Program-made: the position numbers and the translations under genes
Source of the DNA: Xanthomarina gelatinilytica
GTDB lineage: Bacteria; Bacteroidota; Bacteroidia; Flavobacteriales; Flavobacteriaceae
Assembly (NCBI RefSeq): GCF_000348685.1
Contig: NZ_ANLA01000007.1
Span: forward strand, 62,001-126,000
DNA length: 64,000 bases
Direction of reading: 5' to 3'
Part shown: one piece after another, positions 1-64,000 of the stretch
Numbering within the stretch: position 1 is the first letter of the stretch
Layout of the letters: each line of letters begins with the position of its first letter
The notes under the pieces: generated by a model
Seen by the model: only the letters and a program-made list of their open reading frames with translations
The model's database searches: none
Told to the model about the DNA's origin: nothing

Positions 1-2
1 GT

Positions 3-1001
3 AGAACAGAACACGAATTGCCAGACGAGCTAAGAAGTAAATTGGCCAAATTCTGTAATGTACGCGAAGAAGCTGTTATTCAATCCATAGATGCTTCAAC
101 CATTTACGATGTGCCAAATTTAATGCTGGAACAAGGTTTGGATAAAGTGGTTTTAAAGAAACTGGCCTTGGAAAGCTATACGCCAGATTTAACCAATTGG
201 AATAAATTTTTGCAACGTCATAAAAACCCAACAACCGAAATTACCATTGGTTTAATAGGGAAATATGTAGAACTTCAGGATTCCTATAAGTCTATTTTAG
301 AAGCTTTTATCCATGCTGGAGCAGAAAACGAAGTAAAGGTAAATGTAGAACCCATTCATTCCGAATATTTAAACCAGGACAATATTAAAGTAAAACTTTC
401 TCATTTAGATGGGGTTTTGGTTGCTCCAGGTTTTGGTGAAAGAGGAATTGAAGGAAAAATAGAAGCTGTAAAATTTGTTAGGGAAAACAACATTCCTTTC
501 TTGGGGATTTGTTTGGGCATGCAAATGGCTGTTATAGAATTTGCTAGAAATGTCCTGAATTTAAAAGATGCCAATTCTACAGAAATGGACAGCAAAACAC
601 CACATCCCGTGATTGCCTTAATGGACGAACAAAAAAATGTAACCGATAAAGGAGGAACCATGAGACTTGGTGCTTGGGCTTGCGATTTAAAAATGAATTC
701 ATTGGCACAAAAAGTATATAAAGCCAACACCATTTTAGAGCGTCACAGACACCGTTTTGAATTTAACAACAGTTACAAAGAGCAAATTGAAGCTGCTGGT
801 ATGTTGGCAACTGGTTTAAATCCAGATACAGGACTTGTTGAAATTATTGAAATCCCAGAACATCCATGGTTTGTAGGTGTGCAATACCATCCAGAATACA
901 AAAGTACGGTTGCCAACCCACATCCGTTGTTCGTGGCTTTTATCAAAGCAGCTTTAAAACATAAAAAAACAGGAAAAAGTGCCAGTATGGCACAAAAATA
1001 A
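3..1001 (+). CDS. pyrG: CTP synthase, C-terminal part (5' end outside window)
   Basis: CTP synthase makes CTP from UTP, ATP and glutamine in the cytoplasm. Only the end of the synthetase domain and the whole class I glutamine amidotransferase domain are present. The frame is open to the left edge, so the TTG at 18 is internal and not a start. The amidase nucleophile is the Cys of the GICLGMQ motif (codon at 510-512), and the His-Glu pair lies in the YHPEY motif near the C-terminus. The family is usually about 535-545 residues, so roughly the last 60 percent is here. yidC follows 93 bases downstream. Identification is secure. Confidence 0.97.
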   Translation, partial: RTEHELPDELRSKLAKFCNVREEAVIQSIDASTIYDVPNLMLEQGLDKVVLKKLALESYTPDLTNWNKFLQRHKNPTTEITIGLIGKYVELQDSYKSILEAFIHAGAENEVKVNVEPIHSEYLNQDNIKVKLSHLDGVLVAPGFGERGIEGKIEAVKFVRENNIPFLGICLGMQMAVIEFARNVLNLKDANSTEMDSKTPHPVIALMDEQKNVTDKGGTMRLGAWACDLKMNSLAQKVYKANTILERHRHRFEFNNSYKEQIEAAGMLATGLNPDTGLVEIIEIPEHPWFVGVQYHPEYKSTVANPHPLFVAFIKAALKHKKTGKSASMAQK

Positions 1002-1094
1002 AAACGGATTGGTTTTTGACTTATCCAAACGTCCCTAAAACAGGGATATTAATAAACCACCAAGGTTTTCTTCAATTAACAAGAAGAGATAAAT

Positions 1095-2999
1095 ATGGAA
1101 GAAAAGAAAATTGACTTAAATTCGATTATCGGATTTGTACTTATTTTTGGGATACTTGTGTACATGATGTACATGAATAAACCAACTGAAGAAGAGCAAG
1201 CAGCTCAGGAACAGGCCAAGCAAGAACAATTGGAAGCTGAGAAAAAAGCTGCTGAACAAAATAATGTAGCTGTTACCACTGCTGAGGATTTTTCTGCCGC
1301 AACCCTAACAGACTCTTTGCAATTGGTAGCCCTAAACAATAAATTGGGAGCTTTTGCTTATTCATCCACACTTCCATCGGCTACCAACAACGAAACTGTT
1401 GTTGAAAACGATGTGCTAGCCCTAAAATTCAGCAATAAAGGAGGTTATTTATCTGAAATTAAACTAAAAAAGTTTGTCGATTTTGATTCGGTTCCTATCT
1501 ACCTGGTTAGAAATGGAAATACCGATTTCAATATTAATTTCGGTACAACCGATAGCCGCATTCTAAATACCAAAGACCTCTATTTTCAGCCTACTGTAAC
1601 CAAAAATGGAGAGAACACTGTGGTTTCCATGAAACTGAAAGTATCTCCGGAAAAATACTTGGAGTATCGTTATGAGTTAAAACCAAACGATTATATGGTA
1701 GATTTTACCATTCAATCCAAAGGCTTGAATAACGTCATCAACAGTTCTCAGGAAGTGAATTTAAACTGGAGTTTAAAAGCCTATCGCCACGATCAAAGCA
1801 TTAGCTACGAAAACCGTTACACACGCTTAACCTATCAATACGACGAAGGTAAAATAGACAAACTGGCTCAAGCAGGTAGTGATGAGGAGCTTATAGAAGA
1901 TGTTAAATGGTTGTCTTACAGACAGCATTTCTTTAGTTCCATTATGGTTTCTAAAGAACCTATAAAACGTGTAAATATTGCTTCTGAAGATTTGGTGACC
2001 AACGAAGATGTTGATACTGTTTTTACCAAACAATTTATCACCAAGTTCCCACTGACTTTTCAGGCAGGTGAAATAAACCAACCTTTAAAATTTTATTTTG
2101 GACCTACAGACAGTAAGATATTAAAGAAATATGACGATAACCTAGATGAAAGCATTCCGTTTGGTTGGGGTATTTTTGGATGGATCAACAAAGCCTTGTT
2201 TATTCCATTATTTGGCTTTTTAAGTAGTTTCTTGCCTTATGGAATTGCCATTATTGTCATGACCATTCTTATAAAGCTGTTAATGTCTTTTGTACAGTAC
2301 AAGCAATTTTTGTCACAGGCCAAATTAAAGGTCTTAAAACCAGAATTGGATGCCATAAGGGAAAAATACAAAGACAACAAAATGAAAGCACAACAGGAAA
2401 CCATGGCGCTTCAAAACAAAGCTGGGGCAAGTCCGTTAAGTGGTTGTTTGCCAGGGCTTATTCAGTTGCCGGTTTTCTATGCCCTGTTTATGTTCTTCCC
2501 AACAGCGTTCGATTTAAGACAGAAAAGTTTCCTTTGGGCAGACGACTTATCTTCTTACGATGCTGTGGCATATTTACCGTTTAAAATTCCTTTCTATGGA
2601 GACCATGTGAGTTTATTTCCTATTTTGGCTGCCATTGCTATTTTCTTTTACATGAAAATGACAACAGGACAGCAAATGGCCTCACAGCCAACACAGGAAG
2701 GCATGCCAGACATGGCAAAGATGATGAAGTTCATGATTTACCTGTCGCCATTAATGATGTTGTTTTTCTTTAATAATTACGCATCAGGATTAAGTTTGTA
2801 CTATTTCATTTCCAACGTCATTAGTATAGGAATCATGTTGGTAATCAAGAATTACATCCTGGACGAAGATAAAATCCATGCGCAAATTCAGGTCAATAAA
2901 AAGAAACCTAAAAAGCAAAACCGTTTCCAGAAAAAAATGGAACAAATGATGGAACAGGCAGAGCAGCAAAAACAAGCGCAACAAAAACGTAAAAAATAA
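1095..2999 (+). CDS. yidC: Membrane protein insertase YidC
   Basis: YidC inserts and folds inner-membrane proteins, alone or with SecYEG. The 634-residue protein has an N-terminal membrane segment (about residues 10-28), a large periplasmic beta domain (about 95-350), and the conserved C-terminal five-helix insertase core (about 360-590) including the segment SPLSGCLPGLIQLPVFYALF. It ends in a Lys/Gln-rich basic tail typical of ribosome-contacting YidC. Length is normal for Bacteroidota. It lies downstream of pyrG and is closed by a clear hairpin terminator. Confidence 0.97.
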   Translation: MEEKKIDLNSIIGFVLIFGILVYMMYMNKPTEEEQAAQEQAKQEQLEAEKKAAEQNNVAVTTAEDFSAATLTDSLQLVALNNKLGAFAYSSTLPSATNNETVVENDVLALKFSNKGGYLSEIKLKKFVDFDSVPIYLVRNGNTDFNINFGTTDSRILNTKDLYFQPTVTKNGENTVVSMKLKVSPEKYLEYRYELKPNDYMVDFTIQSKGLNNVINSSQEVNLNWSLKAYRHDQSISYENRYTRLTYQYDEGKIDKLAQAGSDEELIEDVKWLSYRQHFFSSIMVSKEPIKRVNIASEDLVTNEDVDTVFTKQFITKFPLTFQAGEINQPLKFYFGPTDSKILKKYDDNLDESIPFGWGIFGWINKALFIPLFGFLSSFLPYGIAIIVMTILIKLLMSFVQYKQFLSQAKLKVLKPELDAIREKYKDNKMKAQQETMALQNKAGASPLSGCLPGLIQLPVFYALFMFFPTAFDLRQKSFLWADDLSSYDAVAYLPFKIPFYGDHVSLFPILAAIAIFFYMKMTTGQQMASQPTQEGMPDMAKMMKFMIYLSPLMMLFFFNNYASGLSLYYFISNVISIGIMLVIKNYILDEDKIHAQIQVNKKKPKKQNRFQKKMEQMMEQAEQQKQAQQKRKK

Positions 3000-3003
3000 T
3001 TTT

Positions 3004-3029
3004 AAGCTGCCATATTTGGCAGCTTTTTT
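3004..3029 (+). terminator. Rho-independent terminator after yidC
   Basis: A 9-bp perfect stem (AAGCTGCCA / TGGCAGCTT, 3004-3012 with 3017-3025) closes a 4-base loop and runs into a six-T tract. It starts 4 bases after the yidC stop. Confidence 0.9.
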
Positions 3030-3093
3030 GTTAAATAACATTTTAAGTTAGTAAACGTTATAATAGCAATTAAACAAAATATATATATTTAAT

Positions 3094-3798
3094 ATGAAAC
3101 AGGTTCTGGTTCTTTTACTAGTGGTTATCCCTACCTTAATCATGGCTCAAAACATCAACCAGTTTGATGAAAATGGGAAAAGACATGGTGTCTGGAAAAA
3201 AACGTTCGACAATACCAATGTGCTTCGGTATGAAGGCGCATTTAAAAACGGCAAAGAAATAGGGTTGTTTAAATTTTACAAAAACATCAATAACGAAGCA
3301 GTATTAACAGCTACCAAACAATTTAATGAGAACGACAATCTAGCAGAAGTGACCTTCTATGCATCAAACGGAATGATTATTAGCAAAGGTTTGATGAAAG
3401 AAAAAAAATACATTGGAGCTTGGACCTACTATCACAACAACTCCAACCAAGTCATGACTTTGGAACATTATAACAACCAAGGACAGTTGCATGGAGAGAG
3501 TTTGGTTTATTACCAAAGTGGACAAATAGCTGAAAACCGATTTTATAAGGAAGGCAAACTCCATGGAAAAGCCACTTGGTTTTATGAAAATGGAAACCTT
3601 ATGAAAAGCTATCACTATGTCCAAGGGGAGTTACATGGCGAAGCCAAATTTTATAATGCCAATGGAACATTGGAAATTGAAGGTCAATATAAAAACGATA
3701 GAAAAGATGGAATATGGAAATACTATAAAGAAGGTGAATTAAACGAAGAAAAAGATTTTACGCGCTATTCCAAAAATCCTTATTTAAAGAAAGACTAA
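3094..3798 (+). CDS. Secreted MORN/YwqK-like repeat protein
   Basis: The 234-residue protein has a signal peptide (MKQVLVLLLVVIPTLIMAQ) followed by a series of about 23-residue repeats of the form Gly-x-Leu-His-Gly-x-x-x-x-Tyr-x-x-Asn-Gly, which match the MORN/YwqK family. Family members in Bacteroidota are often labelled toxin-antitoxin YwqK, but that name comes from a Bacillus gene; nothing here supports a toxin-antitoxin role. The position after yidC suggests an envelope protein, but no function can be assigned. A second protein with similar repeats lies at 8024-8791. Confidence 0.85.
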   Translation: MKQVLVLLLVVIPTLIMAQNINQFDENGKRHGVWKKTFDNTNVLRYEGAFKNGKEIGLFKFYKNINNEAVLTATKQFNENDNLAEVTFYASNGMIISKGLMKEKKYIGAWTYYHNNSNQVMTLEHYNNQGQLHGESLVYYQSGQIAENRFYKEGKLHGKATWFYENGNLMKSYHYVQGELHGEAKFYNANGTLEIEGQYKNDRKDGIWKYYKEGELNEEKDFTRYSKNPYLKKD

Positions 3799-4159
3799 CA
3801 CCTATTTAATCTGGCAAACCCTAAAAACTTTGCCTTGAAGCTTTGTTTTTACCTTTTTTAAGGAGTGTTTGTAACTGTTTTACTGGCAGTCTCGGGTGTG
3901 GCAAAATATAAAAGCTCCTTATTTTCATAAGGAGCTTTACTTTTTAGGTAAATCACAAGTTGAGTAAGCTATTAATCAATCGAAGTAGGGAGTTCACCTA
4001 AACATAAGTACCGTAAAAATAGGAAAAATTATTGTCATTTTGAAAACTTTTAGGGACTAAAAATCAGGGCTTTTGGGTAACCTATTGAAAGCGATAGTAT
4101 TAAGCAGCTGTACTTTAATTAATAAACCGTTAAAAAGAGATAGATTTATCTAAAATACC
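3799..4159. other. Intergenic region, no gene seen
   Basis: This 360-base stretch holds the hairpin at 3911-3945 and nothing else I can support. No open frame with family resemblance, no tRNA fold and no long repeat were seen. Confidence 0.6.
3911..3945 (+). terminator. Strong hairpin terminator
   Basis: A 12-bp perfect inverted repeat (AAAGCTCCTTAT / ATAAGGAGCTTT, 3911-3922 with 3927-3938) with a 4-base loop, followed by ACTTTTT. It probably ends the transcript of the YwqK-like gene about 110 bases upstream. Confidence 0.8.
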
Positions 4160-4167
4160 TATCTTTG
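4160..4167 (+). promoter_or_regulatory. Bacteroidota -7 element before mnmA
   Basis: TATCTTTG matches the TAnnTTTG consensus of the primary Bacteroidota sigma factor and sits 12 bases before the ATG at 4180. This makes the upstream in-frame TTG at 4165, which overlaps the element, an unlikely start. No good -33 TTG was found. Confidence 0.6.
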
Positions 4168-4179
4168 CAAACTGAAATT

Positions 4180-5373
4180 ATGAAGAAAAAACGTGTAATA
4201 GTTGGACTTTCTGGAGGTGTCGATTCCAGTGTGGCAGCATACCTGCTTAAAGAGCAAGGATATGAGGTTATAGGCCTGTTTATGAAAAACTGGCATGACG
4301 ATTCTGTAACTATTTCCAACGAATGTCCTTGGTTGGACGATAGTAACGATGCCATGTTGGTGGCAGATAAATTGGGAATCCCTTTTCAAACGGTCGATTT
4401 AAGCGAGCAGTACAAAGAGCGTATTGTGGACTATATGTTCCATGAATATGAAAAAGGCCGAACCCCAAATCCAGATGTGCTGTGCAATCGTGAGATTAAA
4501 TTCGATGTGTTTATGAAAATAGCCCTGGATCTTGGAGCAGATTATGTGGCAACGGGACACTATTGTAGAAAACACACCATTGAAAAAGATGGTAAACAAA
4601 TACACCAACTCTTGGCTGGAGCAGATGCCAATAAGGACCAATCGTATTTTTTATGCCAGCTATCCCAAGAGCAATTGGCCAAAGCCTTGTTTCCTATTGG
4701 CGAATTGCAAAAACCAGAGGTTAGGGAGATTGCAGCACAACAAGGTTTGATTACTGCCGAAAAGAAAGATTCTCAAGGACTTTGTTTTATTGGGAAAGTC
4801 CGGTTGCCAGAATTTCTTCAGCAACAATTAAAACCTAAAGAAGGTTTTATTGTTGAGGTTTCAGACGATTTTCAAGCTTACAATCAGGAATTGCCCAAGT
4901 TTCAATCCAAGACCGAAGAATTGCAATATCTGTCCAAGAAGATATCCTACAAAAAACAAGATGGTAAAGTGGTTGGCAAACACCAAGGTGCACATTATTT
5001 TACCAAAGGGCAACGCAAGGGCTTAGCTGTTGGAGGGACTGTGGAACCGCTTTTTGTTATTGACACCAATGTGGAAGACAACATAATTTATACAGGTCAG
5101 GGCAAGCAACATCCAGGATTGTTTAAAAAGGTACTTTTTGTATCAAACGACGAGCTGCACTGGGTTCGTGAAGACTTGAAGCTTCAAATAGATGGGACCA
5201 TGGATGTTATGGCGAGGATTCGATACAGGCAACCTTTGCAAAAAGCGACTTTACATCAAGTAGATTCAGGTATGTATGTAGAGTTTCAAGAACCACAATC
5301 TGCCATAACCGAAGGACAATTTGTGGCATGGTATCTTAACGATGAATTAGTTGGTTCTGGAGTAATTTCTTAA
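4180..5373 (+). CDS. mnmA: tRNA-uridine 2-sulfurtransferase MnmA
   Basis: MnmA thiolates U34 of tRNA Lys, Glu and Gln anticodons (s2U34), using ATP and sulfur from a persulfide relay. The 397-residue protein carries the PP-loop SGGVDSS at residues 11-17, the catalytic Cys102 in [12 protein letters not shown], and a second Cys in [11 protein letters not shown] that would form the persulfide. The C-terminal beta-barrel RNA-binding region is complete. The ATG at 4180 was chosen because the upstream TTG overlaps the promoter element. The next gene starts 24 bases after its stop and may be co-transcribed. Confidence 0.97.
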
Positions 5374-5397
5374 ATTGCATGAGTAAATAAGATACTC

Positions 5398-6999
5398 ATG
5401 ACCTCAAGACTACTTTTTTTAATACTGCTCTGCATGCCATTTCGTGTTTTTTCCCAAGAAGATGCTTGGGTGTATTTAACAGATAAAGAGAATGTGGCTC
5501 AAGCTTTGGCAAATCCTATTTCTATTTTAACTCAAGAAGCCATAGATAGAAAAATGGCTCATGGAGTTTCTATAGACTCTCGGGATGTTCCAGTAAACGA
5601 AAACTATATTTCGCAATTAAAACAGCAATCGGGTATTACGGTTTTGGCTAAATCCAAATGGTTCAACGCTGTTCATGTTCGTGGTACGGAAACAGATATC
5701 AATAATTTGGTAGCGTTACCTTATGTGGATCACATTATTTTCGCTAATAAAAGCTTAAATGCAAGAGTGGAAATTCCAAAAAATAAATTTGAGTTTGAAA
5801 CAGCACGAACCAGTTTTGATTATGGTCAAGCTGCCAATCAAATAACAATGATTCAAGGGGATGTTTTGCATCAAAGCAACCACACAGGAAACGGAATGGT
5901 CATTGCTGTAATTGATGCTGGTTTTCCCAATGTGAATACCATGGGAGCTTTCCAGCGCTTAAGGGATAACAATGGTATTTTGGGAGCTTATGATTTTTTT
6001 GATAGAAATCCAGATGTTTACGCCAATACCTCCAGTTCCCACGGAACCTTGGTTTTAAGCACCATGGCTGGCTATGTGGAAGGGTCTTATGTTGGTACGG
6101 CACCAGATGCTTCGTATTATTTGTTTAGAACAGAAAATGCCCCAGACGAAAATCCCGTAGAGGAAAGTCTTTGGGTAGAAGCAGCCGAACGTGCAGATAG
6201 TTTGGGAGTGGACATCATCAATTCTTCTTTGGGATATAAAATTTATGACAATGCCAATTACAATCATACCGATGCAGATTTGGACGGACTGACCACCTAC
6301 ATTAGCAAAGGGGCCAATATCGCTTTTGAAAAAGGCATCTTGGTTGTAAATTCTGCAGGAAATGCTGGTACAAATGGATTGAATGCTCCTGCCGATGCAG
6401 CTGGAGTTTTTACCATAGGGGCTGTGGATGCTAATGGAGATTATGCCGGTTTTAGCTCTCAAGGCAGCATCTTTCAACCTACCCAAAAACCAGATGTGGT
6501 GACTCAAGGCCAAGCCAGTGCTGTAATTTGGTCAAACAACAACATAGGAACCGCCAATGGCACCTCTTTCAGTGCACCTATTATGGCTGGAGCTTTAGCC
6601 TGTTTATGGGAAGCCTTACCAGATTTAACCAATGCCGAAATCATGCAGTTGGTTCGGGAATCGGCCTCACAATACCTAACACCAGACTATACTTTGGGAT
6701 ATGGAATCCCCAATTTGGCCACAGCCTTAAATCAAGGCTTAAGCCTTCCGGAGGCTGAAAACCTCCAACATAACATTCAAATATATCCAAACCCTGTATG
6801 GCATGAACTGCATCTCAAGATGCCTTCTACAGAAACAAATGTTCAGGTTATTGTATATACCATCTTAGGAAAAGCAGTCATGGAAGCAAAGGTGTTCCAG
6901 TCTACAACAATCAACATGTCCTCCCTAGCTAATGGGGTTTATTTATTAAAAATCAATACTCAAAAAGAGACAATAACCAAAAAAATCATCAAAAAATAA
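5398..6999 (+). CDS. Secreted subtilisin-like (S8) serine protease with T9SS sorting domain
   Basis: A 533-residue secreted protease. It has a signal peptide (about residues 1-19), an inhibitor-like propeptide region, and a peptidase S8 domain with the catalytic triad Asp173 (VIDAGF), His215 (SSHGTLV) and Ser390 (GTSFSAP). Residues about 460-533 form a type A T9SS C-terminal domain (YPNPVWHELHL ... NGVYLLKI ... KKIIKK), which should direct export across the outer membrane. The substrate is unknown. Family call and T9SS export are strongly supported by visible motifs. Confidence 0.95.
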   Translation: MTSRLLFLILLCMPFRVFSQEDAWVYLTDKENVAQALANPISILTQEAIDRKMAHGVSIDSRDVPVNENYISQLKQQSGITVLAKSKWFNAVHVRGTETDINNLVALPYVDHIIFANKSLNARVEIPKNKFEFETARTSFDYGQAANQITMIQGDVLHQSNHTGNGMVIAVIDAGFPNVNTMGAFQRLRDNNGILGAYDFFDRNPDVYANTSSSHGTLVLSTMAGYVEGSYVGTAPDASYYLFRTENAPDENPVEESLWVEAAERADSLGVDIINSSLGYKIYDNANYNHTDADLDGLTTYISKGANIAFEKGILVVNSAGNAGTNGLNAPADAAGVFTIGAVDANGDYAGFSSQGSIFQPTQKPDVVTQGQASAVIWSNNNIGTANGTSFSAPIMAGALACLWEALPDLTNAEIMQLVRESASQYLTPDYTLGYGIPNLATALNQGLSLPEAENLQHNIQIYPNPVWHELHLKMPSTETNVQVIVYTILGKAVMEAKVFQSTTINMSSLANGVYLLKINTQKETITKKIIKK

Positions 7000-7071
7000 T
7001 ACAATCTCAATATAGAATCAGTTTCAAGAATTATCTTGATCAAAGTCGAAAGCTCTTTTAACAATATATTT

Positions 7072-8013
7072 ATGACAAACAGAATCACACAACTTTTCAA
7101 TACCACATATCCAATCGTTCAAGCCGGCATGATCTGGAATTCCGGTTGGCGCTTGGCTTCGGCTGCAAGCAATGCAGGAGCATTAGGTTTAATAGGGGCA
7201 GGATCCATGTACCCTGACGTTTTAAGGGAACACATTCAAAAATGCCAAAAAGCCACTAACAAACCATTTGGGGTCAATGTGCCTATGCTGTATCCAAACA
7301 TCCAGGAGATCATGGATATTATTGTGGAAGAAAATGTTAAGATTGTATTTACCTCGGCAGGAAACCCTAAAACCTGGACCAGTTGGTTACAGGACAAAGG
7401 CATCACTGTGGTACATGTGGTAAGTAGTGTGAAATTTGCATTAAAAGCTCAAGAAGCAGGTGTGGATGCTGTGGTTGCCGAAGGTTTTGAAGCTGGAGGA
7501 CACAATGGAAGGGACGAAACCACTACCTTAACATTAATTCCTATGGTAAAGGAGCACTTGCAAATTCCATTAATTGCAGCTGGAGGAATTGCTACAGGAA
7601 AAGCCATGTTGGCAGCCATGGTTTTAGGAGCCGATGGCGTGCAAGTGGGCAGCCGTTTTGTGGCCAGCGAAGAAAGCTCGGCACACCAAGCCTTTAAACA
7701 AGTGGTTGTGGATGTTAAAGAAGGCGATACCCAATTAACCCTAAAAGAATTGGCACCTGTTCGTTTGGTGAAAAATAAATTTTACAACGAGATTCAGGAA
7801 TTGTATAAAACAGCTCCAACACCTGAACAATTAAAAGACTTATTAGGTCGTGCAAGAGCAAAACGGGGCATGTTTGAAGGCGATTTGGATGATGGCGAAT
7901 TGGAAATAGGCCAAATTGCTGGTTTGATACATGACATTAAACCAGCTGCTCAAATTGTGGCAGACATGATGCAGGAATTTGAGGAAGCGAAACAGTTTGT
8001 TGCTACACTTTAA
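7072..8013 (+). CDS. NAD(P)H-dependent flavin oxidoreductase (nitronate monooxygenase / FabK-like)
   Basis: A 313-residue FMN-binding TIM-barrel protein of the 2-nitropropane dioxygenase/FabK family. Visible signatures are FGVNVPM, EGFEAGGHNGRDE, the phosphate-binding LIAAGGIATG and GADGVQVGSRF. Family members either oxidise alkyl nitronates or reduce enoyl-ACP; the sequence by eye does not decide between them. An in-frame TTG at 7036 would add 12 residues unlike the family; the ATG at 7072 gives the usual N-terminus (MTNRITQLF). Confidence is high for the family and low for the exact reaction. Confidence 0.9.
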   Translation: MTNRITQLFNTTYPIVQAGMIWNSGWRLASAASNAGALGLIGAGSMYPDVLREHIQKCQKATNKPFGVNVPMLYPNIQEIMDIIVEENVKIVFTSAGNPKTWTSWLQDKGITVVHVVSSVKFALKAQEAGVDAVVAEGFEAGGHNGRDETTTLTLIPMVKEHLQIPLIAAGGIATGKAMLAAMVLGADGVQVGSRFVASEESSAHQAFKQVVVDVKEGDTQLTLKELAPVRLVKNKFYNEIQELYKTAPTPEQLKDLLGRARAKRGMFEGDLDDGELEIGQIAGLIHDIKPAAQIVADMMQEFEEAKQFVATL

Positions 8014-8023
8014 AATCCTACTT

Positions 8024-8791
8024 ATGAAATTAAAACACCTTCCAATATTGTTGTGCCTGACGTTCTGTATATCATTGGCAACAGCCCAAAAACCTGAAAA
8101 AGTTAAAAAGGTTACGGAAAAAGTGTCTTTTGGAACGGCAACATACCAAGTTTTAAAATCAGATAAAATAACCAAACATGGTACTTATAAGGTCATGGAT
8201 TATATTTATAAACAACCACTAGTTGTCGGCACTTATCTGTATGGTGAAAAAAATGGTGTATGGAAGGCATGGTATGCAGGAACAAATCACTTAAAAAACG
8301 AAGGGACTTATAAAGCAAATAAAAAAGTAGGGATTTGGAAGTATTACGATTATTTTGGGGTATTGCTGCATAGCTATAACCATGACACAGATACCCTTAT
8401 ATTTTCCAGTGCATGTGGAACCGATACAAAATATGAAGTGCTTGTTGATGGAATATCAGTTTGGAAAACCCTTGATTGTCCACCAGCATACCTTGGAGGG
8501 ATCTCAAATTTGAATATCGATATTACAAATACCTATATTAATTCCAAAAAAGAAAACACCAATGCTGTTGGAGCTATTTATGCAGATATTTCCATATTAG
8601 TTAAAAAAGATGGGACTGTTGGAGACCTAAGAGCAAATGAACCCTTGTTAAACCAAGATTTCAGGATTATATTGGAAGATATGATAAACAATACAAAAGG
8701 CGAGTGGTTGCCAGCTGAATTGGATGGGGAAAAAGAGGATGCCTATGTGGTCTTAAAGTCTGTTATATCGAGTTTTCAAACAAGTGATTAA
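8024..8791 (+). CDS. Secreted protein with MORN-like repeats, function unknown
   Basis: A 255-residue protein with a signal peptide (MKLKHLPILLCLTFCISLATAQ). Two or three MORN/YwqK-like units (GEKNGVWKAWY, ANKKVGIWKYYDY) occupy about residues 70-110. The C-terminal half contains a stretch (GAIYADISILVKKDGTVGDLRANEPL) that resembles the beta-strand region of TonB C-terminal domains, a weak similarity. An upstream in-frame start at 7979 would overlap the previous gene by 35 bases and bury the signal peptide, so the ATG at 8024 was chosen. Confidence 0.75.
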   Translation: MKLKHLPILLCLTFCISLATAQKPEKVKKVTEKVSFGTATYQVLKSDKITKHGTYKVMDYIYKQPLVVGTYLYGEKNGVWKAWYAGTNHLKNEGTYKANKKVGIWKYYDYFGVLLHSYNHDTDTLIFSSACGTDTKYEVLVDGISVWKTLDCPPAYLGGISNLNIDITNTYINSKKENTNAVGAIYADISILVKKDGTVGDLRANEPLLNQDFRIILEDMINNTKGEWLPAELDGEKEDAYVVLKSVISSFQTSD

Positions 8792-8805
8792 ACGTTGCAG
8801 TACAA

Positions 8806-9741
8806 CTATTGCTTCAATAAGGCATCAATAGAAACCTGATACAGCCTACTGGAGCCATTATCGGCTTTATGCAATTCGCTTATAAATTCTTCAGTGGTTA
8901 AGGCCTTTTCCTGTTGTACCTTTGTATGGTCCCGTTTGCTTGTAAAGTATAAGGTATTCGTTTTGGTATCTACAAAAGGACAGTAATCCATCTTGTTGGA
9001 ATTGATGTTTGCTCCTAAATTTTCAGCAGGTGTCCATCCGTCCTCTGTTTGAAAACTGATGTATAGATCCCCACTTCCAAAACCGTCTTTTCGGTTATAA
9101 CTTCCAAAAATAATGTAGGAGGCATCTGGAGCAATAAAGGCATTGTATTCATACCCTTCGGTATTTATGGACATAGGTAGTTTCTTGGGTTTTTGGTACC
9201 TATTGTTTTCATAAACGCTAATATAAATATCATCCTTCGTTTTTAAATCTGGATTGTCTCGTGTAAAATAAAAGTCCCCATTGTTTGCAATGGAAGGGTA
9301 AAACTCTCCATCTTCCGTATTTATGGGGCTTCCTATATTTTTTGGTTCAGACCAAGCAGCGTCTAAAGTGGCTCGTTCCACAAACCAAATATCAAAATCT
9401 TTTTGCTGGATTTGACTTTGGTCTAAGGGTCTGCTGGACACAAAATAGAGTGTCAATCCATTTGAAGCAAAATATGGTTCCAAATCAAAATGCATCCCGG
9501 AAAACGAAGCAATTTCAGGTTGCGACCAAATGTTGTTTTCTTTTTTAACAGAAACAATGGCAGATAAATTGCCCATGACACTTTGTGCTGTAAACAATAT
9601 TTCTTTGCCATTAGGCGATAGGGTAAAATCCCTAACGTTAGGGAATTGTTTGGTGAGCTCTGCTAAAAATAATTCTGGGGTTTCCTGCGAAAAGCTAAAC
9701 AGTGAAATAAGCGAAATTCCTATGGTGTAAATAAATTTCAT
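8806..9741 (-). CDS. Periplasmic TolB-like / PD40 beta-propeller protein
   Basis: A 311-residue exported protein with a signal peptide (MKFIYTIGISLISLFSFSQ). The mature part has repeated WD40-like PD40 units (FTLSPNGKEILFTA, EPYFASNGLTLYFVSSRP, FYPSIANNGDFYFTRDN, AFIAPDASYIIFGSYN, CPFVDTKTNTLYFTSKR), as in TolB-type propellers. No catalytic residues are evident. The start at 9741 was preferred over 9774 because it begins directly at the signal peptide. It converges with the preceding gene. Specific role unknown. Confidence 0.85.
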   Translation of the reverse strand: MKFIYTIGISLISLFSFSQETPELFLAELTKQFPNVRDFTLSPNGKEILFTAQSVMGNLSAIVSVKKENNIWSQPEIASFSGMHFDLEPYFASNGLTLYFVSSRPLDQSQIQQKDFDIWFVERATLDAAWSEPKNIGSPINTEDGEFYPSIANNGDFYFTRDNPDLKTKDDIYISVYENNRYQKPKKLPMSINTEGYEYNAFIAPDASYIIFGSYNRKDGFGSGDLYISFQTEDGWTPAENLGANINSNKMDYCPFVDTKTNTLYFTSKRDHTKVQQEKALTTEEFISELHKADNGSSRLYQVSIDALLKQ

Positions 9742-9849
9742 ATATAAAATTTGAAGCAAGATACTGAAAGCCATAAAACCAAATTCTTAACAGGATGTTA
9801 ATCTGTTATAAAAACCAACAGTTGGTTAGTTTAACAAAAAGCTAAGTGC

Positions 9850-9857
9850 TACTTTTG
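9850..9857 (+). promoter_or_regulatory. Bacteroidota -7 element before the MATE gene
   Basis: TACTTTTG matches TAnnTTTG and ends 4 bases before the ATG at 9862, which would give a very short leader or a leaderless transcript. No well-spaced -33 TTG was seen. Confidence 0.5.
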
Positions 9858-9861
9858 CCAA

Positions 9862-11238
9862 ATGGTTTTAAGCAACTACACCAAAGAGTTTAAATACAAC
9901 TGGAAACTGTCGGCTCCTGTCATGTTGGGCATGTTGGGACATACCTTTGTGCAGTTTATAGACAATGTGATGGTTGGGCAATTGGGAACTGCCGAACTGG
10001 CTGCTGTGTCCCTTGGTAATAGTTTTATGTTTATTGCCATGTCTTTAGGGATAGGTTTCTCTACGGCCATTACGCCTTTGGTTGCCGAAGCAGATGCAGC
10101 CAAACATTTTTCAAAAGGGAAATCGGCATTCAAACACGGTCTGTTTTTATGTACCGTTTTAGGGGTTTCCTTGTTCCTATTGGTGTTTTTTGCAAAACCC
10201 CTCATGTATTTAATGAAACAGCCCTTGGAAGTGGTTGAACTGGCTATTCCGTATTTAAATTTGGTGGCCGTTTCATTAATTCCATTAATAGTGTTTCAGG
10301 CCTTTAAACAGTTCAGCGACGGTTTGTCCATGACCAGATATCCCATGTATGCAACCATTTTGGCAAATGTGGTAAACGTGTTTTTAAACTACGTGTTGAT
10401 TTTTGGAAAGTTTGGTTTTCCAGAACTGGGCATAGTTGGAGCTGCTTATGGTACATTGGCATCACGAGTGGTCATGGTGGCATATATTTGGTGGTTGCTA
10501 AAAGGAAAAGAAAAATCCAAAGCCTATGTTACCAACATCAAGTTTTTTTCATTAAACAAATTGATGCTAAAAAAACTGATGAACTTGGGTGCTCCAAGTG
10601 CCATGCAAATGTTTTTTGAAGTGGCCATTTTTACAGCAGCCATTTGGTTAAGTGGCTTGTTGGGCAAAAACCCACAGGCAGCAAATCAAATAGCTTTAAA
10701 CCTATCGTCCATGACCTTTATGGTGGCTATGGGATTAAGTGTCACTTCCATGATTCGGGTTGGTAACCAGAAAGGCTTAAAAAATTATCTGGAACTGAGA
10801 CGCATTGCCTTTTCCATTTTTTTATTGGGAACCATATTTGCTGTCTTTTTTGCCATAGTCTTTTTTGCGTTTCATAAGCATTTACCTAAAATGTATGTGG
10901 ATTTTAACGATTTGGAAAACCTGGCAGACAATACCGAAGTGGTAAGCATTGCATCCAAACTATTGATAGCAGCAGCCTTTTTTCAAATAAGTGATAGCAT
11001 TCAAGTCGTGATGCTTGGTGCTCTAAGAGGTTTACAGGATGTAAAAATCCCAACCATTATGACCTTTGTTTCCTATTGGATCATAGGGTTTCCTATTAGT
11101 TTTTTCTTGGGAAAAGAGGAAGCTTATGGAAGTTTTGGGATTTGGTTGGGCTTATTGGCAGGATTAACAACAGCCGCTATTTTATTATATGTTCGATTTA
11201 ATTATCTTACTAAAAAATTGATTCTTGATAACAACTAA
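9862..11238 (+). CDS. MATE family multidrug/cation efflux transporter
   Basis: A 458-residue inner-membrane protein with about twelve hydrophobic helices in two MATE halves. The first half holds the segment MLGHTFVQFIDNVMVGQLGTAELAAVSLGNSF and the second the segment NLGAPSAMQMFFEVAIFTAAIWLSGLLG. Members of the NorM branch export cationic drugs in exchange for Na+ or H+. Length and topology are normal. The substrate cannot be read from sequence. It is followed after 22 bases by a small conserved-looking gene. Confidence 0.93.
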   Translation: MVLSNYTKEFKYNWKLSAPVMLGMLGHTFVQFIDNVMVGQLGTAELAAVSLGNSFMFIAMSLGIGFSTAITPLVAEADAAKHFSKGKSAFKHGLFLCTVLGVSLFLLVFFAKPLMYLMKQPLEVVELAIPYLNLVAVSLIPLIVFQAFKQFSDGLSMTRYPMYATILANVVNVFLNYVLIFGKFGFPELGIVGAAYGTLASRVVMVAYIWWLLKGKEKSKAYVTNIKFFSLNKLMLKKLMNLGAPSAMQMFFEVAIFTAAIWLSGLLGKNPQAANQIALNLSSMTFMVAMGLSVTSMIRVGNQKGLKNYLELRRIAFSIFLLGTIFAVFFAIVFFAFHKHLPKMYVDFNDLENLADNTEVVSIASKLLIAAAFFQISDSIQVVMLGALRGLQDVKIPTIMTFVSYWIIGFPISFFLGKEEAYGSFGIWLGLLAGLTTAAILLYVRFNYLTKKLILDNN

Positions 11239-11257
11239 CAACTAACAACTAACAACA
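11230..11257. repeat. Heptanucleotide simple repeat (AACAACT)n
   Basis: About three perfect AACAACT units plus a partial lie between the MATE stop and the ATG at 11261, directly in the leader of the small gene. Related 7-bp arrays occur at 26941-27064 and 61117-61170. Confidence 0.75.
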
Positions 11258-11260
11258 ACT

Positions 11261-11488
11261 ATGGATTTCCCAAAATTCTTATTAGGCGACAACACCGATT
11301 ATCCAACAGCAATTTTTGTGATACACACAGAATTTCCTAGATTTATTATCAATTTAGAAAATGATGATGTGGAATGGTTGGAAGATTTCGATCAGCACGA
11401 TCAAAAAGAACTTGAAATGGAGGCTGAAAGTTTAATCCAACAAGCAACCGATTTTTACGACAGGGAAATTTCCCGTTACGAAGATTAA
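11261..11488 (+). CDS. Small acidic conserved-type protein, function unknown
   Basis: A 75-residue soluble, acidic protein (MDFPKFLLGDNTDYPTAIFVIHTEF...) rich in Asp and Glu in its second half. It has no signal peptide or membrane segment. Its ATG lies just after a heptanucleotide repeat. I do not recognise a defined domain; the regular codon use and the clean spacing between two real genes on the same strand support it as a gene. Confidence 0.75.
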   Translation: MDFPKFLLGDNTDYPTAIFVIHTEFPRFIINLENDDVEWLEDFDQHDQKELEMEAESLIQQATDFYDREISRYED

Positions 11489-11572
11489 TAAACACACAAT
11501 AATCAAATAAGGGCTTGAATAAAACTAATCAGGGATATTTTAAGCATTTTTAACTATAGGTACCCATAACAC

Positions 11573-12145
11573 ATGTTAGAACAACTTTTACAACTGGACA
11601 CAGACCTTTTTTTATACCTTAACAACTTAGGAAGTACCACTTGGGATGCTTTTTGGATGTTTTATACCACCAAGTTTTATTGGATACCCTTTTATGCTGT
11701 GTTGTTGTTTTTAATATTTAGGCAGCATACACCAAAAATGTTTTTGGTAACCTTGGTGGTTGTAGCTCTTATGGTCACTTTTACAGACCAAATCACCAAT
11801 TTGTTTAAGCATGGGCTCATGCGTCCTAGACCTTGTCATGAAGAAGCTTTACAAAGTGTCATGCGATTGGTAAAACCACATTGTGGTGGTAAATATGGCT
11901 ATTTTTCTGGTCATGCCTCCAATTCCATGGCAGTTGCTGTTTTTGTAGGCTTGCTGCTAAGGCATAAATACCGATACCTTATTTTTATCATGCTTTTTTG
12001 GTCTGCTTTAATGGGATATAGCAGGATTTATATAGGTGTTCATTACCCTCTGGATGTGCTAAGTGGTTTTGTGTTTGGAGCAGGTTCTGGATTTATGTTC
12101 TATAAACTAAGTCAGTTTTTAAAGCATAAATACAAGCTTCACTAA
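11573..12145 (+). CDS. PAP2-family membrane phosphatase
   Basis: A 190-residue integral membrane acid phosphatase of the PAP2 superfamily, whose members dephosphorylate undecaprenyl pyrophosphate or phosphatidyl lipids. The three signature motifs are present: KHGLMRPRP (motif 1), FSGHASNSMA (motif 2, PSGH variant with Phe for Pro) and SRIYIGVHYPLDV (motif 3 with the catalytic His). Five or six hydrophobic helices are visible. It ends one base from the convergent GT39 gene, whose pathway also uses polyprenyl carriers, but a functional link is only suggestive. Confidence 0.93.
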   Translation: MLEQLLQLDTDLFLYLNNLGSTTWDAFWMFYTTKFYWIPFYAVLLFLIFRQHTPKMFLVTLVVVALMVTFTDQITNLFKHGLMRPRPCHEEALQSVMRLVKPHCGGKYGYFSGHASNSMAVAVFVGLLLRHKYRYLIFIMLFWSALMGYSRIYIGVHYPLDVLSGFVFGAGSGFMFYKLSQFLKHKYKLH

Positions 12146-12146
12146 C

Positions 12147-13784
12147 TTACTTTCTCTCAAAAATATAAAACACGTTCAAAAGCCTGTCGTTATAGGGTTT
12201 GGAATCTGAAGGGAAACGGTTTAAATTATAGGTTCTTAGCTTTTTAATTTCAAAATCGGTTTCCAATCGGTTTAATGTTTTTTCCTTTAAAGGGTCTTTG
12301 CTAAGCAATCCAAACCTGCTCTCTTTTGGCATCTTGGTTTCCTCATCGTACAAGGAGATAAAAGGAATTTTGTCTCCATAATACCAAAGCATTTCTGGAG
12401 ACACATAATTTTCGGCATACAATTTCAATCCTTCAGCTTCCAGTTCGGTTTTAAGATTTGAAATAGACTGGTATTGCTCATTTGTCACCCCTTTGGAAAG
12501 TGGCAAGACCGTTAGTATAACACCTGCAAAAAAGAGAATTGTAAGTCTAAATACCATACGTATATTTTTTTGTCTCAAATAAGCTAACATGCTTAGCCCC
12601 AATCCGAATAAAACAATTGATGCCAAAATGTAGGATACCAAATGACTGGTTATCGCATCCTTTAAAAACACATAGCCAAGAATGGGAAAAGCCAGTCCAA
12701 TACAAGCTATAAGTCCAAAATGAACATATACCGGAAAGGTTTCACGTTTATCGGTGAGCGTGTTAAAACGTCTGATTAAATAGTCTATATAAAACCCAAT
12801 ATTGATTGCCAACGGAATTAAAACAGGCATCAGGTATCTCGATTTCTTTTCTGGAATTAGGGAAAGGAGCAGAACGGCCAAAAGGGTCCAAAGCAAACTA
12901 AATTGATAGCCCTTTAAATGGTTTACCCTTGTCTTTAAATAAGGATACAACAAACTTATAAAAGCAGGAATGGTCCAAAGGCCACTTTGAGTGAAAAAAC
13001 TCCAATAATAATAAAACGGTCTGATGTTATAACTGGACCAATTGGAAGTTTCCTTGTCTGTAATGGCATGAAAGGTGTCGGGATCTTGATATCTTACATA
13101 CAAATACCACCAACCTCCAACCACTAACGCCAAAACAATCACACTTAAAAAGGAAAAGGCCTTGGCTTTTACGTTCTTGTATTTAAATACAAAACCATAA
13201 GCCAACAAAAAAGGCAACATCAAGGCATACATGGAAACGGGACCTTTGCTTAAAAACGAAAAGCCTATAAAACAACCTGCCAGAAAGCTGTGTTTCCAAT
13301 AGGATTTATTTTTTTCAAACAAAAGAAATAACTGATAGATGGCCACACACATAAAGCCATGTGTAAAAATATCCCAAGGCGCTTCAATGGTAATAGCTAT
13401 AATATAAAAGGAAGTTATGGCAATAAAAGCATGTTGCAGGCTCTGTGTGGTATCTTTAACCAATAACATTGAAATTTTAAATATGGACACTCCAAGAATC
13501 ATGATAAACAAAATGGCTGGAAGCCTAAGGGCAAAGGTGCTTTTTATACCAAATAGCAATCCAGAGACAGCAGTAAGCCAGGTTGGTAAGGGAGGTTTTT
13601 CGTAACGTGGTTCGCCGTTCATGGTGGTTAACAACCAGTTGCCATCTTGTACCATTTCTCTGGCTGTGATAAAGTTCCTGGCTTCCATGATGGAAACATC
13701 CAATACCTTTAAATTGGGTAACAACATAAAGGCTGTAAACAAACAGATACTAATAACAGGATGTCTTTTTATAAGTTTTATCAT
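12147..13784 (-). CDS. GT39 (ArnT-like) polyprenyl-phosphate sugar transferase
   Basis: A 545-residue multi-pass inner-membrane glycosyltransferase. The first periplasmic loop shows the GT39/ArnT signature: acidic EARNFITAREM followed by the WLTTMNGEPRYEKPPLPTW segment. About eleven to twelve helices follow, then a soluble C-terminal domain. The family moves a sugar from a polyprenyl-phosphate donor to an acceptor such as lipid A on the periplasmic face. It is the last gene of an operon (GT2, LAB_N, GT39) with 4-bp and 1-bp overlaps, so the GT2 product is the likely source of its donor. Confidence 0.9.
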   Translation of the reverse strand: MIKLIKRHPVISICLFTAFMLLPNLKVLDVSIMEARNFITAREMVQDGNWLLTTMNGEPRYEKPPLPTWLTAVSGLLFGIKSTFALRLPAILFIMILGVSIFKISMLLVKDTTQSLQHAFIAITSFYIIAITIEAPWDIFTHGFMCVAIYQLFLLFEKNKSYWKHSFLAGCFIGFSFLSKGPVSMYALMLPFLLAYGFVFKYKNVKAKAFSFLSVIVLALVVGGWWYLYVRYQDPDTFHAITDKETSNWSSYNIRPFYYYWSFFTQSGLWTIPAFISLLYPYLKTRVNHLKGYQFSLLWTLLAVLLLSLIPEKKSRYLMPVLIPLAINIGFYIDYLIRRFNTLTDKRETFPVYVHFGLIACIGLAFPILGYVFLKDAITSHLVSYILASIVLFGLGLSMLAYLRQKNIRMVFRLTILFFAGVILTVLPLSKGVTNEQYQSISNLKTELEAEGLKLYAENYVSPEMLWYYGDKIPFISLYDEETKMPKESRFGLLSKDPLKEKTLNRLETDFEIKKLRTYNLNRFPSDSKPYNDRLLNVFYIFERK

Positions 13785-14401
13785 GCCGATTTATGTAATA
13801 AAACAAGATTTCTAATATAAATAACGGTTCCTAAAACATGACCTACAAACAGGACTGGATCTTTCCTAAAAATGGCGTAGGTTAAAATCAATGTAGAACC
13901 AAACAGACTTAAAATCCAGAAACCCAAAGGCAAAGCAGATTCTTTGTGTCTTTCGGAATAAATCCACTGATACACAAAACGTAGGGTAAAAACAACTTGA
14001 GACACAATGCCCAAGGCCAATAACCAAAACGGAATGGCTTCGTTTTTAAATAATAGTTCCACATCTATGGCATTGTTGTTATAATAAAAAATAACAATGA
14101 AAATTGGGACAAAAAACAAAAATATCTGTAGGATTTTAGGCAAACGTTGCCATTGATTCTGTAATTGTAAATTCCTAATGTATATAAAATAGGTTAAGGC
14201 CTGTCCAAACATGATGGCAAAGTCGTTTCTTAAATATCCATAAACAAACAGTAAAAAGGAAGCCATTAGACTTAAGGACCAAAACAGGGTAGGTGTGGTT
14301 ACCTGTTTTTGTTTTTCTGAAGTGAGCCATTGTACTATAAGTCTGGAAGAGAATAAAATTTGAGCCAAAAACCCAATACTATATGTAATCCAGTTGCTCA
14401 T
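13781..14401 (-). CDS. Membrane protein with two lipid-A-disaccharide-synthase N-terminal (LAB_N) domains
   Basis: A 206-residue inner-membrane protein made of two similar halves, each with about three helices: residues 1-75 (IGFLAQILFSSRLIVQWLTSEKQ) and about 125-206 (LGIVSQVVFTLRFVYQWIYSERH). The shared pattern Q-x-x-F-x-x-R-x-x-x-Q-W-x-x-S-E marks the LAB_N domain. There is no LpxB catalytic part. It overlaps its neighbours (TAATG with GT2, ATGA with GT39), which suggests a role between synthesis and transfer of a lipid-linked sugar, perhaps in moving it across the membrane. That role is inference. Confidence 0.88.
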   Translation of the reverse strand: MSNWITYSIGFLAQILFSSRLIVQWLTSEKQKQVTTPTLFWSLSLMASFLLFVYGYLRNDFAIMFGQALTYFIYIRNLQLQNQWQRLPKILQIFLFFVPIFIVIFYYNNNAIDVELLFKNEAIPFWLLALGIVSQVVFTLRFVYQWIYSERHKESALPLGFWILSLFGSTLILTYAIFRKDPVLFVGHVLGTVIYIRNLVLLHKSA

Positions 14402-15114
14402 TATCCTTTTTTAGCTACAGTATAGTTAATATACTTTTTCTTCATCCACAAATAAGCAAAACAATCCATTAAAGGGCCAAGCAATCGGTTCCATAAGCCA
14501 AACTTGGCAGTACCTGCTATTCTTGGAAAGTGCTGTACGGGAACCTGAATGATTTTTCCTTCCTGTAACAAAATCATGGCTGGTAAAAATCGGTGCAACC
14601 CCTTAAACATGGGGATGCGTTTGGCATAGTCTGTTTTAATAACTTTTAAAGGGCATCCCGTATCGTCCATGCCATCGTGGGTGAAGGCACGTCGGATTCC
14701 ATTGGCAATGGTAGACGACATGTTTTTAACAAAACTGTCTTTTCTGTTGGCCCTCACTCCAGTTACCAAGTCGTAAGTGTCTATGTGCTCTAAAAGTAAA
14801 TTAAAATCTTCTGGGGCTGTTTGTAAATCGGAATCTATATAGCCTACCAAAGGCGTGTCGACATAATCAAAACCAGCTTTGATGGCAGCACTTAAACCCC
14901 TGTTCTCCTTAAAACAGATATAATTGAAATCTGTTTGTCTGTTGCAAATGCTTTCAATAAGGTCTTGGCTTGTATCCTTGGAGCCATCGTTAACAAAAAG
15001 GATTTTGGTTTTCCTGGTTGCAATTTTGGTGTAATCCAACAGCGCTTGTTCAACACGAATTAAATTATCTTCTTCATTATAAACGGGAACTATAATGGTA
15101 AAATCGTAACTCAT
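14401..15114 (-). CDS. GT2 polyprenyl-phosphate glycosyltransferase (DPM1/ArnC-like)
   Basis: A 237-residue GT-A fold enzyme that should transfer a sugar from a nucleotide donor to undecaprenyl phosphate. It has the N-terminal FTIIVPVYNEEDNL motif, FVNDGSKDTS, the DXD-like YIDSDLQTAP and the GVRANRKDSF segment of the DPM1-like group. No C-terminal membrane helices are seen, unlike ArnC/GtrB. The start at 15114 was chosen over 15162 because a well-formed promoter (TTG-N18-TACATTTG) lies at 15134-15162, inside the longer frame. It leads the GT2-LAB_N-GT39 operon. Confidence 0.9.
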   Translation of the reverse strand: MSYDFTIIVPVYNEEDNLIRVEQALLDYTKIATRKTKILFVNDGSKDTSQDLIESICNRQTDFNYICFKENRGLSAAIKAGFDYVDTPLVGYIDSDLQTAPEDFNLLLEHIDTYDLVTGVRANRKDSFVKNMSSTIANGIRRAFTHDGMDDTGCPLKVIKTDYAKRIPMFKGLHRFLPAMILLQEGKIIQVPVQHFPRIAGTAKFGLWNRLLGPLMDCFAYLWMKKKYINYTVAKKG

Positions 15115-15133
15115 AAATGGTTTCTTGGTACTG

Positions 15134-15162
15134 CAAATGTATTCTTTTTTAAAGAATTCCAA
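15134..15162 (-). promoter_or_regulatory. Primary-sigma promoter of the GT2-LAB_N-GT39 operon
   Basis: On the minus strand TTG (15162-15160), an 18-base spacer and TACATTTG (15141-15134) match the Bacteroidota TTG-N17-23-TAnnTTTG consensus. The -7 element ends 19 bases before the chosen GT2 ATG. Confidence 0.75.
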
Positions 15163-15271
15163 TCTTACAAAAAAAAAATGTTTCTTTGTAATAGCTTTAA
15201 AACATTTGAAATAACCATTTTAAATAACTAGGTTTATGTTTTTAAAGCAGCATAAAACTAACAAACCATCT

Positions 15272-16216
15272 ATGAAGATTTTAGTAACAGGAGCCGTAGG
15301 GTTTATTGGTTCACACACAGCAGAGCGCTTGCAAAGTTTGGGACATCAAGTTGTGGGAATCGATAATTTTTCGCCTTATTATAGTGAAAGCTTAAAGAAA
15401 TTGAATGAAAAAGCACTCCTGGAAAAAGGCATAACTGTTATAAAAAAAGATTTAAGGGATGCCGATCTGTTGCAAAGGCTGCCTCAGGATGTTGCCTATA
15501 TTTTTCATTTTGCTGCCCAACCGGGAATTTCCAAAACATCCACTTTTGAAGACTATTTTACAAACAACATCTTGGCTACCAAAAATCTCATAGATTATGC
15601 CTTGCAGCTACCAAATTTAAAAATGTTTGCAAACATAGGAACCTCTTCCATATATGGTTTGGAAGCCACCTTTCCTGAAAGTATGGCACCTAAACCAGCC
15701 TCGCATTATGGAGTTACCAAATTGGCAGCAGAGCAGTTGGTACTTCAAAAATCAAGGGAAAAGAAAATGAAAGCCTGTTCTTTAAGACTCTATTCGGTAA
15801 TTGGCCCTCGGGAACGACCGGAGAAAATGTACACCAAACTTATAGCCTGTGCTTTCAATGACCAAGCATTCCCCTTATATAAAGGTTCCGCCACACATTT
15901 GAGAAGTTTTACCTATGTTGGGGATATTGTAGATGGTATAGTAAGTATTATCGATAAGGAACATGCAGTTGATGGGGAAATTATCAACTTGGGCACAGAG
16001 GTGGAACATACCACACAAGAAGGGATTGAAGCTGTGGAATCCGTAATTGGGAAATCTATTAAAATAGCTCATGTGGAAGCGAGGGCTGGCGATCAGTTAC
16101 GTACCAAGGCCAATATAGATAAAGCCAAAAAACTGCTTGCTTACAATCCACAAACCACCTTGTTGGATGGGGTTAAAAAGCAGGTGGAATGGTACAAGGC
16201 CCATTTTTTAAAATAA
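15272..16216 (+). CDS. NAD-dependent nucleotide-sugar epimerase (UDP-glucuronate 4-epimerase-like SDR)
   Basis: A 314-residue extended short-chain dehydrogenase. The N-terminal NAD site is MKILVTGAVGFIGSH (an Ala replaces the usual second Gly), followed by GIDNFSPYYSESLK. The catalytic pair is Tyr-x-x-x-Lys in HYGVTKLAAEQ. These features fit the UDP-glucuronate/UDP-glucose 4-epimerase group. The ATG at 15272 was chosen as it gives the standard N-terminus; an upstream frame adds 12 odd residues. It is divergent from the GT2 operon and may supply its sugar. Exact substrate is uncertain. Confidence 0.9.
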   Translation: MKILVTGAVGFIGSHTAERLQSLGHQVVGIDNFSPYYSESLKKLNEKALLEKGITVIKKDLRDADLLQRLPQDVAYIFHFAAQPGISKTSTFEDYFTNNILATKNLIDYALQLPNLKMFANIGTSSIYGLEATFPESMAPKPASHYGVTKLAAEQLVLQKSREKKMKACSLRLYSVIGPRERPEKMYTKLIACAFNDQAFPLYKGSATHLRSFTYVGDIVDGIVSIIDKEHAVDGEIINLGTEVEHTTQEGIEAVESVIGKSIKIAHVEARAGDQLRTKANIDKAKKLLAYNPQTTLLDGVKKQVEWYKAHFLK

Positions 16217-16351
16217 AATTTCAATAGTTTTGTCATTAAGGTTTTTGGTATCGATTACAACCTTATAACCTCAGTTTTAATTTCTAACGGTTATTACATG
16301 GATTTCTAGGGTTTCGCTCCCTTACAAAGGGTATTTTTCGAGTCTTTAATT

Positions 16352-17428
16352 TTAAACCTTGAACCTTAAAAGGTAATCTGCAGCAGCAAAAGGAGTTGTT
16401 TTGTTTTCTTCAATCAATTGCAGTTGTTTTTCTAGGGCTACCTTAATTTCTTTGTCATTGAAAAAATTCGATTTCAAATGCTCCTCAATGGTTTGAATGA
16501 GCCAAAATTTATTTTGTTCACTTCGCTTTTTATTAAAATAGGCTGTTTTGTAGGTCAGCGAAACATAATCCTGAATCTGTTCCCAGATATCTTGAATGCC
16601 TTCATTTTTTAAGGCACTGCACAACATGACCTTGGGTTGCCATCCGGAAGATTTTTTAGGATACAGGTGCAAGGCCCTGTTAAATTCCACCTTGGCCACT
16701 TTGGCTTGTTTTAGGTTGTCCCCATCAGCTTTATTGATGGCTATAAGGTCTGCCATTTCCATAATACCCCGTTTTATACCTTGAAGTTCGTCTCCGGCTC
16801 CTGCTAATTTCAATAACAGGAAAAAATCTACCATGCTGTGCACGGCAGTCTCACTTTGTCCCACCCCAACAGTTTCAATTATAATGGTGTCAAAACCAGC
16901 AGCTTCACATAAAATAATGGTTTCCCGGGTTTTTCTGGCAACACCCCCAAGCGATTCCCCAGAAGCTGAAGGCCTAATAAAAGCCTTAGGCTCTTTTACC
17001 AAAGCTTCCATTCGGGTTTTATCACCTAAAATACTGCCTCTGCTTACCGAGCTGCTTGGGTCTACGGCTAAAACAGCTACTTGTTTTCCCAGACTTGTAG
17101 CCAGTAAGCCAAAACTTTCTATAAAGGTGCTTTTGCCTACCCCAGGAACTCCTGTAATACCTATGCGCACAGATTTATTGGCATGTGGCAAACACCCTTT
17201 TATAAGGGCATTCGCTTTTTCAAAATGTGATGGGTTCTTGCTTTCAATAAGGGTAATGGCCCGACTTAAGGCTGTGATATCGCCCTGTAATATTCCGGAA
17301 ATTAGATCTTCGGTACTGGGTTGTTTGTGACGTTTGGATTTTATCCTAGCAATGGAAGACCTGTTAATGCTTTCAGGTTCTTGAATGCCTTTTTTTTCTT
17401 CCAATGCCGATTTTTTTTCTTTTGCCAC
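16352..17428 (-). CDS. meaB: Methylmalonyl-CoA mutase-associated GTPase MeaB
   Basis: MeaB is the G3E-family GTPase chaperone that protects and reloads adenosylcobalamin-dependent methylmalonyl-CoA mutase. The 358-residue protein has the P-loop GITGVPGVGKSTFIE, the segment AVDPSSSVSRGSILGDKTRM, ETVGVGQSE and the base-recognition motif NKADGDN. The start is GTG at 17428. The mutase itself is not in the window. A PduO-type adenosyltransferase 7.7 kb away (25127-25699) would make the cofactor. Confidence 0.95.
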   Translation of the reverse strand: MAKEKKSALEEKKGIQEPESINRSSIARIKSKRHKQPSTEDLISGILQGDITALSRAITLIESKNPSHFEKANALIKGCLPHANKSVRIGITGVPGVGKSTFIESFGLLATSLGKQVAVLAVDPSSSVSRGSILGDKTRMEALVKEPKAFIRPSASGESLGGVARKTRETIILCEAAGFDTIIIETVGVGQSETAVHSMVDFFLLLKLAGAGDELQGIKRGIMEMADLIAINKADGDNLKQAKVAKVEFNRALHLYPKKSSGWQPKVMLCSALKNEGIQDIWEQIQDYVSLTYKTAYFNKKRSEQNKFWLIQTIEEHLKSNFFNDKEIKVALEKQLQLIEENKTTPFAAADYLLRFKV

Positions 17429-17745
17429 CTGAGCTATTATTTGTTCAAAAGTTGAGATTCAATATTTGAAATGCTTTTAAAAGATAAAGATATCATTATA
17501 TTTTCGGAAGTAAAACTAAATTTTTAAAGGCTTGTAAAAACAAACTTAAACCCTTAATCCAACGCCTTGAATCTTAGGGTTTATTGATTGGAAACCCACC
17601 CGAACGTACCCTCCGGTACAGGCAGGTTGGGGATTGGAGTTTATAGCATAGGATATTGAACTTTAAATCTTAAACCTAGATCCAAGAACAAAGTACAAAG
17701 TATAAAGAATTAAGAACCTTAAATCTTAAACAACACAAAGGCTAT
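17429..17745. other. Intergenic region with a dispersed repeat
   Basis: No gene is seen. A repeat-like stretch at about 17588-17645 contains CGGTACAGGCAGGTTGGGG and the neighbouring GATTGGAGTT, which reappears in inverse orientation at about 59485-59512. The rest is AT-rich with short TTAAGAATTAAG and CTTAAATCTTAAAC runs. Confidence 0.6.
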
Positions 17746-18300
17746 TTATTTCAATGGCACAACAACTTTTGTGTTATCCCAAGCCATGGTTAAAGACAAA
17801 TTATCAGTGGAATTATCAAAGCCAATGGTAAATTGTTCCACGGTAGTATCAATTTTTTGGACAGGAACTTCCACATCCACCACATCAAACTCAGGCTCTC
17901 TCATGGGTTTCATTTCCATGTCTACGCCCCATGGGTATTCTTTTCTATTGAACATCACATGCCATGTGGAGTCGTTGGGGATGGTCCATAAAGTATATTT
18001 TCCAGCAGGAAGGGAGTCGCTACCCACTTTTAAAGGTTTGTTGGTTTCAAAGGTTGTAGCTTCGTTGGCTCCTGTTCGCCAAACCTGATTGTAAGGTACC
18101 AGCGCTCCAAAAATCTCACGATTCCTTTTGGAAGGTCTATTGTAAAAAACCTTCAATTCAATATCATCTACCTTAAAACTGACAATTTTTTTCGGACTCA
18201 ATGGTTTTTTCAACAGGCCATCATTTAAAACAGAGTACACAAAAACACCAATAGCAACAAGCACTAAAAGTCCAATGATCCATTTTAAAAATCTATTCAT
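17746..18300 (-). CDS. DUF2911 domain-containing envelope protein
   Basis: A 184-residue protein with an N-terminal membrane anchor or uncleaved signal (about residues 5-25) and a DUF2911 domain: VFYNRPSKRNREIFGALVPYNQVWRTGANEAT, then the segment LPAGKYTLWTIPN ... WHVMFN. The family is common in Bacteroidota and has no settled function. It is divergently placed to the sigma-factor gene at 18477. Family assignment is good. Confidence 0.88.
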   Translation of the reverse strand: MNRFLKWIIGLLVLVAIGVFVYSVLNDGLLKKPLSPKKIVSFKVDDIELKVFYNRPSKRNREIFGALVPYNQVWRTGANEATTFETNKPLKVGSDSLPAGKYTLWTIPNDSTWHVMFNRKEYPWGVDMEMKPMREPEFDVVDVEVPVQKIDTTVEQFTIGFDNSTDNLSLTMAWDNTKVVVPLK

Positions 18301-18412
18301 AACTAGCTATTTTTTTGAGAGATAAAGATACTTTAAAAGATATATTAAGTAAAAATGAAACGCAAATTTCTTTCCAAATATTTTAATAACTTCAAAAAAA
18401 TATCACTTTTTT

Positions 18413-18437
18413 GCAACAACCCATTTTTTCTGTCGTC
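18413..18437 (+). promoter_or_regulatory. Candidate ECF-type promoter before the 18477 sigma gene
   Basis: GCAAC (18413-18417), 16 bases, then CGTC (18434-18437) resembles the AAC / CGTC pattern of ECF promoters and lies 40 bases before the sigma-factor ATG, where autoregulation is usual. It is a single instance, so the call is tentative. Confidence 0.4.
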
Positions 18438-18476
18438 TTTAAAGGGAACAAACCAATTAAAAACCAAAAGTAAGGC

Positions 18477-19028
18477 ATGTTTCAAAGCAGCATTATTGAA
18501 AAATGCAAACAAAACGATCGCAAGGCACAAATGCAATTATACAACCAGTACTGCCAGGGCATGTATATTGTGGCAAAGCGATTTTTGAAACAGGATGCTG
18601 AAGCCGAAGATATGGTTCAGGAAGCTTTTATTAAAGCGTTTTCCAAACTTCATCAGTATCAAGCTGAGGTCACTTTTGGAGCTTGGTTAAAACGTATTGT
18701 CATCAACACCTGTATCGATGCTTTAAAATCCAAAAACCAACAAATGGTCGCTTTGGAAGAGGTGCACCTAAAAGTTGTGGATACAGATGAGAACGACAAA
18801 TGGTTGGTGGACGATGCTGTTACTTTGGACGACATTAAAGAGGCCATCCTTAAGCTACCTGAAAAATACAGATATGTGGTCATGCTTTACATTATGGAAG
18901 GCTACGACCATCAAGAAATTTCGGAAATCTTAAAAATCTCGGAAGTCGCCTCAAGAACACAGCTATATAGAGGGAAATTACAATTGCAAGAACGGTTAAA
19001 ACAGGTAAAAAATGGCACAAGATATTAG
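18477..19028 (+). CDS. ECF-type RNA polymerase sigma factor
   Basis: A 183-residue sigma-70 family protein with only regions 2 and 4. Region 2 is the segment YIVAKRFLKQDAEAEDMVQEAFIKAF with TFGAWLKRIVINTCID; region 4 is LPEKYRYVVMLYIMEGYDHQEISEILKIS with a helix-turn-helix. Its 3' end overlaps the next gene by 17 bases, typical for a sigma/anti-sigma pair. The target genes probably include its own operon (18477-21091). Confidence 0.93.
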   Translation: MFQSSIIEKCKQNDRKAQMQLYNQYCQGMYIVAKRFLKQDAEAEDMVQEAFIKAFSKLHQYQAEVTFGAWLKRIVINTCIDALKSKNQQMVALEEVHLKVVDTDENDKWLVDDAVTLDDIKEAILKLPEKYRYVVMLYIMEGYDHQEISEILKISEVASRTQLYRGKLQLQERLKQVKNGTRY

Positions 19029-19605
19029 GGAGTTATTCCAAAAGGAGCAAAAAAATGAAACACAGGCAAACCTGCCAGCAGGTCATGAAGCGCGTTTTCT
19101 CAAGAAATTGGATGCTGAGTTTTCCAAGACTCCTAAAACAACATGGTCTTGGTGGTATATAGCCGCTAGTATTGTTGTGGTTTTAGGGGTGGGTTTTGGT
19201 ACCTTTAAGTACTTTCAAGTACCAGGAAACATCCAAGTGGTGGATACGCCTACGGATACAGAATTCAACAAAGGGGAAATACCAACTAGGACTTTGGGGG
19301 ATATTTCACCAGATCTAAAAAAGGTGGAAGATTATTACTTGGCGAATATCAATTTTGAATTGTCCAAAGTAACCCTAACCCCAGAAAACAAAGACCTTAT
19401 AGATGGTTACCTCACCCAGTTGGAGACTTTAAACCAAGAGTATAAACGCATCTCTTTAGAGCTAACCCATTCCGGACCCAACGAGCTAACCGTCAATGCC
19501 TTGATTACCAATTTAAAGTTTCGTTTAAACCTCATGTACCGTTTAAAAGAACAACTGGAAACTTTAAAAACAACCGATTCAATCAGAAAACGAACAAACG
19601 TATAA
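19012..19605 (+). CDS. Putative anti-sigma factor (single-pass membrane protein)
   Basis: A 197-residue protein with a short cytoplasmic N-terminus (MAQDIRELFQKEQK...), one membrane helix (about residues 45-65, WWYIAASIVVVLGVGFGTF) and a helical periplasmic domain. The order and 17-base overlap with the ECF sigma gene suggest it holds the sigma factor at the membrane. No zinc-binding anti-sigma motif (HxxxCxxC) is present, so this is inference from layout. Confidence 0.7.
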   Translation: MAQDIRELFQKEQKNETQANLPAGHEARFLKKLDAEFSKTPKTTWSWWYIAASIVVVLGVGFGTFKYFQVPGNIQVVDTPTDTEFNKGEIPTRTLGDISPDLKKVEDYYLANINFELSKVTLTPENKDLIDGYLTQLETLNQEYKRISLELTHSGPNELTVNALITNLKFRLNLMYRLKEQLETLKTTDSIRKRTNV

Positions 19606-19618
19606 AACAATCTTAAAA

Positions 19619-21091
19619 ATGAAACACATACTCATAACAAGCTTATTTTTTCTAACGGTCCTTGGAACAAAAGCCCAACAAAAACTGGAAAAAATATCCC
19701 AATCCATTAAAGTGACCGATCAGGTCACCATAGACTTAAATACCAATTACACCACTATAGAAATAGATACCTGGAACAAGGATCTTATAGAGATAGAAGC
19801 ATTTGTGGAGAGCAGCTCTCTAAGCAAGGAGGAGTTAAAAACCTATCTGGACAATTGGAAAATAGAAGTTGAAGGGTCTAACCATTCGGTAACGATTACT
19901 TCAGATGCCGATAACCAAGCTTGGGCCTATAATCATCAAATTTTAAGCGAGCAATCTTTTGGAGCCTTACAGGATCTGGAATTTGAATTGGCCAATATGC
20001 CCATTATGGATGGGTTGATGGAATCTTTAGACTTGGCCAATATGCCCAAAATGCCCAAAATGCCGAAACTACCAGAATTGCCCGAAGGCATGACCAAGTC
20101 TGATTTCAATTTCGAAAAATATCAAAAGGAAGGCGATGCTTATATGGAAAAATGGAGTAAGGAATATGGTGAAACCTACGGTAAGGAATATGCCAAACGT
20201 ATGGAAGCTTGGGCCAAACAAGTGGAATCCAGCGAGGAAATGAAAAACTTTCAAAAACGTATGGAAGCTTGGGGAGAACAATTTGGTAAAGAATTTGGAG
20301 AGCAATTTGGCAAAGACATGGAAGCCTGGGGCCAACAATTTGAAAAACGCATGGAAGCCAGGGCAGCTGCACTGGAACAACGCATGGAAGCCCAAGAACA
20401 GCGCAAAGAAGCCATGGAGGCTAGGGAAGAGGCTTATAGAAACCGAGCCAAAATCCGCTCAAACAGTCAAAAACCCATACAGGGTTCAGATGTTGGTATG
20501 AATGACCAAAAAGTGAAAAAGACCATAAGAATTAAGATGCCTAAAAAAGCCAAACTTAATTTGAATGTGCGTTATGGCGAATTGATTATGGCCTCAGCAA
20601 TTCACAACTTAAAAGCCGATTTGTCACATACCAGTTTCTTGGCAAATGGCATTGATGGAAGTGAGACTTCCATCAATGCTTCTTATTCCCCAGTGACAAT
20701 TTCCTATTGGAACTTGGGGGAATTAAAACTGAATTATGTTGAAAAAGCAGACTTAGGTATGGTTAACAGATTGGCTTTGAGTTCCAATTCATCCAATATC
20801 TCTATAGGCGAACTACAAGGCAATGCCATTATTGATGGGAGTTTTGGCGACTTGATTATAGGTCATATCTCAGCTGCTTTCAATAACCTAAATATTGTTT
20901 TGAAAAATAGCAAAGCAAGGCTAAGCTTGCCAAAAACTGATTATAATTTTCAATTTAAAGGAACATACTCCAGATTAAAACATCCCAAAAAAACTTCAGA
21001 CGAGATCAATACATCTTTTTCCACAGGCAATTTGGCCAGCGATAAAACCATTGTGGTAAATGCCAAGTACAGTCAGGTGACCCTACAATAA
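19619..21091 (+). CDS. Exported protein with charged Glu/Gln/Met-rich repeats and a C-terminal adhesin-like beta region
   Basis: A 490-residue protein with a signal peptide (MKHILITSLFFLTVLGTKAQ), an N-terminal beta segment, and a long predicted helix at about residues 140-285 built of imperfect repeats such as MEAWGEQFGKEFGEQFGKD and RMEAQEQRKEAMEAREEA. The last 200 residues are beta-rich with DUF4097-like repetition (NLNVRYGELIMASAIHNLKADLSHTSF). It is third in the sigma/anti-sigma operon and is a likely output of that sigma factor. Function unknown. Confidence 0.75.
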   Translation: MKHILITSLFFLTVLGTKAQQKLEKISQSIKVTDQVTIDLNTNYTTIEIDTWNKDLIEIEAFVESSSLSKEELKTYLDNWKIEVEGSNHSVTITSDADNQAWAYNHQILSEQSFGALQDLEFELANMPIMDGLMESLDLANMPKMPKMPKLPELPEGMTKSDFNFEKYQKEGDAYMEKWSKEYGETYGKEYAKRMEAWAKQVESSEEMKNFQKRMEAWGEQFGKEFGEQFGKDMEAWGQQFEKRMEARAAALEQRMEAQEQRKEAMEAREEAYRNRAKIRSNSQKPIQGSDVGMNDQKVKKTIRIKMPKKAKLNLNVRYGELIMASAIHNLKADLSHTSFLANGIDGSETSINASYSPVTISYWNLGELKLNYVEKADLGMVNRLALSSNSSNISIGELQGNAIIDGSFGDLIIGHISAAFNNLNIVLKNSKARLSLPKTDYNFQFKGTYSRLKHPKKTSDEINTSFSTGNLASDKTIVVNAKYSQVTLQ

Positions 21092-21110
21092 TTACAGCTT
21101 CTAAAAACAA

Positions 21111-21140
21111 AATCCCAAAGTGTGAACCTTGGGACTTTAT
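21111..21140. terminator. Possible bidirectional terminator between 21091 and secA
   Basis: TCCCAA (21113-21118) pairs with TTGGGA (21129-21134), with flanking AT-rich tracts on both sides. The stem is short with one internal mismatch if extended, so confidence is modest. Confidence 0.45.
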
Positions 21141-21225
21141 ATTTTAACACTATTTAAATGAGAAGCTTTTAACCGGCAACACTGTAAGTGGCGTTTGTGG
21201 TTTTGGCTTCAGGGTTGTTTGCTAA

Positions 21226-24200
21226 CTAATCTTCTAGCATCACCCAATCACCACTTGAAATTAAAGGTTCAGCTTGCTTGTATTTAAGGGTTTTGTTTTC
21301 CCCACTCATCACATGCTTTATGGTTACCTTATCATTTCTTCCAATTTTAGGTTTGTCACGAACAATGGTTTCCACAACCTCTGGTTGACGTTGTGTGTTT
21401 CCAGCAGCTCTGTTTTGTGCCGAACGCTCATCCAGATTAGGGATTTCATCTTTCTGTGTTTGTAAATTCTCTTTTTTTCTGGTTTGTTTGGCTTCTTGAA
21501 TGGCATTGGTTTCCTCACTAGGAAGTTCCCCTTTAAACAAGAAGGAAATCACATCTTTGTTTACTTGGTCTATCATGCCCTTGAACAATTCAAAAGCCTC
21601 AAACTTGTAAATAAGCAATGGATCTTTCTGTTCGTGAACAGCCAATTGAACCGATTGCTTCAACTCGTCCATTTTACGTAAATGGGTTTTCCAAGCATCA
21701 TCTATAATGGCAAGGGTAATGTTTTTCTCAAAATCTGTGATTAACTGTTTCCCTTCGGTTTCATAAGCCTTTTCCAGGTCTGTTACCACTTGTAGGGTTT
21801 TAACGCCATCGGTAAATGGTACCACAATACGCTTAAATTTATCACGTTGGTTTTCGTACACATTTTTAATAACAGGAAACGCCAATTCGGCATTTCTGGT
21901 CATTTTTTCCCTGTAATGCGTAAAGGCTGCTTTATAAACCTGTGAGGCAATGTCTTGAACCGATAGTTTTCCAAAAGCTTCTGCTGTTATTGGGGAGCTC
22001 ATGGAGAAATAACGAATCAGTTCAAACTCAAAGTTTTTATAATCGTTTGCTGCTTTGTTGGTTTCGGCAATACCTTCCGAAGTATCGTAGATCATATTTG
22101 CCAAGTCCACACGCAAACGTTCCCCAAAGAGGGCGTGGTGGCGACGTTTGTAAACCACTTCACGTTGCGAGTTCATCACGTCATCATACTCCAGCAAGCG
22201 TTTACGAACGCCAAAGTTGTTTTCCTCTACCTTCTTTTGGGCACGTTCAATGGATTTTGAAATCATGGAATGTTGAATCACTTCACCTTCTTTCAAGCCC
22301 ATTCGGTCCATCATTTTTGCAATACGTTCACTACCAAAAAGGCGCATTAAATTATCTTCCAAAGACACATAAAACTGCGAACTTCCTGGGTCTCCTTGAC
22401 GCCCAGCACGACCACGTAACTGTCTGTCCACACGACGCGAATCGTGACGCTCTGTACCAATAATGGCCAAACCTCCAGCTTTTTTTACGGCTTCCGATAA
22501 TTTAATGTCCGTACCACGACCAGCCATGTTGGTAGCAATGGTTACCTGACCGGAATTCCCGGCTTCGGCAACAATTTCTGCCTCTTTTTTGTGCTGCTTC
22601 GCGTTTAAGACGTTGTGAGGTATTTTTCTAATGCTAAGCATCTTGCCTAACAATTCACTTATCTCTACCGAGGTGGTACCAATCAATACTGGTCGGCCAG
22701 CTTCTGATAGTCGGGTGACCTCATCTATAACTGCATTGTATTTTTCACGTTTGGTTTTGTAAACCAAATCCTCTCTGTCGTCTCTGGCAATAGGTCTGTT
22801 GGTTGGAATTTCAACCACATCCAATTTGTATATTTCCCAAAACTCACCAGCTTCTGTAACAGCAGTACCTGTCATCCCAGAGAGTTTACGATACATTCTA
22901 AAGTAATTTTGAAGCGTAACCGTAGCAAAGGTTTGCGTGGCTGCTTCAATTTTTACGTTTTCTTTGGCTTCTATGGCTTGGTGCAATCCATCGCTATAAC
23001 GACGTCCATCCATGATACGTCCTGTTTGTTCATCAACAATCATGACCTTATTGTCCATAACCACATATTGAATGTCCTTTTCAAATAAGGCATAGGCTTT
23101 CAGGAGTTGGTTAAGGGTATGGATACGTTCCGATTTAATCCCAAAATCCCTAAACAATTCTTCTTTGGCTTCAGCTTCGGCTTCTTTGGATAGGTTTTGT
23201 GCTTCTATTTTAGCTATTTCGGTTCCAATTTCCGGCATCACAAAAAATTGTGGATCGTCGCTACCGGAAAGATATTCAATCCCTTTATCGGAAAGTTCAA
23301 TTTGATTGTTTTTTTCTTCAATCACATAATACAACTCGGCATCTACCTTTGGCATCTCCCTGTTGTTGTCGGCCATGTATTGGTTTTCGGTTTTTTGAAG
23401 CAATTGCTTGATCCCTTCTTCACTTAAAAACTTAATAAGTGCTTTGTTTTTTGGCATTCCCCTGTACACACGCAACAACTGAAAACCTCCTTCTTTGGTG
23501 TCGCCTTCAGCGATTAGTTTTTTGGCTTCGGCCAACACACCTGTTAAGTATTTGCGTTGTACCGAAACAATGTCTTCTACTTTTGGTTTTAATGCGTCAA
23601 ACTCATGGATGTCGCCTTTGGGAACAGGTCCGGAAATAATTAATGGGGTTCTAGCATCATCTACCAATACAGAATCCACCTCATCCACGATGGCAAAATG
23701 GTGTGGACGTTGTACCAGGTCGTTTGGCGAGTGGGCCATATTATCACGTAGGTAGTCAAAACCAAATTCGTTGTTAGTTCCGTAGGTAATGTCTGCTAGG
23801 TAGGCTTTTTTACGCGCAGCTGAGTTTGGTTGGTGGTAATCAATACAATCCACGGTTAACCCATGGAACTGAAAAATTGGGGCCATCCATGCGCTATCAC
23901 GTTTCGCCAGGTAATCGTTTACCGTTACCAAGTGTACCCCTTTGCCGGCAAGGGCATTTAAATACATAGGCAAGGTGGCCACTAAGGTTTTACCTTCCCC
24001 AGTTTGCATCTCGGCAATTTTACCTTGGTGCATGGCTATACCTCCTATAAGTTGCACATCGTAATGTACCATGTCCCAAGTAATGGGTTTTCCGGCAGCA
24101 TCCCAAGAATTGGACCAAATGGCCTTCTCGTTATCCAAGCTAACATAATCTTTTTCTCCAGACAGTTCCCTGTCGTAAGTGCTGGCTGTTACCGTAATCT

Positions 24201-24582
24201 CGGAGTTGTTAACAAAACGCTTGGCTGTTTCTTTAACAACGGCAAAAGCTTCTGGCAAGATCTCGTTCAATACCTCTTCGGTTACCTTATAAATGGTATC
24301 TTTTATGCCATCTATTTCTTGATAGATGTCCTCTCTTTTATCAATGTCTTCCGTGGCTTCGGCTTCGGCCATAAGTTTTTCTATGGTCTCGTGGTAAGGT
24401 TTCCTGGCTTCAGCAATCTGCTCTTTAAAAGCTGTGGTCTTGGCACGTAACGCGTCGTGGGATAAGCTTTCTAAAGCGGCCTCAAAGGTTTTTATTTTAT
24501 TTACTAAAGGCATGATGGCCTTGACATCTTGTTTCGACTTGTCGCCGACAAATATTTTTAGTACGGAATCTAAAAGGGTCAT
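21226..24582 (-). CDS. secA: Preprotein translocase ATPase SecA
   Basis: SecA is the cytoplasmic motor that drives unfolded proteins through SecYEG. The 1118-residue protein has the Walker A segment [20 protein letters not shown], the DEAD-type [16 protein letters not shown], the second helicase domain motifs [11 protein letters not shown] and [20 protein letters not shown], and the helical scaffold. It is longer than the E. coli protein (901) because of insertions typical of Bacteroidota. The C-terminus ([10 protein letters not shown]) lacks the Cys-rich zinc/SecB-binding motif. Start ATG at 24582. Confidence 0.97.
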
Positions 24583-24704
24583 TTGTATGTAATTTTTAGT
24601 TGTATCAGTTTATGGACCGATAAAAATATGTTATGTACTTTTAGAGGTTTTATAACCCTCAAAGGTACGGTTTGTTATTAAGTTTCCCGAAAAATTAAGC
24701 ACAA

Positions 24705-24729
24705 AAAAAGTCTCTGAACGAGACTTTTT
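24705..24729 (-). terminator. Hairpin terminator after the DUF2795 gene
   Basis: A perfect 10-bp stem AAAAAGTCTC / GAGACTTTTT (24705-24714 with 24720-24729) with a 5-base loop, flanked by A and T runs so it can work both ways. It lies 17 bases beyond the stop of the minus-strand gene at 24746. Confidence 0.85.
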
Positions 24730-24745
24730 AATAATTTGTTACTTA

Positions 24746-24967
24746 TTAGTATTCATCCTCATTCCAGAGGTAATCTTCGTCTGTTGGATAATCAGGCCAA
24801 ATTTCTTGGATTGATTCATATTGGTCTCCCTCGTCTTCAATAGACTGAAGATTTTCAACTACTTCCAATGGTGCTCCTGTTCTAATGGAATAATCAATTA
24901 ATTCATCTTTAGTTGCAGGCCAAGGCGCATCGCTTAAATATGATGCTAATTCTAATGTCCAATACAT
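24746..24967 (-). CDS. DUF2795 domain-containing small protein
   Basis: A 73-residue acidic protein matching the small DUF2795 family (MYWTLELASYLSDAPWPATKDELIDYSIRTGAP, then EVVENLQSIEDEGDQYESI). The N-terminal Trp-Thr-x-Glu-Leu-Ala-x-Tyr-Leu and Pro-Ala-Thr-Lys-x-Glu-Leu segments are characteristic. No enzymatic function is known for the family. It is a monocistronic gene with its own terminator. Confidence 0.88.
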   Translation of the reverse strand: MYWTLELASYLSDAPWPATKDELIDYSIRTGAPLEVVENLQSIEDEGDQYESIQEIWPDYPTDEDYLWNEDEY

Positions 24968-25126
24968 TCTTTAATTGTTTTTATTTTTTGCAAAAATAAA
25001 TTTTTAGTTCATATAAACAAGAAAAAAAGCAATTAATTGCTCATGAAAAAAAAGAACGTGTTTTCTCACTGTTTTTACTGAAAAATAGCCAATGTGTTTT
25101 CAGGTGTTTACAGTGAAAGAGACGGA

Positions 25127-25699
25127 TTAATACTTTTCGGGAATCCATTTAATTTCGTCTGCTTTTAAATCAGAAGACAACTTTCGTGCCAAGACAAAAA
25201 GGAAGTCAGATAGACGGTTTAAATACCTAAGTGTGTTTGGTTCTATGGGTTCCAAATCGTTTAAGGCAGTTGCCAAACGTTCGGCCCTACGGCACACACA
25301 GCGTGCTATGTGACAGAATGACACGGTTTGGTGCCCTCCCGGAAGGATAAAGTTGGTCATGGGTGGTAAACTCTCATTCATCTGGTCCATTTCCGTTTCC
25401 AGACGCTCTATGTTTGCATCCGATATTTTAGGGATGTTTAAACGTTCCTTACCACTTTTTAATAGGGCTTTATCTGGGTCTGTAGCCAAAATGGCACCAA
25501 CCGTAAAGAGCCTGTCTTGAATATGCGATAACAAGTCTTTGTAGTGCACATCCATGTCTTGATCTTTTAACAAGCCTATATGGGCATTCAATTCATCAAC
25601 GGTACCATAACTTTCTATGCGTATGTGGTGTTTTGGCACCCTGGTGCCACCAAATAAGGCCGTGGTGCCTTTATCTCCTGTTTTTGTGTAAATTTTCAT
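25127..25699 (-). CDS. Cob(I)yrinic acid a,c-diamide adenosyltransferase, PduO type
   Basis: This enzyme transfers the adenosyl group of ATP to cob(I)alamin, giving adenosylcobalamin. The 190-residue protein has the N-terminal ATP-binding segment TKTGDKGTTALFGGTRVPK, the SYGTVDELNAHIG motif, and the C-terminal CVCRRAERLATALN and RYLNRLSDFLFVLAR motifs of the PduO/MMAB family. It works in the same pathway as MeaB (16352-17428). Start ATG at 25699. Confidence 0.95.
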   Translation of the reverse strand: MKIYTKTGDKGTTALFGGTRVPKHHIRIESYGTVDELNAHIGLLKDQDMDVHYKDLLSHIQDRLFTVGAILATDPDKALLKSGKERLNIPKISDANIERLETEMDQMNESLPPMTNFILPGGHQTVSFCHIARCVCRRAERLATALNDLEPIEPNTLRYLNRLSDFLFVLARKLSSDLKADEIKWIPEKY

Positions 25700-26101
25700 G
25701 TGATAAAGTTAAAATGAAAAAGTGAAAAGGCAAAAGGTTATAGGTTAAAAAGTGATAAGGCATAAGCATAAGTGAAACGTGAAAAGTGCAAAGAGTTTGT
25801 TAGTCTGAGCTGAACCTGTCCTGAGCATATCGAAGGGTCGAAGACGCTTATTAAGAATTAAGAATTATGAATTAAGAATTAAGAATTATGAATTTGTGTT
25901 TATTAGTTCATTATTTCATTTACTCATTTAGAAAAAGCATAAGGGAAAAAGATATAAGGGAAAAGGCGTAAGAGAAAAGCTTATAGGTTAAGAGTGACGT
26001 GTGAAAGGTGAAACGTGATACGTTTTGTACATAAGGGGTAAAACTAAAGGAAAAGGTTCAAACTTGAAATTTAAAAAATATATTTACCTAACACCTAACA
26101 C
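25700..26101. repeat. Non-coding region with REP-like element and AT-rich satellite
   Basis: No gene is seen. At 25799-25850 lies a REP-like element (CTGAGCTGAACCTGTCC then GAGCATATCGAAGGGTCGAAG) followed by alternating AAGAATTA/TGAATTA units and a TTTGTGTTTATTAG tail to about 25930. The same composite unit recurs at 32518-32655. Flanks are runs of AAAAGTGAAA/GATAAGG-type low complexity. Confidence 0.8.
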
Positions 26102-26866
26102 CTAATGCCTTATAACAAAATCCTCTTTAGCCTGTTCTTTTCTAAAAAACACCAAGCCCCAAAAAAATGTATCGATGGTCGCTGTCACCTGAGGGTGTTT
26201 TTTAATATGCTCCCAAGCTTCTGTCATGTCTTTGGACCAGTAAATATCATCAAAAATAAACACCGAATCGTTGTGGGCTTTGGGCAGTAAGGTTTTAAAG
26301 TACCTTAAAGTGGCTTCCTTGCTGTGGTTGCCATCAAAAAATACCAAATCAAAATGGGTTTGTTTTAAAGCCGTCAACTGGGTGTCAAAATCCCCAACAA
26401 GAAGTTTGATGTTTTCAGTGTTTTTTAAATAGGTCTTGGCAGTGTCCGATATAGCTTGGCAGCCTTCAATGCTGGTCAGGCTGGCCTTGGGCTGTCCTAC
26501 ATGCAAAGCTTGGGTTGCAATACCTAGGGACGTGCCTAATTCCAAAAGTTGTTCACATTGTAAATACCGCACCAATCTAAAAAGCAATTTGGCTCTTTTA
26601 AACGAGGTTCCGGAGTGCTTGGCAATAGAGGAGATAGGTCTTGTAGTATGATTGGATACCTTGGAACCAGCACCTAAATCCGTGATGTTCAAGACCTGCT
26701 TGTTGGTTAACAATTGATTTCGGTAGGCTTTTAGCTCTTGGTATTCGGGATAGGTTTTGCTGTCATAAAAACATTTGGTAACCAGATTGTACACAAAAGG
26801 GGAATGGACCCCATGTTGGTTGGTGGACTTTAATAGAAATTTTATGTATTGTTTTTGTTGGTACAC
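26102..26866 (-). CDS. Class I SAM-dependent O-methyltransferase-like protein
   Basis: A 254-residue protein with a Rossmann methyltransferase fold. The SAM-binding region reads LLELGTSLGIATQALH, followed by LTSIEGCQ, LLVGDFDTQL and DLVFFDGNHSKEATLRYF, a layout like catechol O-methyltransferase-type enzymes. The N-terminus holds a conserved HGVHSPFVYNLVTKCFYD segment. The start is GTG at 26866. The acceptor is unknown. A heptanucleotide array lies upstream. Confidence 0.85.
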   Translation of the reverse strand: MYQQKQYIKFLLKSTNQHGVHSPFVYNLVTKCFYDSKTYPEYQELKAYRNQLLTNKQVLNITDLGAGSKVSNHTTRPISSIAKHSGTSFKRAKLLFRLVRYLQCEQLLELGTSLGIATQALHVGQPKASLTSIEGCQAISDTAKTYLKNTENIKLLVGDFDTQLTALKQTHFDLVFFDGNHSKEATLRYFKTLLPKAHNDSVFIFDDIYWSKDMTEAWEHIKKHPQVTATIDTFFWGLVFFRKEQAKEDFVIRH

Positions 26867-26940
26867 GGTTTCTGTTGTATGTTCCTGCCTGTCGGTAGAC
26901 AGGTTTGTTATAGATTTTTAGTTATCCCATAATTTTTTAA

Positions 26941-27064
26941 ACTCAACTCACAACTCACAACTCACAACTCACAACTCACAACTCACAACTCACATCTCAC
27001 AACTCACAACTCACATCTCACATCTCACAACTCACATCTCACAACTCACATCTCACAACTCACA
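26941..27064. repeat. Heptanucleotide tandem array (AACTCAC/ATCTCAC)n
   Basis: About seventeen tandem units of 7 bp, mostly AACTCAC with interspersed ATCTCAC variants, fill the gap between the ABC-F gene and the methyltransferase gene. The units are contiguous without spacers, so this is a simple-sequence array and not a CRISPR. Confidence 0.9.
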
Positions 27065-27106
27065 ACACCTAACACCTCACAACCTATAACTGACAACCGA
27101 CAACCC

Positions 27107-28969
27107 TCACCCCTCCAGTTTCGAACTTAATTCAAACCAGCGTAACTCCTTGGCTTCAATTTCATCCATGATCTCTTGTAGTTTTTGGGATAAGTCCTGT
27201 ATCTGTTCTGGACTTAGGCTATCGTCATGGAATTTGGCTTCCAAGGCTTTCTTGTCGTACTCCAGTGAGCTTAATTTACTTTCAATATTTTTATATTCTT
27301 TTTGCTCGTTGTAAGACAGTTTGTTGTTGCTGTCTTTTTTCCATTCTTTTTTGTCCTTTTTGGTTTCGTTGATGGAAGACTCTTGTGGCAGACTGTCTTC
27401 ATAGCTTCTAAAATCGCTATAATTCCCTGGAAAATCTTCTATGAGCCCTTCACCTCTAAACACAAATAGATGATCCACAACCTTATCCATAAAATACCGG
27501 TCGTGCGAAACCACTATCAAACAGCCGGGAAAATCCAATAAAAAACTTTCCAAAACATTTAAGGTAACAATATCCAGGTCGTTGGTGGGCTCATCCAGAA
27601 TTAAAAAGTTGGGGTTTTGAATCAAAACAGTACATAGGTACAAGCGTTTACGTTCTCCGCCACTTAGCTTTTCAACAAAATCATATTGTTTTTTTCTGTC
27701 AAATAAAAAGCGTTCCAAGAGTTGTTGCGCACTAATCTGTCTGCCTTTTTTTAAAGGGATGTACTCACCAAACTCTTTAATGACATCAATAACTTTTTGT
27801 TCTGGTTTTACCTGAATGCCTGCTTGGGTATAATAACCCATCTGTACCGTTTCACCCACTACAATTTTACCCGAATCCGGTGCTTGTGTTTGGGTAATCA
27901 GATTTAAAAAAGTCGATTTACCCGTTCCATTTTTCCCTATAATCCCTAAGCGTTCCCCTCGTTGAAAAGTGTAATCAAAGCCATCCAGGATTATTTTGTC
28001 TTTGTAAGCTTTGGACACCTTGTGCAGTTCCAAAATCTTACTGCCCAAACGTTCCATATTCAATTCCAATTGTACCTCATGGTCGTTGCGACGTTGCTGG
28101 GCTTTGTGTTTGATGTCGTGAAAATCGTCTATGCGCGATTTGGACTTGGTGGTTCTGGCTTTGGGTTGCTTGCGCATCCATTCCAGTTCTTTTTTAAATA
28201 GTTGTTTGGTTTTGCCAAGTTCCACGGCCTCATGTTCTATTCGGGCTTCCCTTTTTTCCAGGTAGTAGGAGTAGTTTCCTTTATAAGTAAACAGTTCCCC
28301 TTGGTCCAATTCAATAATTTCATTGCACACACGTTCCAGAAAATACCTGTCGTGCGTCACCATAAACAAGGTCATCTGTTCCTTGGCAAAAAAATCCTCC
28401 AGCCACTCAATCATTTCCAGGTCCAGGTGATTGGTAGGCTCATCCAAAATCAACAAATCCGGTTTTTTCAATAGGGCTATGGCCAAAGCCAAACGTTTTT
28501 TCTGACCTCCAGAAAGGGTGCTTACTTTTTGGTTTAGGTTTTCCAGTTTTAATTGAAACAGGATTTGCTTGTATTGGGTTTCAAAATCCCAGGCCTGATG
28601 ACTTTCCATCTGTTCAAAGGCCTTTTGAAATGCTTCGGTGTCCTCAGGATGTTCCAAAGCTTTTTCATAAGCTTTTATCACATCCAAAACTGGGTTCTTG
28701 GTGTCAAAAATAGCGGCTTCAACCGTTAAGTTGGGGTTCAAATCCGGGTCCTGCGCCAGAAAGGCGACCTGGATGTCTTTCCTGTAAACAATGCTGCCCG
28801 AATCCGGACTGTCTTTTCCAGAGAGCATGTTTAGGATGGATGTTTTTCCAGTCCCATTTTTAGCGACAAAGGCAATTTTTTGGTCTTTGTGGATGCTAAA
28901 AGAAAGGTCTTGGAAGAGGGTTAACTCTCCGTAAGATTTCGAAATATGTTCAACGGTTAAGTAGTTCAA
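27107..28969 (-). CDS. ABC-F family ATPase (Uup-like)
   Basis: A 620-residue cytoplasmic protein with two ABC ATPase domains joined by a charged linker and a C-terminal coiled coil (about 540-620), the plan of Uup/Ettx ABC-F proteins that act on ribosomes or DNA intermediates. Domain 1 has AKNGTGKTS and LSGGQKKRLALA; domain 2 has GKNGTGKSTF and LSGGERKRLYL; both have ILDEPTN. The TTG at 28969 gives the family N-terminus MNYLTVEHISKSYGE; the more upstream TTG at 28985-28987 would add six atypical residues. Confidence 0.92.
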   Translation of the reverse strand: MNYLTVEHISKSYGELTLFQDLSFSIHKDQKIAFVAKNGTGKTSILNMLSGKDSPDSGSIVYRKDIQVAFLAQDPDLNPNLTVEAAIFDTKNPVLDVIKAYEKALEHPEDTEAFQKAFEQMESHQAWDFETQYKQILFQLKLENLNQKVSTLSGGQKKRLALAIALLKKPDLLILDEPTNHLDLEMIEWLEDFFAKEQMTLFMVTHDRYFLERVCNEIIELDQGELFTYKGNYSYYLEKREARIEHEAVELGKTKQLFKKELEWMRKQPKARTTKSKSRIDDFHDIKHKAQQRRNDHEVQLELNMERLGSKILELHKVSKAYKDKIILDGFDYTFQRGERLGIIGKNGTGKSTFLNLITQTQAPDSGKIVVGETVQMGYYTQAGIQVKPEQKVIDVIKEFGEYIPLKKGRQISAQQLLERFLFDRKKQYDFVEKLSGGERKRLYLCTVLIQNPNFLILDEPTNDLDIVTLNVLESFLLDFPGCLIVVSHDRYFMDKVVDHLFVFRGEGLIEDFPGNYSDFRSYEDSLPQESSINETKKDKKEWKKDSNNKLSYNEQKEYKNIESKLSSLEYDKKALEAKFHDDSLSPEQIQDLSQKLQEIMDEIEAKELRWFELSSKLEG

Positions 28970-29023
28970 AACAGCTATTTTTTGCAAATAAACGTATAAA
29001 AACCAAAATTAACCACATTAGTT

Positions 29024-29052
29024 TTGATATTCCTACTGAAAAGTTATATTTG
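29024..29052 (+). promoter_or_regulatory. Primary-sigma promoter of the wza-wzc operon
   Basis: TTG (29024-29026), an 18-base spacer and TATATTTG (29045-29052) match the Bacteroidota consensus with the same spacing as the GT2 operon promoter. The -7 element ends 22 bases before the wza ATG. Confidence 0.75.
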
Positions 29053-29074
29053 TGAATAAACTATAAAGTACCTC

Positions 29075-29869
29075 ATGAAGCAGCCCTTCGTTCTTGGATG
29101 TATCCTTATGTGTATTTGTATCATGTCTTGTATTCCAAATAAGGATTTGGTGTATTTGCAACATATGGAACAGGCCACAGATAGCACCCAGGTGATTACT
29201 GAAAAACAAAAACCCTATCGAATTCAGATCAACGATATATTAAACATCCGTGTCAAGGCCTTGGAACAGGATAATGTGCAAATCTTTAACCCGGTTGGCG
29301 AAGAAAACCTAAATGCCGATGGCGATGAACGAGCCTATTTTGATGGTTTTACGGTGGATTTACATGGAAACATACGCATCCCGGTTTTGGGGGAAATCAA
29401 TGTGTTGGGATATACCACAGAAGAAATCGAGCAAATGTTGGAGAAAAAGCTACTGGAAGAGGAGTTTAAGGAAACAGCCAATATTTTTGTATCGGTGAAG
29501 CTTACGGGCATTCGCTATACGGTAAATGGGGAAGTGGGAAGCACTGGTACCAAAACCCTGTACCAAGCCAGGGTGAATATATTTGAAGCCTTGGCCAATG
29601 CAGGTGATATTCAAATGACGGGCAACCGTAAAGATGTGTTGGTAATTAGGCAATACCCACAAGGGCAGCAAATCCATCATGTCAACCTTTTGGATGCCAA
29701 GGTCATGCAATCGCCTTATTATTACATCCAGCCCAATGACATTATTTATGTCAAGCCCTTAAAGCAAAAATCCTGGGGTACGGGAACCACTACCATGCAA
29801 ACCGTTGGCACCATTGTTACAGCCTTGTCTTTAGTAACCACAACCCTATTGTTAATAGATAGAATTTAG
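29075..29869 (+). CDS. Outer-membrane polysaccharide export lipoprotein (Wza-like)
   Basis: A 264-residue lipoprotein with a signal peptide ending in the lipobox Ile-Met-Ser-Cys (Cys at about residue 19). It contains the polysaccharide export domain (RIQINDILNIRVKAL ... VDLHGNIRIPVLGEINVLGYT) and an SLBB domain (YTVNGEVGSTGTKTL ... DVLVIRQYPQG ... YYIQPNDIIYVKPL). A C-terminal hydrophobic segment (about 240-262) would form the outer-membrane part. It is first in an operon with the Wzc-like kinase (3-base gap). Confidence 0.93.
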   Translation: MKQPFVLGCILMCICIMSCIPNKDLVYLQHMEQATDSTQVITEKQKPYRIQINDILNIRVKALEQDNVQIFNPVGEENLNADGDERAYFDGFTVDLHGNIRIPVLGEINVLGYTTEEIEQMLEKKLLEEEFKETANIFVSVKLTGIRYTVNGEVGSTGTKTLYQARVNIFEALANAGDIQMTGNRKDVLVIRQYPQGQQIHHVNLLDAKVMQSPYYYIQPNDIIYVKPLKQKSWGTGTTTMQTVGTIVTALSLVTTTLLLIDRI

Positions 29870-29872
29870 GCC

Positions 29873-32347
29873 ATGGCAGAATACGAATTTGAAGATATAG
29901 ACCAAGGAGAGAGTGGAAGTATCAACTTCGATTTTAGAGGGTATTTATTTAAGGTATTAAACCTGTGGAAATTTGTGCTGGCCTGTATCGGGGTAGCCCT
30001 AATTATCGCTTATTTTATCAATGTTAGAAAACAAAACGTTTATAAACTGGATTCCTTAATCTCCGTTGAGAACGACCAGAATCCCTTTTTTACGGCCAAT
30101 ACCAGTATTTCCTTCAACTGGGGAGGGGTGTCTGGAAAAATGGGCAAAACCATTACCACGCTTCAAACCCGAACGCACAACGAAAAAGTGGTGGATTCCT
30201 TAAAATCCTATATGAATTATTTTGTGGAAGGGAAGTACCGTAAGGTGGATGTTTACAAGGATGCCCCTTTTGTTTTTGAATTGGATAAGACCAAACCACA
30301 GGTGTTGGGACATTTTATAGGGGTGCGATTTTTGTCTGGGGATAGCTTTGAAATTTTTACTGAGTTTGAATCCGAAAAAGGGTCTGGACAAATCTATGAC
30401 ACCAAAGCACGTGTTCCTGTTTCCTTGCCTGTAGGACCCTTTAGCAAACAATATCAAATAGGGGAGCTTATCGATCTGCCTTTTTTACATGGGGTGATAA
30501 AACCAAGAAATGAACGGACCATTAAATCGGGGCTGGAATTTTTTCTTCAATTCAGTAATTTTGATAATGTGGTCCATGGCTACAAACAAGGCATCGGGGT
30601 AAAGCCTTACAGCAATTCTTCAGCCTCTGTTTTGGTACTGTCTTTGGCAGGTACCAACAAAGCCAAAATTGTGGATTATTTAAATACCACGGCAGTTATT
30701 TTAAGCGAGTCTGAGCTGGAACGCAAAAACCTTTATGCTACCAATACCATTAAGTTTATTGACAGTAGTTTGGCAGCTGTGAATGCCAATTTAAAAGATT
30801 ATGGCGAGGAAATGAACACCTTCCGTAAAGAGAATAAGGTGTTTGATGTGTCTATGGAAATGACTGAGATTTCCAACAAATTAAAAGACTTGGAATCCCA
30901 AAAGGAAGTTGAAATCACCAAGCTGAATTATTTGGACGCCTTAGAAACCTACCTGCGTACCAAAACCGATTATACACGTATTGCAGCACCCAGTTCGGTT
31001 GGGATTGAGGAAGCAAACATCATGAGTTCGGTTTCCAAAATCACGGCTTTGGCCATAGAACGTCAAAGCATGGAGTACTCCATGAGGGAAGATTCTGAAA
31101 TTTTTAAAGATATAGACCGACGCATCAATGCCGAAAAGAATGTGTTGTTGGAGACCATTGATGCGACCAAGAGCACCATTAAAACCTTAATGAATTCCTT
31201 GCAACGTAACATTGCTAGCCTGGAAGCCAAATTAAGTGGCTTGCCAGAAGACCAGCAGGAGTTTTTAAAGATCCAACGTAAATTGGATATCAGTCAGGAG
31301 GCCTATAATGTGTATATGGACAAACGCAGTGAGGCAGCCATAGTAAAGGCAGCAAACGTATCTGATATCAGTATTATAGATGAAGCCAAAGACATTGGTG
31401 GAGGCTTGATAGGCCCCAACAAATCCTTGAATTATATGATGGGGTTGATGCTTGGGTTTTTTATCCCTATGTTTCTCATCTTTGTCATCTTTTTATTGGA
31501 TCATACCATTCATGGGTCCGATGAGGTAGAACGCTTGTCGAAAATCCCTATTATTGGATTGATTGGAAAATACCGATACCACAACAACTTAGTGGTGTTC
31601 GAAAAGCCCAAGTCGGCTGTAGCAGAGTCCTTTCGTTCCATCCGTTCCAGTTTGCAGTTCCTTTTAAATAAGGCTCCAAGGGAGGGTGGAAGAACCATCA
31701 TGATTACCTCTTCGGTATCCGGGGAAGGGAAAACCTTTTGTTCCATCAATGTTGCAACGGTCTATGCCCTAAGTGGTAAGAAAACCATCTTACTGGGACT
31801 GGATTTGCGTAAGCCAAAAATATTTGATGATTTTAATTTGAGTAACGATAATGGGATGGTAAACTATTTGATAGGTGAAAAACCTTTTGATGAGGTCAAA
31901 TACCCAACCCATATTGATAATTTAGACGTGGTCCCTGCAGGGCCTATCCCTCCAAACCCTTCCGAATTGTTGATGAGCCCTAAATTAAAAGAACTGATTG
32001 CAACTTTAAGGGAGACCTATGATATCATTATTCTGGACACCCCTCCTTTAGGTTTGGTGACCGATGCCTTGGAATTGGTAAAATATGCCGATACCTCCCT
32101 GTTTATGATCCGTTTGGATTATACAAAAAAAGGGATGTTGCAATTGATCAATGCCAAATACCGTGCTGGGGAAATCAAGAACATCCATTTCATTTTGAAT
32201 TTCTACAAGCACAAAACCAATCATAATTATGGCTATGGCTATGGTTATGGTTATGGTTATGGCTATGGAGTGTATGGCAATGCCTATCACGAATCGGGAG
32301 ATAAGGGCATCTTTAAGAAGGTGAAGGCCTTTTTAAAGCGGATTTGA
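29873..32347 (+). CDS. Polysaccharide co-polymerase with tyrosine autokinase domain (Wzc-like)
   Basis: An 824-residue inner-membrane protein that sets chain length and export of the surface polysaccharide. It has a Wzz domain with membrane helices near residues 33-50 and 525-545, a periplasmic coiled coil between them, and a BY-kinase domain: Walker A SSVSGEGKTFCS (about 611), Walker A' LLGLDLRKPKI and Walker B IIILDTPPLG. The C-terminus has a tyrosine cluster of seven Gly-Tyr pairs (about 784-797), the expected autophosphorylation site. It directly follows wza. Confidence 0.94.
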   Translation: MAEYEFEDIDQGESGSINFDFRGYLFKVLNLWKFVLACIGVALIIAYFINVRKQNVYKLDSLISVENDQNPFFTANTSISFNWGGVSGKMGKTITTLQTRTHNEKVVDSLKSYMNYFVEGKYRKVDVYKDAPFVFELDKTKPQVLGHFIGVRFLSGDSFEIFTEFESEKGSGQIYDTKARVPVSLPVGPFSKQYQIGELIDLPFLHGVIKPRNERTIKSGLEFFLQFSNFDNVVHGYKQGIGVKPYSNSSASVLVLSLAGTNKAKIVDYLNTTAVILSESELERKNLYATNTIKFIDSSLAAVNANLKDYGEEMNTFRKENKVFDVSMEMTEISNKLKDLESQKEVEITKLNYLDALETYLRTKTDYTRIAAPSSVGIEEANIMSSVSKITALAIERQSMEYSMREDSEIFKDIDRRINAEKNVLLETIDATKSTIKTLMNSLQRNIASLEAKLSGLPEDQQEFLKIQRKLDISQEAYNVYMDKRSEAAIVKAANVSDISIIDEAKDIGGGLIGPNKSLNYMMGLMLGFFIPMFLIFVIFLLDHTIHGSDEVERLSKIPIIGLIGKYRYHNNLVVFEKPKSAVAESFRSIRSSLQFLLNKAPREGGRTIMITSSVSGEGKTFCSINVATVYALSGKKTILLGLDLRKPKIFDDFNLSNDNGMVNYLIGEKPFDEVKYPTHIDNLDVVPAGPIPPNPSELLMSPKLKELIATLRETYDIIILDTPPLGLVTDALELVKYADTSLFMIRLDYTKKGMLQLINAKYRAGEIKNIHFILNFYKHKTNHNYGYGYGYGYGYGYGVYGNAYHESGDKGIFKKVKAFLKRI

Positions 32348-32690
32348 TTTTGGGGATTATGAATTAAGAATTATGAATTAAGAATTATGAATTATGAATT
32401 ATGAATTAAGAATTTGTGTTTATTAGCTCATTAAATCATTATTTCATTAACACATCGAGAAGAGGCATAAGTGAAAAGTGAAAAGGGAAAAGTGAAAAGG
32501 GATAAGGGATAAGTGATTGTTAGTCTGAGCTGAGCCTGTCCTGAGCATATCGAAGGGTCGAAGACGCTTGTTAAGAATTATGAATTAAGAATTATGAATT
32601 AAGAATTTGTGTTTATTAGCTCATTAAATCATTATTTCATTAACTCATTAATTCATTAAAAAATAAAGCTATTAATCAAAATATAAGACT
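32348..32690. repeat. Non-coding region with two copies of the AT satellite and one REP-like element
   Basis: No gene is seen. AT-rich TGAATTA/AGAATTA runs with a TTTGTGTTTATTAGCTCATT tail occur at about 32356-32452 and again at 32570-32655. Between them, at 32519-32569, sits a REP-like element nearly identical to the one at 25799-25850. Confidence 0.85.
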
Positions 32691-33980
32691 ATGAATAACG
32701 ATAAAATAACCATTGTAGGATTAGGTTATGTAGGCTTGCCTTTAGCCGTGGAATTTGCCAAAAAGTATCCAGTGGTTGGATTCGACATCAATACCAAACG
32801 TATTGCCGAACTTCAAGCAGGCAAAGACCGTACTTTGGAAGTGGAGGACAAGCATTTAAAACAGGTATTGCTTTCAGAAAACAAGGGTCAAAACGGACTG
32901 TATGTCACCAACCAATTGGAAGCCTTGGCCGATTCCAATGTGTACATCATTACCGTGCCAACGCCTACAGACGACCTAAACAAGCCTATTTTTACGCCGT
33001 TGGTAAAAGCCAGTGAAAGCATTGGGAAGGTTTTAAAAAAAGGCGATATCGTTATTTATGAGTCCACGGTCTACCCAGGTGTTACAGAAGACATCTGTGT
33101 GCCTATTTTAGAAGCCCAATCCGGTTTGAAATTCAATACCGATTTTTATGCAGGCTATTCCCCAGAACGTATCAATCCGGGAGATAAAAAACATACGGTA
33201 ACCAAAATATTGAAGGTAACCTCGGGTTCCACCCCAGAAATAGCCAAGGTGGTGGATGACCTCTATAAATCCATTATCACGGCAGGTACCCATATGGCTC
33301 CTTCCATCAAGGTAGCAGAAGCAGCCAAAGTGATAGAAAACTCACAAAGGGATATCAACATCGCTTTTGTGAATGAGCTATCCAAAATCTTCAGGCTTTT
33401 GGATATCGATACCAAAGCTGTTTTGGAGGCTGCAGGAACCAAATGGAATTTTATCAATTTTACCCCAGGTCTGGTTGGCGGACATTGTATTGGGGTAGAT
33501 CCGTATTATCTGGCTCAAAAGGCCATCGAATCTGGGTATAATCCAGAAATCATCTTGGCAGGGCGAAAAATGAACGATAGTATGGGGTCTTATGTGGCTA
33601 CCGAAACGGTGAAAATGATGATTAAAAAAGGAGCGACCATTAAAGGGGCCAAGGTGCTGGTATTGGGGATTACCTTTAAAGAGAACTGTCCCGACATACG
33701 TAATTCCAGGGTGATTGATATCATTAGGGAATTTGAAAGTTATGACGTGAATGTAGATGTGTTTGACCCATGGGCCTCTTCCGAGGAAGTTAAGGAAGAA
33801 TATGGCTTCGATTTGTTGTGCCACAAAAATGACTTAGGTGAGAATTATGATGCAGTGGTCTTGGCAGTGTGCCATAAAGAATTCCTGAAGTTGGATTTGC
33901 AAAAGTTAAAATCCCCAATCGGTGTTATTTTCGACGTCAAGTCCTTACTGCCTAAGGAGACTGTTGATGGGAGGTTGTAG
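32691..33980 (+). CDS. UDP-N-acetylhexosamine 6-dehydrogenase (WbpO/TviB-like)
   Basis: A 429-residue nucleotide sugar dehydrogenase that should oxidise UDP-GalNAc or UDP-GlcNAc to the uronic acid, using two NAD+. The NAD site is IVGLGYVGLPLAVEFA; the catalytic Cys266 lies in GGHCIGVDPYYLAQKA; and the C-terminal domain has the segment GITFKENCPDIRNSRVIDII. The first helix pattern and the paired WbpP-like epimerase downstream support the WbpO/TviB branch and not UDP-glucose dehydrogenase. Product would feed the surface polysaccharide. Confidence 0.93.
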   Translation: MNNDKITIVGLGYVGLPLAVEFAKKYPVVGFDINTKRIAELQAGKDRTLEVEDKHLKQVLLSENKGQNGLYVTNQLEALADSNVYIITVPTPTDDLNKPIFTPLVKASESIGKVLKKGDIVIYESTVYPGVTEDICVPILEAQSGLKFNTDFYAGYSPERINPGDKKHTVTKILKVTSGSTPEIAKVVDDLYKSIITAGTHMAPSIKVAEAAKVIENSQRDINIAFVNELSKIFRLLDIDTKAVLEAAGTKWNFINFTPGLVGGHCIGVDPYYLAQKAIESGYNPEIILAGRKMNDSMGSYVATETVKMMIKKGATIKGAKVLVLGITFKENCPDIRNSRVIDIIREFESYDVNVDVFDPWASSEEVKEEYGFDLLCHKNDLGENYDAVVLAVCHKEFLKLDLQKLKSPIGVIFDVKSLLPKETVDGRL

Positions 33981-34136
33981 GGACAGGTCGTGACCTATCC
34001 TTATGTGTGATGATGGTGGTGGTGGACAGGTCACGAATTGTACGTACGGGTGATGATGGTGGTGGTGGACAGGTCACGACCTATCCGTACGGGTGATGAT
34101 GGTGGTGGTGGACAGATCGCGATCTGTCCGTACGGG
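33981..34136. repeat. 43-bp tandem repeat, 3.6 copies, with palindromic cores
   Basis: Units at 33981-34023, 34024-34066, 34067-34109 and a partial 34110-34136. Each begins GGACAGGTC, runs through a palindromic core and ends with TGATGATGGTGGTGGT. The last core (34110-34129) is a perfect 20-bp palindrome around GATCGCGATC. The array begins directly at the stop of the dehydrogenase gene. Confidence 0.9.
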
Positions 34137-34352
34137 AGGTGCGTGAATCGGGAGGTGTAAGTGGTGTTTCAATCCAAGGCGTTACCACGTCACTCCTAAA
34201 GTCGTTCCTCGCAATGACACCGTATTTTTGGGGCTCACAAAAAAAGAAGAGTCATGTTCTTGAATTTCAACTAATAAAATGAACTATAAACTATTTTAGT
34301 TTTAGTGTTTCATTAAAACACTTACTTTTAGTCTTTCAACAAACTAAGTATC
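34137..34352. other. Intergenic leader of the epimerase gene
   Basis: No gene is seen. A REP-like fragment (CCACGTCACTCC ... CGTTCCTCGCAATGACAC) lies at about 34178-34222, the inverse of the GTCATTGCGAGCGAAGC element found at 35363-35392. The rest is AT-rich. Confidence 0.6.
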
Positions 34353-35333
34353 ATGTATCATAACCCATATCAAAAACAAGATTTATCAACTCTTAGCTTT
34401 TTAGTAACTGGAGGAGCTGGGTTCATTGGAAGCAACCTAGTTGAATACCTCCTAAAACACAAGGCCAAAAAAGTAAGGGTGTTAGACGATTTTTCCAACG
34501 GCTATCGTGAAAACCTTACGGAATTCAGGGACCATCCTGCCTTTGAATTGATGGAAGGAGACATTCGGGATTTGGAAACCTGTAAACAAGCGATGAAAGG
34601 CATGGACTATGTATCGCATCAGGCCGCTTTGGGGTCTGTACCACGTTCCATAAACGATCCTGCAACCACCAATGCCGTGAACATCTCTGGATTTTTAAAC
34701 ATGATGATCGCCCTAAAGGAAAGCGATACCGTGATACGAATGGTCTATGCTGCTTCCAGTTCCACCTATGGCGACAGCAAAAGCCTTCCTAAAGTAGAAG
34801 CTCAGATAGGCAAGCCTTTGTCCCCATATGCTGTTACCAAATACGTGAACGAACTCTATGCCGATGTGTTTGGTAAAACCTATGGCACAGATGTGGTAGG
34901 TTTGCGCTATTTTAATGTGTTTGGACCCAAGCAAAGTCCCCATGGGGCTTATGCAGCCGTCATTCCCTTGTTTATGCAGGCCTTAAAGGATGGGGTGTCG
35001 CCAACCATTAATGGGGATGGGGAGCAAACCCGCGACTTTACCTTTGTGGCCAATGCCGTGCAAGCCAACATCAAAGGGTTTTTTGCCTCCAAAGAGGCCC
35101 GTAATGAGGTGTTTAATGTGGCTTGTGGTGAGCGGATTTCTGTTAATTATTTGTGGCAGGCCTTAAGCGAGGCAGCAGATTCAAGGCTAAATGCCATCCA
35201 TGGTCCGGAGCGTCTAGGGGATGTTCGGGATTCCTTGGCTGATATTTCTAAGGCTGAGAAGTTGTTGGGCTACCAACCTGAGTATTCGGTTAGGGAGGGC
35301 TTAAAACTGACTTGGGATTATTTTAATAAATAA
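34353..35333 (+). CDS. UDP-N-acetylglucosamine 4-epimerase-type SDR (WbpP/TviC-like)
   Basis: A 326-residue extended SDR epimerase. NAD site FLVTGGAGFIGSNLVEYLL, catalytic Ser and Tyr-x-x-x-Lys in the segment YAASSSTYGD ... SPYAVTKYVNE, and RYFNVFGPKQSPHGAYAAVIP typical of the WbpP/Gne group. Together with the WbpO-like dehydrogenase it should convert UDP-GlcNAc(A) to UDP-GalNAc(A). The extended N-terminus (MYHNPYQKQDLSTLSF) is normal for this subgroup. Confidence 0.92.
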   Translation: MYHNPYQKQDLSTLSFLVTGGAGFIGSNLVEYLLKHKAKKVRVLDDFSNGYRENLTEFRDHPAFELMEGDIRDLETCKQAMKGMDYVSHQAALGSVPRSINDPATTNAVNISGFLNMMIALKESDTVIRMVYAASSSTYGDSKSLPKVEAQIGKPLSPYAVTKYVNELYADVFGKTYGTDVVGLRYFNVFGPKQSPHGAYAAVIPLFMQALKDGVSPTINGDGEQTRDFTFVANAVQANIKGFFASKEARNEVFNVACGERISVNYLWQALSEAADSRLNAIHGPERLGDVRDSLADISKAEKLLGYQPEYSVREGLKLTWDYFNK

Positions 35334-35957
35334 GCTGTCATTGTTAGTCCTTCTCTGAAAGCGTCATTGCGAGCGAAGCGTGGCAATCTGTTTCATGGAG
35401 CGCTAAATAAACCAAGTTGTTACTTTTTTTTATAAATCACATGAAACTAGGCTTCATCTACATATTAACAAACAAAAACAACACAACTTTCTTCTTAAGA
35501 TTTTTTGGGAATGATCTTTAGCATGTAGTTCATAACTCCCTTGTTTAAGGATTGTTTATAGCGTGTTGTAGCTCACTATTTCTCAAAACAGTTGGGATGA
35601 TTTATATTGTTTAGGAATATGATTATAATTAGGTACTTTTTTATAAAATTTTAAATAGAGGTTTAGTCAAATTCTTTAATTTAAGTTAGGCTGCAGGTAG
35701 TGTCGGGTTTGTTTTTATTAACTTCCCTTTGGTTGATTTTATGTTTTGCGAGGAGTCTAAATACATGACAATTTTTTAGTACGATTACTGTTTGATTTTT
35801 TCATGAATTTTGTCATGATCCAACTTTGGTTTAGACAGAACTTGAGAACCATGTTTGCATTATGATAGTTGTATAAGCTCAAAATCCAGAGTTAAACCTA
35901 TTTAGTTTTAAACTATTGTATTTAGATTTTAATCTATTTTAAATTTTACCTAGGAGT
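35334..35957. other. Intergenic region, left border of the accessory segment
   Basis: No gene is seen in about 620 bases. It holds a REP-like element GTCATTGCGAGCGAAGCG at 35363-35392 and, at 35492-35627, one copy of a ~140-bp non-coding repeat that appears three more times at 57.4-58.4 kb in the same orientation. The rest is AT-rich. Confidence 0.75.
35492..35627 (+). repeat. Dispersed non-coding repeat, left copy
   Basis: Shares near-identical blocks such as TAGTTCATAACTCCCTTGTT and GTGTTGTAGCTCACTATTTC with 57421-57558, 57755-57894 and 58235-58373, all on the same strand. No protein or known RNA is recognised within it. Confidence 0.9.
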
Positions 35958-36299
35958 TTAGTTTTCATTTTTAATAGATGTTACGTAAACTAAACACTCT
36001 TTATTGGTTAGATTCATTATACTATGACGTGACCCAGAGGGAAACACAAAAAAGTCATGGGTAATACCTTGGTACCTAATATCTCCAATAGTTATTGCCA
36101 GTGTACCGCTTATTATTAAAAGAGTTTCAGTTTTATTGGGATGTGAATGTGTGGGATACATGGCATGAGGTTCTATTTTTATCAGTTTAAAGCTGCAGTT
36201 GTTTAAAAGGCTTAATTGTTTGCTGGAGAACCCTACTAGCTTGCTTGGTTTCCATTTTAAATCCTTTGAATTTGTATAGTTGTCTTGTATTGTTTTCAT
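35958..36299 (-). CDS. Cupin-domain protein
   Basis: A 113-residue single-domain cupin. The metal-site motif reads HAMYPTHSHPNKTETLLIISG (His-x-His ... Glu) and the second motif ends in FVFPSGSRHSIMN. A GTG at 36320 would add seven residues and overlap the upstream DinB stop as GTGA, so translational coupling from that start is possible. No specific substrate can be named. It forms a two-gene unit with the DinB-like gene. Confidence 0.8.
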   Translation of the reverse strand: MKTIQDNYTNSKDLKWKPSKLVGFSSKQLSLLNNCSFKLIKIEPHAMYPTHSHPNKTETLLIISGTLAITIGDIRYQGITHDFFVFPSGSRHSIMNLTNKECLVYVTSIKNEN

Positions 36300-36316
36300 T
36301 TTATAAATTTTATTAT

Positions 36317-36751
36317 TCACACTAGTTTTGCAAGAGATTTTACTATACCATAGTGCATGGCTTCGTGATAATTATTGAATTTAAAAGCTGCATCTATAGT
36401 TGACAGGTTAAACCCAACATTGGTTTTAAAAGGCTTAAAATTACTAAACATTTTTGTGTTATAATCTGCTTTAGTGAGTTGTATTATGGATGTTAATTTA
36501 AGTTTAAGATCCATTATGTTTTCTTTGGAAATATTTTTATTTGGAAAGGAGCCAGGTTTATAATTATTAAAGACCTCTTCGGAAAGACATATGTCTAAAC
36601 CAGATGATTTGTAAATTAGTGCTTGCTGAACTGTTATTATATGACCTATATTCCAAATAATGTTGTTATTATATCCATCAGGAATAGTGTTTAATTGTTT
36701 AAAAGACAATTCGTTAACTAGTTTTAGAAATAACAGCCTATTAGTTTCCAA
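36317..36751 (-). CDS. DinB-family four-helix protein
   Basis: A 144-residue protein of the DinB/YfiT metalloenzyme fold. The segment NNNIIWNIGHIITVQQALIYKSSG and the later HEAMHYGIVKSL contain the His residues expected to bind a metal. Several members are thiol (bacillithiol/mycothiol) S-transferases. The start is TTG at 36751, which gives the normal N-terminus. Its stop overlaps the possible GTG start of the cupin gene. Confidence 0.82.
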   Translation of the reverse strand: METNRLLFLKLVNELSFKQLNTIPDGYNNNIIWNIGHIITVQQALIYKSSGLDICLSEEVFNNYKPGSFPNKNISKENIMDLKLKLTSIIQLTKADYNTKMFSNFKPFKTNVGFNLSTIDAAFKFNNYHEAMHYGIVKSLAKLV

Positions 36752-36952
36752 AAATGTTAAAGACTGAATCCATAATTTTTAGTTTGATTGTTTTTAGATT
36801 TGTAGGTTAGCAGTTTTTAGAGCCATAAAATACATTGGATCAGCACCTCGTTTGCGTATAAGCTAAATAAAGACATCATTTACTTTGGATTAAATTTGAT
36901 GTATAGCTAAGGCAGAGGTGAGGATCGATGACCTATTTATGACTAAGATGTT

Positions 36953-37738
36953 TTAATTGATGATGATTTTTTTTAATATAATTTCATTAGAATCGTTTAG
37001 AACTTCTACATAGTAATTGCCAGCAGGTAAATTAGAGATATTGATGCTGTTATATAGATCTTTTTTAATGGACTTTATTTTTTGACCAAGAGCATTATAA
37101 ATTGTCGCTTGCACTATTTTTTGCTCTGAGTTAGTATGGATTTTAAAACTTGATATTGCTGGATTTGGAATTAATGAAACGACATTGGATTTTATTTCAA
37201 AGTCTTCAATACTTAAGGTTGTAAATTGGTTATCAATTGCATAGCCTCTATTGGAGAATCCGTGATACGCTAAGCTAAAACTAGCTGAGCTACTTCTTGA
37301 AAAAGCAAAATCTATGGAATTATTGCTATAATTAAATATATAATCGTTAGTGTCTCCAGTATCAAACAGTCGGGTAGCGACTAGGGTACGTGTACCAGAA
37401 GAAACTGTATTTGAAATTAGATTCCAATCGTTAGAATCGGAAGAAGGAGCGACGCCAATACCATTATGTACGGCATCAACCAAGGATGTGCCATTATAGT
37501 ATACAACATCTTCTCCATTTTGCATACCATCCCCATTATTAAATTCGCCAAACTGTAAAGCAAACCATCTGTCTGCTGGACCCGTAAAAGTAAGAGTGGC
37601 TGTGTTAGTATTATCATCCAGATCTATTCTGACTGTCATTCCTGATAGAAGGTTAACAACTCCCGTTGATTTTACTTGAGCACTTAATTCATTTTGAATT
37701 AGGATCAATACCAATAATAAAAGTAATTGTTTTTTCAT
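36953..37738 (-). CDS. Secreted DOMON-like protein with T9SS sorting domain
   Basis: A 261-residue exported protein. After the signal peptide (MKKQLLLLLVLILIQNELSAQ) comes a beta-sandwich with the DOMON pattern (DRWFALQFG, then DVVYYNG, then a Gly/Ser-rich loop and FAFSRSS), a fold that binds haem or sugars. The C-terminal 75 residues are a type A T9SS sorting domain (LIPNPAISSFKIH ... LPAGNYYVEVLND ... KKIIIN). It is last in the operon running from 40389, which is rich in redox-type proteins, so haem binding is plausible but unproven. Confidence 0.8.
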   Translation of the reverse strand: MKKQLLLLLVLILIQNELSAQVKSTGVVNLLSGMTVRIDLDDNTNTATLTFTGPADRWFALQFGEFNNGDGMQNGEDVVYYNGTSLVDAVHNGIGVAPSSDSNDWNLISNTVSSGTRTLVATRLFDTGDTNDYIFNYSNNSIDFAFSRSSSASFSLAYHGFSNRGYAIDNQFTTLSIEDFEIKSNVVSLIPNPAISSFKIHTNSEQKIVQATIYNALGQKIKSIKKDLYNSINISNLPAGNYYVEVLNDSNEIILKKIIIN

Positions 37739-37741
37739 GAT

Positions 37742-38260
37742 TTAGTTTTTTAAAAGATTAATTATGTTTTGGTCTCCCGTTGAAACGGCATATTCAAAAG
37801 TGGATTTTCCGGTATTGTCAAGAGCAGATTTATCTGCACCATGTTTTAATAATAAATTAATGACTTTGGTATTTTTAAATAAGATAGCATACATAAGAGG
37901 GCTAACTCCTTTAGCATCAGTTAAATTTACGTTTGCATTGTATTCTAAAAGGGTATTTATTATATAGAAATTGTTTTTTACCACAGCAGCAGCTAATGCT
38001 GTACCATTCTCACTTTTGTGATTTATGTTAGAGACAAGAGGTAACATATATTCCAAGATTTCTTGTTGCTCATAATATGCAGCTATAATAAGTAGTGAGT
38101 GATTGTGCTTATTTAATGAGTCTGCTATTTTAGGATTTTGATTCAAAATATGTTTAACTTGAATCAAGTTACCCTTTCTCACACTTTCAAAAATATCGAA
38201 GTTAAGATTACTTTGCCCCATGGCGACAAATGGAAACATTATTAAAATCAATAATTTCAT
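37742..38260 (-). CDS. Exported ankyrin-repeat protein
   Basis: A 172-residue protein with a signal peptide (MKLLILIMFPFVAMGQ) and about four ankyrin repeats (NKHNHSLLIIAAYYEQQEILEYML, NGTALAAAVVKNNFYIINTLLEYNANVN, KGVSPLMYAILFKNTKVINLLLKHGAD, TGKSTFEYAVSTGDQNIINLL; each listed piece is one repeat). Periplasmic ankyrin proteins often sit beside peroxide-defence genes. Its ATG overlaps the YceI stop by 4 bases (ATGA), so the two are coupled. Confidence 0.88.
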   Translation of the reverse strand: MKLLILIMFPFVAMGQSNLNFDIFESVRKGNLIQVKHILNQNPKIADSLNKHNHSLLIIAAYYEQQEILEYMLPLVSNINHKSENGTALAAAVVKNNFYIINTLLEYNANVNLTDAKGVSPLMYAILFKNTKVINLLLKHGADKSALDNTGKSTFEYAVSTGDQNIINLLKN

Positions 38261-38802
38261 GGTTTTAAATTATATTTAAAAGATACTTTAACAGTCTTAG
38301 CAACTTTATTTTGTACCAGTTTTGGGATTTGGATATTAAAATCTTCTGGATGCACCATAAACTCCCCATTAAGGATCAAGGATGATTCATTGTTATCAAG
38401 TTTACATTCTATTTGTATGGATTTGGTTACCCCATGGATTGTTAACTCTCCATCCAATACCAATTGACCATCTGTTTTTAAGGCCTTGTTTGCATCAAAA
38501 TTTTTAAATTTTCCTTTAAATGAAGCTTTAGGAAATCTTTCGCTTTCCATATAGTTTTCATTGAAATGCTCCTGCATTAACCCGATTTTAAATTGAAAGG
38601 CATTAATAAACACAATGGTTGCAAATTCACCGGTTGAACTATTTAATATAGCAGAGGCAGCATTTGTTTTGGCCTTCACTTCTTCGAAACCCATAACAGA
38701 AGCTTCAAATTGTATGTTTCCATTTCTGGTTTTATAATATTGGGCAAAAGTATTAGGCGTTATAAAAATTATCCCTAATAATGTAAGTATGAGTGTTTTC
38801 AT
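38257..38802 (-). CDS. YceI-family lipid-binding periplasmic protein
   Basis: A 181-residue exported protein with a signal peptide (MKTLILTLLGIIFITPNTFAQ) and a YceI lipocalin-like barrel: NGNIQFEASVMG, FKIGLMQEHFNENYMESERFPKASFKG (split by one turn), then ELTIHGVTKSIQI. YceI proteins bind isoprenoid chains such as ubiquinone-like lipids and are often near cytochromes. The start at 38802 was chosen over 38826 because it begins at the signal peptide and avoids overlap with the upstream cytochrome gene. Confidence 0.9.
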   Translation of the reverse strand: MKTLILTLLGIIFITPNTFAQYYKTRNGNIQFEASVMGFEEVKAKTNAASAILNSSTGEFATIVFINAFQFKIGLMQEHFNENYMESERFPKASFKGKFKNFDANKALKTDGQLVLDGELTIHGVTKSIQIECKLDNNESSLILNGEFMVHPEDFNIQIPKLVQNKVAKTVKVSFKYNLKP

Positions 38803-38806
38803 GTTT

Positions 38807-39163
38807 TTATTGTTCCAATAAGCCATCTGCCATCCATTGAAGGATTATGTCAATTTGATTTTGAGCCATTCTTCCGGTTTGTGGCATCAGTCCTGGTTCA
38901 CCATTCTGTTTTTGAATACGATCCAATAAGTTGGTATTTAAAATTGCATCTTTTAGTAAGTAATAATCTGTTAAAGGTCTAAAACCTGCTACATTTCCTA
39001 TTGAGTGACAGCTTACACAATTAGTTTGGATTATAACTTTCACTTGTTTATTATAAGTAACGGACTCTTCGATCTGTAGCTGTTCTTCCAATTCCTGATA
39101 GGTATTGTTGCTACAGCCAAAGAGAACGCTACTTAGAATCATGACAAACATTTTCTTTTTCAT
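38807..39163 (-). CDS. Single-haem cytochrome c lipoprotein
   Basis: A 118-residue lipoprotein with lipobox Leu-Phe-Gly-Cys (Cys at about 17) and one haem c site, CVSCH, in TNCVSCHSIGNVAGFRPL. A Met in the segment GLMPQTGRMAQNQIDIILQWMADGL could be the sixth ligand. It belongs to the small cytochrome c/planctomycete-type domain group. It needs a cytochrome c synthase, which is present at 49964-53227. It is within the 40389-36953 gene run. Confidence 0.88.
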   Translation of the reverse strand: MKKKMFVMILSSVLFGCSNNTYQELEEQLQIEESVTYNKQVKVIIQTNCVSCHSIGNVAGFRPLTDYYLLKDAILNTNLLDRIQKQNGEPGLMPQTGRMAQNQIDIILQWMADGLLEQ

Positions 39164-39169
39164 AATTTT

Positions 39170-40012
39170 TTAAAAAACTCTATATAAATTAAATCCAAAG
39201 TATATTTCACCTTTGGTCCAATCACCTGTGGCGTTGGTAAGGTATTCGCTTTCAGTCATGGCTTGTGAATTGGTAAATAATAATTGGAACACATGGCCTC
39301 CAGTTTCAATATCTAATCCTAATGAGAGGGGGTTATTGTAAAAAGAGGGTCTATTTGCATATAAATACTCTGCATTTAAGGATAGGCGCTTGGATAACTT
39401 AAAACGACCACCAGCTCCGACAGAAAGTTGTTTTTGGTTTTCAATTTGTGGATTGTATAGATTTTTATAGATAAAAGCGCCAACCAATTCTAGAGATAAT
39501 TTCTTTGAAAAAGCACGGGATATTAAAATTTCAGACACGTATGTAAGACGATTTTGAAATGATAGATCGGGGTAGGTGTCTTTATCTATCTGGCTGTTAA
39601 TTTGAAGACTATGATATCCAACTAATGTTACAGGCATTTTTTGGTTTTGAGTACTTATCCTGTATTTTACAGTTCCTTCATAAACCTTATTGAGTGTGTG
39701 TCTAGAAAGACCTAAAGCAAGCCAATTTTTAACACCATAAATAGCTCCAATTTTAGTGTTGGCATTATCTAGTCCAAAAAATGTATTAACACCATCATCT
39801 AATGAACCAAACCTATGAGATACAAGGAAGTAAAAATCACCCTTATTTATCATTTTTGTAGATTGCAAGTTCACTATTTGCAAACCTTTAAAAGCAGTAT
39901 TTGTGGTACGATCATTTTGTGCCATATCAAGACTGTCCAAAAGATTTACTTGAGCCTTGATTTGGGACCCAAACACAAATAATACAATTATTAAAAGGAT
40001 TCTATTATACAT
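39170..40012 (-). CDS. DUF5777-type outer-membrane beta-barrel protein
   Basis: A 280-residue exported protein with a signal peptide (MYNRILLIIVLFVFGSQIKAQ) and alternating amphipathic strands ending in an aromatic residue (FGFNLYRVF), as expected for an outer-membrane barrel. The segment INKGDFYFLVSHRFGSLDDGVNTFFGLD fits the DUF5777 family, which is often next to small cytochrome c and YceI genes in Bacteroidota. Overlaps the upstream gene by 22 bases. Confidence 0.8.
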   Translation of the reverse strand: MYNRILLIIVLFVFGSQIKAQVNLLDSLDMAQNDRTTNTAFKGLQIVNLQSTKMINKGDFYFLVSHRFGSLDDGVNTFFGLDNANTKIGAIYGVKNWLALGLSRHTLNKVYEGTVKYRISTQNQKMPVTLVGYHSLQINSQIDKDTYPDLSFQNRLTYVSEILISRAFSKKLSLELVGAFIYKNLYNPQIENQKQLSVGAGGRFKLSKRLSLNAEYLYANRPSFYNNPLSLGLDIETGGHVFQLLFTNSQAMTESEYLTNATGDWTKGEIYFGFNLYRVF

Positions 40013-40389
40013 TCATTTATTTTTATATTATCAAACAGTTCGTCATAACCAATGTACCTACCTTTTATTTTTATAGGTTGGTTTATTTTTAAGGTTCTGA
40101 ATTTTAAATTGGGGATACATACAATCTTGTTATTTAGTATTATTAAAGAATCTTTTACGGCCGTAACAATACCTGTTATACCAACAATTTTATTTAAATA
40201 TTTCTCATCAAAAGCTTTGTTATCACTCTGAAACTCCATGTAAATTGCTTTTGCATCTATACTATATTCTTTCTCTATATATGTTATTGGGGTTGGAGGT
40301 TTAAGCATTTGTTTGTAATAAATAATACAGAAACCTGTTAATTGTAACAAAAGAATTAAAATGACTGTTCTAACGGTTTTTGCTTTCAT
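39991..40389 (-). CDS. OB-fold (tRNA_anti-like) membrane-anchored protein
   Basis: A 132-residue protein with one N-terminal membrane segment (about residues 5-25) and a C-terminal OB-fold of the tRNA_anti-like family: DAKAIYMEFQSDNKAFDEKYLNK (two strands), then IVGITGIVTAV, and GRYIGYDELFDNIKINECII. The role is unknown; it is not an RNA enzyme by itself. The ATG at 40389 is the first start after the terminator at 40418-40443. Confidence 0.78.
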   Translation of the reverse strand: MKAKTVRTVILILLLQLTGFCIIYYKQMLKPPTPITYIEKEYSIDAKAIYMEFQSDNKAFDEKYLNKIVGITGIVTAVKDSLIILNNKIVCIPNLKFRTLKINQPIKIKGRYIGYDELFDNIKINECIIESF

Positions 40390-40417
40390 AATATCTTGAT
40401 AGTTGAATAGCTTTTTA

Positions 40418-40443
40418 AAAAGGCGTCTTTCAAGACGCCTTTT
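40418..40443 (-). terminator. Terminator after the doxX-like gene
   Basis: A 12-bp stem AAAAGGCGTCTT / AAGACGCCTTTT (40418-40429 with 40432-40443), two-base loop, followed on the minus strand by TTAAAAAG. It separates the doxX-like gene from the 40389 gene run. Confidence 0.8.
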
Positions 40444-40480
40444 ACAGCTATAAACCAATAAGGGAAGAAATAATAAAAGC

Positions 40481-40864
40481 TTAATTCTTTGCTTTTATTA
40501 AACTGGAACTCGACAATTGTGCTAAACTAAAAGCAGCAATTGCCATTACTAGATCTCTTACTGCCACGTCTAAAAATGAACCACTAAAGATCAATGTTAA
40601 AGCAATTAATATTAACCACGCCATTACTACATAAGAACCAATAATTGGGCGCAAAAGCACTAATACCCCTGCAATTATTTCAATAATCCCTACTACAATC
40701 ATAAAGGTTGATGCTTCAAAAGGAAGCATATCAACTATACCTGATGATAGGTATTGTGTCCAATCTGTTAGAATATTTGCAAACTTATCTAAACCGGCTA
40801 CAATAGGTACAATACCAAATGTGTAGTACAATAATTTCTCAACTATTAAATTGTTCGATTTCAT
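40481..40864 (-). CDS. DoxX-like membrane protein
   Basis: A 127-residue inner-membrane protein with four helices, starting with the segment YYTFGIVPIVAGLDKFANILTDWT typical of DoxX/DoxD relatives. Some family members take part in quinone-linked sulfur or oxidative stress systems. It has its own copy of the shared ECF-type promoter motif (40895-40920) and its own terminator, so it is transcribed as a single gene. Confidence 0.85.
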   Translation of the reverse strand: MKSNNLIVEKLLYYTFGIVPIVAGLDKFANILTDWTQYLSSGIVDMLPFEASTFMIVVGIIEIIAGVLVLLRPIIGSYVVMAWLILIALTLIFSGSFLDVAVRDLVMAIAAFSLAQLSSSSLIKAKN

Positions 40865-40894
40865 TTTAATCTATTTTAATTTATTACATCCTTT

Positions 40895-40920
40895 GGATGC
40901 AAAAATTAATGTTAGGTTAC
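40895..40920 (-). promoter_or_regulatory. ECF-type promoter motif, doxX copy
   Basis: Minus strand TGTAACC (40920-40914), 15 bases, CATC (40898-40895). The CATC ends 30 bases before the doxX ATG. One of five copies with identical spacing; see findings. Confidence 0.8.
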
Positions 40921-40992
40921 AAAAAAGAGCAAAAGGTTCAAAAAATAGGTTATTGAAAAATGATGACATAAGCCTATCTAACTATTTTAGAG

Positions 40993-43326
40993 CTATTCAA
41001 GAATAATTTTCTTGATGTAGACTTCATTTTTATTTTTTGTTCTTATTCGTAAAACATACATTCCAGGCGAAAGATGTTTCATACTTAATTTATTTAACCT
41101 ATCAGCGCTTAAAACCTCTCTTCCACCAATATCAAATAAAGATATATTCGATATTGTACCATCTTTCAGTTTGATGTTTAGAATATCATTAGTTGGATTA
41201 GGAAAAACTTTTAAGTTTTGGCTATTTGAAACATCGGGTATACTTAAGGATTCAAGATCTATAGTGTAAGTCATTAGGCCTAGATCAAAACTTCCTATAT
41301 ATGCTTTTAAAGAATTTCCATCAAATATAAATGCAGATGACTTACCAAGTGTATGCAATAACTGTTGATTAGTAATGGTTTCCCATGTCCCGCCACTATT
41401 TATTGAATAATATAATTGAAAATCTGATGATAAAGAAGAGGTTGAAGTATGCGTTGAAGCCGCCATATGACCATTTACTTCCGTAGAAAAGTTGATTTTA
41501 TGAGTAACACTTGTTGTTTTTTGTTCCCAATGTTCACCTCCATCGGTTGACATAAATATTCCTTTTGTTGTAGCAATGGCCCATTCATCTACATTAAGTG
41601 GGTTGTTATCTATGTCATAGATTAAATCATAGTTAAGAATTAAGTTTTCCAAACCACTGCTGTTATTTTCCCAGGTTGATCCATTGTCTTCTGAAGAGTA
41701 CATTTCTGCGCCAATACTTAAAACTATTTTTCCAGAGTCTGAAATTAAAATATCATTGATAAAGTCATAAGCCGGTAAGTTAATGTTAACCTCTTCAACA
41801 TTATTCATGTCCGAAAAGTCAATTTTTTTCAAGAGAGTTTCAGCACCACTAAAGCCACCAAAAGCTGCCAAAATAGTATCATCTTCATTAGGATAAGCTG
41901 CCAATCCTGTAAGCTTATTTGCAAACAAAGAAATTAGCATTGATCTAGTACCTCCATTATCATTACTAACATATAAGTTTGAACCTATAAAACTTGAATT
42001 AAACGTAAACACTCTGTCAACTTGTGTTTTATCAGCTATTTGAGTTATGCCAAGGCTGTTAGTAGCCATGTTAAGTGGCAATATTTCATATGCCGTTTCT
42101 ATTCCCGTAGTCACGTCTCTATGAACATATCCAAATTGGGCTGAATAGTAAAGATTGATGTTAGAACCATCGTTATAAACATCCATATTTCCTGTACTAG
42201 AAAAATATGGTGTTTTAATCCAAGAAACGGTTTGCCCATTGTCAGAAGATATTAGAGGCACATAATTTCCCGTAATAACCATCTCATCCTCTTCAAATGG
42301 GTTAAAACTTACTTTTTGTCCATAATAATAGCTCTCGGGATTATCATTTAAATATAAATTATATTGCCAAGTGTTACCCCCATCTACTGATGTTACTATT
42401 TCATTTTCTTCTAGCAATACAATTTCAAGCGGGTTTAAAGGATTGTATTTGATATAAGTGATTTCATCTAAAATACCTTCAGTCCAATTCATATTTACCA
42501 CCGAAAAAGTATTACCTCCATTTGTAGACTTATAAAGGTTTTCTTGAGAGGCACCAAAACTCATGCCTGTACCCAATAGTATATTGTCATTATTTATAGG
42601 GTCGAAAGCAATAGGCCCCAAGATTACTCCTTCCAATTTTTCCTCCCATGTCTGACCTCCATCTTCAGAAACTAATAACCCTCCATCTATTCCTTGATCT
42701 CCAAAACCTCTTGATAAAAATAATTTATCAGGGTTATTTGGACTAATTGCTACTTTATTTATAAATACATTGCTGTTATTTGTCGTGTCATAAATTGGAT
42801 CCCAATTGGCGCCACCGTCATTTGTGAAAAATGTCATTCCATAGATTAAGCCATACTGGTCTCTATAATTTGTATCAACAATTAAAACATCTTCATCTTG
42901 TTTATAAAAATCATAATCCCATACAAACCCTTGTAAGTTCTGGTTTGGCAATGGAATATTTTTTGCAATACTTTGACTTGATAGGTCATAAACCATTATT
43001 GCTCCATCGTGACCAGCAGTTTGGTATACTGCAAAGCTTAACCCTGAACCATCTGGCATTAGTTTTAAATACCTGATTGATGCATCAGGTGGTAGAGGGC
43101 TATTTATACCTATTGGTAATGTATACAAAATATCCCATGACTCACCATTATCTTCTGAAACCACAATGTGATTTATTTCTGAAATAGCATAAATTTTGTT
43201 TGGAGTAGCAGGATCATAAATAAGATCAAAAATTCTACCAAAACTGTCAGAACCTTCATACTCGATTTGAGCAAATGACATTAACGAAAAGAAACAGAAT
43301 AATACTAATGTAAAAATTTTTCTCAT
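40993..43326 (-). CDS. Secreted BNR/sortilin-type beta-propeller protein with T9SS sorting domain
   Basis: A 777-residue exported protein. After the signal peptide (MRKIFTLVLFCFFSLMSFAQ) come many BNR/Asp-box units (S-x-D-x-G-x-x-W or T-x-D-G-G-x-x-W; for example SEDNGESWDIL, SEDGGQTWEEK, STDGGEHWEQK, SEDNGSTWENN) spread over residues 35-680, as in sortilin-type propellers. The C-terminus is a type A T9SS domain (VFPNPTNDILNIKL ... SPGMYVLRI ... KKIILE). Surface-bound or secreted; ligand unknown. Lies after the TPR-LuxR gene. Confidence 0.9.
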   Translation of the reverse strand: MRKIFTLVLFCFFSLMSFAQIEYEGSDSFGRIFDLIYDPATPNKIYAISEINHIVVSEDNGESWDILYTLPIGINSPLPPDASIRYLKLMPDGSGLSFAVYQTAGHDGAIMVYDLSSQSIAKNIPLPNQNLQGFVWDYDFYKQDEDVLIVDTNYRDQYGLIYGMTFFTNDGGANWDPIYDTTNNSNVFINKVAISPNNPDKLFLSRGFGDQGIDGGLLVSEDGGQTWEEKLEGVILGPIAFDPINNDNILLGTGMSFGASQENLYKSTNGGNTFSVVNMNWTEGILDEITYIKYNPLNPLEIVLLEENEIVTSVDGGNTWQYNLYLNDNPESYYYGQKVSFNPFEEDEMVITGNYVPLISSDNGQTVSWIKTPYFSSTGNMDVYNDGSNINLYYSAQFGYVHRDVTTGIETAYEILPLNMATNSLGITQIADKTQVDRVFTFNSSFIGSNLYVSNDNGGTRSMLISLFANKLTGLAAYPNEDDTILAAFGGFSGAETLLKKIDFSDMNNVEEVNINLPAYDFINDILISDSGKIVLSIGAEMYSSEDNGSTWENNSSGLENLILNYDLIYDIDNNPLNVDEWAIATTKGIFMSTDGGEHWEQKTTSVTHKINFSTEVNGHMAASTHTSTSSLSSDFQLYYSINSGGTWETITNQQLLHTLGKSSAFIFDGNSLKAYIGSFDLGLMTYTIDLESLSIPDVSNSQNLKVFPNPTNDILNIKLKDGTISNISLFDIGGREVLSADRLNKLSMKHLSPGMYVLRIRTKNKNEVYIKKIILE

Positions 43327-43399
43327 AACTATTGTTTTTAAAATTCTATACAATAGTCAAAAAAAATATTGGGAAGAGGCAAGGAATTTAAATAACAAT

Positions 43400-43427
43400 C
43401 GTGACATCAAACCTAAAAAACGTGACA
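43400..43427 (-). promoter_or_regulatory. Direct-repeat operator candidate
   Basis: CGTGACA occurs at 43400-43406 and 43421-43427, exactly 21 bp apart (two helical turns), 74-101 bases upstream of the BNR-protein ATG and just past the TPR-LuxR stop. This is the layout of a tandem regulator site. The binding protein is unknown. Confidence 0.5.
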
Positions 43428-43431
43428 ACCA

Positions 43432-45075
43432 TTATATAGATGATAAATAATTATATAATCCCTTACTATTTGGCAAATTTAATTTATCACTTACTCGTTC
43501 TTTTCTTTTTCGAATGGCCTCTTGAGTAACATTAAAGAGACTTGCTATTTCTTTATTTGACAAGTTCATATATAAGTAACACAGGTAACGCACATCATTA
43601 ACATTAAGATTAGGATGCTGCAATTTTAATTTTTTTAAAAATCCATTATTTACCTGCTCGAAATGTATCATAAAATCCTTCCACTCATTATCACTCTTTA
43701 ATAAAATTTTTAACTCTTTAATTTTTCTTGTTACCTGCTTACTTTTTAAGACTTCTTTTTGTTCTGTCAATTCATTTATAATATTATCTATGAGTTCATT
43801 TCTATTTGCTATTTGCAAGGCTTTTGTAGCTAATTTTCTATTTCTAGATTCGATTTCATTCTTTAATCTTTCTTCCTCCAACAAAGCCATGGTCTTTCTG
43901 TTTTGCAATTGCCTCTCAAGAATAATCTTATCATTTTCTTTTTTTTCTAATTCAAGAGTTATCACCTTTTTAAATTGGTTATGAATTATTTTTCTTTGTT
44001 TACTTTTTATAATACTGTTTCTCAACGCCCATGCTATAAGCAATAAAATTACAACGGACCAGCCTATAAAATAACGTAGTCTTGATTGTGTAAGCTGGAG
44101 CGATTTTTTATTCTGACTTAATTCATTTTTGTAATTTTCAATTTCAAATCTAACTCTAGCCGACTCAAATAGAGCACTATTTTTTAAATTGTTTATAGTA
44201 TCTCTGGTTGCTATTACTGAATCTAAAGCTGCAAACGCCTTATCGTATTCTTTGAGTTGCTTATTTAACTTTACAAGTTTTTGAAAAACCTGCAATTTAT
44301 TTTTAGGGGTCATAGAAACCTTAAGTGCATTTTCTAAATACTGCTTTGATCTTAACAAATTACCTTCAGACTCTAAAATATCAGAAATTAAGAGTAATAG
44401 GTTGAATTTTTCTTCTCCTTCAGCTTTCAAATCACTTAAAGTGTTTAAAGCCATAGAATTAGCCTCTTTTATGAGATTTCTTTTATAAAGATTTTCAATT
44501 CTAGCAATAGTACTAGAAATAGCTATTGATGGATAATTTTTAAGTTTAGAATCTGCAGTGTTTAAATATTTAATTGCTTTATCTAATTCATTATTCATGT
44601 TAGCTACAATTGCTAAATTAATTGAGTACATCCCTATTTTTTTATCATCACCTTTAAGTTGAGCCAATTTATACGCCTTTAAAAAGTAGCCTTTGGATTT
44701 AGCAAGTTCTCCTTGGTCAAAGTAAAGAATTGCTAAATTATTCAAAACTGTCATTTCTTCGGCTTTATTAAGATGTTCTGTCGATATTTTATATGCCTCT
44801 AAATAATTGTTAAGCGCTTCCCCATAATCTAACATTGAATAATAATTTACTCCAAGGTTATTTAATGCTAAAAATTGATATCTATATAATTTTTGCTCCT
44901 TTGATTCTACAAGTAAATTTGTTAATAGCTTGATTGATTTGCGGTAACTTCTATCTTTTTGGAATTTTAAAGATTGAAACAAAACACTATCTAATTCAAT
45001 TTCATTTTGAGCATGGAGGGCAGAGGTGAAATTAAAAATTGAAATATAAAAAACAATAAATAAGTATATTTTCAT
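43432..45075 (-). CDS. TPR sensor with LuxR-type C-terminal helix-turn-helix
   Basis: A 547-residue membrane regulator. It has a signal peptide (about 1-22), five to seven TPR units (about 40-320, e.g. LNNLGVNYYSMLDYGEALNNYLEAYKI region), one membrane helix (about 335-352, FIGWSVVILLLIAWAL), a long coiled coil, and a C-terminal LuxR/GerE-like DNA-binding domain (NVNDVRYLCYLYMNLSNKEIASLF ... QEAIRKRKERVSDKL). No kinase domain. This plan is common for Bacteroidota one-component membrane regulators. It may control the BNR-protein gene next to it. Confidence 0.9.
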   Translation of the reverse strand: MKIYLFIVFYISIFNFTSALHAQNEIELDSVLFQSLKFQKDRSYRKSIKLLTNLLVESKEQKLYRYQFLALNNLGVNYYSMLDYGEALNNYLEAYKISTEHLNKAEEMTVLNNLAILYFDQGELAKSKGYFLKAYKLAQLKGDDKKIGMYSINLAIVANMNNELDKAIKYLNTADSKLKNYPSIAISSTIARIENLYKRNLIKEANSMALNTLSDLKAEGEEKFNLLLLISDILESEGNLLRSKQYLENALKVSMTPKNKLQVFQKLVKLNKQLKEYDKAFAALDSVIATRDTINNLKNSALFESARVRFEIENYKNELSQNKKSLQLTQSRLRYFIGWSVVILLLIAWALRNSIIKSKQRKIIHNQFKKVITLELEKKENDKIILERQLQNRKTMALLEEERLKNEIESRNRKLATKALQIANRNELIDNIINELTEQKEVLKSKQVTRKIKELKILLKSDNEWKDFMIHFEQVNNGFLKKLKLQHPNLNVNDVRYLCYLYMNLSNKEIASLFNVTQEAIRKRKERVSDKLNLPNSKGLYNYLSSI

Positions 45076-45385
45076 GTTTTTAATTCAATTTAATTTTTGC
45101 GAAGAATATTTGTGAATTTAATGTTCTTTAATGTGAGATTAATTAGTTTGAATGAGACGTAATATACATATGCATTCTTTGATATAATAAAGATTATTTG
45201 ATATCTCCCGTTTAGATAACAAATAGTAATTCTTTTATTTTATTTATAACAATGATTTTCTTTCCTGAATTTTAAAATTAATCTTTTTTATCTGCAAAAT
45301 AGTATAACTAAATATTAATCATATACTTATATTAAACAATCAGTATTTAATTTAGATATTATCATGGATTAGAGTTAATTACAAT
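45076..45385. other. AT-rich intergenic region, no gene seen
   Basis: About 310 bases of very AT-rich sequence between the sigma-factor stop and the TPR-LuxR start. It should hold the promoter of the TPR-LuxR gene, but no convincing TTG/TAnnTTTG pair, TGTAACC motif or hairpin was found. Confidence 0.5.
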
Positions 45386-46057
45386 TTAAAATTTAGGCTG
45401 TGATTTATATATATACTCCATAACGTTTGCGACAATTCTATCGCATTTAGAATTACCAAATTCAAAAATATTTGTATAATCGGTTAAACTCAAAATTGAA
45501 TCCTTAAGCATTGTTCTAGCTCTATGCAAACGTACTTTTACGTTGCTATTGCTTAAATCTAAACATTTCGATATTTCAGAGATTGCCAACCCTTCAACCT
45601 CTTTAAGCATATAAACTATTTTATACTTTTCAGGAAGTGTGTCTATTGCCTTTTCCATAAAACAAGAAGATTCTTTGTACATAGTTTTGTGTTCAGGGGT
45701 CATAATGTTTTTGTCTTCAATTTGTAATATATTTTCATCTTGTTGCAAGGCAATGGTTTTTATTTTAGAAGCCCTTCTTTTCCTTTGCAAAGCTTCGTTT
45801 ATTCCAATTCGTATTAACCAAGTAGAAAACATAGCATCATTTTTAAATTGGTATAATTTTTCAAAAGCCTTAATATAAGTATCTTGCATAACATCTTCAA
45901 CGTCAGACTCTAAAACTATATAGCTTCTGATTGTTCTAAACAATAGTTCATTATTTCGGCGCATAAGAATTTCGAATAACTCTGTCTCACCATTGAGTAC
46001 TTTTTCAATTATTAACGCTTCTTCAAGTTCTTTTTTGGTTGTAGTGCTGGTATTCAT
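45386..46057 (-). CDS. ECF-type RNA polymerase sigma factor with C-terminal extension
   Basis: A 223-residue sigma factor with region 2 (LLFRTIRSYIVLESDVEDVMQDTYIKAFEKLYQF, then FSTWLIRIGINEAL) and region 4 (LPEKYKIVYMLKEVEGLAISEISKCLDLSNSNVKVRLHRARTML, given as one domain). The 40-residue tail carries FEFGNSKCDRIVANVMEYI, a conserved-looking extension. No anti-sigma gene lies beside it. The start at 46057 (MNTSTTTKK) follows its own copy of the TGTAACC-N15-CATC motif by 20 bases, which suggests autoregulation. Confidence 0.92.
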   Translation of the reverse strand: MNTSTTTKKELEEALIIEKVLNGETELFEILMRRNNELLFRTIRSYIVLESDVEDVMQDTYIKAFEKLYQFKNDAMFSTWLIRIGINEALQRKRRASKIKTIALQQDENILQIEDKNIMTPEHKTMYKESSCFMEKAIDTLPEKYKIVYMLKEVEGLAISEISKCLDLSNSNVKVRLHRARTMLKDSILSLTDYTNIFEFGNSKCDRIVANVMEYIYKSQPKF

Positions 46058-46077
46058 AACGGTATTATTTCTAATTA

Positions 46078-46103
46078 GATGCAAATTATTTTTTAAGGTT
46101 ACA
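46078..46103 (-). promoter_or_regulatory. ECF-type promoter motif, sigma-factor copy
   Basis: Minus strand TGTAACC (46103-46097), 15 bases, CATC (46081-46078), ending 20 bases before the sigma ATG. It lies head to head with the plus-strand copy at 46109-46134; together the two -35 elements form the 9-bp inverted repeat AAGGTTACA / TGTAACCTT. Confidence 0.85.
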
Positions 46104-46108
46104 TTTTT

Positions 46109-46134
46109 TGTAACCTTTTTTTAATGTTTTCATC
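46109..46134 (+). promoter_or_regulatory. ECF-type promoter motif, reductase-folE copy
   Basis: TGTAACC (46109-46115), 15 bases, CATC (46131-46134). It points to the reductase gene starting at 46198, giving a leader of about 55-60 bases. This copy has TTTT where the other four have TTG before CATC. Confidence 0.8.
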
Positions 46135-46197
46135 TAAAGTGAACAAGACCATGAAAGGTCGATAACTTATTACATATTTAATTAATAATCTATAGTT

Positions 46198-46863
46198 TTG
46201 AATTATTTAGCTACTGTACTGAATAAGACATGGTTAACCCCAAATGTTTTTCAGTTATCTATTGAAAGACCAGAGTCTTTTACTTATCAAATTGGGCAAG
46301 CATTAGAAATATCATTACATAAAGATACGGAATTTTTAAAAGCTCCTTTTACCATAACGAGTATTTATGAGAACGATAAAGACTTACAATTTACCATTAA
46401 AGTTTACCCAGAACACAATGGAATTACTGTTGCACTATCAAAATTAAAGGTAAACGACACCATATTAATTACAGATGCTTGGGATTCCTTTGCTTATAAA
46501 GGTGAAGGTGTTTTTATAGCTGCAGGATCTGGTATTACTCCATTTATACCAATACTTCGACTCTTAAATGAAAAAAATAAAATAGAAGGTCATAAATTAA
46601 TCTATGCCAATAGAACGGAGCGCGATATTATCTTAAAACAAGAACTCGAAACCATTTTAGGGAATAGTTTCTATAATCTATTAAGTAGAGATCATTTAAG
46701 CAAATATACTTTTGGACGGGTAGATTACGATTTTCTTTCTGACACCATTGACTCTACTCATCAATATTTTTATGTATGTGGACCAAAACCTTTTCTTGAG
46801 AGTATTAACAAGGCCTTGTTAAAACTTGGAGTAAACAAAAAATTAATTCAATCAATTTATTAA
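46198..46863 (+). CDS. FNR-family flavodoxin/ferredoxin reductase-like oxidoreductase
   Basis: A 221-residue two-domain flavoprotein. The FAD domain has APFTITSIYENDKDLQFTIKVYPE (Arg-x-Tyr-Ser replaced by Pro-Phe-Thr-Ile) and the NAD(P) domain has FIAAGSGITPFIPILRLL and FYVCGPKPFLESI. It is a paralogue of the protein at 54764-55453. The start is TTG at 46198; the frame is closed by a stop at 46186, and alignment to the paralogue needs the whole N-terminus. It is followed after 10 bases by folE. Confidence 0.88.
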   Translation: MNYLATVLNKTWLTPNVFQLSIERPESFTYQIGQALEISLHKDTEFLKAPFTITSIYENDKDLQFTIKVYPEHNGITVALSKLKVNDTILITDAWDSFAYKGEGVFIAAGSGITPFIPILRLLNEKNKIEGHKLIYANRTERDIILKQELETILGNSFYNLLSRDHLSKYTFGRVDYDFLSDTIDSTHQYFYVCGPKPFLESINKALLKLGVNKKLIQSIY

Positions 46864-46873
46864 ACCCTAAAAA

Positions 46874-47512
46874 ATGAACGGAAAAGAACAACAAGAAATC
46901 AATATTTTCTCTAACAATGAAATCAAGAACTTGGAAACCATATCAAAGCATCAAGAAAAATTAAAAACTATTGAGTATCATTTTGCAAAGATTATGGAAG
47001 CTTTAGGTTTAAAACTTGATGATCCGAGCCTAAAAGAAACCCCTAAACGTGTTGCAAAAATGTATATCAATGAAGTTTTTAAAGGGTTGAATGAGGAGAA
47101 TTTTCCAAGTATTTCCTTTTTTGAGAACGTCAGTGGTTATCGTGAAATGGTTTTAGTAGATAACATAAAGGTTTATTCATATTGCGAACATCACTTTGTG
47201 CCTTTCTTTGGAAAAGCTGCAGTAGCCTATATACCAAAAGACCGCGTTATTGGTTTGTCAAAAATAAATCGCATTGTTCAATTTTATGCTAGTAAACCTC
47301 AAATACAAGAAAAACTTACTGTTGAAATTGGCTTAAAGCTAAAGGAATTATTAGAAACAGACGATATAGCTATCCACATTGAAGCCAATCATCTCTGTGT
47401 AGCCTCTCGTGGCGTTGAAGACGAAAAAAGTTATACCAAAACAAATTTTTTCAGTGGAAAATTTTTAAAAGAAAAAGAAAAATCCAGATTTCTAAATTCA
47501 ATAAGCAGTTAA
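46874..47512 (+). CDS. folE: GTP cyclohydrolase I
   Basis: FolE converts GTP to 7,8-dihydroneopterin triphosphate, the first step to folate and biopterin. The 212-residue protein has the zinc ligands Cys104 and His107 region (YCEHHFVPFFG) and Cys175 (HLCVASRGVED), plus the signature GLSKINRIVQFYASKPQIQEKLT. It pairs with the upstream reductase under one predicted ECF promoter. This may be a second, stress-linked FolE, as the gene is in an accessory region without other folate genes; that is inference. Confidence 0.96.
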   Translation: MNGKEQQEINIFSNNEIKNLETISKHQEKLKTIEYHFAKIMEALGLKLDDPSLKETPKRVAKMYINEVFKGLNEENFPSISFFENVSGYREMVLVDNIKVYSYCEHHFVPFFGKAAVAYIPKDRVIGLSKINRIVQFYASKPQIQEKLTVEIGLKLKELLETDDIAIHIEANHLCVASRGVEDEKSYTKTNFFSGKFLKEKEKSRFLNSISS

Positions 47513-47526
47513 TTTTTAAAAAAAAT

Positions 47527-47552
47527 TGTAACCCTACCCCTCTTTTTGCATC
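47527..47552 (+). promoter_or_regulatory. ECF-type promoter motif, DUF4142 operon copy
   Basis: TGTAACC (47527-47533), 15 bases, CATC (47549-47552), 32 bases before the DUF4142 ATG. It comes 14 bases after the folE stop, so this operon has its own promoter. Confidence 0.85.
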
Positions 47553-47584
47553 AAAAGGTTGAACAATATTAAAATATAGAAATT

Positions 47585-48118
47585 ATGAAACCAAAAAGAA
47601 GAAATACTTTAACGTTAGTTTGTCTGTTGCTTTTAACAACGTCAATCATGACATTTGGACAGGAAGCACCAAAATTAATCGATACGGAAATAGCTTCAGT
47701 AGCGGTGGTTGCCAACCAAATTGATATTGATTATGCACAAGTGGCTCTTAAACGTTCTAAAAACAAAGATATTCTTGACTTTGCCAACAGGATGATAGAA
47801 GACCATAACGCAGTAATTCAACAAGCTGTCGCCTTGGTTGAAAAATTAGGTGTGAATCCTAAAGATAATGCCGTGAGCCAATCTTTATTAAAACAGTCTG
47901 AAGAGACTTTAGAAACCTTGAAGGAAGTTGATGAACATGATTTTGACAAAACCTATATAGACAATGAAGTGGCTTATCACAAAGCTGTAATTGATGCAGT
48001 AAACGGCTTACTAATTCCTGAAGCCAATAATACTGAATTAAAAGGTTTATTAGAAGCTGTAGTGCCAGCACTTGAGGCCCATCTAGAACATGCTAAAATG
48101 ACTCAAGCTAAAATTTAA
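47585..48118 (+). CDS. DUF4142 (ferritin-like) exported protein
   Basis: A 177-residue protein with a signal peptide (about residues 1-25, ending MTFGQ) and a DUF4142 four-helix domain: the segment VVANQIDIDYAQVALKRSKNKDILDFANRMIEDHNAV with the conserved Asp-His, then TYIDNEVAYHKAVIDAVNG and ALEAHLEHAKMTQAKI. The helices carry His and Glu residues in a ferritin-like pattern, but metal binding is unproven. It is first in a set with a cupredoxin and a di-haem cytochrome. Confidence 0.92.
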   Translation: MKPKRRNTLTLVCLLLLTTSIMTFGQEAPKLIDTEIASVAVVANQIDIDYAQVALKRSKNKDILDFANRMIEDHNAVIQQAVALVEKLGVNPKDNAVSQSLLKQSEETLETLKEVDEHDFDKTYIDNEVAYHKAVIDAVNGLLIPEANNTELKGLLEAVVPALEAHLEHAKMTQAKI

Positions 48119-48125
48119 AATTGAA

Positions 48126-48497
48126 ATGCAACCTCATAAATCATCAGTTTCAAAGTATTTATTACTATTAGCAGTATTGGTTTGCACCTTCATTCTAATG
48201 GCTGGTTTTAAAAACCCAGATAGATTACTTGATAGTAATTCTAATGCCACAACACACACAGTAACTATATTCCGAATGAAATATCATCCAGCACAGCTTA
48301 ATGTCAAAAAAGGTGACACGGTAGTTTGGATAAATAAGGATTTTGTTCCTCATGATGTTACCGAAGCCACTAATAAAAAATGGACTTCCAAACCCTTAAA
48401 ACAGGGCGAAAAATGGTACAGGGTTATAACAGAGGATATAAATTACTATTGTGATTTGCACAAAGTCATGAAAGGAGTAATAACAATAATTAAATAA
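48126..48497 (+). CDS. Cupredoxin (plastocyanin/pseudoazurin-like)
   Basis: A 123-residue exported blue-copper protein with an N-terminal signal/anchor (about 10-27). Type 1 copper ligands can be placed as His76 (FVPHDV), Cys109 and His112 (YYCDLHKVM) and probably Met115. The family shuttles single electrons in the periplasm. It starts 7 bases after the DUF4142 stop and is followed after 23 bases by a di-haem cytochrome, a possible electron partner. Confidence 0.9.
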   Translation: MQPHKSSVSKYLLLLAVLVCTFILMAGFKNPDRLLDSNSNATTHTVTIFRMKYHPAQLNVKKGDTVVWINKDFVPHDVTEATNKKWTSKPLKQGEKWYRVITEDINYYCDLHKVMKGVITIIK

Positions 48498-48520
48498 ACA
48501 TTAACTAAAATTAAATAAGT

Positions 48521-49801
48521 ATGAAAACAAAACAAATAGCAAGACTTGTTATGGTATTCTTTTTTATGGGATTTGTAATGAGTTGTGATAAGGATGACAT
48601 AGGATATGTACCAACACCAACACCGGGATTGCCACCAGGTGAAGGTTCTCTAAATCTGCCGCCTTTAAATCCTCAATTAGTTGCAGAAGGACAAGACATT
48701 TTTCGGTATGACACATTTGGAAATGAAACCTTTTGGACAGATGTGTTACAAATGAACCAAGTAATAGAATCTGCTGTAAGTCCTGCAACAGCCTTGAGTG
48801 TGGGACTAAAAGTAGATGCTGCAGCTTTACCGCAAGAAGTTGTTACTGCTATTCAAAATGGCGATGTAGATTTAAATGACCCACAAACTACTTTAGTTTT
48901 ATTACAATTAGATGCCGTTTTAGGTGTAAAAGGAGAAGTTAGTCAAAATCAAGATGGTAGTTTAAGTTTGGATAGAATGGGTATTACTTGTGCTCTATGT
49001 CATTCTACAGTTGATGATTCTTTTGCGCCAGGTATTGGAAATCGTTTGGATGGTTGGGCAAATAGGGATTTAAATCCAGGTTTAATAATCTCATTGTCTC
49101 CAGCTTTAGACCAAGCCACAAAAGACGTTTACGCTTCATGGGGTCCTGGGCTTTATGACCCAAGATTTAATATAGATGGTATAGACAATCCTGTAGTTAT
49201 CCCACCTGCTTATGGGTTATATGGGTTACCAAAAGCAATTTTTACTGGAGATGGTGATGTTGAGCACGAACCTGCTGGACCAGTTGCATATTGGAACAGA
49301 TATGTGGCTGTAACTCAAATGCGTGGACATGGGTATTTTGAAGATACGCGTCTAAATTTAGTAAGAGACTATAGAGAAGGTGATGATTTAGTTACAGATA
49401 AACTTCCAGCTTTACAAGAGTATCAGTTTTCACTAACCCCACCTGCTTCACCATCTGGTACATTTGATGTTGCTGCTGCTGCAAGAGGTAAAGCGTTGTT
49501 TTCTGGAAAAGCACAATGCGCAAGTTGCCACTCTGGCCCTCTCTTTAGTGACAATACGATTGATGGTAGATTGCATCCTCAAAGTGCATCAGTTGCTGTG
49601 GATAAAGATTATGTGAATAGATCGGCAACCAAACAATGGCGCGTTACACCTTTAAAAGGGATATGGCAGCACGCTCCATATTTCCATGATGGTTCTGCTG
49701 CAACATTAGCAGATGTGGTTGAAAGATACAATGAAGAAAACAGTCTTAACTTGAGCAATTCTGAAAAAACTGACCTTACAGAATATCTAAAATCTATCTA
49801 A
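48521..49801 (+). CDS. Di-haem cytochrome c lipoprotein (cytochrome c peroxidase-like)
   Basis: A 426-residue lipoprotein (lipobox Val-Met-Ser-Cys, Cys22) with two haem c sites: CALCH at 157-161 and CASCH at 333-337. The C-terminal half, with FSGKAQCASCHSGPLFSD and the segment RVTPLKGIWQHAPYFHDGSAATLADVVERYN, matches the MauG/cytochrome c peroxidase superfamily. The N-terminal FRYDTFGNETFWTDVL is seen in a less studied branch. Reaction unknown; a peroxide-linked role is an inference. Confidence 0.88.
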   Translation: MKTKQIARLVMVFFFMGFVMSCDKDDIGYVPTPTPGLPPGEGSLNLPPLNPQLVAEGQDIFRYDTFGNETFWTDVLQMNQVIESAVSPATALSVGLKVDAAALPQEVVTAIQNGDVDLNDPQTTLVLLQLDAVLGVKGEVSQNQDGSLSLDRMGITCALCHSTVDDSFAPGIGNRLDGWANRDLNPGLIISLSPALDQATKDVYASWGPGLYDPRFNIDGIDNPVVIPPAYGLYGLPKAIFTGDGDVEHEPAGPVAYWNRYVAVTQMRGHGYFEDTRLNLVRDYREGDDLVTDKLPALQEYQFSLTPPASPSGTFDVAAAARGKALFSGKAQCASCHSGPLFSDNTIDGRLHPQSASVAVDKDYVNRSATKQWRVTPLKGIWQHAPYFHDGSAATLADVVERYNEENSLNLSNSEKTDLTEYLKSI

Positions 49802-49849
49802 GGGGTCGGTTAGATATAAAGGGTATTTAATTAATTGTTATAGTTAGTG

Positions 49850-49906
49850 GCATCTCAACAGAGGTTTAATTCCAAAAGGCAATTAAACCTCTTAGAGATG
49901 CTTTTT
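49850..49906 (+). terminator. Two-part hairpin terminator after the di-haem cytochrome
   Basis: Outer stem GCATCTC / GAGATGC (49850-49856 with 49895-49901) encloses an inner 11-bp stem GAGGTTTAATT / AATTAAACCTC (49861-49871 with 49881-49891), then TTTTT. It ends the DUF4142-cupredoxin-cytochrome operon. Confidence 0.88.
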
Positions 49907-49963
49907 CAATAACAAGCAAAAGTTAACAAACAGAAATAAGAATAGTTAACGATTTAAAGTAGT

Positions 49964-52900
49964 ATGAAACAAGTTCAAAGGATTTTATTCTCAACACGAA
50001 CCATGACCATTCTTTTACTTGTCTATGGTATTTCGATGATGGTTGCTACTTTTATAGAAAGTAGTTTTGACACCTCAACAGCGAAGGTATTAATTTACAA
50101 CTCCATTTGGTTTGAAATCTTGATGCTTTGGTTGATACTAATTTTTACAACAAATATTAAAACTTACCGATTAACAAGTAGAGAAAAATGGCCCATTCTT
50201 ATTTTTCATCTCGCTTTCATTTTTATGTTTATTGGTGGTGCCATCACAAGGTATAGCAGCTTTGAAGGGCAAATGCCAATAAAAGAAGGGCAAACCACTA
50301 ATGAAATAATAAGTGATTTAACTTATTTTAACCTATCTGTTACTGATGGTGACAAAACTTTGAATTATAACAAGCACCCATATACGATGTCTTACTTTAA
50401 TTCAAAGGACACCAAATGGCCTTTAAAGAGAACCTACAAACAAAACTTTCTATTTGAGAATAAGGTGATTACTTTAAAAAGTTTGGATTATATACCATTA
50501 GCCAAAGACTCTGTTGAAGTAACAGAGTTAGGAAAAAAAATGCTCAACATAGTTACTATTGGGCAGACAGGTAGAGTAAATAATTACATTTCAGAAGGTG
50601 GCACTAAATCCATTAATGGGATGATTTTTAGTTTTAACAATCCTATAGAAGGATCGGTTCAACTCACTGAAAGAAATAATAATCTCTACATTGAATTACC
50701 TGTTGAAGGACAATTTATGTCGATGCTTGGACAACAAAAAGGTGTTGTTACTGACTCTTTATTATTAGCTAGACAATCCGGAACTATAAAAGCCGACGAA
50801 TCCACTATGCTAAACCACAGAGCACTTTATAGCGTTAATGGTGTTAATTTCATCATACCAAATAGTATTTTCAAAGGAAAAAGGGTGTATTACAAAGGTG
50901 ACAAAACTGAACCTTTGGACAAGAATTTATTAGATGTTGTCCAGATAGAACTGGAGTCTGGAAATATAAAAGATACACTATTTATTAAAGGAGGAAAAGG
51001 GGTAACGGGTTATAGTGAAACTACACAAATCAATGGCTTACATGTTTCCATTGGCTTTGGATCTAAAATACTATACACGGATTTTAGCATACGCTGTGAT
51101 GATTTTATACTTGATAGGTATCCAGGATCCAATAATCCATCGTCTTATGAAAGTAAAATAACCATAATTGATTCTGATAAAGAAAACCAACACCATATTT
51201 ATATGAACAATGTTGTAGATTATAAAGGGTATCGTTTTTTTCAGGCGAGTTATTTCCCTGATGAAAGTGGAACTATTCTCTCGGTAAATGCAGATAGATG
51301 GGGCACAAATGTGACATATTTTGGGTATTTTCTATTATTTACAGGAATGTTTTTTACACTGTTTTGGAAGAACACACATTTTTGGAAATTGAATCATTCA
51401 TTAAAGAAAATGCGCACCAAAAATTACATTTTATTGTTCATGTTGTTTTTTGGACTTGGAGCTACTAGTTATGCTCAAAACGATATATTTCAGCCTGAAG
51501 ACTCGCTGACATTACAACATCAAAAAATTGGCCCTAATACACAGTTTGCAAAACCAAATGAGCTTGGTTCCAAAAGAATCATTAATCTAGATCATGCCAA
51601 AAAGTTTGGACAACTCTTGGTTCAGGATTTTCAAGGGCGGGTTAAACCCATGGATACATACACTTTGGAACTTCTTCGAAAAATTCATAAAAAGGACATC
51701 TATAAAAAAGGAGATAATAATATAACACCTTTACAATGGTTTATCTCTATGCAAATTGACCCTGGTTATTGGGCTAACGAACCTTTAATTAAAGTTAGTA
51801 AAAAGGGAGGCGACCAACTTATGAAAGAAACTGGCGCTAATGCAGATGGTTACACATCATATACAAATTTAGTAGACTTGAATACCGGAATTTTTAAACT
51901 TGAAAATCAAAATAAAAATTCCTTTAGTAAACGTAAAGCTGAACAATCAAATTATGACAAGGCTGTTATAGAGTTAACTGAACGGTTTAATATTTTTAGC
52001 AATATTGCTTTTGGGTATTACACTAACATGATACCTGTAAAGAATGATCCATCACAAACATGGGTTAGCTGGATTTATAGTACCGAAGAAAGTCCTGTAG
52101 AGATAGATGAAACAGCTTATAGATTTTTAACCCCTTATTTTAATGGCGTAAAAGAAGGATTAAAAACCAATAATTGGACCAATGCCGATAAAAGTATTAA
52201 TGAGATTAGCGAGCTTCAAAAGACTTGGGGTAAAGACATAATACCATCAGATTTAAAAATCAAGCTGGAAATATTGTACAACCATCTAAACGCCTTCTTT
52301 TGGCTCATGATAGTTTATAGTTTTTTAGGCATGGCTTTGATTATAATTGGCTTTTTAGGAGTACTTTCTTCAAGTCCAAAATATCATCATTTTATTCGTT
52401 TCTCAACTAAAATACTACTAGGTTTAATGGTATTAGCATTGACTATTCAAGCATTAGCATTAGCCGTTCGATGGTATCTTTCAGGTCATGCGCCTTGGAG
52501 CAATGGTTATGAAGCCATCATCTTTATTTCAGGAATTGGCGTATTGTCGGGATTACTTCTTTACAAAAATCGAAATGCTTTTATACCTGCCGCTGGAGCT
52601 TTGGTAGCGATGATAATGATGGGATTTGCTCATGGTGGATCCATGTTAGACCCACAAATTACACCTTTGGAACCAGTTTTAAAGTCCTATTGGCTCATGG
52701 TGCATGTAGGCATCATAACCTCCAGTTATGGATTCTTTGGGTTGTCGGCTATTTTAAGTATCATTTCGTTAATTTTATACAGTATAAAACCCTCAAAAAA
52801 AACTTCATGTGCGATTAAGGAATTGACCATAGTCAATGAAATGTCCTTGACCATAGGCGTGTTTGCCTTAACAATAGGTACTTTTCTTGGTGGTATGTGG

Positions 52901-53227
52901 GCAAATGAGAGCTGGGGACGATACTGGAGTTGGGATCCTAAAGAGACTTGGGCTTTCATATCAGTTATACTATATGCCGTTGTTTTGCACTTAAGATTAG
53001 TCCCTAAACTTAAAAGCAAATTGGTATTCAATATCGCTAGTTTATGGGCTATATGGTCTATTATATTTACTTATTTTGGGGTTAATTATTACCTCATAGG
53101 GCTTCATTCATATGCTGCAGGCGAACCTATACCAATTCCTATTTGGATATATGTTACAGTTGTAGCGATGTTTATAGTATCTGTAGTAGCTTATTTTAGA
53201 AGTAAGAAAATTGGGATAAGATTATAA
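49964..53227 (+). CDS. Fused cytochrome c synthase ResB-CcsA (CcsBA)
   Basis: A 1087-residue membrane protein of System II cytochrome c maturation, which attaches haem to CxxCH sites outside the cytoplasm. The ResB half (1-470) has helices at both ends and a periplasmic domain; a middle soluble domain (about 490-780) follows; the CcsA half (about 780-1087) has the tryptophan-rich haem-handling motif WGRYWSWDPKETWA (about 983-996) and flanking His residues. It probably matures the haem lipoproteins at 38807-39163 and 48521-49801. Confidence 0.95.
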   Translation: MKQVQRILFSTRTMTILLLVYGISMMVATFIESSFDTSTAKVLIYNSIWFEILMLWLILIFTTNIKTYRLTSREKWPILIFHLAFIFMFIGGAITRYSSFEGQMPIKEGQTTNEIISDLTYFNLSVTDGDKTLNYNKHPYTMSYFNSKDTKWPLKRTYKQNFLFENKVITLKSLDYIPLAKDSVEVTELGKKMLNIVTIGQTGRVNNYISEGGTKSINGMIFSFNNPIEGSVQLTERNNNLYIELPVEGQFMSMLGQQKGVVTDSLLLARQSGTIKADESTMLNHRALYSVNGVNFIIPNSIFKGKRVYYKGDKTEPLDKNLLDVVQIELESGNIKDTLFIKGGKGVTGYSETTQINGLHVSIGFGSKILYTDFSIRCDDFILDRYPGSNNPSSYESKITIIDSDKENQHHIYMNNVVDYKGYRFFQASYFPDESGTILSVNADRWGTNVTYFGYFLLFTGMFFTLFWKNTHFWKLNHSLKKMRTKNYILLFMLFFGLGATSYAQNDIFQPEDSLTLQHQKIGPNTQFAKPNELGSKRIINLDHAKKFGQLLVQDFQGRVKPMDTYTLELLRKIHKKDIYKKGDNNITPLQWFISMQIDPGYWANEPLIKVSKKGGDQLMKETGANADGYTSYTNLVDLNTGIFKLENQNKNSFSKRKAEQSNYDKAVIELTERFNIFSNIAFGYYTNMIPVKNDPSQTWVSWIYSTEESPVEIDETAYRFLTPYFNGVKEGLKTNNWTNADKSINEISELQKTWGKDIIPSDLKIKLEILYNHLNAFFWLMIVYSFLGMALIIIGFLGVLSSSPKYHHFIRFSTKILLGLMVLALTIQALALAVRWYLSGHAPWSNGYEAIIFISGIGVLSGLLLYKNRNAFIPAAGALVAMIMMGFAHGGSMLDPQITPLEPVLKSYWLMVHVGIITSSYGFFGLSAILSIISLILYSIKPSKKTSCAIKELTIVNEMSLTIGVFALTIGTFLGGMWANESWGRYWSWDPKETWAFISVILYAVVLHLRLVPKLKSKLVFNIASLWAIWSIIFTYFGVNYYLIGLHSYAAGEPIPIPIWIYVTVVAMFIVSVVAYFRSKKIGIRL

Positions 53228-53310
53228 ACCATAGAACCGTATTAATAATTCTGGTTTTTAAATTATTTTTTTAAATAAACTAAAGAAAAGAAGTTGTCTA
53301 AATATTAACA

Positions 53311-54747
53311 TTAAACATCTAGATGCGTTTTTATTTTTTTAAGCAAATACAATAACAAGTCTATTTCTTGTTTATGAGTTCGAAAAGACAATATTGCTGC
53401 ACGTAAAGTTAATTTGTTATCCAAAATGGTTGAGGAAATAAATATTCTACCATCTTGGTGAATATAATCCAATATTATTTTATTAAGCACATCACTTTCA
53501 TATGCCTTTAATTCCAATCTAAAAGCTACAACGCTTAAATCTGGTTCACATAGAACTTTATAACCAATTATTGAAAGTTCTTGGTATAAGTAATAGGCCA
53601 ATTGTAATTTTTCATTTAGATATTCTGAAAAAACAGTATCCCCATATAATTTTAAAGGCAACCACATTCGAAGCCCTCTAAAGTGTTTACTTAATTCTGG
53701 AGATAAGTCAGCTGGAGAATATTGATTATCATTTTTCGCATCTCTCATGTAATTAGCATTATAACTATGAGCTTCTGCGAGATACTTTATATTTTTCACT
53801 AAAACAATTCCCAAACCATATGGCATAAATAAACCTTTGTGAGGGTCCAGTATAATGGAATCAGCAAGCTCCATTCCTTTAAGTTTATCCTTCCCCAAAG
53901 CTGTCAACTTAAAGAAGCCACCGTATGCCGCATCTATATGCAACCAAATATGATGTGCTTTAGCTATGTCGCTTAAATTTATTAAGGGGTCCACAGATCC
54001 AACATCGGTTGATCCTGCATTCGCTATAATTAAGAAAGGAACTAAACCTATATGTTTATCATGCTTGATTTGAGTTTCTAAATCTATTACAGACATTTTA
54101 AAGTGTGAATCAACAGGAATTTCCCGCAAAACACATTTTTCTAGCCCTGTAATCTTTAAAGCTTTATATACACTATGGTGCGTTTGGGATGTGAAATAAA
54201 TAACATTTTTTGAAACATTTGATATTGTAATACCTTTACTATGTTTGGCCGTATGAAGTGCAATTAGGTTTGCCATACTCCCGCCTGATGTTAGGTTTCC
54301 ACCAAAGCCTTTGTCATAGCCTATTAATTTTCCAGTCCAATTTATCAATGCATCTTCCATTCTTACTGCCCCTGGAGATGCATAAAACACTCCTGCATAC
54401 CTATTGGTAATAGCAGCGAGGTAATCCCCAAGAGCTGAACTATAAATTCCACCACCAGGAATATATCCTAAATGGCCACCAGAAGCTGCATTGAGTCCTG
54501 TATTTAGCACACGTTCCTTAAAAAACACAAGTATATCTTCTATAGAATTTTTCTTCTTATCAATATCAAAAAATGAATCATATTCTGTTATTTCATTTGT
54601 ATCAAAATGGAAAGCTTTCTGTTCTTCTATAGTATGAATAAATTCCTCTGAAAAATTAATTATCTTTTCATACAATGATTTTCTTTCAATAGCTGATTCT
54701 TCCAACTCAAAAATATTAGTAGGCATTTTTGATTTATCTTCTTTCAT
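53311..54747 (-). CDS. PLP-dependent group II amino acid decarboxylase
   Basis: A 478-residue decarboxylase of the aromatic amino acid/glutamate decarboxylase family. The PLP Lys is Lys304 in ILDPHKGLFMPYG, with Asp272 in HIDAAYGGFF contacting the ring nitrogen, and the segment TSGGSMANLIALHTAK at about 153-168. Substrate cannot be read by eye. It is 16 bases downstream of the reductase gene and so belongs to the unit under the ECF-type motif at 55484-55509. Confidence 0.92.
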   Translation of the reverse strand: MKEDKSKMPTNIFELEESAIERKSLYEKIINFSEEFIHTIEEQKAFHFDTNEITEYDSFFDIDKKKNSIEDILVFFKERVLNTGLNAASGGHLGYIPGGGIYSSALGDYLAAITNRYAGVFYASPGAVRMEDALINWTGKLIGYDKGFGGNLTSGGSMANLIALHTAKHSKGITISNVSKNVIYFTSQTHHSVYKALKITGLEKCVLREIPVDSHFKMSVIDLETQIKHDKHIGLVPFLIIANAGSTDVGSVDPLINLSDIAKAHHIWLHIDAAYGGFFKLTALGKDKLKGMELADSIILDPHKGLFMPYGLGIVLVKNIKYLAEAHSYNANYMRDAKNDNQYSPADLSPELSKHFRGLRMWLPLKLYGDTVFSEYLNEKLQLAYYLYQELSIIGYKVLCEPDLSVVAFRLELKAYESDVLNKIILDYIHQDGRIFISSTILDNKLTLRAAILSFRTHKQEIDLLLYLLKKIKTHLDV

Positions 54748-54763
54748 AAGTTATTTATAACAT

Positions 54764-55453
54764 TTAGAACTTATACCCTGTTTCAATGTAATCTTGATTG
54801 ACACCAATTGTTATTAAATGTGTTCTTACATCTTCTTCAAATTTTCTTGGACCACAGATATAAAATTTTTGATCAGTGCTTTTAACTAGTTTCAACAAGA
54901 AGACTTTATCTATTTTTCCAAAATAATGACTACCATATTTAGATCTACTTAAAATAAGTGACAAGTTAGAACTGAATAATTGTTTCAGTTTTTTATAAAA
55001 TATAACGTCATCTTTAGTTTTATTGGCATAAATTAGATTATGATCATGTTTGACATCAATACCTTTCCCTTGCAAATCCTTAAAAATTGGCAAAAAAGGG
55101 GTTATACCAGTTCCAGCAGCAATAAAAGTACCACTTCCATCATACTTATAGGAATCCCAAGCTTTGGAAAGTTGAATTGTATCATTCGTCAACAACTCTG
55201 AAATCCCCTTTGTTAGGCCATTTTCAGTTGGATAAATTTTTATAACAAATTCCAAATAATTATCTGTAGGTACATTGGCTATTGTAAAAGGAGCCACAGC
55301 CAATTCGTAACCTGGTTTATCAATACTTAAATCTACTGCTTGTCCCACATTAAATTCAAATTTCCAGGGCTTTGTTATTTTTAATAAGACGACATCATGA
55401 TTGACATAAGTAACCTGAATTACTTTTGCTTTATAAGGAAAAATAAGGCCCAT
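54764..55453 (-). CDS. Second FNR-family flavodoxin/ferredoxin reductase-like oxidoreductase
   Basis: A 229-residue flavoprotein clearly paralogous to the one at 46198-46863: APFTIANVPTDNYLEFVIKIYPTENGLTKGISEL (FAD domain), FIAAGTGITPFLPIFKDL and FYICGPRKFEEDV (nucleotide domain). ATG at 55453. A copy of the shared ECF-type motif lies 30 bases upstream. The two paralogues in one predicted regulon suggest two electron acceptors, which is inference. Confidence 0.88.
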   Translation of the reverse strand: MGLIFPYKAKVIQVTYVNHDVVLLKITKPWKFEFNVGQAVDLSIDKPGYELAVAPFTIANVPTDNYLEFVIKIYPTENGLTKGISELLTNDTIQLSKAWDSYKYDGSGTFIAAGTGITPFLPIFKDLQGKGIDVKHDHNLIYANKTKDDVIFYKKLKQLFSSNLSLILSRSKYGSHYFGKIDKVFLLKLVKSTDQKFYICGPRKFEEDVRTHLITIGVNQDYIETGYKF

Positions 55454-55483
55454 GAGTTTTCTGTTTAGTTGATTTATTAATTT

Positions 55484-55509
55484 GATGCAATTTTACCATG
55501 TAGGTTACA
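55484..55509 (-). promoter_or_regulatory. ECF-type promoter motif, second reductase copy
   Basis: Minus strand TGTAACC (55509-55503), 15 bases, CATC (55487-55484), ending 30 bases before the ATG at 55453. Fifth copy of the motif. Confidence 0.85.
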
Positions 55510-55690
55510 AACTGAATAAACGGAACATTACAAAGGCTTCCCAATCTTTTAAATTTTATATTTAGTTATACATGATTAGTTTTTTGAAATAAACAAATTG
55601 TTTTCAATACGGGTCGAAATCATCTTAAGATGGGTGGGACATGAGAAGCGCATAAAACCGAAAAATGCAGTTAAACATAAGGATATAAGC

Positions 55691-56041
55691 TTAGTGCTTG
55701 TGAAATAAATATAACCAAATTGACCTTGACACTTTAAAGTTCCAAGTACTGGATAGAATGGCGAGTAATACAATGATGGCGAAGACAATTAGAGGTGTTA
55801 AATCCAAAAAACACTAAAATATGATTAAGCAGATTATCATTAAAGCAGCAGCCAAGGCATAACTTACAAACATAGCCCCAAAAAAGAATCCAGTTTCCCT
55901 TTCAAAAGTATAGCTACAGAGAGGACAGTTTTTATGCATTTTAGGAATGTTGAGCATTAAAAGATTACCACCTTTTTTAAACATTTTTTCTTTTTTACAA
56001 TTAGGACAATTACATTTTAGAATATTTACAAATGTTTTCAT
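55691..56041 (-). pseudogene. DUF983 membrane protein gene broken by one in-frame TAG
   Basis: The first 75 codons (56041-55817) encode the DUF983 start: two Cys pairs (CNCPNCKKEKMF and NCPLCSYTFERETGFFFGAM) and the first membrane helix. A TAG at 55816-55814 stops it. Reading on in the same frame gives a further 40 residues with a second membrane helix (LTPLIVFAIIVLLAIL) and the ending WLYLFHKH before TAA at 55691. Total length (about 115) fits the family, so a single nonsense change is the simplest explanation. Truncated product may still be made. Confidence 0.82.
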
Positions 56042-56115
56042 TTACGGGCATTTTTATGATGCAAAAGTAGGAGCTGAAGTTCTTAATGTATTTACATAAA
56101 GTTCCCTTTTTTTTG

Positions 56116-56123
56116 TACTTTTG
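56116..56123 (+). promoter_or_regulatory. Bacteroidota -7 element before the AraC gene
   Basis: TACTTTTG fits TAnnTTTG and ends 9 bases before the ATG at 56133, ruling against the TTG at 56121 as start. Confidence 0.5.
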
Positions 56124-56132
56124 AGACATTTT

Positions 56133-57011
56133 ATGAAAATACCCGTATTAAACTTTGCTCATTTTAAAGAAATGTCGTCCGTTAAGGAGGTTTATGTCAA
56201 TACTTTTTCAACTCACTTAGAACTCAATGAACATTTAATCCACATACCTCATCGTCATGATTTTTATTTGTGTGTTCTTTTCACCAAAGGAGCAGGAGTA
56301 CATGAAATTGACTTTAATGCCTATAAAATACAATCAGGAAAAGTATTTTTTTTAAAACCAGGTCAGACACATTATTGGAAATTTGAAACCAAACCAGAAG
56401 GATTTATTTTTTTCCATTCGCAAGCGTTTTATGAGTTACATTTTTTGGAGCATCGGTTACAATCGTTTCCATTTTTTTATTCCTTGCAAAATCCACCAGT
56501 TTTGCAATTATCTCAAGAGAAACTATTGGACTTAAGTCTTAAGTTTCAAGAGTTGTACATTGAGTATTTAGAAATGAATGTGTTTAGGGAAGTTAAAATT
56601 GTTAACTTAATGAGTTACATTTATATTGAACTTACCCGGGTATATTCCAAACCTGTTAGTTCGGATTTTGGATGTTCTTCCAACTATTATGCAATTTTTG
56701 AAAAGTTGGAAGCATTAATCGATCATCATTTTTATAAGCAGAAACTCCCGAAATTTTATGCCGAGAAGCTTTGTGTTAGTACCAAACATTTGAATAGGAT
56801 TGTTAAAGAAACTATAAATAAAACAACAAGTCAATTAATTTCAGAAAGGGTTATCTTGGAAGCCAAGCGTTTGCTTGTGCATTCAAAAGATCAACTTACA
56901 GAAATTGGTAATACATTGGGGTTTTCAGATGATGCTTATTTTTCCAAGTACTTTAAATCTAAAACCGGGATAACTCCATCTGGTTTTCGCAAAAAGTATA
57001 TGGGTTGGTAG
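56133..57011 (+). CDS. AraC-family transcriptional regulator
   Basis: A 292-residue regulator with an N-terminal cupin sensor domain (HIPHRHDFYLCVLFTKGAG, FFLKPGQTHYWKF) and a C-terminal AraC double helix-turn-helix (KLCVSTKHLNRIVKETINKTTSQLISERVILEAKRLL as HTH 1; LTEIGNTLGFSDDAYFSKYFK and KTGITPSGFRKKY as HTH 2). It is at the right end of the accessory segment, divergent from the broken DUF983 gene. Targets unknown; the neighbouring redox genes are candidates. Confidence 0.93.
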   Translation: MKIPVLNFAHFKEMSSVKEVYVNTFSTHLELNEHLIHIPHRHDFYLCVLFTKGAGVHEIDFNAYKIQSGKVFFLKPGQTHYWKFETKPEGFIFFHSQAFYELHFLEHRLQSFPFFYSLQNPPVLQLSQEKLLDLSLKFQELYIEYLEMNVFREVKIVNLMSYIYIELTRVYSKPVSSDFGCSSNYYAIFEKLEALIDHHFYKQKLPKFYAEKLCVSTKHLNRIVKETINKTTSQLISERVILEAKRLLVHSKDQLTEIGNTLGFSDDAYFSKYFKSKTGITPSGFRKKYMGW

Positions 57012-57420
57012 TTTTTGTTTGCCTGGGGGTGGACAGATGGGTAGTTAGATTAACCCCCTGTGTATCTCACATCCTTTAAGGCATTTGATCGGGCTTCGTC
57101 TTATCCCCACTGCGTTTTAATATTGGTCAATGTGCCAGTTTGCCTTCCTCTGGCAGGCAGGCGCCTTTGCCAATCCCGATAGCTATTGGGATCACAGGAC
57201 TATTTTTATACGCTCGGTCGCCCTTCATCTGAAGGGAGGAGCTTTTTGGAGAGATTAGCTACGCTGATGCTTACAGATTCTTCGCTTCGCTCAGAATAAC
57301 AGGCTTGCTTTAAAATGACAGTGGGAAGGTATTTGTTCTTTTGTCTTGATACAAAAGAACCAAAAAATCAAAACTGTTTATTAAGGAAATTACTCCGTTA
57401 CACTACGTATCGTTCGCTTT

Positions 57421-57558
57421 TTTCTTAAGATAATTTAGGAATGTTTATAAGATGTAGTTCATAACTCCCTTGTTTTGGGATGGTTTATGGCGTGTTGTAG
57501 CTCACTATTTCTGAAAACAGTTGGAATGATTTATATTGTTTAGGAATATGATTAAAAC
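57421..57558 (+). repeat. Dispersed non-coding repeat, right copy 1
   Basis: Copy of the block at 35492-35627, same strand; shares TAGTTCATAACTCCCTTGTT and the TTTATATTGTTTAGGAATAT end of the left copy. Confidence 0.88.
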
Positions 57559-57754
57559 AAACTCCCCGTCCAGACTGCGTCTGTCCACCCCTCTTCATCT
57601 GAAGAGGGGAGCCCTGGCTTGGTCTTAATTTTTTTAAATAGAACATAGTCAAGTTATAAGTAGGTGTTTGTTCTTTTGTCTTGATACAAAAGAACCAAAA
57701 AATCAAAACTGGTTTTTAGGAAATTACTCCGTTTCACTTCGTAACGTTCGCTTT

Positions 57755-57894
57755 TTTCTTAAGATTATTTGGGAATGATCTTTAGCATGTAGTTCATAAC
57801 TCCCTTGTTTAGGGATGGTTTATAGTATGTTGTAGCTCACTATTTCTGAAAACAGTTGGGCAGGTTTATGTGGTTTTGGAATATGATTAAAACA
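57755..57894 (+). repeat. Dispersed non-coding repeat, right copy 2
   Basis: Copy of the same block; matches the left copy in the segment GGGAATGATCTTTAGCATGT, which copies 1 and 3 lack. Confidence 0.88.
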
Positions 57895-58234
57895 GGTGTA
57901 TTTTAATTAAAGTTTAAATTGAGATTTTATCAAGTTAATAAACTAATTATAAAAACAATAACAATCCAGACGGAGGGTTTGTGATTTAAAATCAGATATT
58001 TAGTTAATACAAACTCCCCTTTCTTTACAATAATTCAAATTTTTTGGTTTGTGGTGTTGGTTGTGAGATTAGCTACGCTGATGCTTACAGATTCTTCGCT
58101 TCGCTCAGAATGACAGGCTTGCTTTAAAATGACAGTGGGAAGGTGTTTGTTCTTTTGTCTTGATACAAAAGAACCAAAAAATCAAAACTGTTTATTAAGG
58201 AAATTACTCCGTTTCACTACGTAACGTTCGCTTT

Positions 58235-58373
58235 TTTCTTAAGATTAATTAGGAAGGTTTATAACATGTGGTTCTTTACTCCCTTGTTTTGGGATTGTTT
58301 ATAGCGTGTTGTAGCTCACTATTTCTGAAAACAGTTAGGCAGGTTTATGTGGTTTTGGAATTTTATTAAAACA
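58235..58373 (+). repeat. Dispersed non-coding repeat, right copy 3
   Basis: Copy of the same block inside the second 367-bp unit; slightly more diverged (GTGGTTCTTTACTCCCTTGT). Confidence 0.85.
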
Positions 58374-58697
58374 GGTGTATTTTAATTAAAGTTTAAATTG
58401 AGATATTATCAATTTAATAAACTAATTATAAAAACAATAACAATCCAGACGGAGGGTTTGTGATTTAAAATCAGATATTTAGTTAATACAAACTCCCCTT
58501 TCTTTACCTACGTTGTCACTCCGGTAAATTCATTCCCTTTAATTTTTATTCAAACTCCCCGTCCAGACTGCGTCTGTCCACCCCTCTTCATCTGAAGAGA
58601 GGAGCCCTGGCTTGGTCTTAATTTTTTTTTAAATGAAAACTTAGTCAATTTATAAGAAGGTGTTTGTTCTTTTGTCTTGATACAAAAGAACCAAACC

Positions 58698-58713
58698 TGC
58701 CTGCCGGCAGGCA
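58698..58713. repeat. 16-bp perfect palindrome
   Basis: TGCCTGCCGGCAGGCA is a perfect palindrome at the right end of the repeat array. Variants of this CCTGCC core occur at 26884-26912 and 59500-59512, so it is a small dispersed element. Confidence 0.7.
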
Positions 58714-58798
58714 AGTCTTTCATTTAAAGGGGTATGCACCTTGTTACAAATATTTTGATTAATTTAGGATTAAGCATGTGTATATAACAATTAAGATT

Positions 58799-59434
58799 AT
58801 GGCACAACTAAAAGCATTTTGGGAGTGGTTTTCAGAATACCAGGAGGCTTATTATCATTTAAGGGGTTTTCCAGAGGATGAGCAAGCCTATTATTTTAAC
58901 GAGCTAGACAGGCAGTTGAAAGTCTATCACCCGAGCCTTACCTATGTGCTCCATTCCCCAAAAGATAGACTTGAGGCTGAATTGATCTTAACGGCCAATG
59001 GCGATCCGGATGGGATGCTACTTGCTACCAATTTACGAAACGTGGCACCTACTGTTCCCAATTGGGTCTTTACGGCCCTTATTCAGCCAAAACTCACTGT
59101 TGATGATATCAAGAACAAGGATCTTGAACATTACAAATTCATGGAGTTTGATTTGCACCTGTCTCGGGTGCGGTGGTTACCGGTGGATATGAACAGGGAG
59201 ACCTATAAGTATGAATTTGTTTTTCATTTTATCGGGTTGCCTTACGCCAATCCCGAGATTTCCTATGAAAAGTATATAGATTACCTGTACATTATTTTGG
59301 TGGATATGTTTGGGGAGCTTTTTGTGAGTCAGCATATTGAGATGGTGTATTACGATCATTTGTACCCCAATGATATGGACTGGTATTCTTTGCACCAATT
59401 GCGAGAGTTCTTGGAGGAAGGGTATTTGGATTGA
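58799..59434 (+). CDS. Hypothetical protein, unrecognised family
   Basis: A 211-residue soluble protein, acidic and rich in Tyr, Trp and Leu (MAQLKAFWEWFSEYQEAYYH...). No signal peptide or membrane segment. I do not recognise a domain. Codon use matches the core genome and not the AT-rich accessory segment. The ATG at 58799 was preferred to a GTG at 58778. It is between the repeat array and the polysaccharide exporter genes. Confidence 0.7.
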   Translation: MAQLKAFWEWFSEYQEAYYHLRGFPEDEQAYYFNELDRQLKVYHPSLTYVLHSPKDRLEAELILTANGDPDGMLLATNLRNVAPTVPNWVFTALIQPKLTVDDIKNKDLEHYKFMEFDLHLSRVRWLPVDMNRETYKYEFVFHFIGLPYANPEISYEKYIDYLYIILVDMFGELFVSQHIEMVYYDHLYPNDMDWYSLHQLREFLEEGYLD

Positions 59435-59484
59435 AGGTTTTAGGCTTTATGCTTTAGGCTTTAGGCTATATGCTGTATGCTCAA

Positions 59485-59545
59485 AACTCCAATCCCCAAC
59501 CTGCCTGTACCGAAGGGTGCGTACAGGAGGGTCTCCAAATCCTAT
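59485..59545. repeat. Dispersed repeat copy (CGTACC/GGTACAGG element)
   Basis: Contains CCAATCCCCAACCTGCCTGT and GGGTGCGTACAGGAGGGTCT; the first part is the inverse of 17612-17645. It lies in the leader of the permease gene after TTTAGGCTTTATGC-type short repeats. Confidence 0.7.
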
Positions 59546-59555
59546 TAAAAAAAAT

Positions 59556-60479
59556 ATGTTTCATTATTTACGGGGCTTTGTTTATATTAGCCACAACCAA
59601 AAAGAATCACACACATTGAGTAAGATAGATGACGATGCCTGGTTGTACACCATTTCTTCCAAACGGAAGCTTATAGACTTTAATTTTAAGGAGATTTGGC
59701 GCTATCGCGATTTGCTCATGTTGTTTGTCAAACGCGATGTGGTAACCGTGTACAAGCAAACCATCCTTGGGCCTTTATGGTATTTGATACAGCCTTTGTT
59801 TACGGCCCTGACCTTTACACTTATCTTTAACAAGGTAGCCAATATAGAAACCGGGACGGTACCTCCTTTTTTGTTTAACCTGGCTGGGGTATCCGTATGG
59901 AATTATTTCAATACCTGTCTTACCACCACTAGTGATACTTTTAAAACCAATGCCGCTATTTTTGGGAAGGTGTATTTTCCAAGGATCATTGTGCCTTTGT
60001 CCATAATCATCTCCAACCTGATGAAGTTTGGCATCCAGTTGCTCATTTTTATTGCGTTTTATATCTATTATTATATAAATGGCGCTGCCATACACGTAGA
60101 TGGCAGTATGGTGTTTTTTCCGGTACTTGTTTTGCTTATGGGCTTGATAGGTTTGGGTTTTGGCATGATTATTTCCAGTATGGTCACCAAATATCGCGAC
60201 CTCAAGTTTTTGGTAGGCTTTGGGGTGCAGCTGCTCATGTATGTGTCTGCTGTGATGTATCCCTTGGCATTGATGCGCGAAAAATTACCTAAAATAGCTT
60301 GGTTGGTGGAGTATAACCCCTTGGCCTATATGATAGAAACTGCCAGGTTTATGCTGTTGGGCACAGGAACCTTTAGTTGGTTTGGCATTTTATATACCCT
60401 TGGCGTGACGATGTTGGTGCTCCTGTTGGGAATTATTATATTTAATCGCACCGAAAAAACATTTATTGATACAGTTTAA
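59556..60479 (+). CDS. Polysaccharide ABC exporter permease (Wzm-like)
   Basis: A 307-residue ABC-2 type permease with an N-terminal amphipathic stretch and six membrane helices. The segment FKEIWRYRDLLMLFVKRDVVTVYKQTILGPLWYLIQPL is the family hallmark, and the C-terminal end reads FNRTEKTFIDTV. It exports lipid-linked glycans with the Wzt ATPase at 61178-62437. The ATG at 59556 was used; a TTG at 59616 (MSKIDDDAWLY) is also credible and gives a more usual N-terminus. Frame upstream of 59556 reads through repeat sequence and is not coding. Confidence 0.92.
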   Translation: MFHYLRGFVYISHNQKESHTLSKIDDDAWLYTISSKRKLIDFNFKEIWRYRDLLMLFVKRDVVTVYKQTILGPLWYLIQPLFTALTFTLIFNKVANIETGTVPPFLFNLAGVSVWNYFNTCLTTTSDTFKTNAAIFGKVYFPRIIVPLSIIISNLMKFGIQLLIFIAFYIYYYINGAAIHVDGSMVFFPVLVLLMGLIGLGFGMIISSMVTKYRDLKFLVGFGVQLLMYVSAVMYPLALMREKLPKIAWLVEYNPLAYMIETARFMLLGTGTFSWFGILYTLGVTMLVLLLGIIIFNRTEKTFIDTV

Positions 60480-60540
60480 GGAGTTGGTAGTCTTTAGTTT
60501 TTAGTCTTTAGTTGGTAGTAATTTTAAATTTTTATATTGT

Positions 60541-60915
60541 ATGAAGAATAAGAACGTACATTTTAGTTTTGAAGATTTAAAGGTTTATCAAAAAGCTTTA
60601 GATTTTGTGGATGTAGTTTACGATTTGACTCATACATTTCCTAAGCATGAACAGTATAATTTAAGTTCTCAATTTCATAGAGCTGCTGTTTCTATTGCAT
60701 TGAATGTAGCTGAAGGACATGGGGATTCCAACGCTCAATTCAATCGGTTTTTACAAATAGCTAAAAATTCCGTTAACGAATGTGTTGTATGTAATACCAT
60801 TGCTTTTAGACGTGGTTAAATAACTAAGGAAAACAATGAATATCATAGAGTTTTACTATCAGAATTAGCAAAAATGTTAACAGGCTTAACCAAATACCTT
60901 AAAACCAACAACTAA
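60541..60915 (+). pseudogene. Four-helix bundle (S23/IVS-type) protein gene with in-frame stop
   Basis: Codons 1-92 encode the family N-terminus (FEDLKVYQKALDFVDVVYDL ... FHRAAVSIALNVAEGHGDSN ... FLQIAKNSVNECVVCNTIA). TAA at 60817-60819 interrupts; the same frame continues with NNEYHRVLLSELAKMLTGLT and ends KYLKTNN at 60913-60915. The total of about 123 residues fits the family, so one nonsense change broke it. Such genes are often found inside 23S rRNA intervening sequences and in glycan loci; function unknown. Confidence 0.85.
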
Positions 60916-60939
60916 CAACTAAAAACTAATTTAATAGAA

Positions 60940-61114
60940 CAGAGAAGACGTTTATTGATACAGTTTAAGGAGTTGGTAGTCTTTAGTTTTTAGTCTTTAG
61001 TTGGTAGTAATTTTAAATTTTTATATTGTATGAAGAATAAGAACGTACATTTTAGTTTTGAAGATTTAAAGGTTTATCAAAAAGCTTTAGATTTTGTGGA
61101 TGTAGTTTACGATT
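60940..61114 (+). repeat. Partial duplicate of the permease end and the four-helix-bundle start
   Basis: Repeats 60440-60624: the last 12 permease codons plus stop, the TAGTCTTTAGTTTTTAGTC leader and the first 27 or so codons of the four-helix protein, then jumps to the old gene's 3' end (ACCTTAAAACCAACAAC). The permease tail in this copy encodes the same FNRTEKTFIDTV with different codons (AGA ACA GAG AAG ACG against CGC ACC GAA AAA ACA), so it came from a diverged allele. Confidence 0.85.
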
Positions 61115-61116
61115 TT

Positions 61117-61170
61117 ACCTTAAAACCAACAACCAACAACCAACAACCAACAACTAACAACTAACAACTA
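61117..61170. repeat. Heptanucleotide simple repeat (AACCAAC/AACTAAC)n
   Basis: Four AACCAAC units followed by several AACTAAC units occupy the leader of the wzt gene up to a few bases before its ATG. It belongs with the 7-bp arrays at 11230 and 26941. Confidence 0.8.
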
Positions 61171-61177
61171 AAAACTA

Positions 61178-62437
61178 ATGACTATTCTCAAAGCCGAAAA
61201 CATTAGCAAACAATACCGACTGGGCTTGGTAGGGACCGGGACGCTTAGTCACGATTTGAATAGATGGTGGGCTGGCATTAGAGGGAAAGAGGATCCGTAT
61301 TTAAAAGTGGGTTCTGTAAACGACCGAAGCACCAAAGCCGATAGCGAATATGTTTGGGCCTTAAAAGACATCAATTTTGAGGTGCAGCAAGGCGAGGTCT
61401 TGGGCATCATCGGTAAAAACGGCGCTGGCAAGAGTACCTTGTTAAAAATCCTGTCCCGTGTGACCATTCCTACCACAGGCGAGATAAAAACCAAAGGGCG
61501 TATTGCCTCTTTGTTGGAAGTGGGCACGGGGTTTCATCCCGAGTTGACCGGCCGTGAGAATATTTATTTGAATGGGGCGATTTTAGGCATGAGCAAAGCC
61601 GAAATTAAAAGTAAGGAAGCCGAGATTATCGACTTTTCGGGCTGCGAGCGCTATGTGGATACGCCTGTAAAGCGCTACAGTTCCGGGATGCGCGTGCGTT
61701 TGGCCTTTGCTGTGGCCGCTTTTTTGGAGCCGGATATTTTGGTGATTGATGAGGTGTTGGCGGTAGGAGATGCCGAATTCCAGAAAAAAGCCATAGGCAA
61801 GATGCAGGATATTTCTAAGGGAGATGGGAGAACGGTGATTTTTGTTAGTCATGATATGAATGCAGTTTCAGTTCTGACAAGTAGAGTTATTGTTTTAAAA
61901 AATGGCATAGTTGATTTTGACGGGGATACAGATGAAGGTATAAAGGAATATCTGAAAGGAGAAAATAATCAAATAAAATACAAATACGAAGGAGAATTCT
62001 ATAAGCCAAAAATTGTAGAAGTTGAAGTAGAAACAAGTTTACCAAATAATATACATGAATTTGGAAAAGAAATTAAATTTATATTTGAAATTGATTTACC
62101 ATATGAAACTGATAATTTAGCGTTATCATTTCAAATTGTAGATGAGTTTAGTGTACCCATAACACATTCGTGGATATTTGATGCTGATAATGTTATTAAA
62201 AGGGATAAAGGTCGATATCGTTTTGAAGGATGTTTTCCCCACCCTAAACTATATATGGGAAATTATTCATTGTTAGTGCATTTATCTAATTCAAAAACTA
62301 AAGAGAAGTTTGATTTTTTAGATTCAATCTGTCATTTTAAAGTGCAGATGATGAAAACCGTAAGATCAGAATATCATTGGCAAAAAAACACGTGTAAATA
62401 TCTAGAAGATATCAACTGGCAAACCTTTAAAAAATAA
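61178..62437 (+). CDS. Polysaccharide ABC exporter ATPase with specificity domain (Wzt-like)
   Basis: A 419-residue ATPase. Residues 1-245 form the nucleotide-binding domain: Walker A IIGKNGAGKSTLLKIL, signature YSSGMRVRLAFAVA, Walker B DILVIDEVLAVGD and switch His in FVSHDMN. Residues about 265-419 are a beta-sandwich Wzt C-terminal domain that reads the glycan's end group. Base composition drops in GC near 61830-61860, between the domains, suggesting a mosaic origin. Partner of the Wzm permease. Confidence 0.93.
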   Translation: MTILKAENISKQYRLGLVGTGTLSHDLNRWWAGIRGKEDPYLKVGSVNDRSTKADSEYVWALKDINFEVQQGEVLGIIGKNGAGKSTLLKILSRVTIPTTGEIKTKGRIASLLEVGTGFHPELTGRENIYLNGAILGMSKAEIKSKEAEIIDFSGCERYVDTPVKRYSSGMRVRLAFAVAAFLEPDILVIDEVLAVGDAEFQKKAIGKMQDISKGDGRTVIFVSHDMNAVSVLTSRVIVLKNGIVDFDGDTDEGIKEYLKGENNQIKYKYEGEFYKPKIVEVEVETSLPNNIHEFGKEIKFIFEIDLPYETDNLALSFQIVDEFSVPITHSWIFDADNVIKRDKGRYRFEGCFPHPKLYMGNYSLLVHLSNSKTKEKFDFLDSICHFKVQMMKTVRSEYHWQKNTCKYLEDINWQTFKK

Positions 62438-62442
62438 TTACG

Positions 62443-63192
62443 TTGAAAAACTTTAAAAAGAAGCTCAAGAAAAAGATATTTAAAAAATATTTTTCAGAAT
62501 ATAGAACCGTTCAGAAAAATAATTATTCTGACTTTACTCCAGAAGAACAACAAATTGTAGAAAAGGTTAAGCCTTATACTATGACTTCGCCTGAGCGCAT
62601 AGTGAGTTTGATAAGAGCCGTCAATTATATTGAAACAAACAAAATAGAAGGAAGTATAGTAGAATGTGGCGTGTGGAAAGGAGGAAGCATGATGGCTGCT
62701 TTATTAGCCTTAAATGAAAAAAGAAGAGATGTCTTTTTATATGACACTTTTGAAGGGATGAGTGAACCAACAGAGAAGGATAAATCTTATAAGAACGAAT
62801 CTGCCAAAGATGCATATTTAAATAAGGATGACTATTGGAAACGTATTAAATGTTACTCGACATTAGAAGAAGTGAAAAACAATGTTTATAATTTGGAATA
62901 CCCTGAAAATAAGATACATTTTGTTCAAGGAAAAGTAGAGGAGACAGTCCCTGCAACTATCCCAGAAAAAATAGCAATATTAAGATTAGACACTGATTGG
63001 TACGAATCAACAAAACATGAAATGGAGCATTTATTTCCTAGATTAGAACAAGGAGGGGTTATAATTATAGATGATTATGGACATTGGAAAGGTTGTAAAA
63101 AGGCAATAGATGAATATATTTCTGAAAATAACATAAGATTATTATTAAATAGAATAGATTATACGGGAAGAATTGGCATAAAATTAGTTTAA
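62443..63192 (+). CDS. TylF/MycF-type sugar O-methyltransferase
   Basis: A 249-residue methyltransferase of the TylF family, which methylates sugar hydroxyls and is metal dependent. Signatures: MTSPERIVSLIRAVNYIE, EGSIVECGVWKGGSMM (SAM site), LYDTFEGMSEPTEKD, LRLDTDWYESTKHEMEHL and GGVIIIDDYGHWKGC (metal-binding Asp residues). The start is TTG at 62443, five bases after the wzt stop. It may cap the glycan chain, which would match Wzt end-group recognition; that is inference. Confidence 0.9.
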   Translation: MKNFKKKLKKKIFKKYFSEYRTVQKNNYSDFTPEEQQIVEKVKPYTMTSPERIVSLIRAVNYIETNKIEGSIVECGVWKGGSMMAALLALNEKRRDVFLYDTFEGMSEPTEKDKSYKNESAKDAYLNKDDYWKRIKCYSTLEEVKNNVYNLEYPENKIHFVQGKVEETVPATIPEKIAILRLDTDWYESTKHEMEHLFPRLEQGGVIIIDDYGHWKGCKKAIDEYISENNIRLLLNRIDYTGRIGIKLV

Positions 63193-63893
63193 TGAAAGAT
63201 TTTATTGACATAAAACTAAGTGAAAAAAATCTAGATAGATATTATATCCGATCTTCTATTTTTAAAGCCTTTAAAGAATTGTTACCAAATTTTAATGGAA
63301 AGCTTTTAGATATAGGCTGTGGCAAGATGCCTTACAGGAATTATATTTTAGAAAACTCTAAGGTGTTAAATTATGTAGGTTTAGATATTGAAGACGCTTT
63401 GGAGTATGATACAGAAGTTAAACCGGATTTTACATGGAATGGAGTAACTATGCCGTTTGAAACTGCTAGTTTTGACTGTGCTTTTGGTACTGAAGTTCTG
63501 GAACACTGTCCAGAGCCCGAAGTGGTTTTAAAAGAAGTCTATCGGGTTTTAAAACCTAATGGCATTTTCTTTTTTACGGTTCCTTTTTTGTGGAATTTGC
63601 ATGAAGTACCACACGACGAATATCGCTATACACCGTTTTCATTGGAGCGTCATTTAAAAAACTCAGGTTTTACAGATATCACAATCAAAGCTACAGGTGG
63701 CTGGCATGCCTCCATGGCGCAAATGTTAGGGCTTTGGGTAAAAAGAAGTTCTATGTCATCAAGAAAAAGAGCTATATTGTCTAGAGTTCTTATGCCAGTA
63801 ATTAAGCGCTTGATTAACTTAGACAAACCAGAAACCGTTCAGTTTAAAGAAGGTCAAATGATAACAGGTTTATATGGAATTGTAAGAAAGTAA
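63192..63893 (+). CDS. Class I SAM-dependent methyltransferase
   Basis: A 233-residue methyltransferase of the Methyltransf_11 type. SAM-binding motif KLLDIGCGKMPYRNY, then YVGLDIEDA, FDCAFGTEVLEHCPEPEVVLKEVYRVLKPNG and the segment PFLWNLHEVPHDEYRYTPFSL seen in glycan-locus methyltransferases. It overlaps the previous gene by 1 base (TAATG). AT-rich like its neighbour. Acceptor probably a sugar of the surface polysaccharide. Confidence 0.9.
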   Translation: MKDFIDIKLSEKNLDRYYIRSSIFKAFKELLPNFNGKLLDIGCGKMPYRNYILENSKVLNYVGLDIEDALEYDTEVKPDFTWNGVTMPFETASFDCAFGTEVLEHCPEPEVVLKEVYRVLKPNGIFFFTVPFLWNLHEVPHDEYRYTPFSLERHLKNSGFTDITIKATGGWHASMAQMLGLWVKRSSMSSRKRAILSRVLMPVIKRLINLDKPETVQFKEGQMITGLYGIVRK

Positions 63894-63902
63894 TAATAAT
63901 TT

Positions 63903-64000
63903 ATGAACATCGCCATTTTCACACCCGGACAAAACCCCTATTCCGAGACTTTTATACAGGCACACAAACGCTATTTAAAAGACCAAGTGTTTTATTATTA
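63903..64000 (+). CDS. Glycosyltransferase, N-terminal fragment (continues past window)
   Basis: Only 32 codons are present, starting at ATG 63903: MNIAIFTPGQNPYSETFIQA then HKRYLKDQVFYY. The N-terminal beta strand and the SETFIQAH segment are typical of GT-B (family 4) glycosyltransferases. It continues the polysaccharide gene order 9 bases after the methyltransferase stop. The GC content returns to the higher level. Confidence 0.7.
   Translation, partial: MNIAIFTPGQNPYSETFIQAHKRYLKDQVFYY

Follow-up and report, generated by a model that had tools for sequence, protein, structure and literature searches.

The window, i.e. the whole stretch of 64,000 nucleotides that was analysed, contains five exact copies of TGTAACC-N15-CATC, with a spacer of exactly 15 at each, and these five sites span 14.6 kb. 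All five had been listed in the original prediction, and four of their positions stand as given, while the first lies at 40921-40896 rather than 40920-40895. The fuller motif is TGTAACC-N15-CATC-H-AA, as all five sites extend as CATC-H-AA, and the putative -10 element is better given as CATCHAA than as CATC. Each site is followed by a gene start, with gaps between CATC and the start codon of 31, 20, 63, 32, and 30 nt for P1 to P5, respectively (20-64 bases had been given originally); the 63-nt gap of P3 belongs to a gene with a TTG start. TTG directly precedes CATC at four of the five sites, as predicted, though a G is found there in only 40 of 64 sites of the sigma factor's clade.

Site P2 (TGTAACC-N15-CATCTAA, 46075..46103, minus strand) is the predicted promoter of a sigma factor gene (45386..46057, minus strand), and the same site precedes all 19 sigma genes of the window's supported clade. 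The open reading frame opens at TTG 46084, and we set the start at ATG 46057 based on the distance to P2 and on the alignment. Facing P2, with 5 bp between them, P3 (TGTAACC-N15-CATCTAA, 46109..46137, plus strand) lies ahead of FAD/NAD(P) reductase 1 (46198..46863, plus) and folE, encoding GTP cyclohydrolase I (46874..47512, plus). P4 (TGTAACC-N15-CATCAAA, 47527..47555, plus) precedes genes for a DUF4142 protein (47585..48118, plus), a plastocyanin/amicyanin-like cupredoxin with H, C, H, and M ligand positions retained in the alignment (48126..48497, plus), and a di-haem cytochrome c, distantly peroxidase/MauG-like, with two CxxCH motifs (48521..49801, plus). A ResB/CcsA-type cytochrome c assembly gene (49964..53227, plus) begins 162 bp behind the di-haem gene without a site of its own; it travels with the block in relatives and is perhaps part of the P4 unit. 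P5 (TGTAACC-N15-CATCAAA, 55481..55509, minus) lies ahead of FAD/NAD(P) reductase 2 (54764..55453, minus) and a PLP-dependent decarboxylase (53311..54747, minus).

P1 (TGTAACC-N15-CATCCAA, 40893..40921, minus) precedes the gene of a DoxX-like small membrane protein (40481..40864, minus), which has homologues in 62 of 86 loci. Six further genes, overlapping or no more than 22 bp apart, follow on the same strand (36953..40458) and encode OB-fold-like, DUF5777 barrel, cytochrome c, YceI, ankyrin, and DOMON-T9SS proteins. This run has identical order in A. pacificus, and the six genes are probably the remainder of a P1 operon, judging from their arrangement. Profile searches bear out the gene labels originally proposed (e.g. 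both reductases, folE, DUF4142, and the decarboxylase), except "doxX-like", which is marginal: the protein scores 16.7 bits and its best homologue 23.2 bits against Pfam DoxX (PF07681), under the cut-off of 23.6. Searches of PDB sequences returned no match for the DoxX-like protein and, for the DUF4142 protein, only a designed filament (E 0.0005) that is not meaningful. In the available part of the methylolanthanin paper, DUF4142 is called ferritin-like and periplasmic, and the system there has a siderophore-type sigma/anti-sigma pair.

The product of 45386-46057 matches PF04542 (Sigma70_r2; 43 bits, cut-off 24) and PF08281 (r4_2; 49.5 bits, cut-off 25.7), i.e. sigma regions 2 and 4 are both present, as in ECF (group IV sigma-70) factors, and its PDB sequence matches include SigE, SigW, and SigH. 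The protein ends in a C-terminal tail (FEFGNSKCD; pattern F-x-F-x4-C) whose cysteine is present in all of the 38 sequences aligned (38 of 38); in a predicted structure that includes the tail (pTM 0.40), this part is poorly predicted. In the 84 loci where a sigma was scored, neither a gene nor a small ORF on the strand of the sigma gene is conserved beside or behind it. Given this lack of a conserved adjoining anti-sigma gene, the activity of the sigma factor is probably set by another route, which is possibly its own C-terminal cysteine tail.

In the whole 3.05 Mb genome, the window's five sites are the only exact copies of TGTAACC-N15-CATC. When spacers of 13-17 are allowed, the genome has 19 matches and spacer 15 occurs only in these five, while the reversed-pattern control at spacer 15 has one match. 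In shuffles of the window, the same spacers pooled give a mean of 0.17 matches, and 0 of 100 shuffles reach five. The motif and its gene starts are confirmed, but a "scattered" regulon is rejected for exact sites: because all five copies in the genome fall within one 14.6 kb block, the regulon is compact. Four other sites in the genome match the full motif with one mismatch; three lie within ORFs, and the fourth has no ORF of at least 80 aa beginning within 250 nt. Among nine looser sites that were placed, five are within ORFs and none of the remainder is ahead of a sizeable gene (one has a 66-aa ORF at 96 nt). Sites with two mismatches number 119 vs 80 in the control (21 of 110 were placed relative to ORFs), and therefore the sigma factor may have minor targets outside the block through such weak sites.

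The spacing is also strict in relatives. Among 79 named sigma-homologue loci, TGTAACC-Nn-CATC has 92 matches with n = 15, compared with 0-6 for every other n between 8 and 24. The looser TGTAAC-N16-[CA]ATC has 156 sites in 86 loci, and 134 of these are ahead of six regulon gene families (sigma, 54; DoxX, 33; reductase, 18; DUF4142, 18; di-haem, 7; folE, 4). The two final positions of CATCHAA, which are outside the search pattern, are A at 64 of 64 clade sites. One genome (G247) has a site ahead of each of the same five genes and another (G258) has four sites. Counterparts of P1 precede DoxX in loci L220 and L222, those of P4 are found in L220, L222, and L223, and those of P5 in L220 (TGTAACC) and in L222 and L223 (TGTAACT).

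Motif and sigma gene also co-occur among genomes. Cross-tabulating 299 genomes of the family by hand, we find 25 full motifs (2-5 each) in the seven whose sigma has 62% identity or more, and 36 in total in the 273 without a close sigma; the reversed motif occurs 27 times in all 299. Genomes with a close sigma are therefore enriched in the motif, while those without are near the control rate. In 20 genomes picked for bearing the sigma, there are 107 matches vs 33 in the control, with 69 of the 107 within 15 kb of the sigma gene. In 12 chosen stretches of sigma-bearing genomes, 14 sites outside the blocks were placed relative to ORFs; four precede regulon families (a second sigma, its DoxX, another DoxX, and a reductase), six are within longer ORFs, and the others are ambiguous. 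Enrichment in the strict motif is absent from six genomes whose sigma reaches just 45-55% (6 vs 15 in the control), and the promoters of such sigma genes mostly have TGTAACT, with T, C, or A for the first C of CATC. No TGTAAC-N16-NATC was found in the scanned upstream stretch of 11 of 77 sigma genes. On mainly proteobacterial plasmids, 9 of 14 homologue loci have GGGAACC-N15-CATC (13 sites; at most one at each other spacing from 8 to 24), often near DUF4142 and cupredoxin genes; this form is missing in five of the 14, including both loci with folE. The recurrence of the motif is in part common descent of one block, which appears to have moved between genera recently.

One could ask whether another ECF sigma reads P1-P5, as the genome has many sigma-like frames (26 as first-look candidates), and a second sigma lies within the window (18477-19028). 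We hold this to be extremely unlikely, as the motif is found on the 45386-46057 gene, accompanies that gene in relatives, and shows enrichment in no genomes but those with its clade.

The sigma gene and the divergent gene next to it have promoters that face each other with a gap of 3-7 bp in 56 pairs, and this geometry is kept although the neighboring gene differs among loci. In the window, the two facing -35 elements form the inverted repeat GGTTACA-N5-TGTAACC (46097..46115). The near-fixed gap, 5 or 6 bp in 51 of 56 pairs, would also suit an operator (GGTTACA-N5/6-TGTAACC) in which a repressor or activator binds as a dimer, with TGTAACC as its half-site, and CATC is incidental. This is very unlikely to be the explanation, given that P1, P4, and P5 are single half-sites, each aimed at a gene with CATCHAA equally far away, and that the strict spacing is promoter-like; such an operator could, however, act on top of recognition by the sigma factor.

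With high confidence, we thus interpret the five sites as promoters of the 45386-46057 sigma factor, which would drive itself and four units with redox genes of copper, haem, and flavin types, as originally proposed. This comparative case is built on the motif, its fixed spacing, the same gene families downstream in relatives, and co-occurrence with the sigma; sigma binding to the motif and the operon extents are inferred. Specifically, the sigma factor would read a -35 element (TGTAACC), 15 bp, and a -10 element (CATCHAA), raising its own synthesis from P2 (i.e. positive autoregulation). An AAC in the -35 element, frequently in the promoter of the sigma gene as well, is typical of ECF factors, and judging from comparative genomics this sigma factor may recognize such an element. 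It would turn on reductase 1-folE from P3, DUF4142-cupredoxin-di-haem cytochrome from P4 (possibly together with the gene for cytochrome c assembly), reductase 2-PLP decarboxylase from P5, and the DoxX-like gene with up to six downstream genes from P1.

The gene set may serve extracytoplasmic electron transfer together with redox or haem-copper stress. We lean toward general envelope redox stress as the function, while NO or haem-copper poisoning in particular is a rather doubtful candidate. The same regulon could instead answer an excess of copper or another metal, as suggested by the cupredoxin, by a weak resemblance of the DUF4142 protein to the CopM metallochaperone (E 0.00032, short of the cut-off), and by the precedent of the copper-responsive ECF CorE in the available text of PMC3107203. 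We consider this signal unlikely, as none of the genes behind the five sites belongs to a named copper family of exporters or chaperones. CorE reportedly has a cysteine-rich C-terminal part, whereas the tail here has one invariant cysteine and no cluster. A bolder proposal, which we regard as quite unlikely, is a trans-phylum ECF family that is free of anti-sigma factors, in which the invariant F-x-F-x4-C cysteine would itself sense NO, haem-copper, or thiol redox state, while the 5-6 bp facing gap would admit one polymerase at a time and split output between the sigma gene and its first target.

These data offer a promoter code defined by sequence, and a list of putative targets, for a family of sigma factors with a curated model and no paper in the literature searched; within this phylum, alternative sigma factors have seen little mapping. 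The fixed facing geometry and the invariant tail cysteine raise the question of how an ECF without a visible anti-sigma is restrained. The regulon seemingly passes from genus to genus in one piece, which also makes it a candidate portable expression part.

We find no description of such an ECF regulon in the open-access literature searched, in agreement with the original prediction that no described system has this gene content. The sigma passes the curated cut-off of NCBIfam NF008888 (PRK11922; 217.3 bits, cut-off 204), a name for which the same literature has no mention, regulon, or promoter. In its available text, a Sinorhizobium ECF paper has no GTAAC, DoxX, cupredoxin, or DUF4142, and its ECF targets do not match. 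ECF promoters have been mapped within the same bacterial family in Flavobacterium psychrophilum (SM6), but, as far as the available text goes, these differ in having a -10 CGT box, T9SS genes, and an anti-sigma gene in the system (PMC9723704). By description, Haemophilus influenzae RpoE2 is similar in being an ECF over envelope redox-repair genes and a DoxX-like operon; it differs in its co-transcribed 67-aa anti-sigma and in targeting msrAB (PMC7907618, available portions). The ECF16 group, i.e. Caulobacter SigF-NrsF and Bradyrhizobium EcfF-OsrA, has a -10 CGAA at N16, unlike CATCHAA at N15 here, and is paired with NrsF/OsrA anti-sigma factors. The NrsF profile (PF06532, DUF1109) finds the Caulobacter control and has no match in the X. 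gelatinilytica genome, and membership in ECF16 is rejected on both grounds. Nevertheless, in the parts of these reports available (PMC3420878, PMC3511200), ECF16 shares with the present system the -35 tGTAACc and a regulon that is small and compact; that of Caulobacter includes a DoxX gene, and autoregulation has been shown for EcfF.

The motif TGTAACC-N15-CATC is present at all five sites of the original prediction, each with a spacer of exactly 15, and a pattern search of the window places these at 40921-40896 (-; P1), 46103-46078 (-; P2), 46109-46134 (+; P3), 47527-47552 (+; P4), and 55509-55484 (-; P5). This exceeds the chance rate, i.e. shuffled windows searched at spacers 13-17 have a mean of 0.17 matches, and 0 of 100 reach five. 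The same search of the whole genome (3.05 Mb) returns 19 rows, with spacer 15 found only in the window's five. With the seventh base free (TGTAAC-N16-CATC) there are 9 exact rows, 5 of them the window sites, while the full motif TGTAACC-N15-CATCHAA (H is A, C, or T) has 5 exact copies and 4 with one mismatch, none of the 4 at a convincing promoter position. Given these counts, the exact regulon is a single block, and not scattered as first described. Weak members may exist outside the block; up to two mismatches, the full motif has 119 matches vs 80 for the control.

P1 precedes a DoxX-like gene followed by six tightly packed genes, P2 the ECF sigma factor gene only (45386-46057, -), P3 a flavin reductase and folE, P4 genes for a DUF4142 protein, a cupredoxin, and a di-haem cytochrome, with a ResB/CcsA assembly gene 162 bp beyond, and P5 a second reductase and a PLP decarboxylase. 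The sigma factor has regions 2 and 4 above cut-off and passes NCBIfam NF008888/PRK11922. C214 in its tail (F-x-F-x4-C) is invariant among 38 aligned sequences selected independently of the tail (Bacteroidota, Proteobacteria, and one planctomycete), and the tail is poorly modelled in structure prediction.

A profile built from six sigmas identified 79 named loci of homologues, from flavobacteria, Pontibacter, further Bacteroidota, and a single MAG under the label Ignavibacteriae. In these loci (1.52 Mb), TGTAACC-Nn-CATC has 92 matches at n=15, in 43 loci, and 0-6 at each other n of 8-24. When the window and six more loci are added (86 in all), the looser pattern TGTAAC-N16-[CA]ATC lies before sigma, DoxX, reductase, DUF4142, di-haem, or folE genes at 134 of 156 sites; of the other 22, 17 are out of range of any gene start and 5 precede other genes. 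A tree covers 77 sigma genes that passed a filter on the tail motif; TGTAAC-N16-NATC lies upstream of 66 of them and is missing from the other 11. Specifically, the exact C/C form is upstream of sigma in 19/19 rows of the window's clade (support 95), and its two sister rows (Flavobacterium) lack it, having 16 bases instead of 15. Strict sites in 19 loci of the clade number 65, of which 62 lie between -80 and 200 nt relative to a gene start and one falls inside an ORF >120 aa; where the flanks are complete (64 sites), neither A of CATCHAA ever varies. Five sites precede the corresponding genes in Algibacter pacificus (L220) and G247 (L222), and four in G258 (L223), where the P3-type site is directly before folE. 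Between the window and A. pacificus, the spacers of P2 and P5 differ while the boxes are kept.

Four Muricauda/Flagellimonas loci (L053, L054, L057, and L061) have, by eye, a cbb3-type oxidase-like operon behind DoxX (clusters 47-50). On the far side of Muricauda-type loci, strict sites in L167 (2595) and L173 (3627), identical in three genomes, lie 137-153 nt before genes of similar multi-membrane-span proteins, a possible extra target. Some genomes (L051, L058, and L164) have two or three family sigmas, each with its own TGTAAC promoter, and may keep them insulated from one another by the C/T difference that follows TGTAAC.

The motif was expected to track the sigma gene, and does so for close sigmas. 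Among 60 relatives, two with a close sigma have 9 matches vs 2 for the control. The six whose best sigma is at 45-55% have 6 vs 15, with no enrichment of the strict motif, and 52 without a close sigma have 49 vs 44. In a set of 20 genomes picked because they bear sigma or one of its near relatives, the counts are 107 vs 33, and as 69 of the 107 lie within 15 kb of sigma, the remaining 38 are close to the control figure. Across 299 family genomes, cross-tabulated by hand, 25 full motifs occur in the seven with sigma identity of at least 62%, 12 in the 19 with only a 45-55% sigma (several adjoining it, e.g. G280, G129, and G327), and 36, at most 2 per genome, in the 273 without, although a few sigmas may be missed with nine candidates scored per genome; the reversed-motif control totals 27 over all 299. 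From these sequence comparisons, the strict motif is a property of the window's clade, and the wider family varies it (TGTAACT, [TCA]ATCT).

Divergent promoter pairs no more than 500 bp apart number 62; in 56 of them the TGT ends are 3-7 bp apart (5 bp in 22, 6 bp in 29), and the other six have gaps of 166-352. Sigma is paired with DoxX, folE, or a reductase, and as these are unlike, the geometry is kept with differing neighbours. Common descent accounts for part of the fixed gap, and we infer that it also reflects a functional constraint, in which two polymerases perhaps exclude each other.

A scored sigma is present in 84 of the 86 loci, and in 48 of these sigma and the next gene share a strand, this gene being most commonly DoxX (9) or a helicase-like cluster (4), and no widely conserved small ORF was found behind sigma in these loci. 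A 69-aa ORF recurs there in six. In L082, L085, L089, L112, L122, and L044, a conserved 68-69-aa ORF, DUF2945-like by eye, lies behind a paralogous sigma, and L176 and L179 have DUF2945 annotated close to their plasmid sigmas.

Window 45386-55515 is 90.9% identical to A. pacificus (a different genus code in the same family) and 40412-40962 is 91.9% identical, vs 67-78% for 1-20000 and 72% for the distal P1 genes. The block ends six bases beyond P5 and at the stop codon of sigma, and looks to have been recently transferred as a unit. GC is 0.29-0.35 at 36-57 kb vs 0.37-0.42 upstream of 36 kb; the low-GC stretch 36000-57000 is probably a transferred island, and no tRNA genes were found in the 64-kb window. 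Genes for a BNR/T9SS and a TPR-LuxR-type protein (40993-45075) separate sigma from DoxX, which directly follows sigma in A. pacificus; they have no exact motif site and appear to have been inserted into the regulon.

By name, the genes of the regulon include cupredoxin and cytochromes as electron carriers of the periplasm, a di-haem protein of peroxidase-like type, a gene for cytochrome assembly, flavin reductases, folE, and DoxX-like; globin, NnrS, and cbb3 join them among the neighbours in Proteobacteria. On these names we lean toward a role in envelope redox or NO/haem-copper stress, with copper as the signal being a real rival. This sigma factor with this promoter was not found described in the open-access library searched. 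Passages of PMC3420878, PMC3511200, PMC7907618, PMC9723704, PMC6180224, PMC11317620, and PMC12322963 do not describe the pair, and PMC10880074 gave no match to the sought terms.

Homologues at <60% identity occur in 230 plasmid records, mostly Rhizobium and Sinorhizobium, with identities of 33-38% for most among the 40 matches listed. Neighbours in the 12 annotated loci of the 14 fetched include DUF4142 (6), cupredoxin-type protein (6), folE (2), truncated haemoglobin (2), cbb3 oxidase (2), and NnrS (1), and four Rhizobium records have the order DUF4142-cupredoxin-sigma. Three divergent plasmid pairs have gaps of 12-14 bp. The TGTAAC form at spacing 16 was found in none of the 14 loci, and GGGAACC-N15-CATC, absent from 5 including both with folE, has 13 sites in the other 9, vs 0-1 at other spacings. 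The promoter geometry is thus common across phyla, with differing outer -35 bases.
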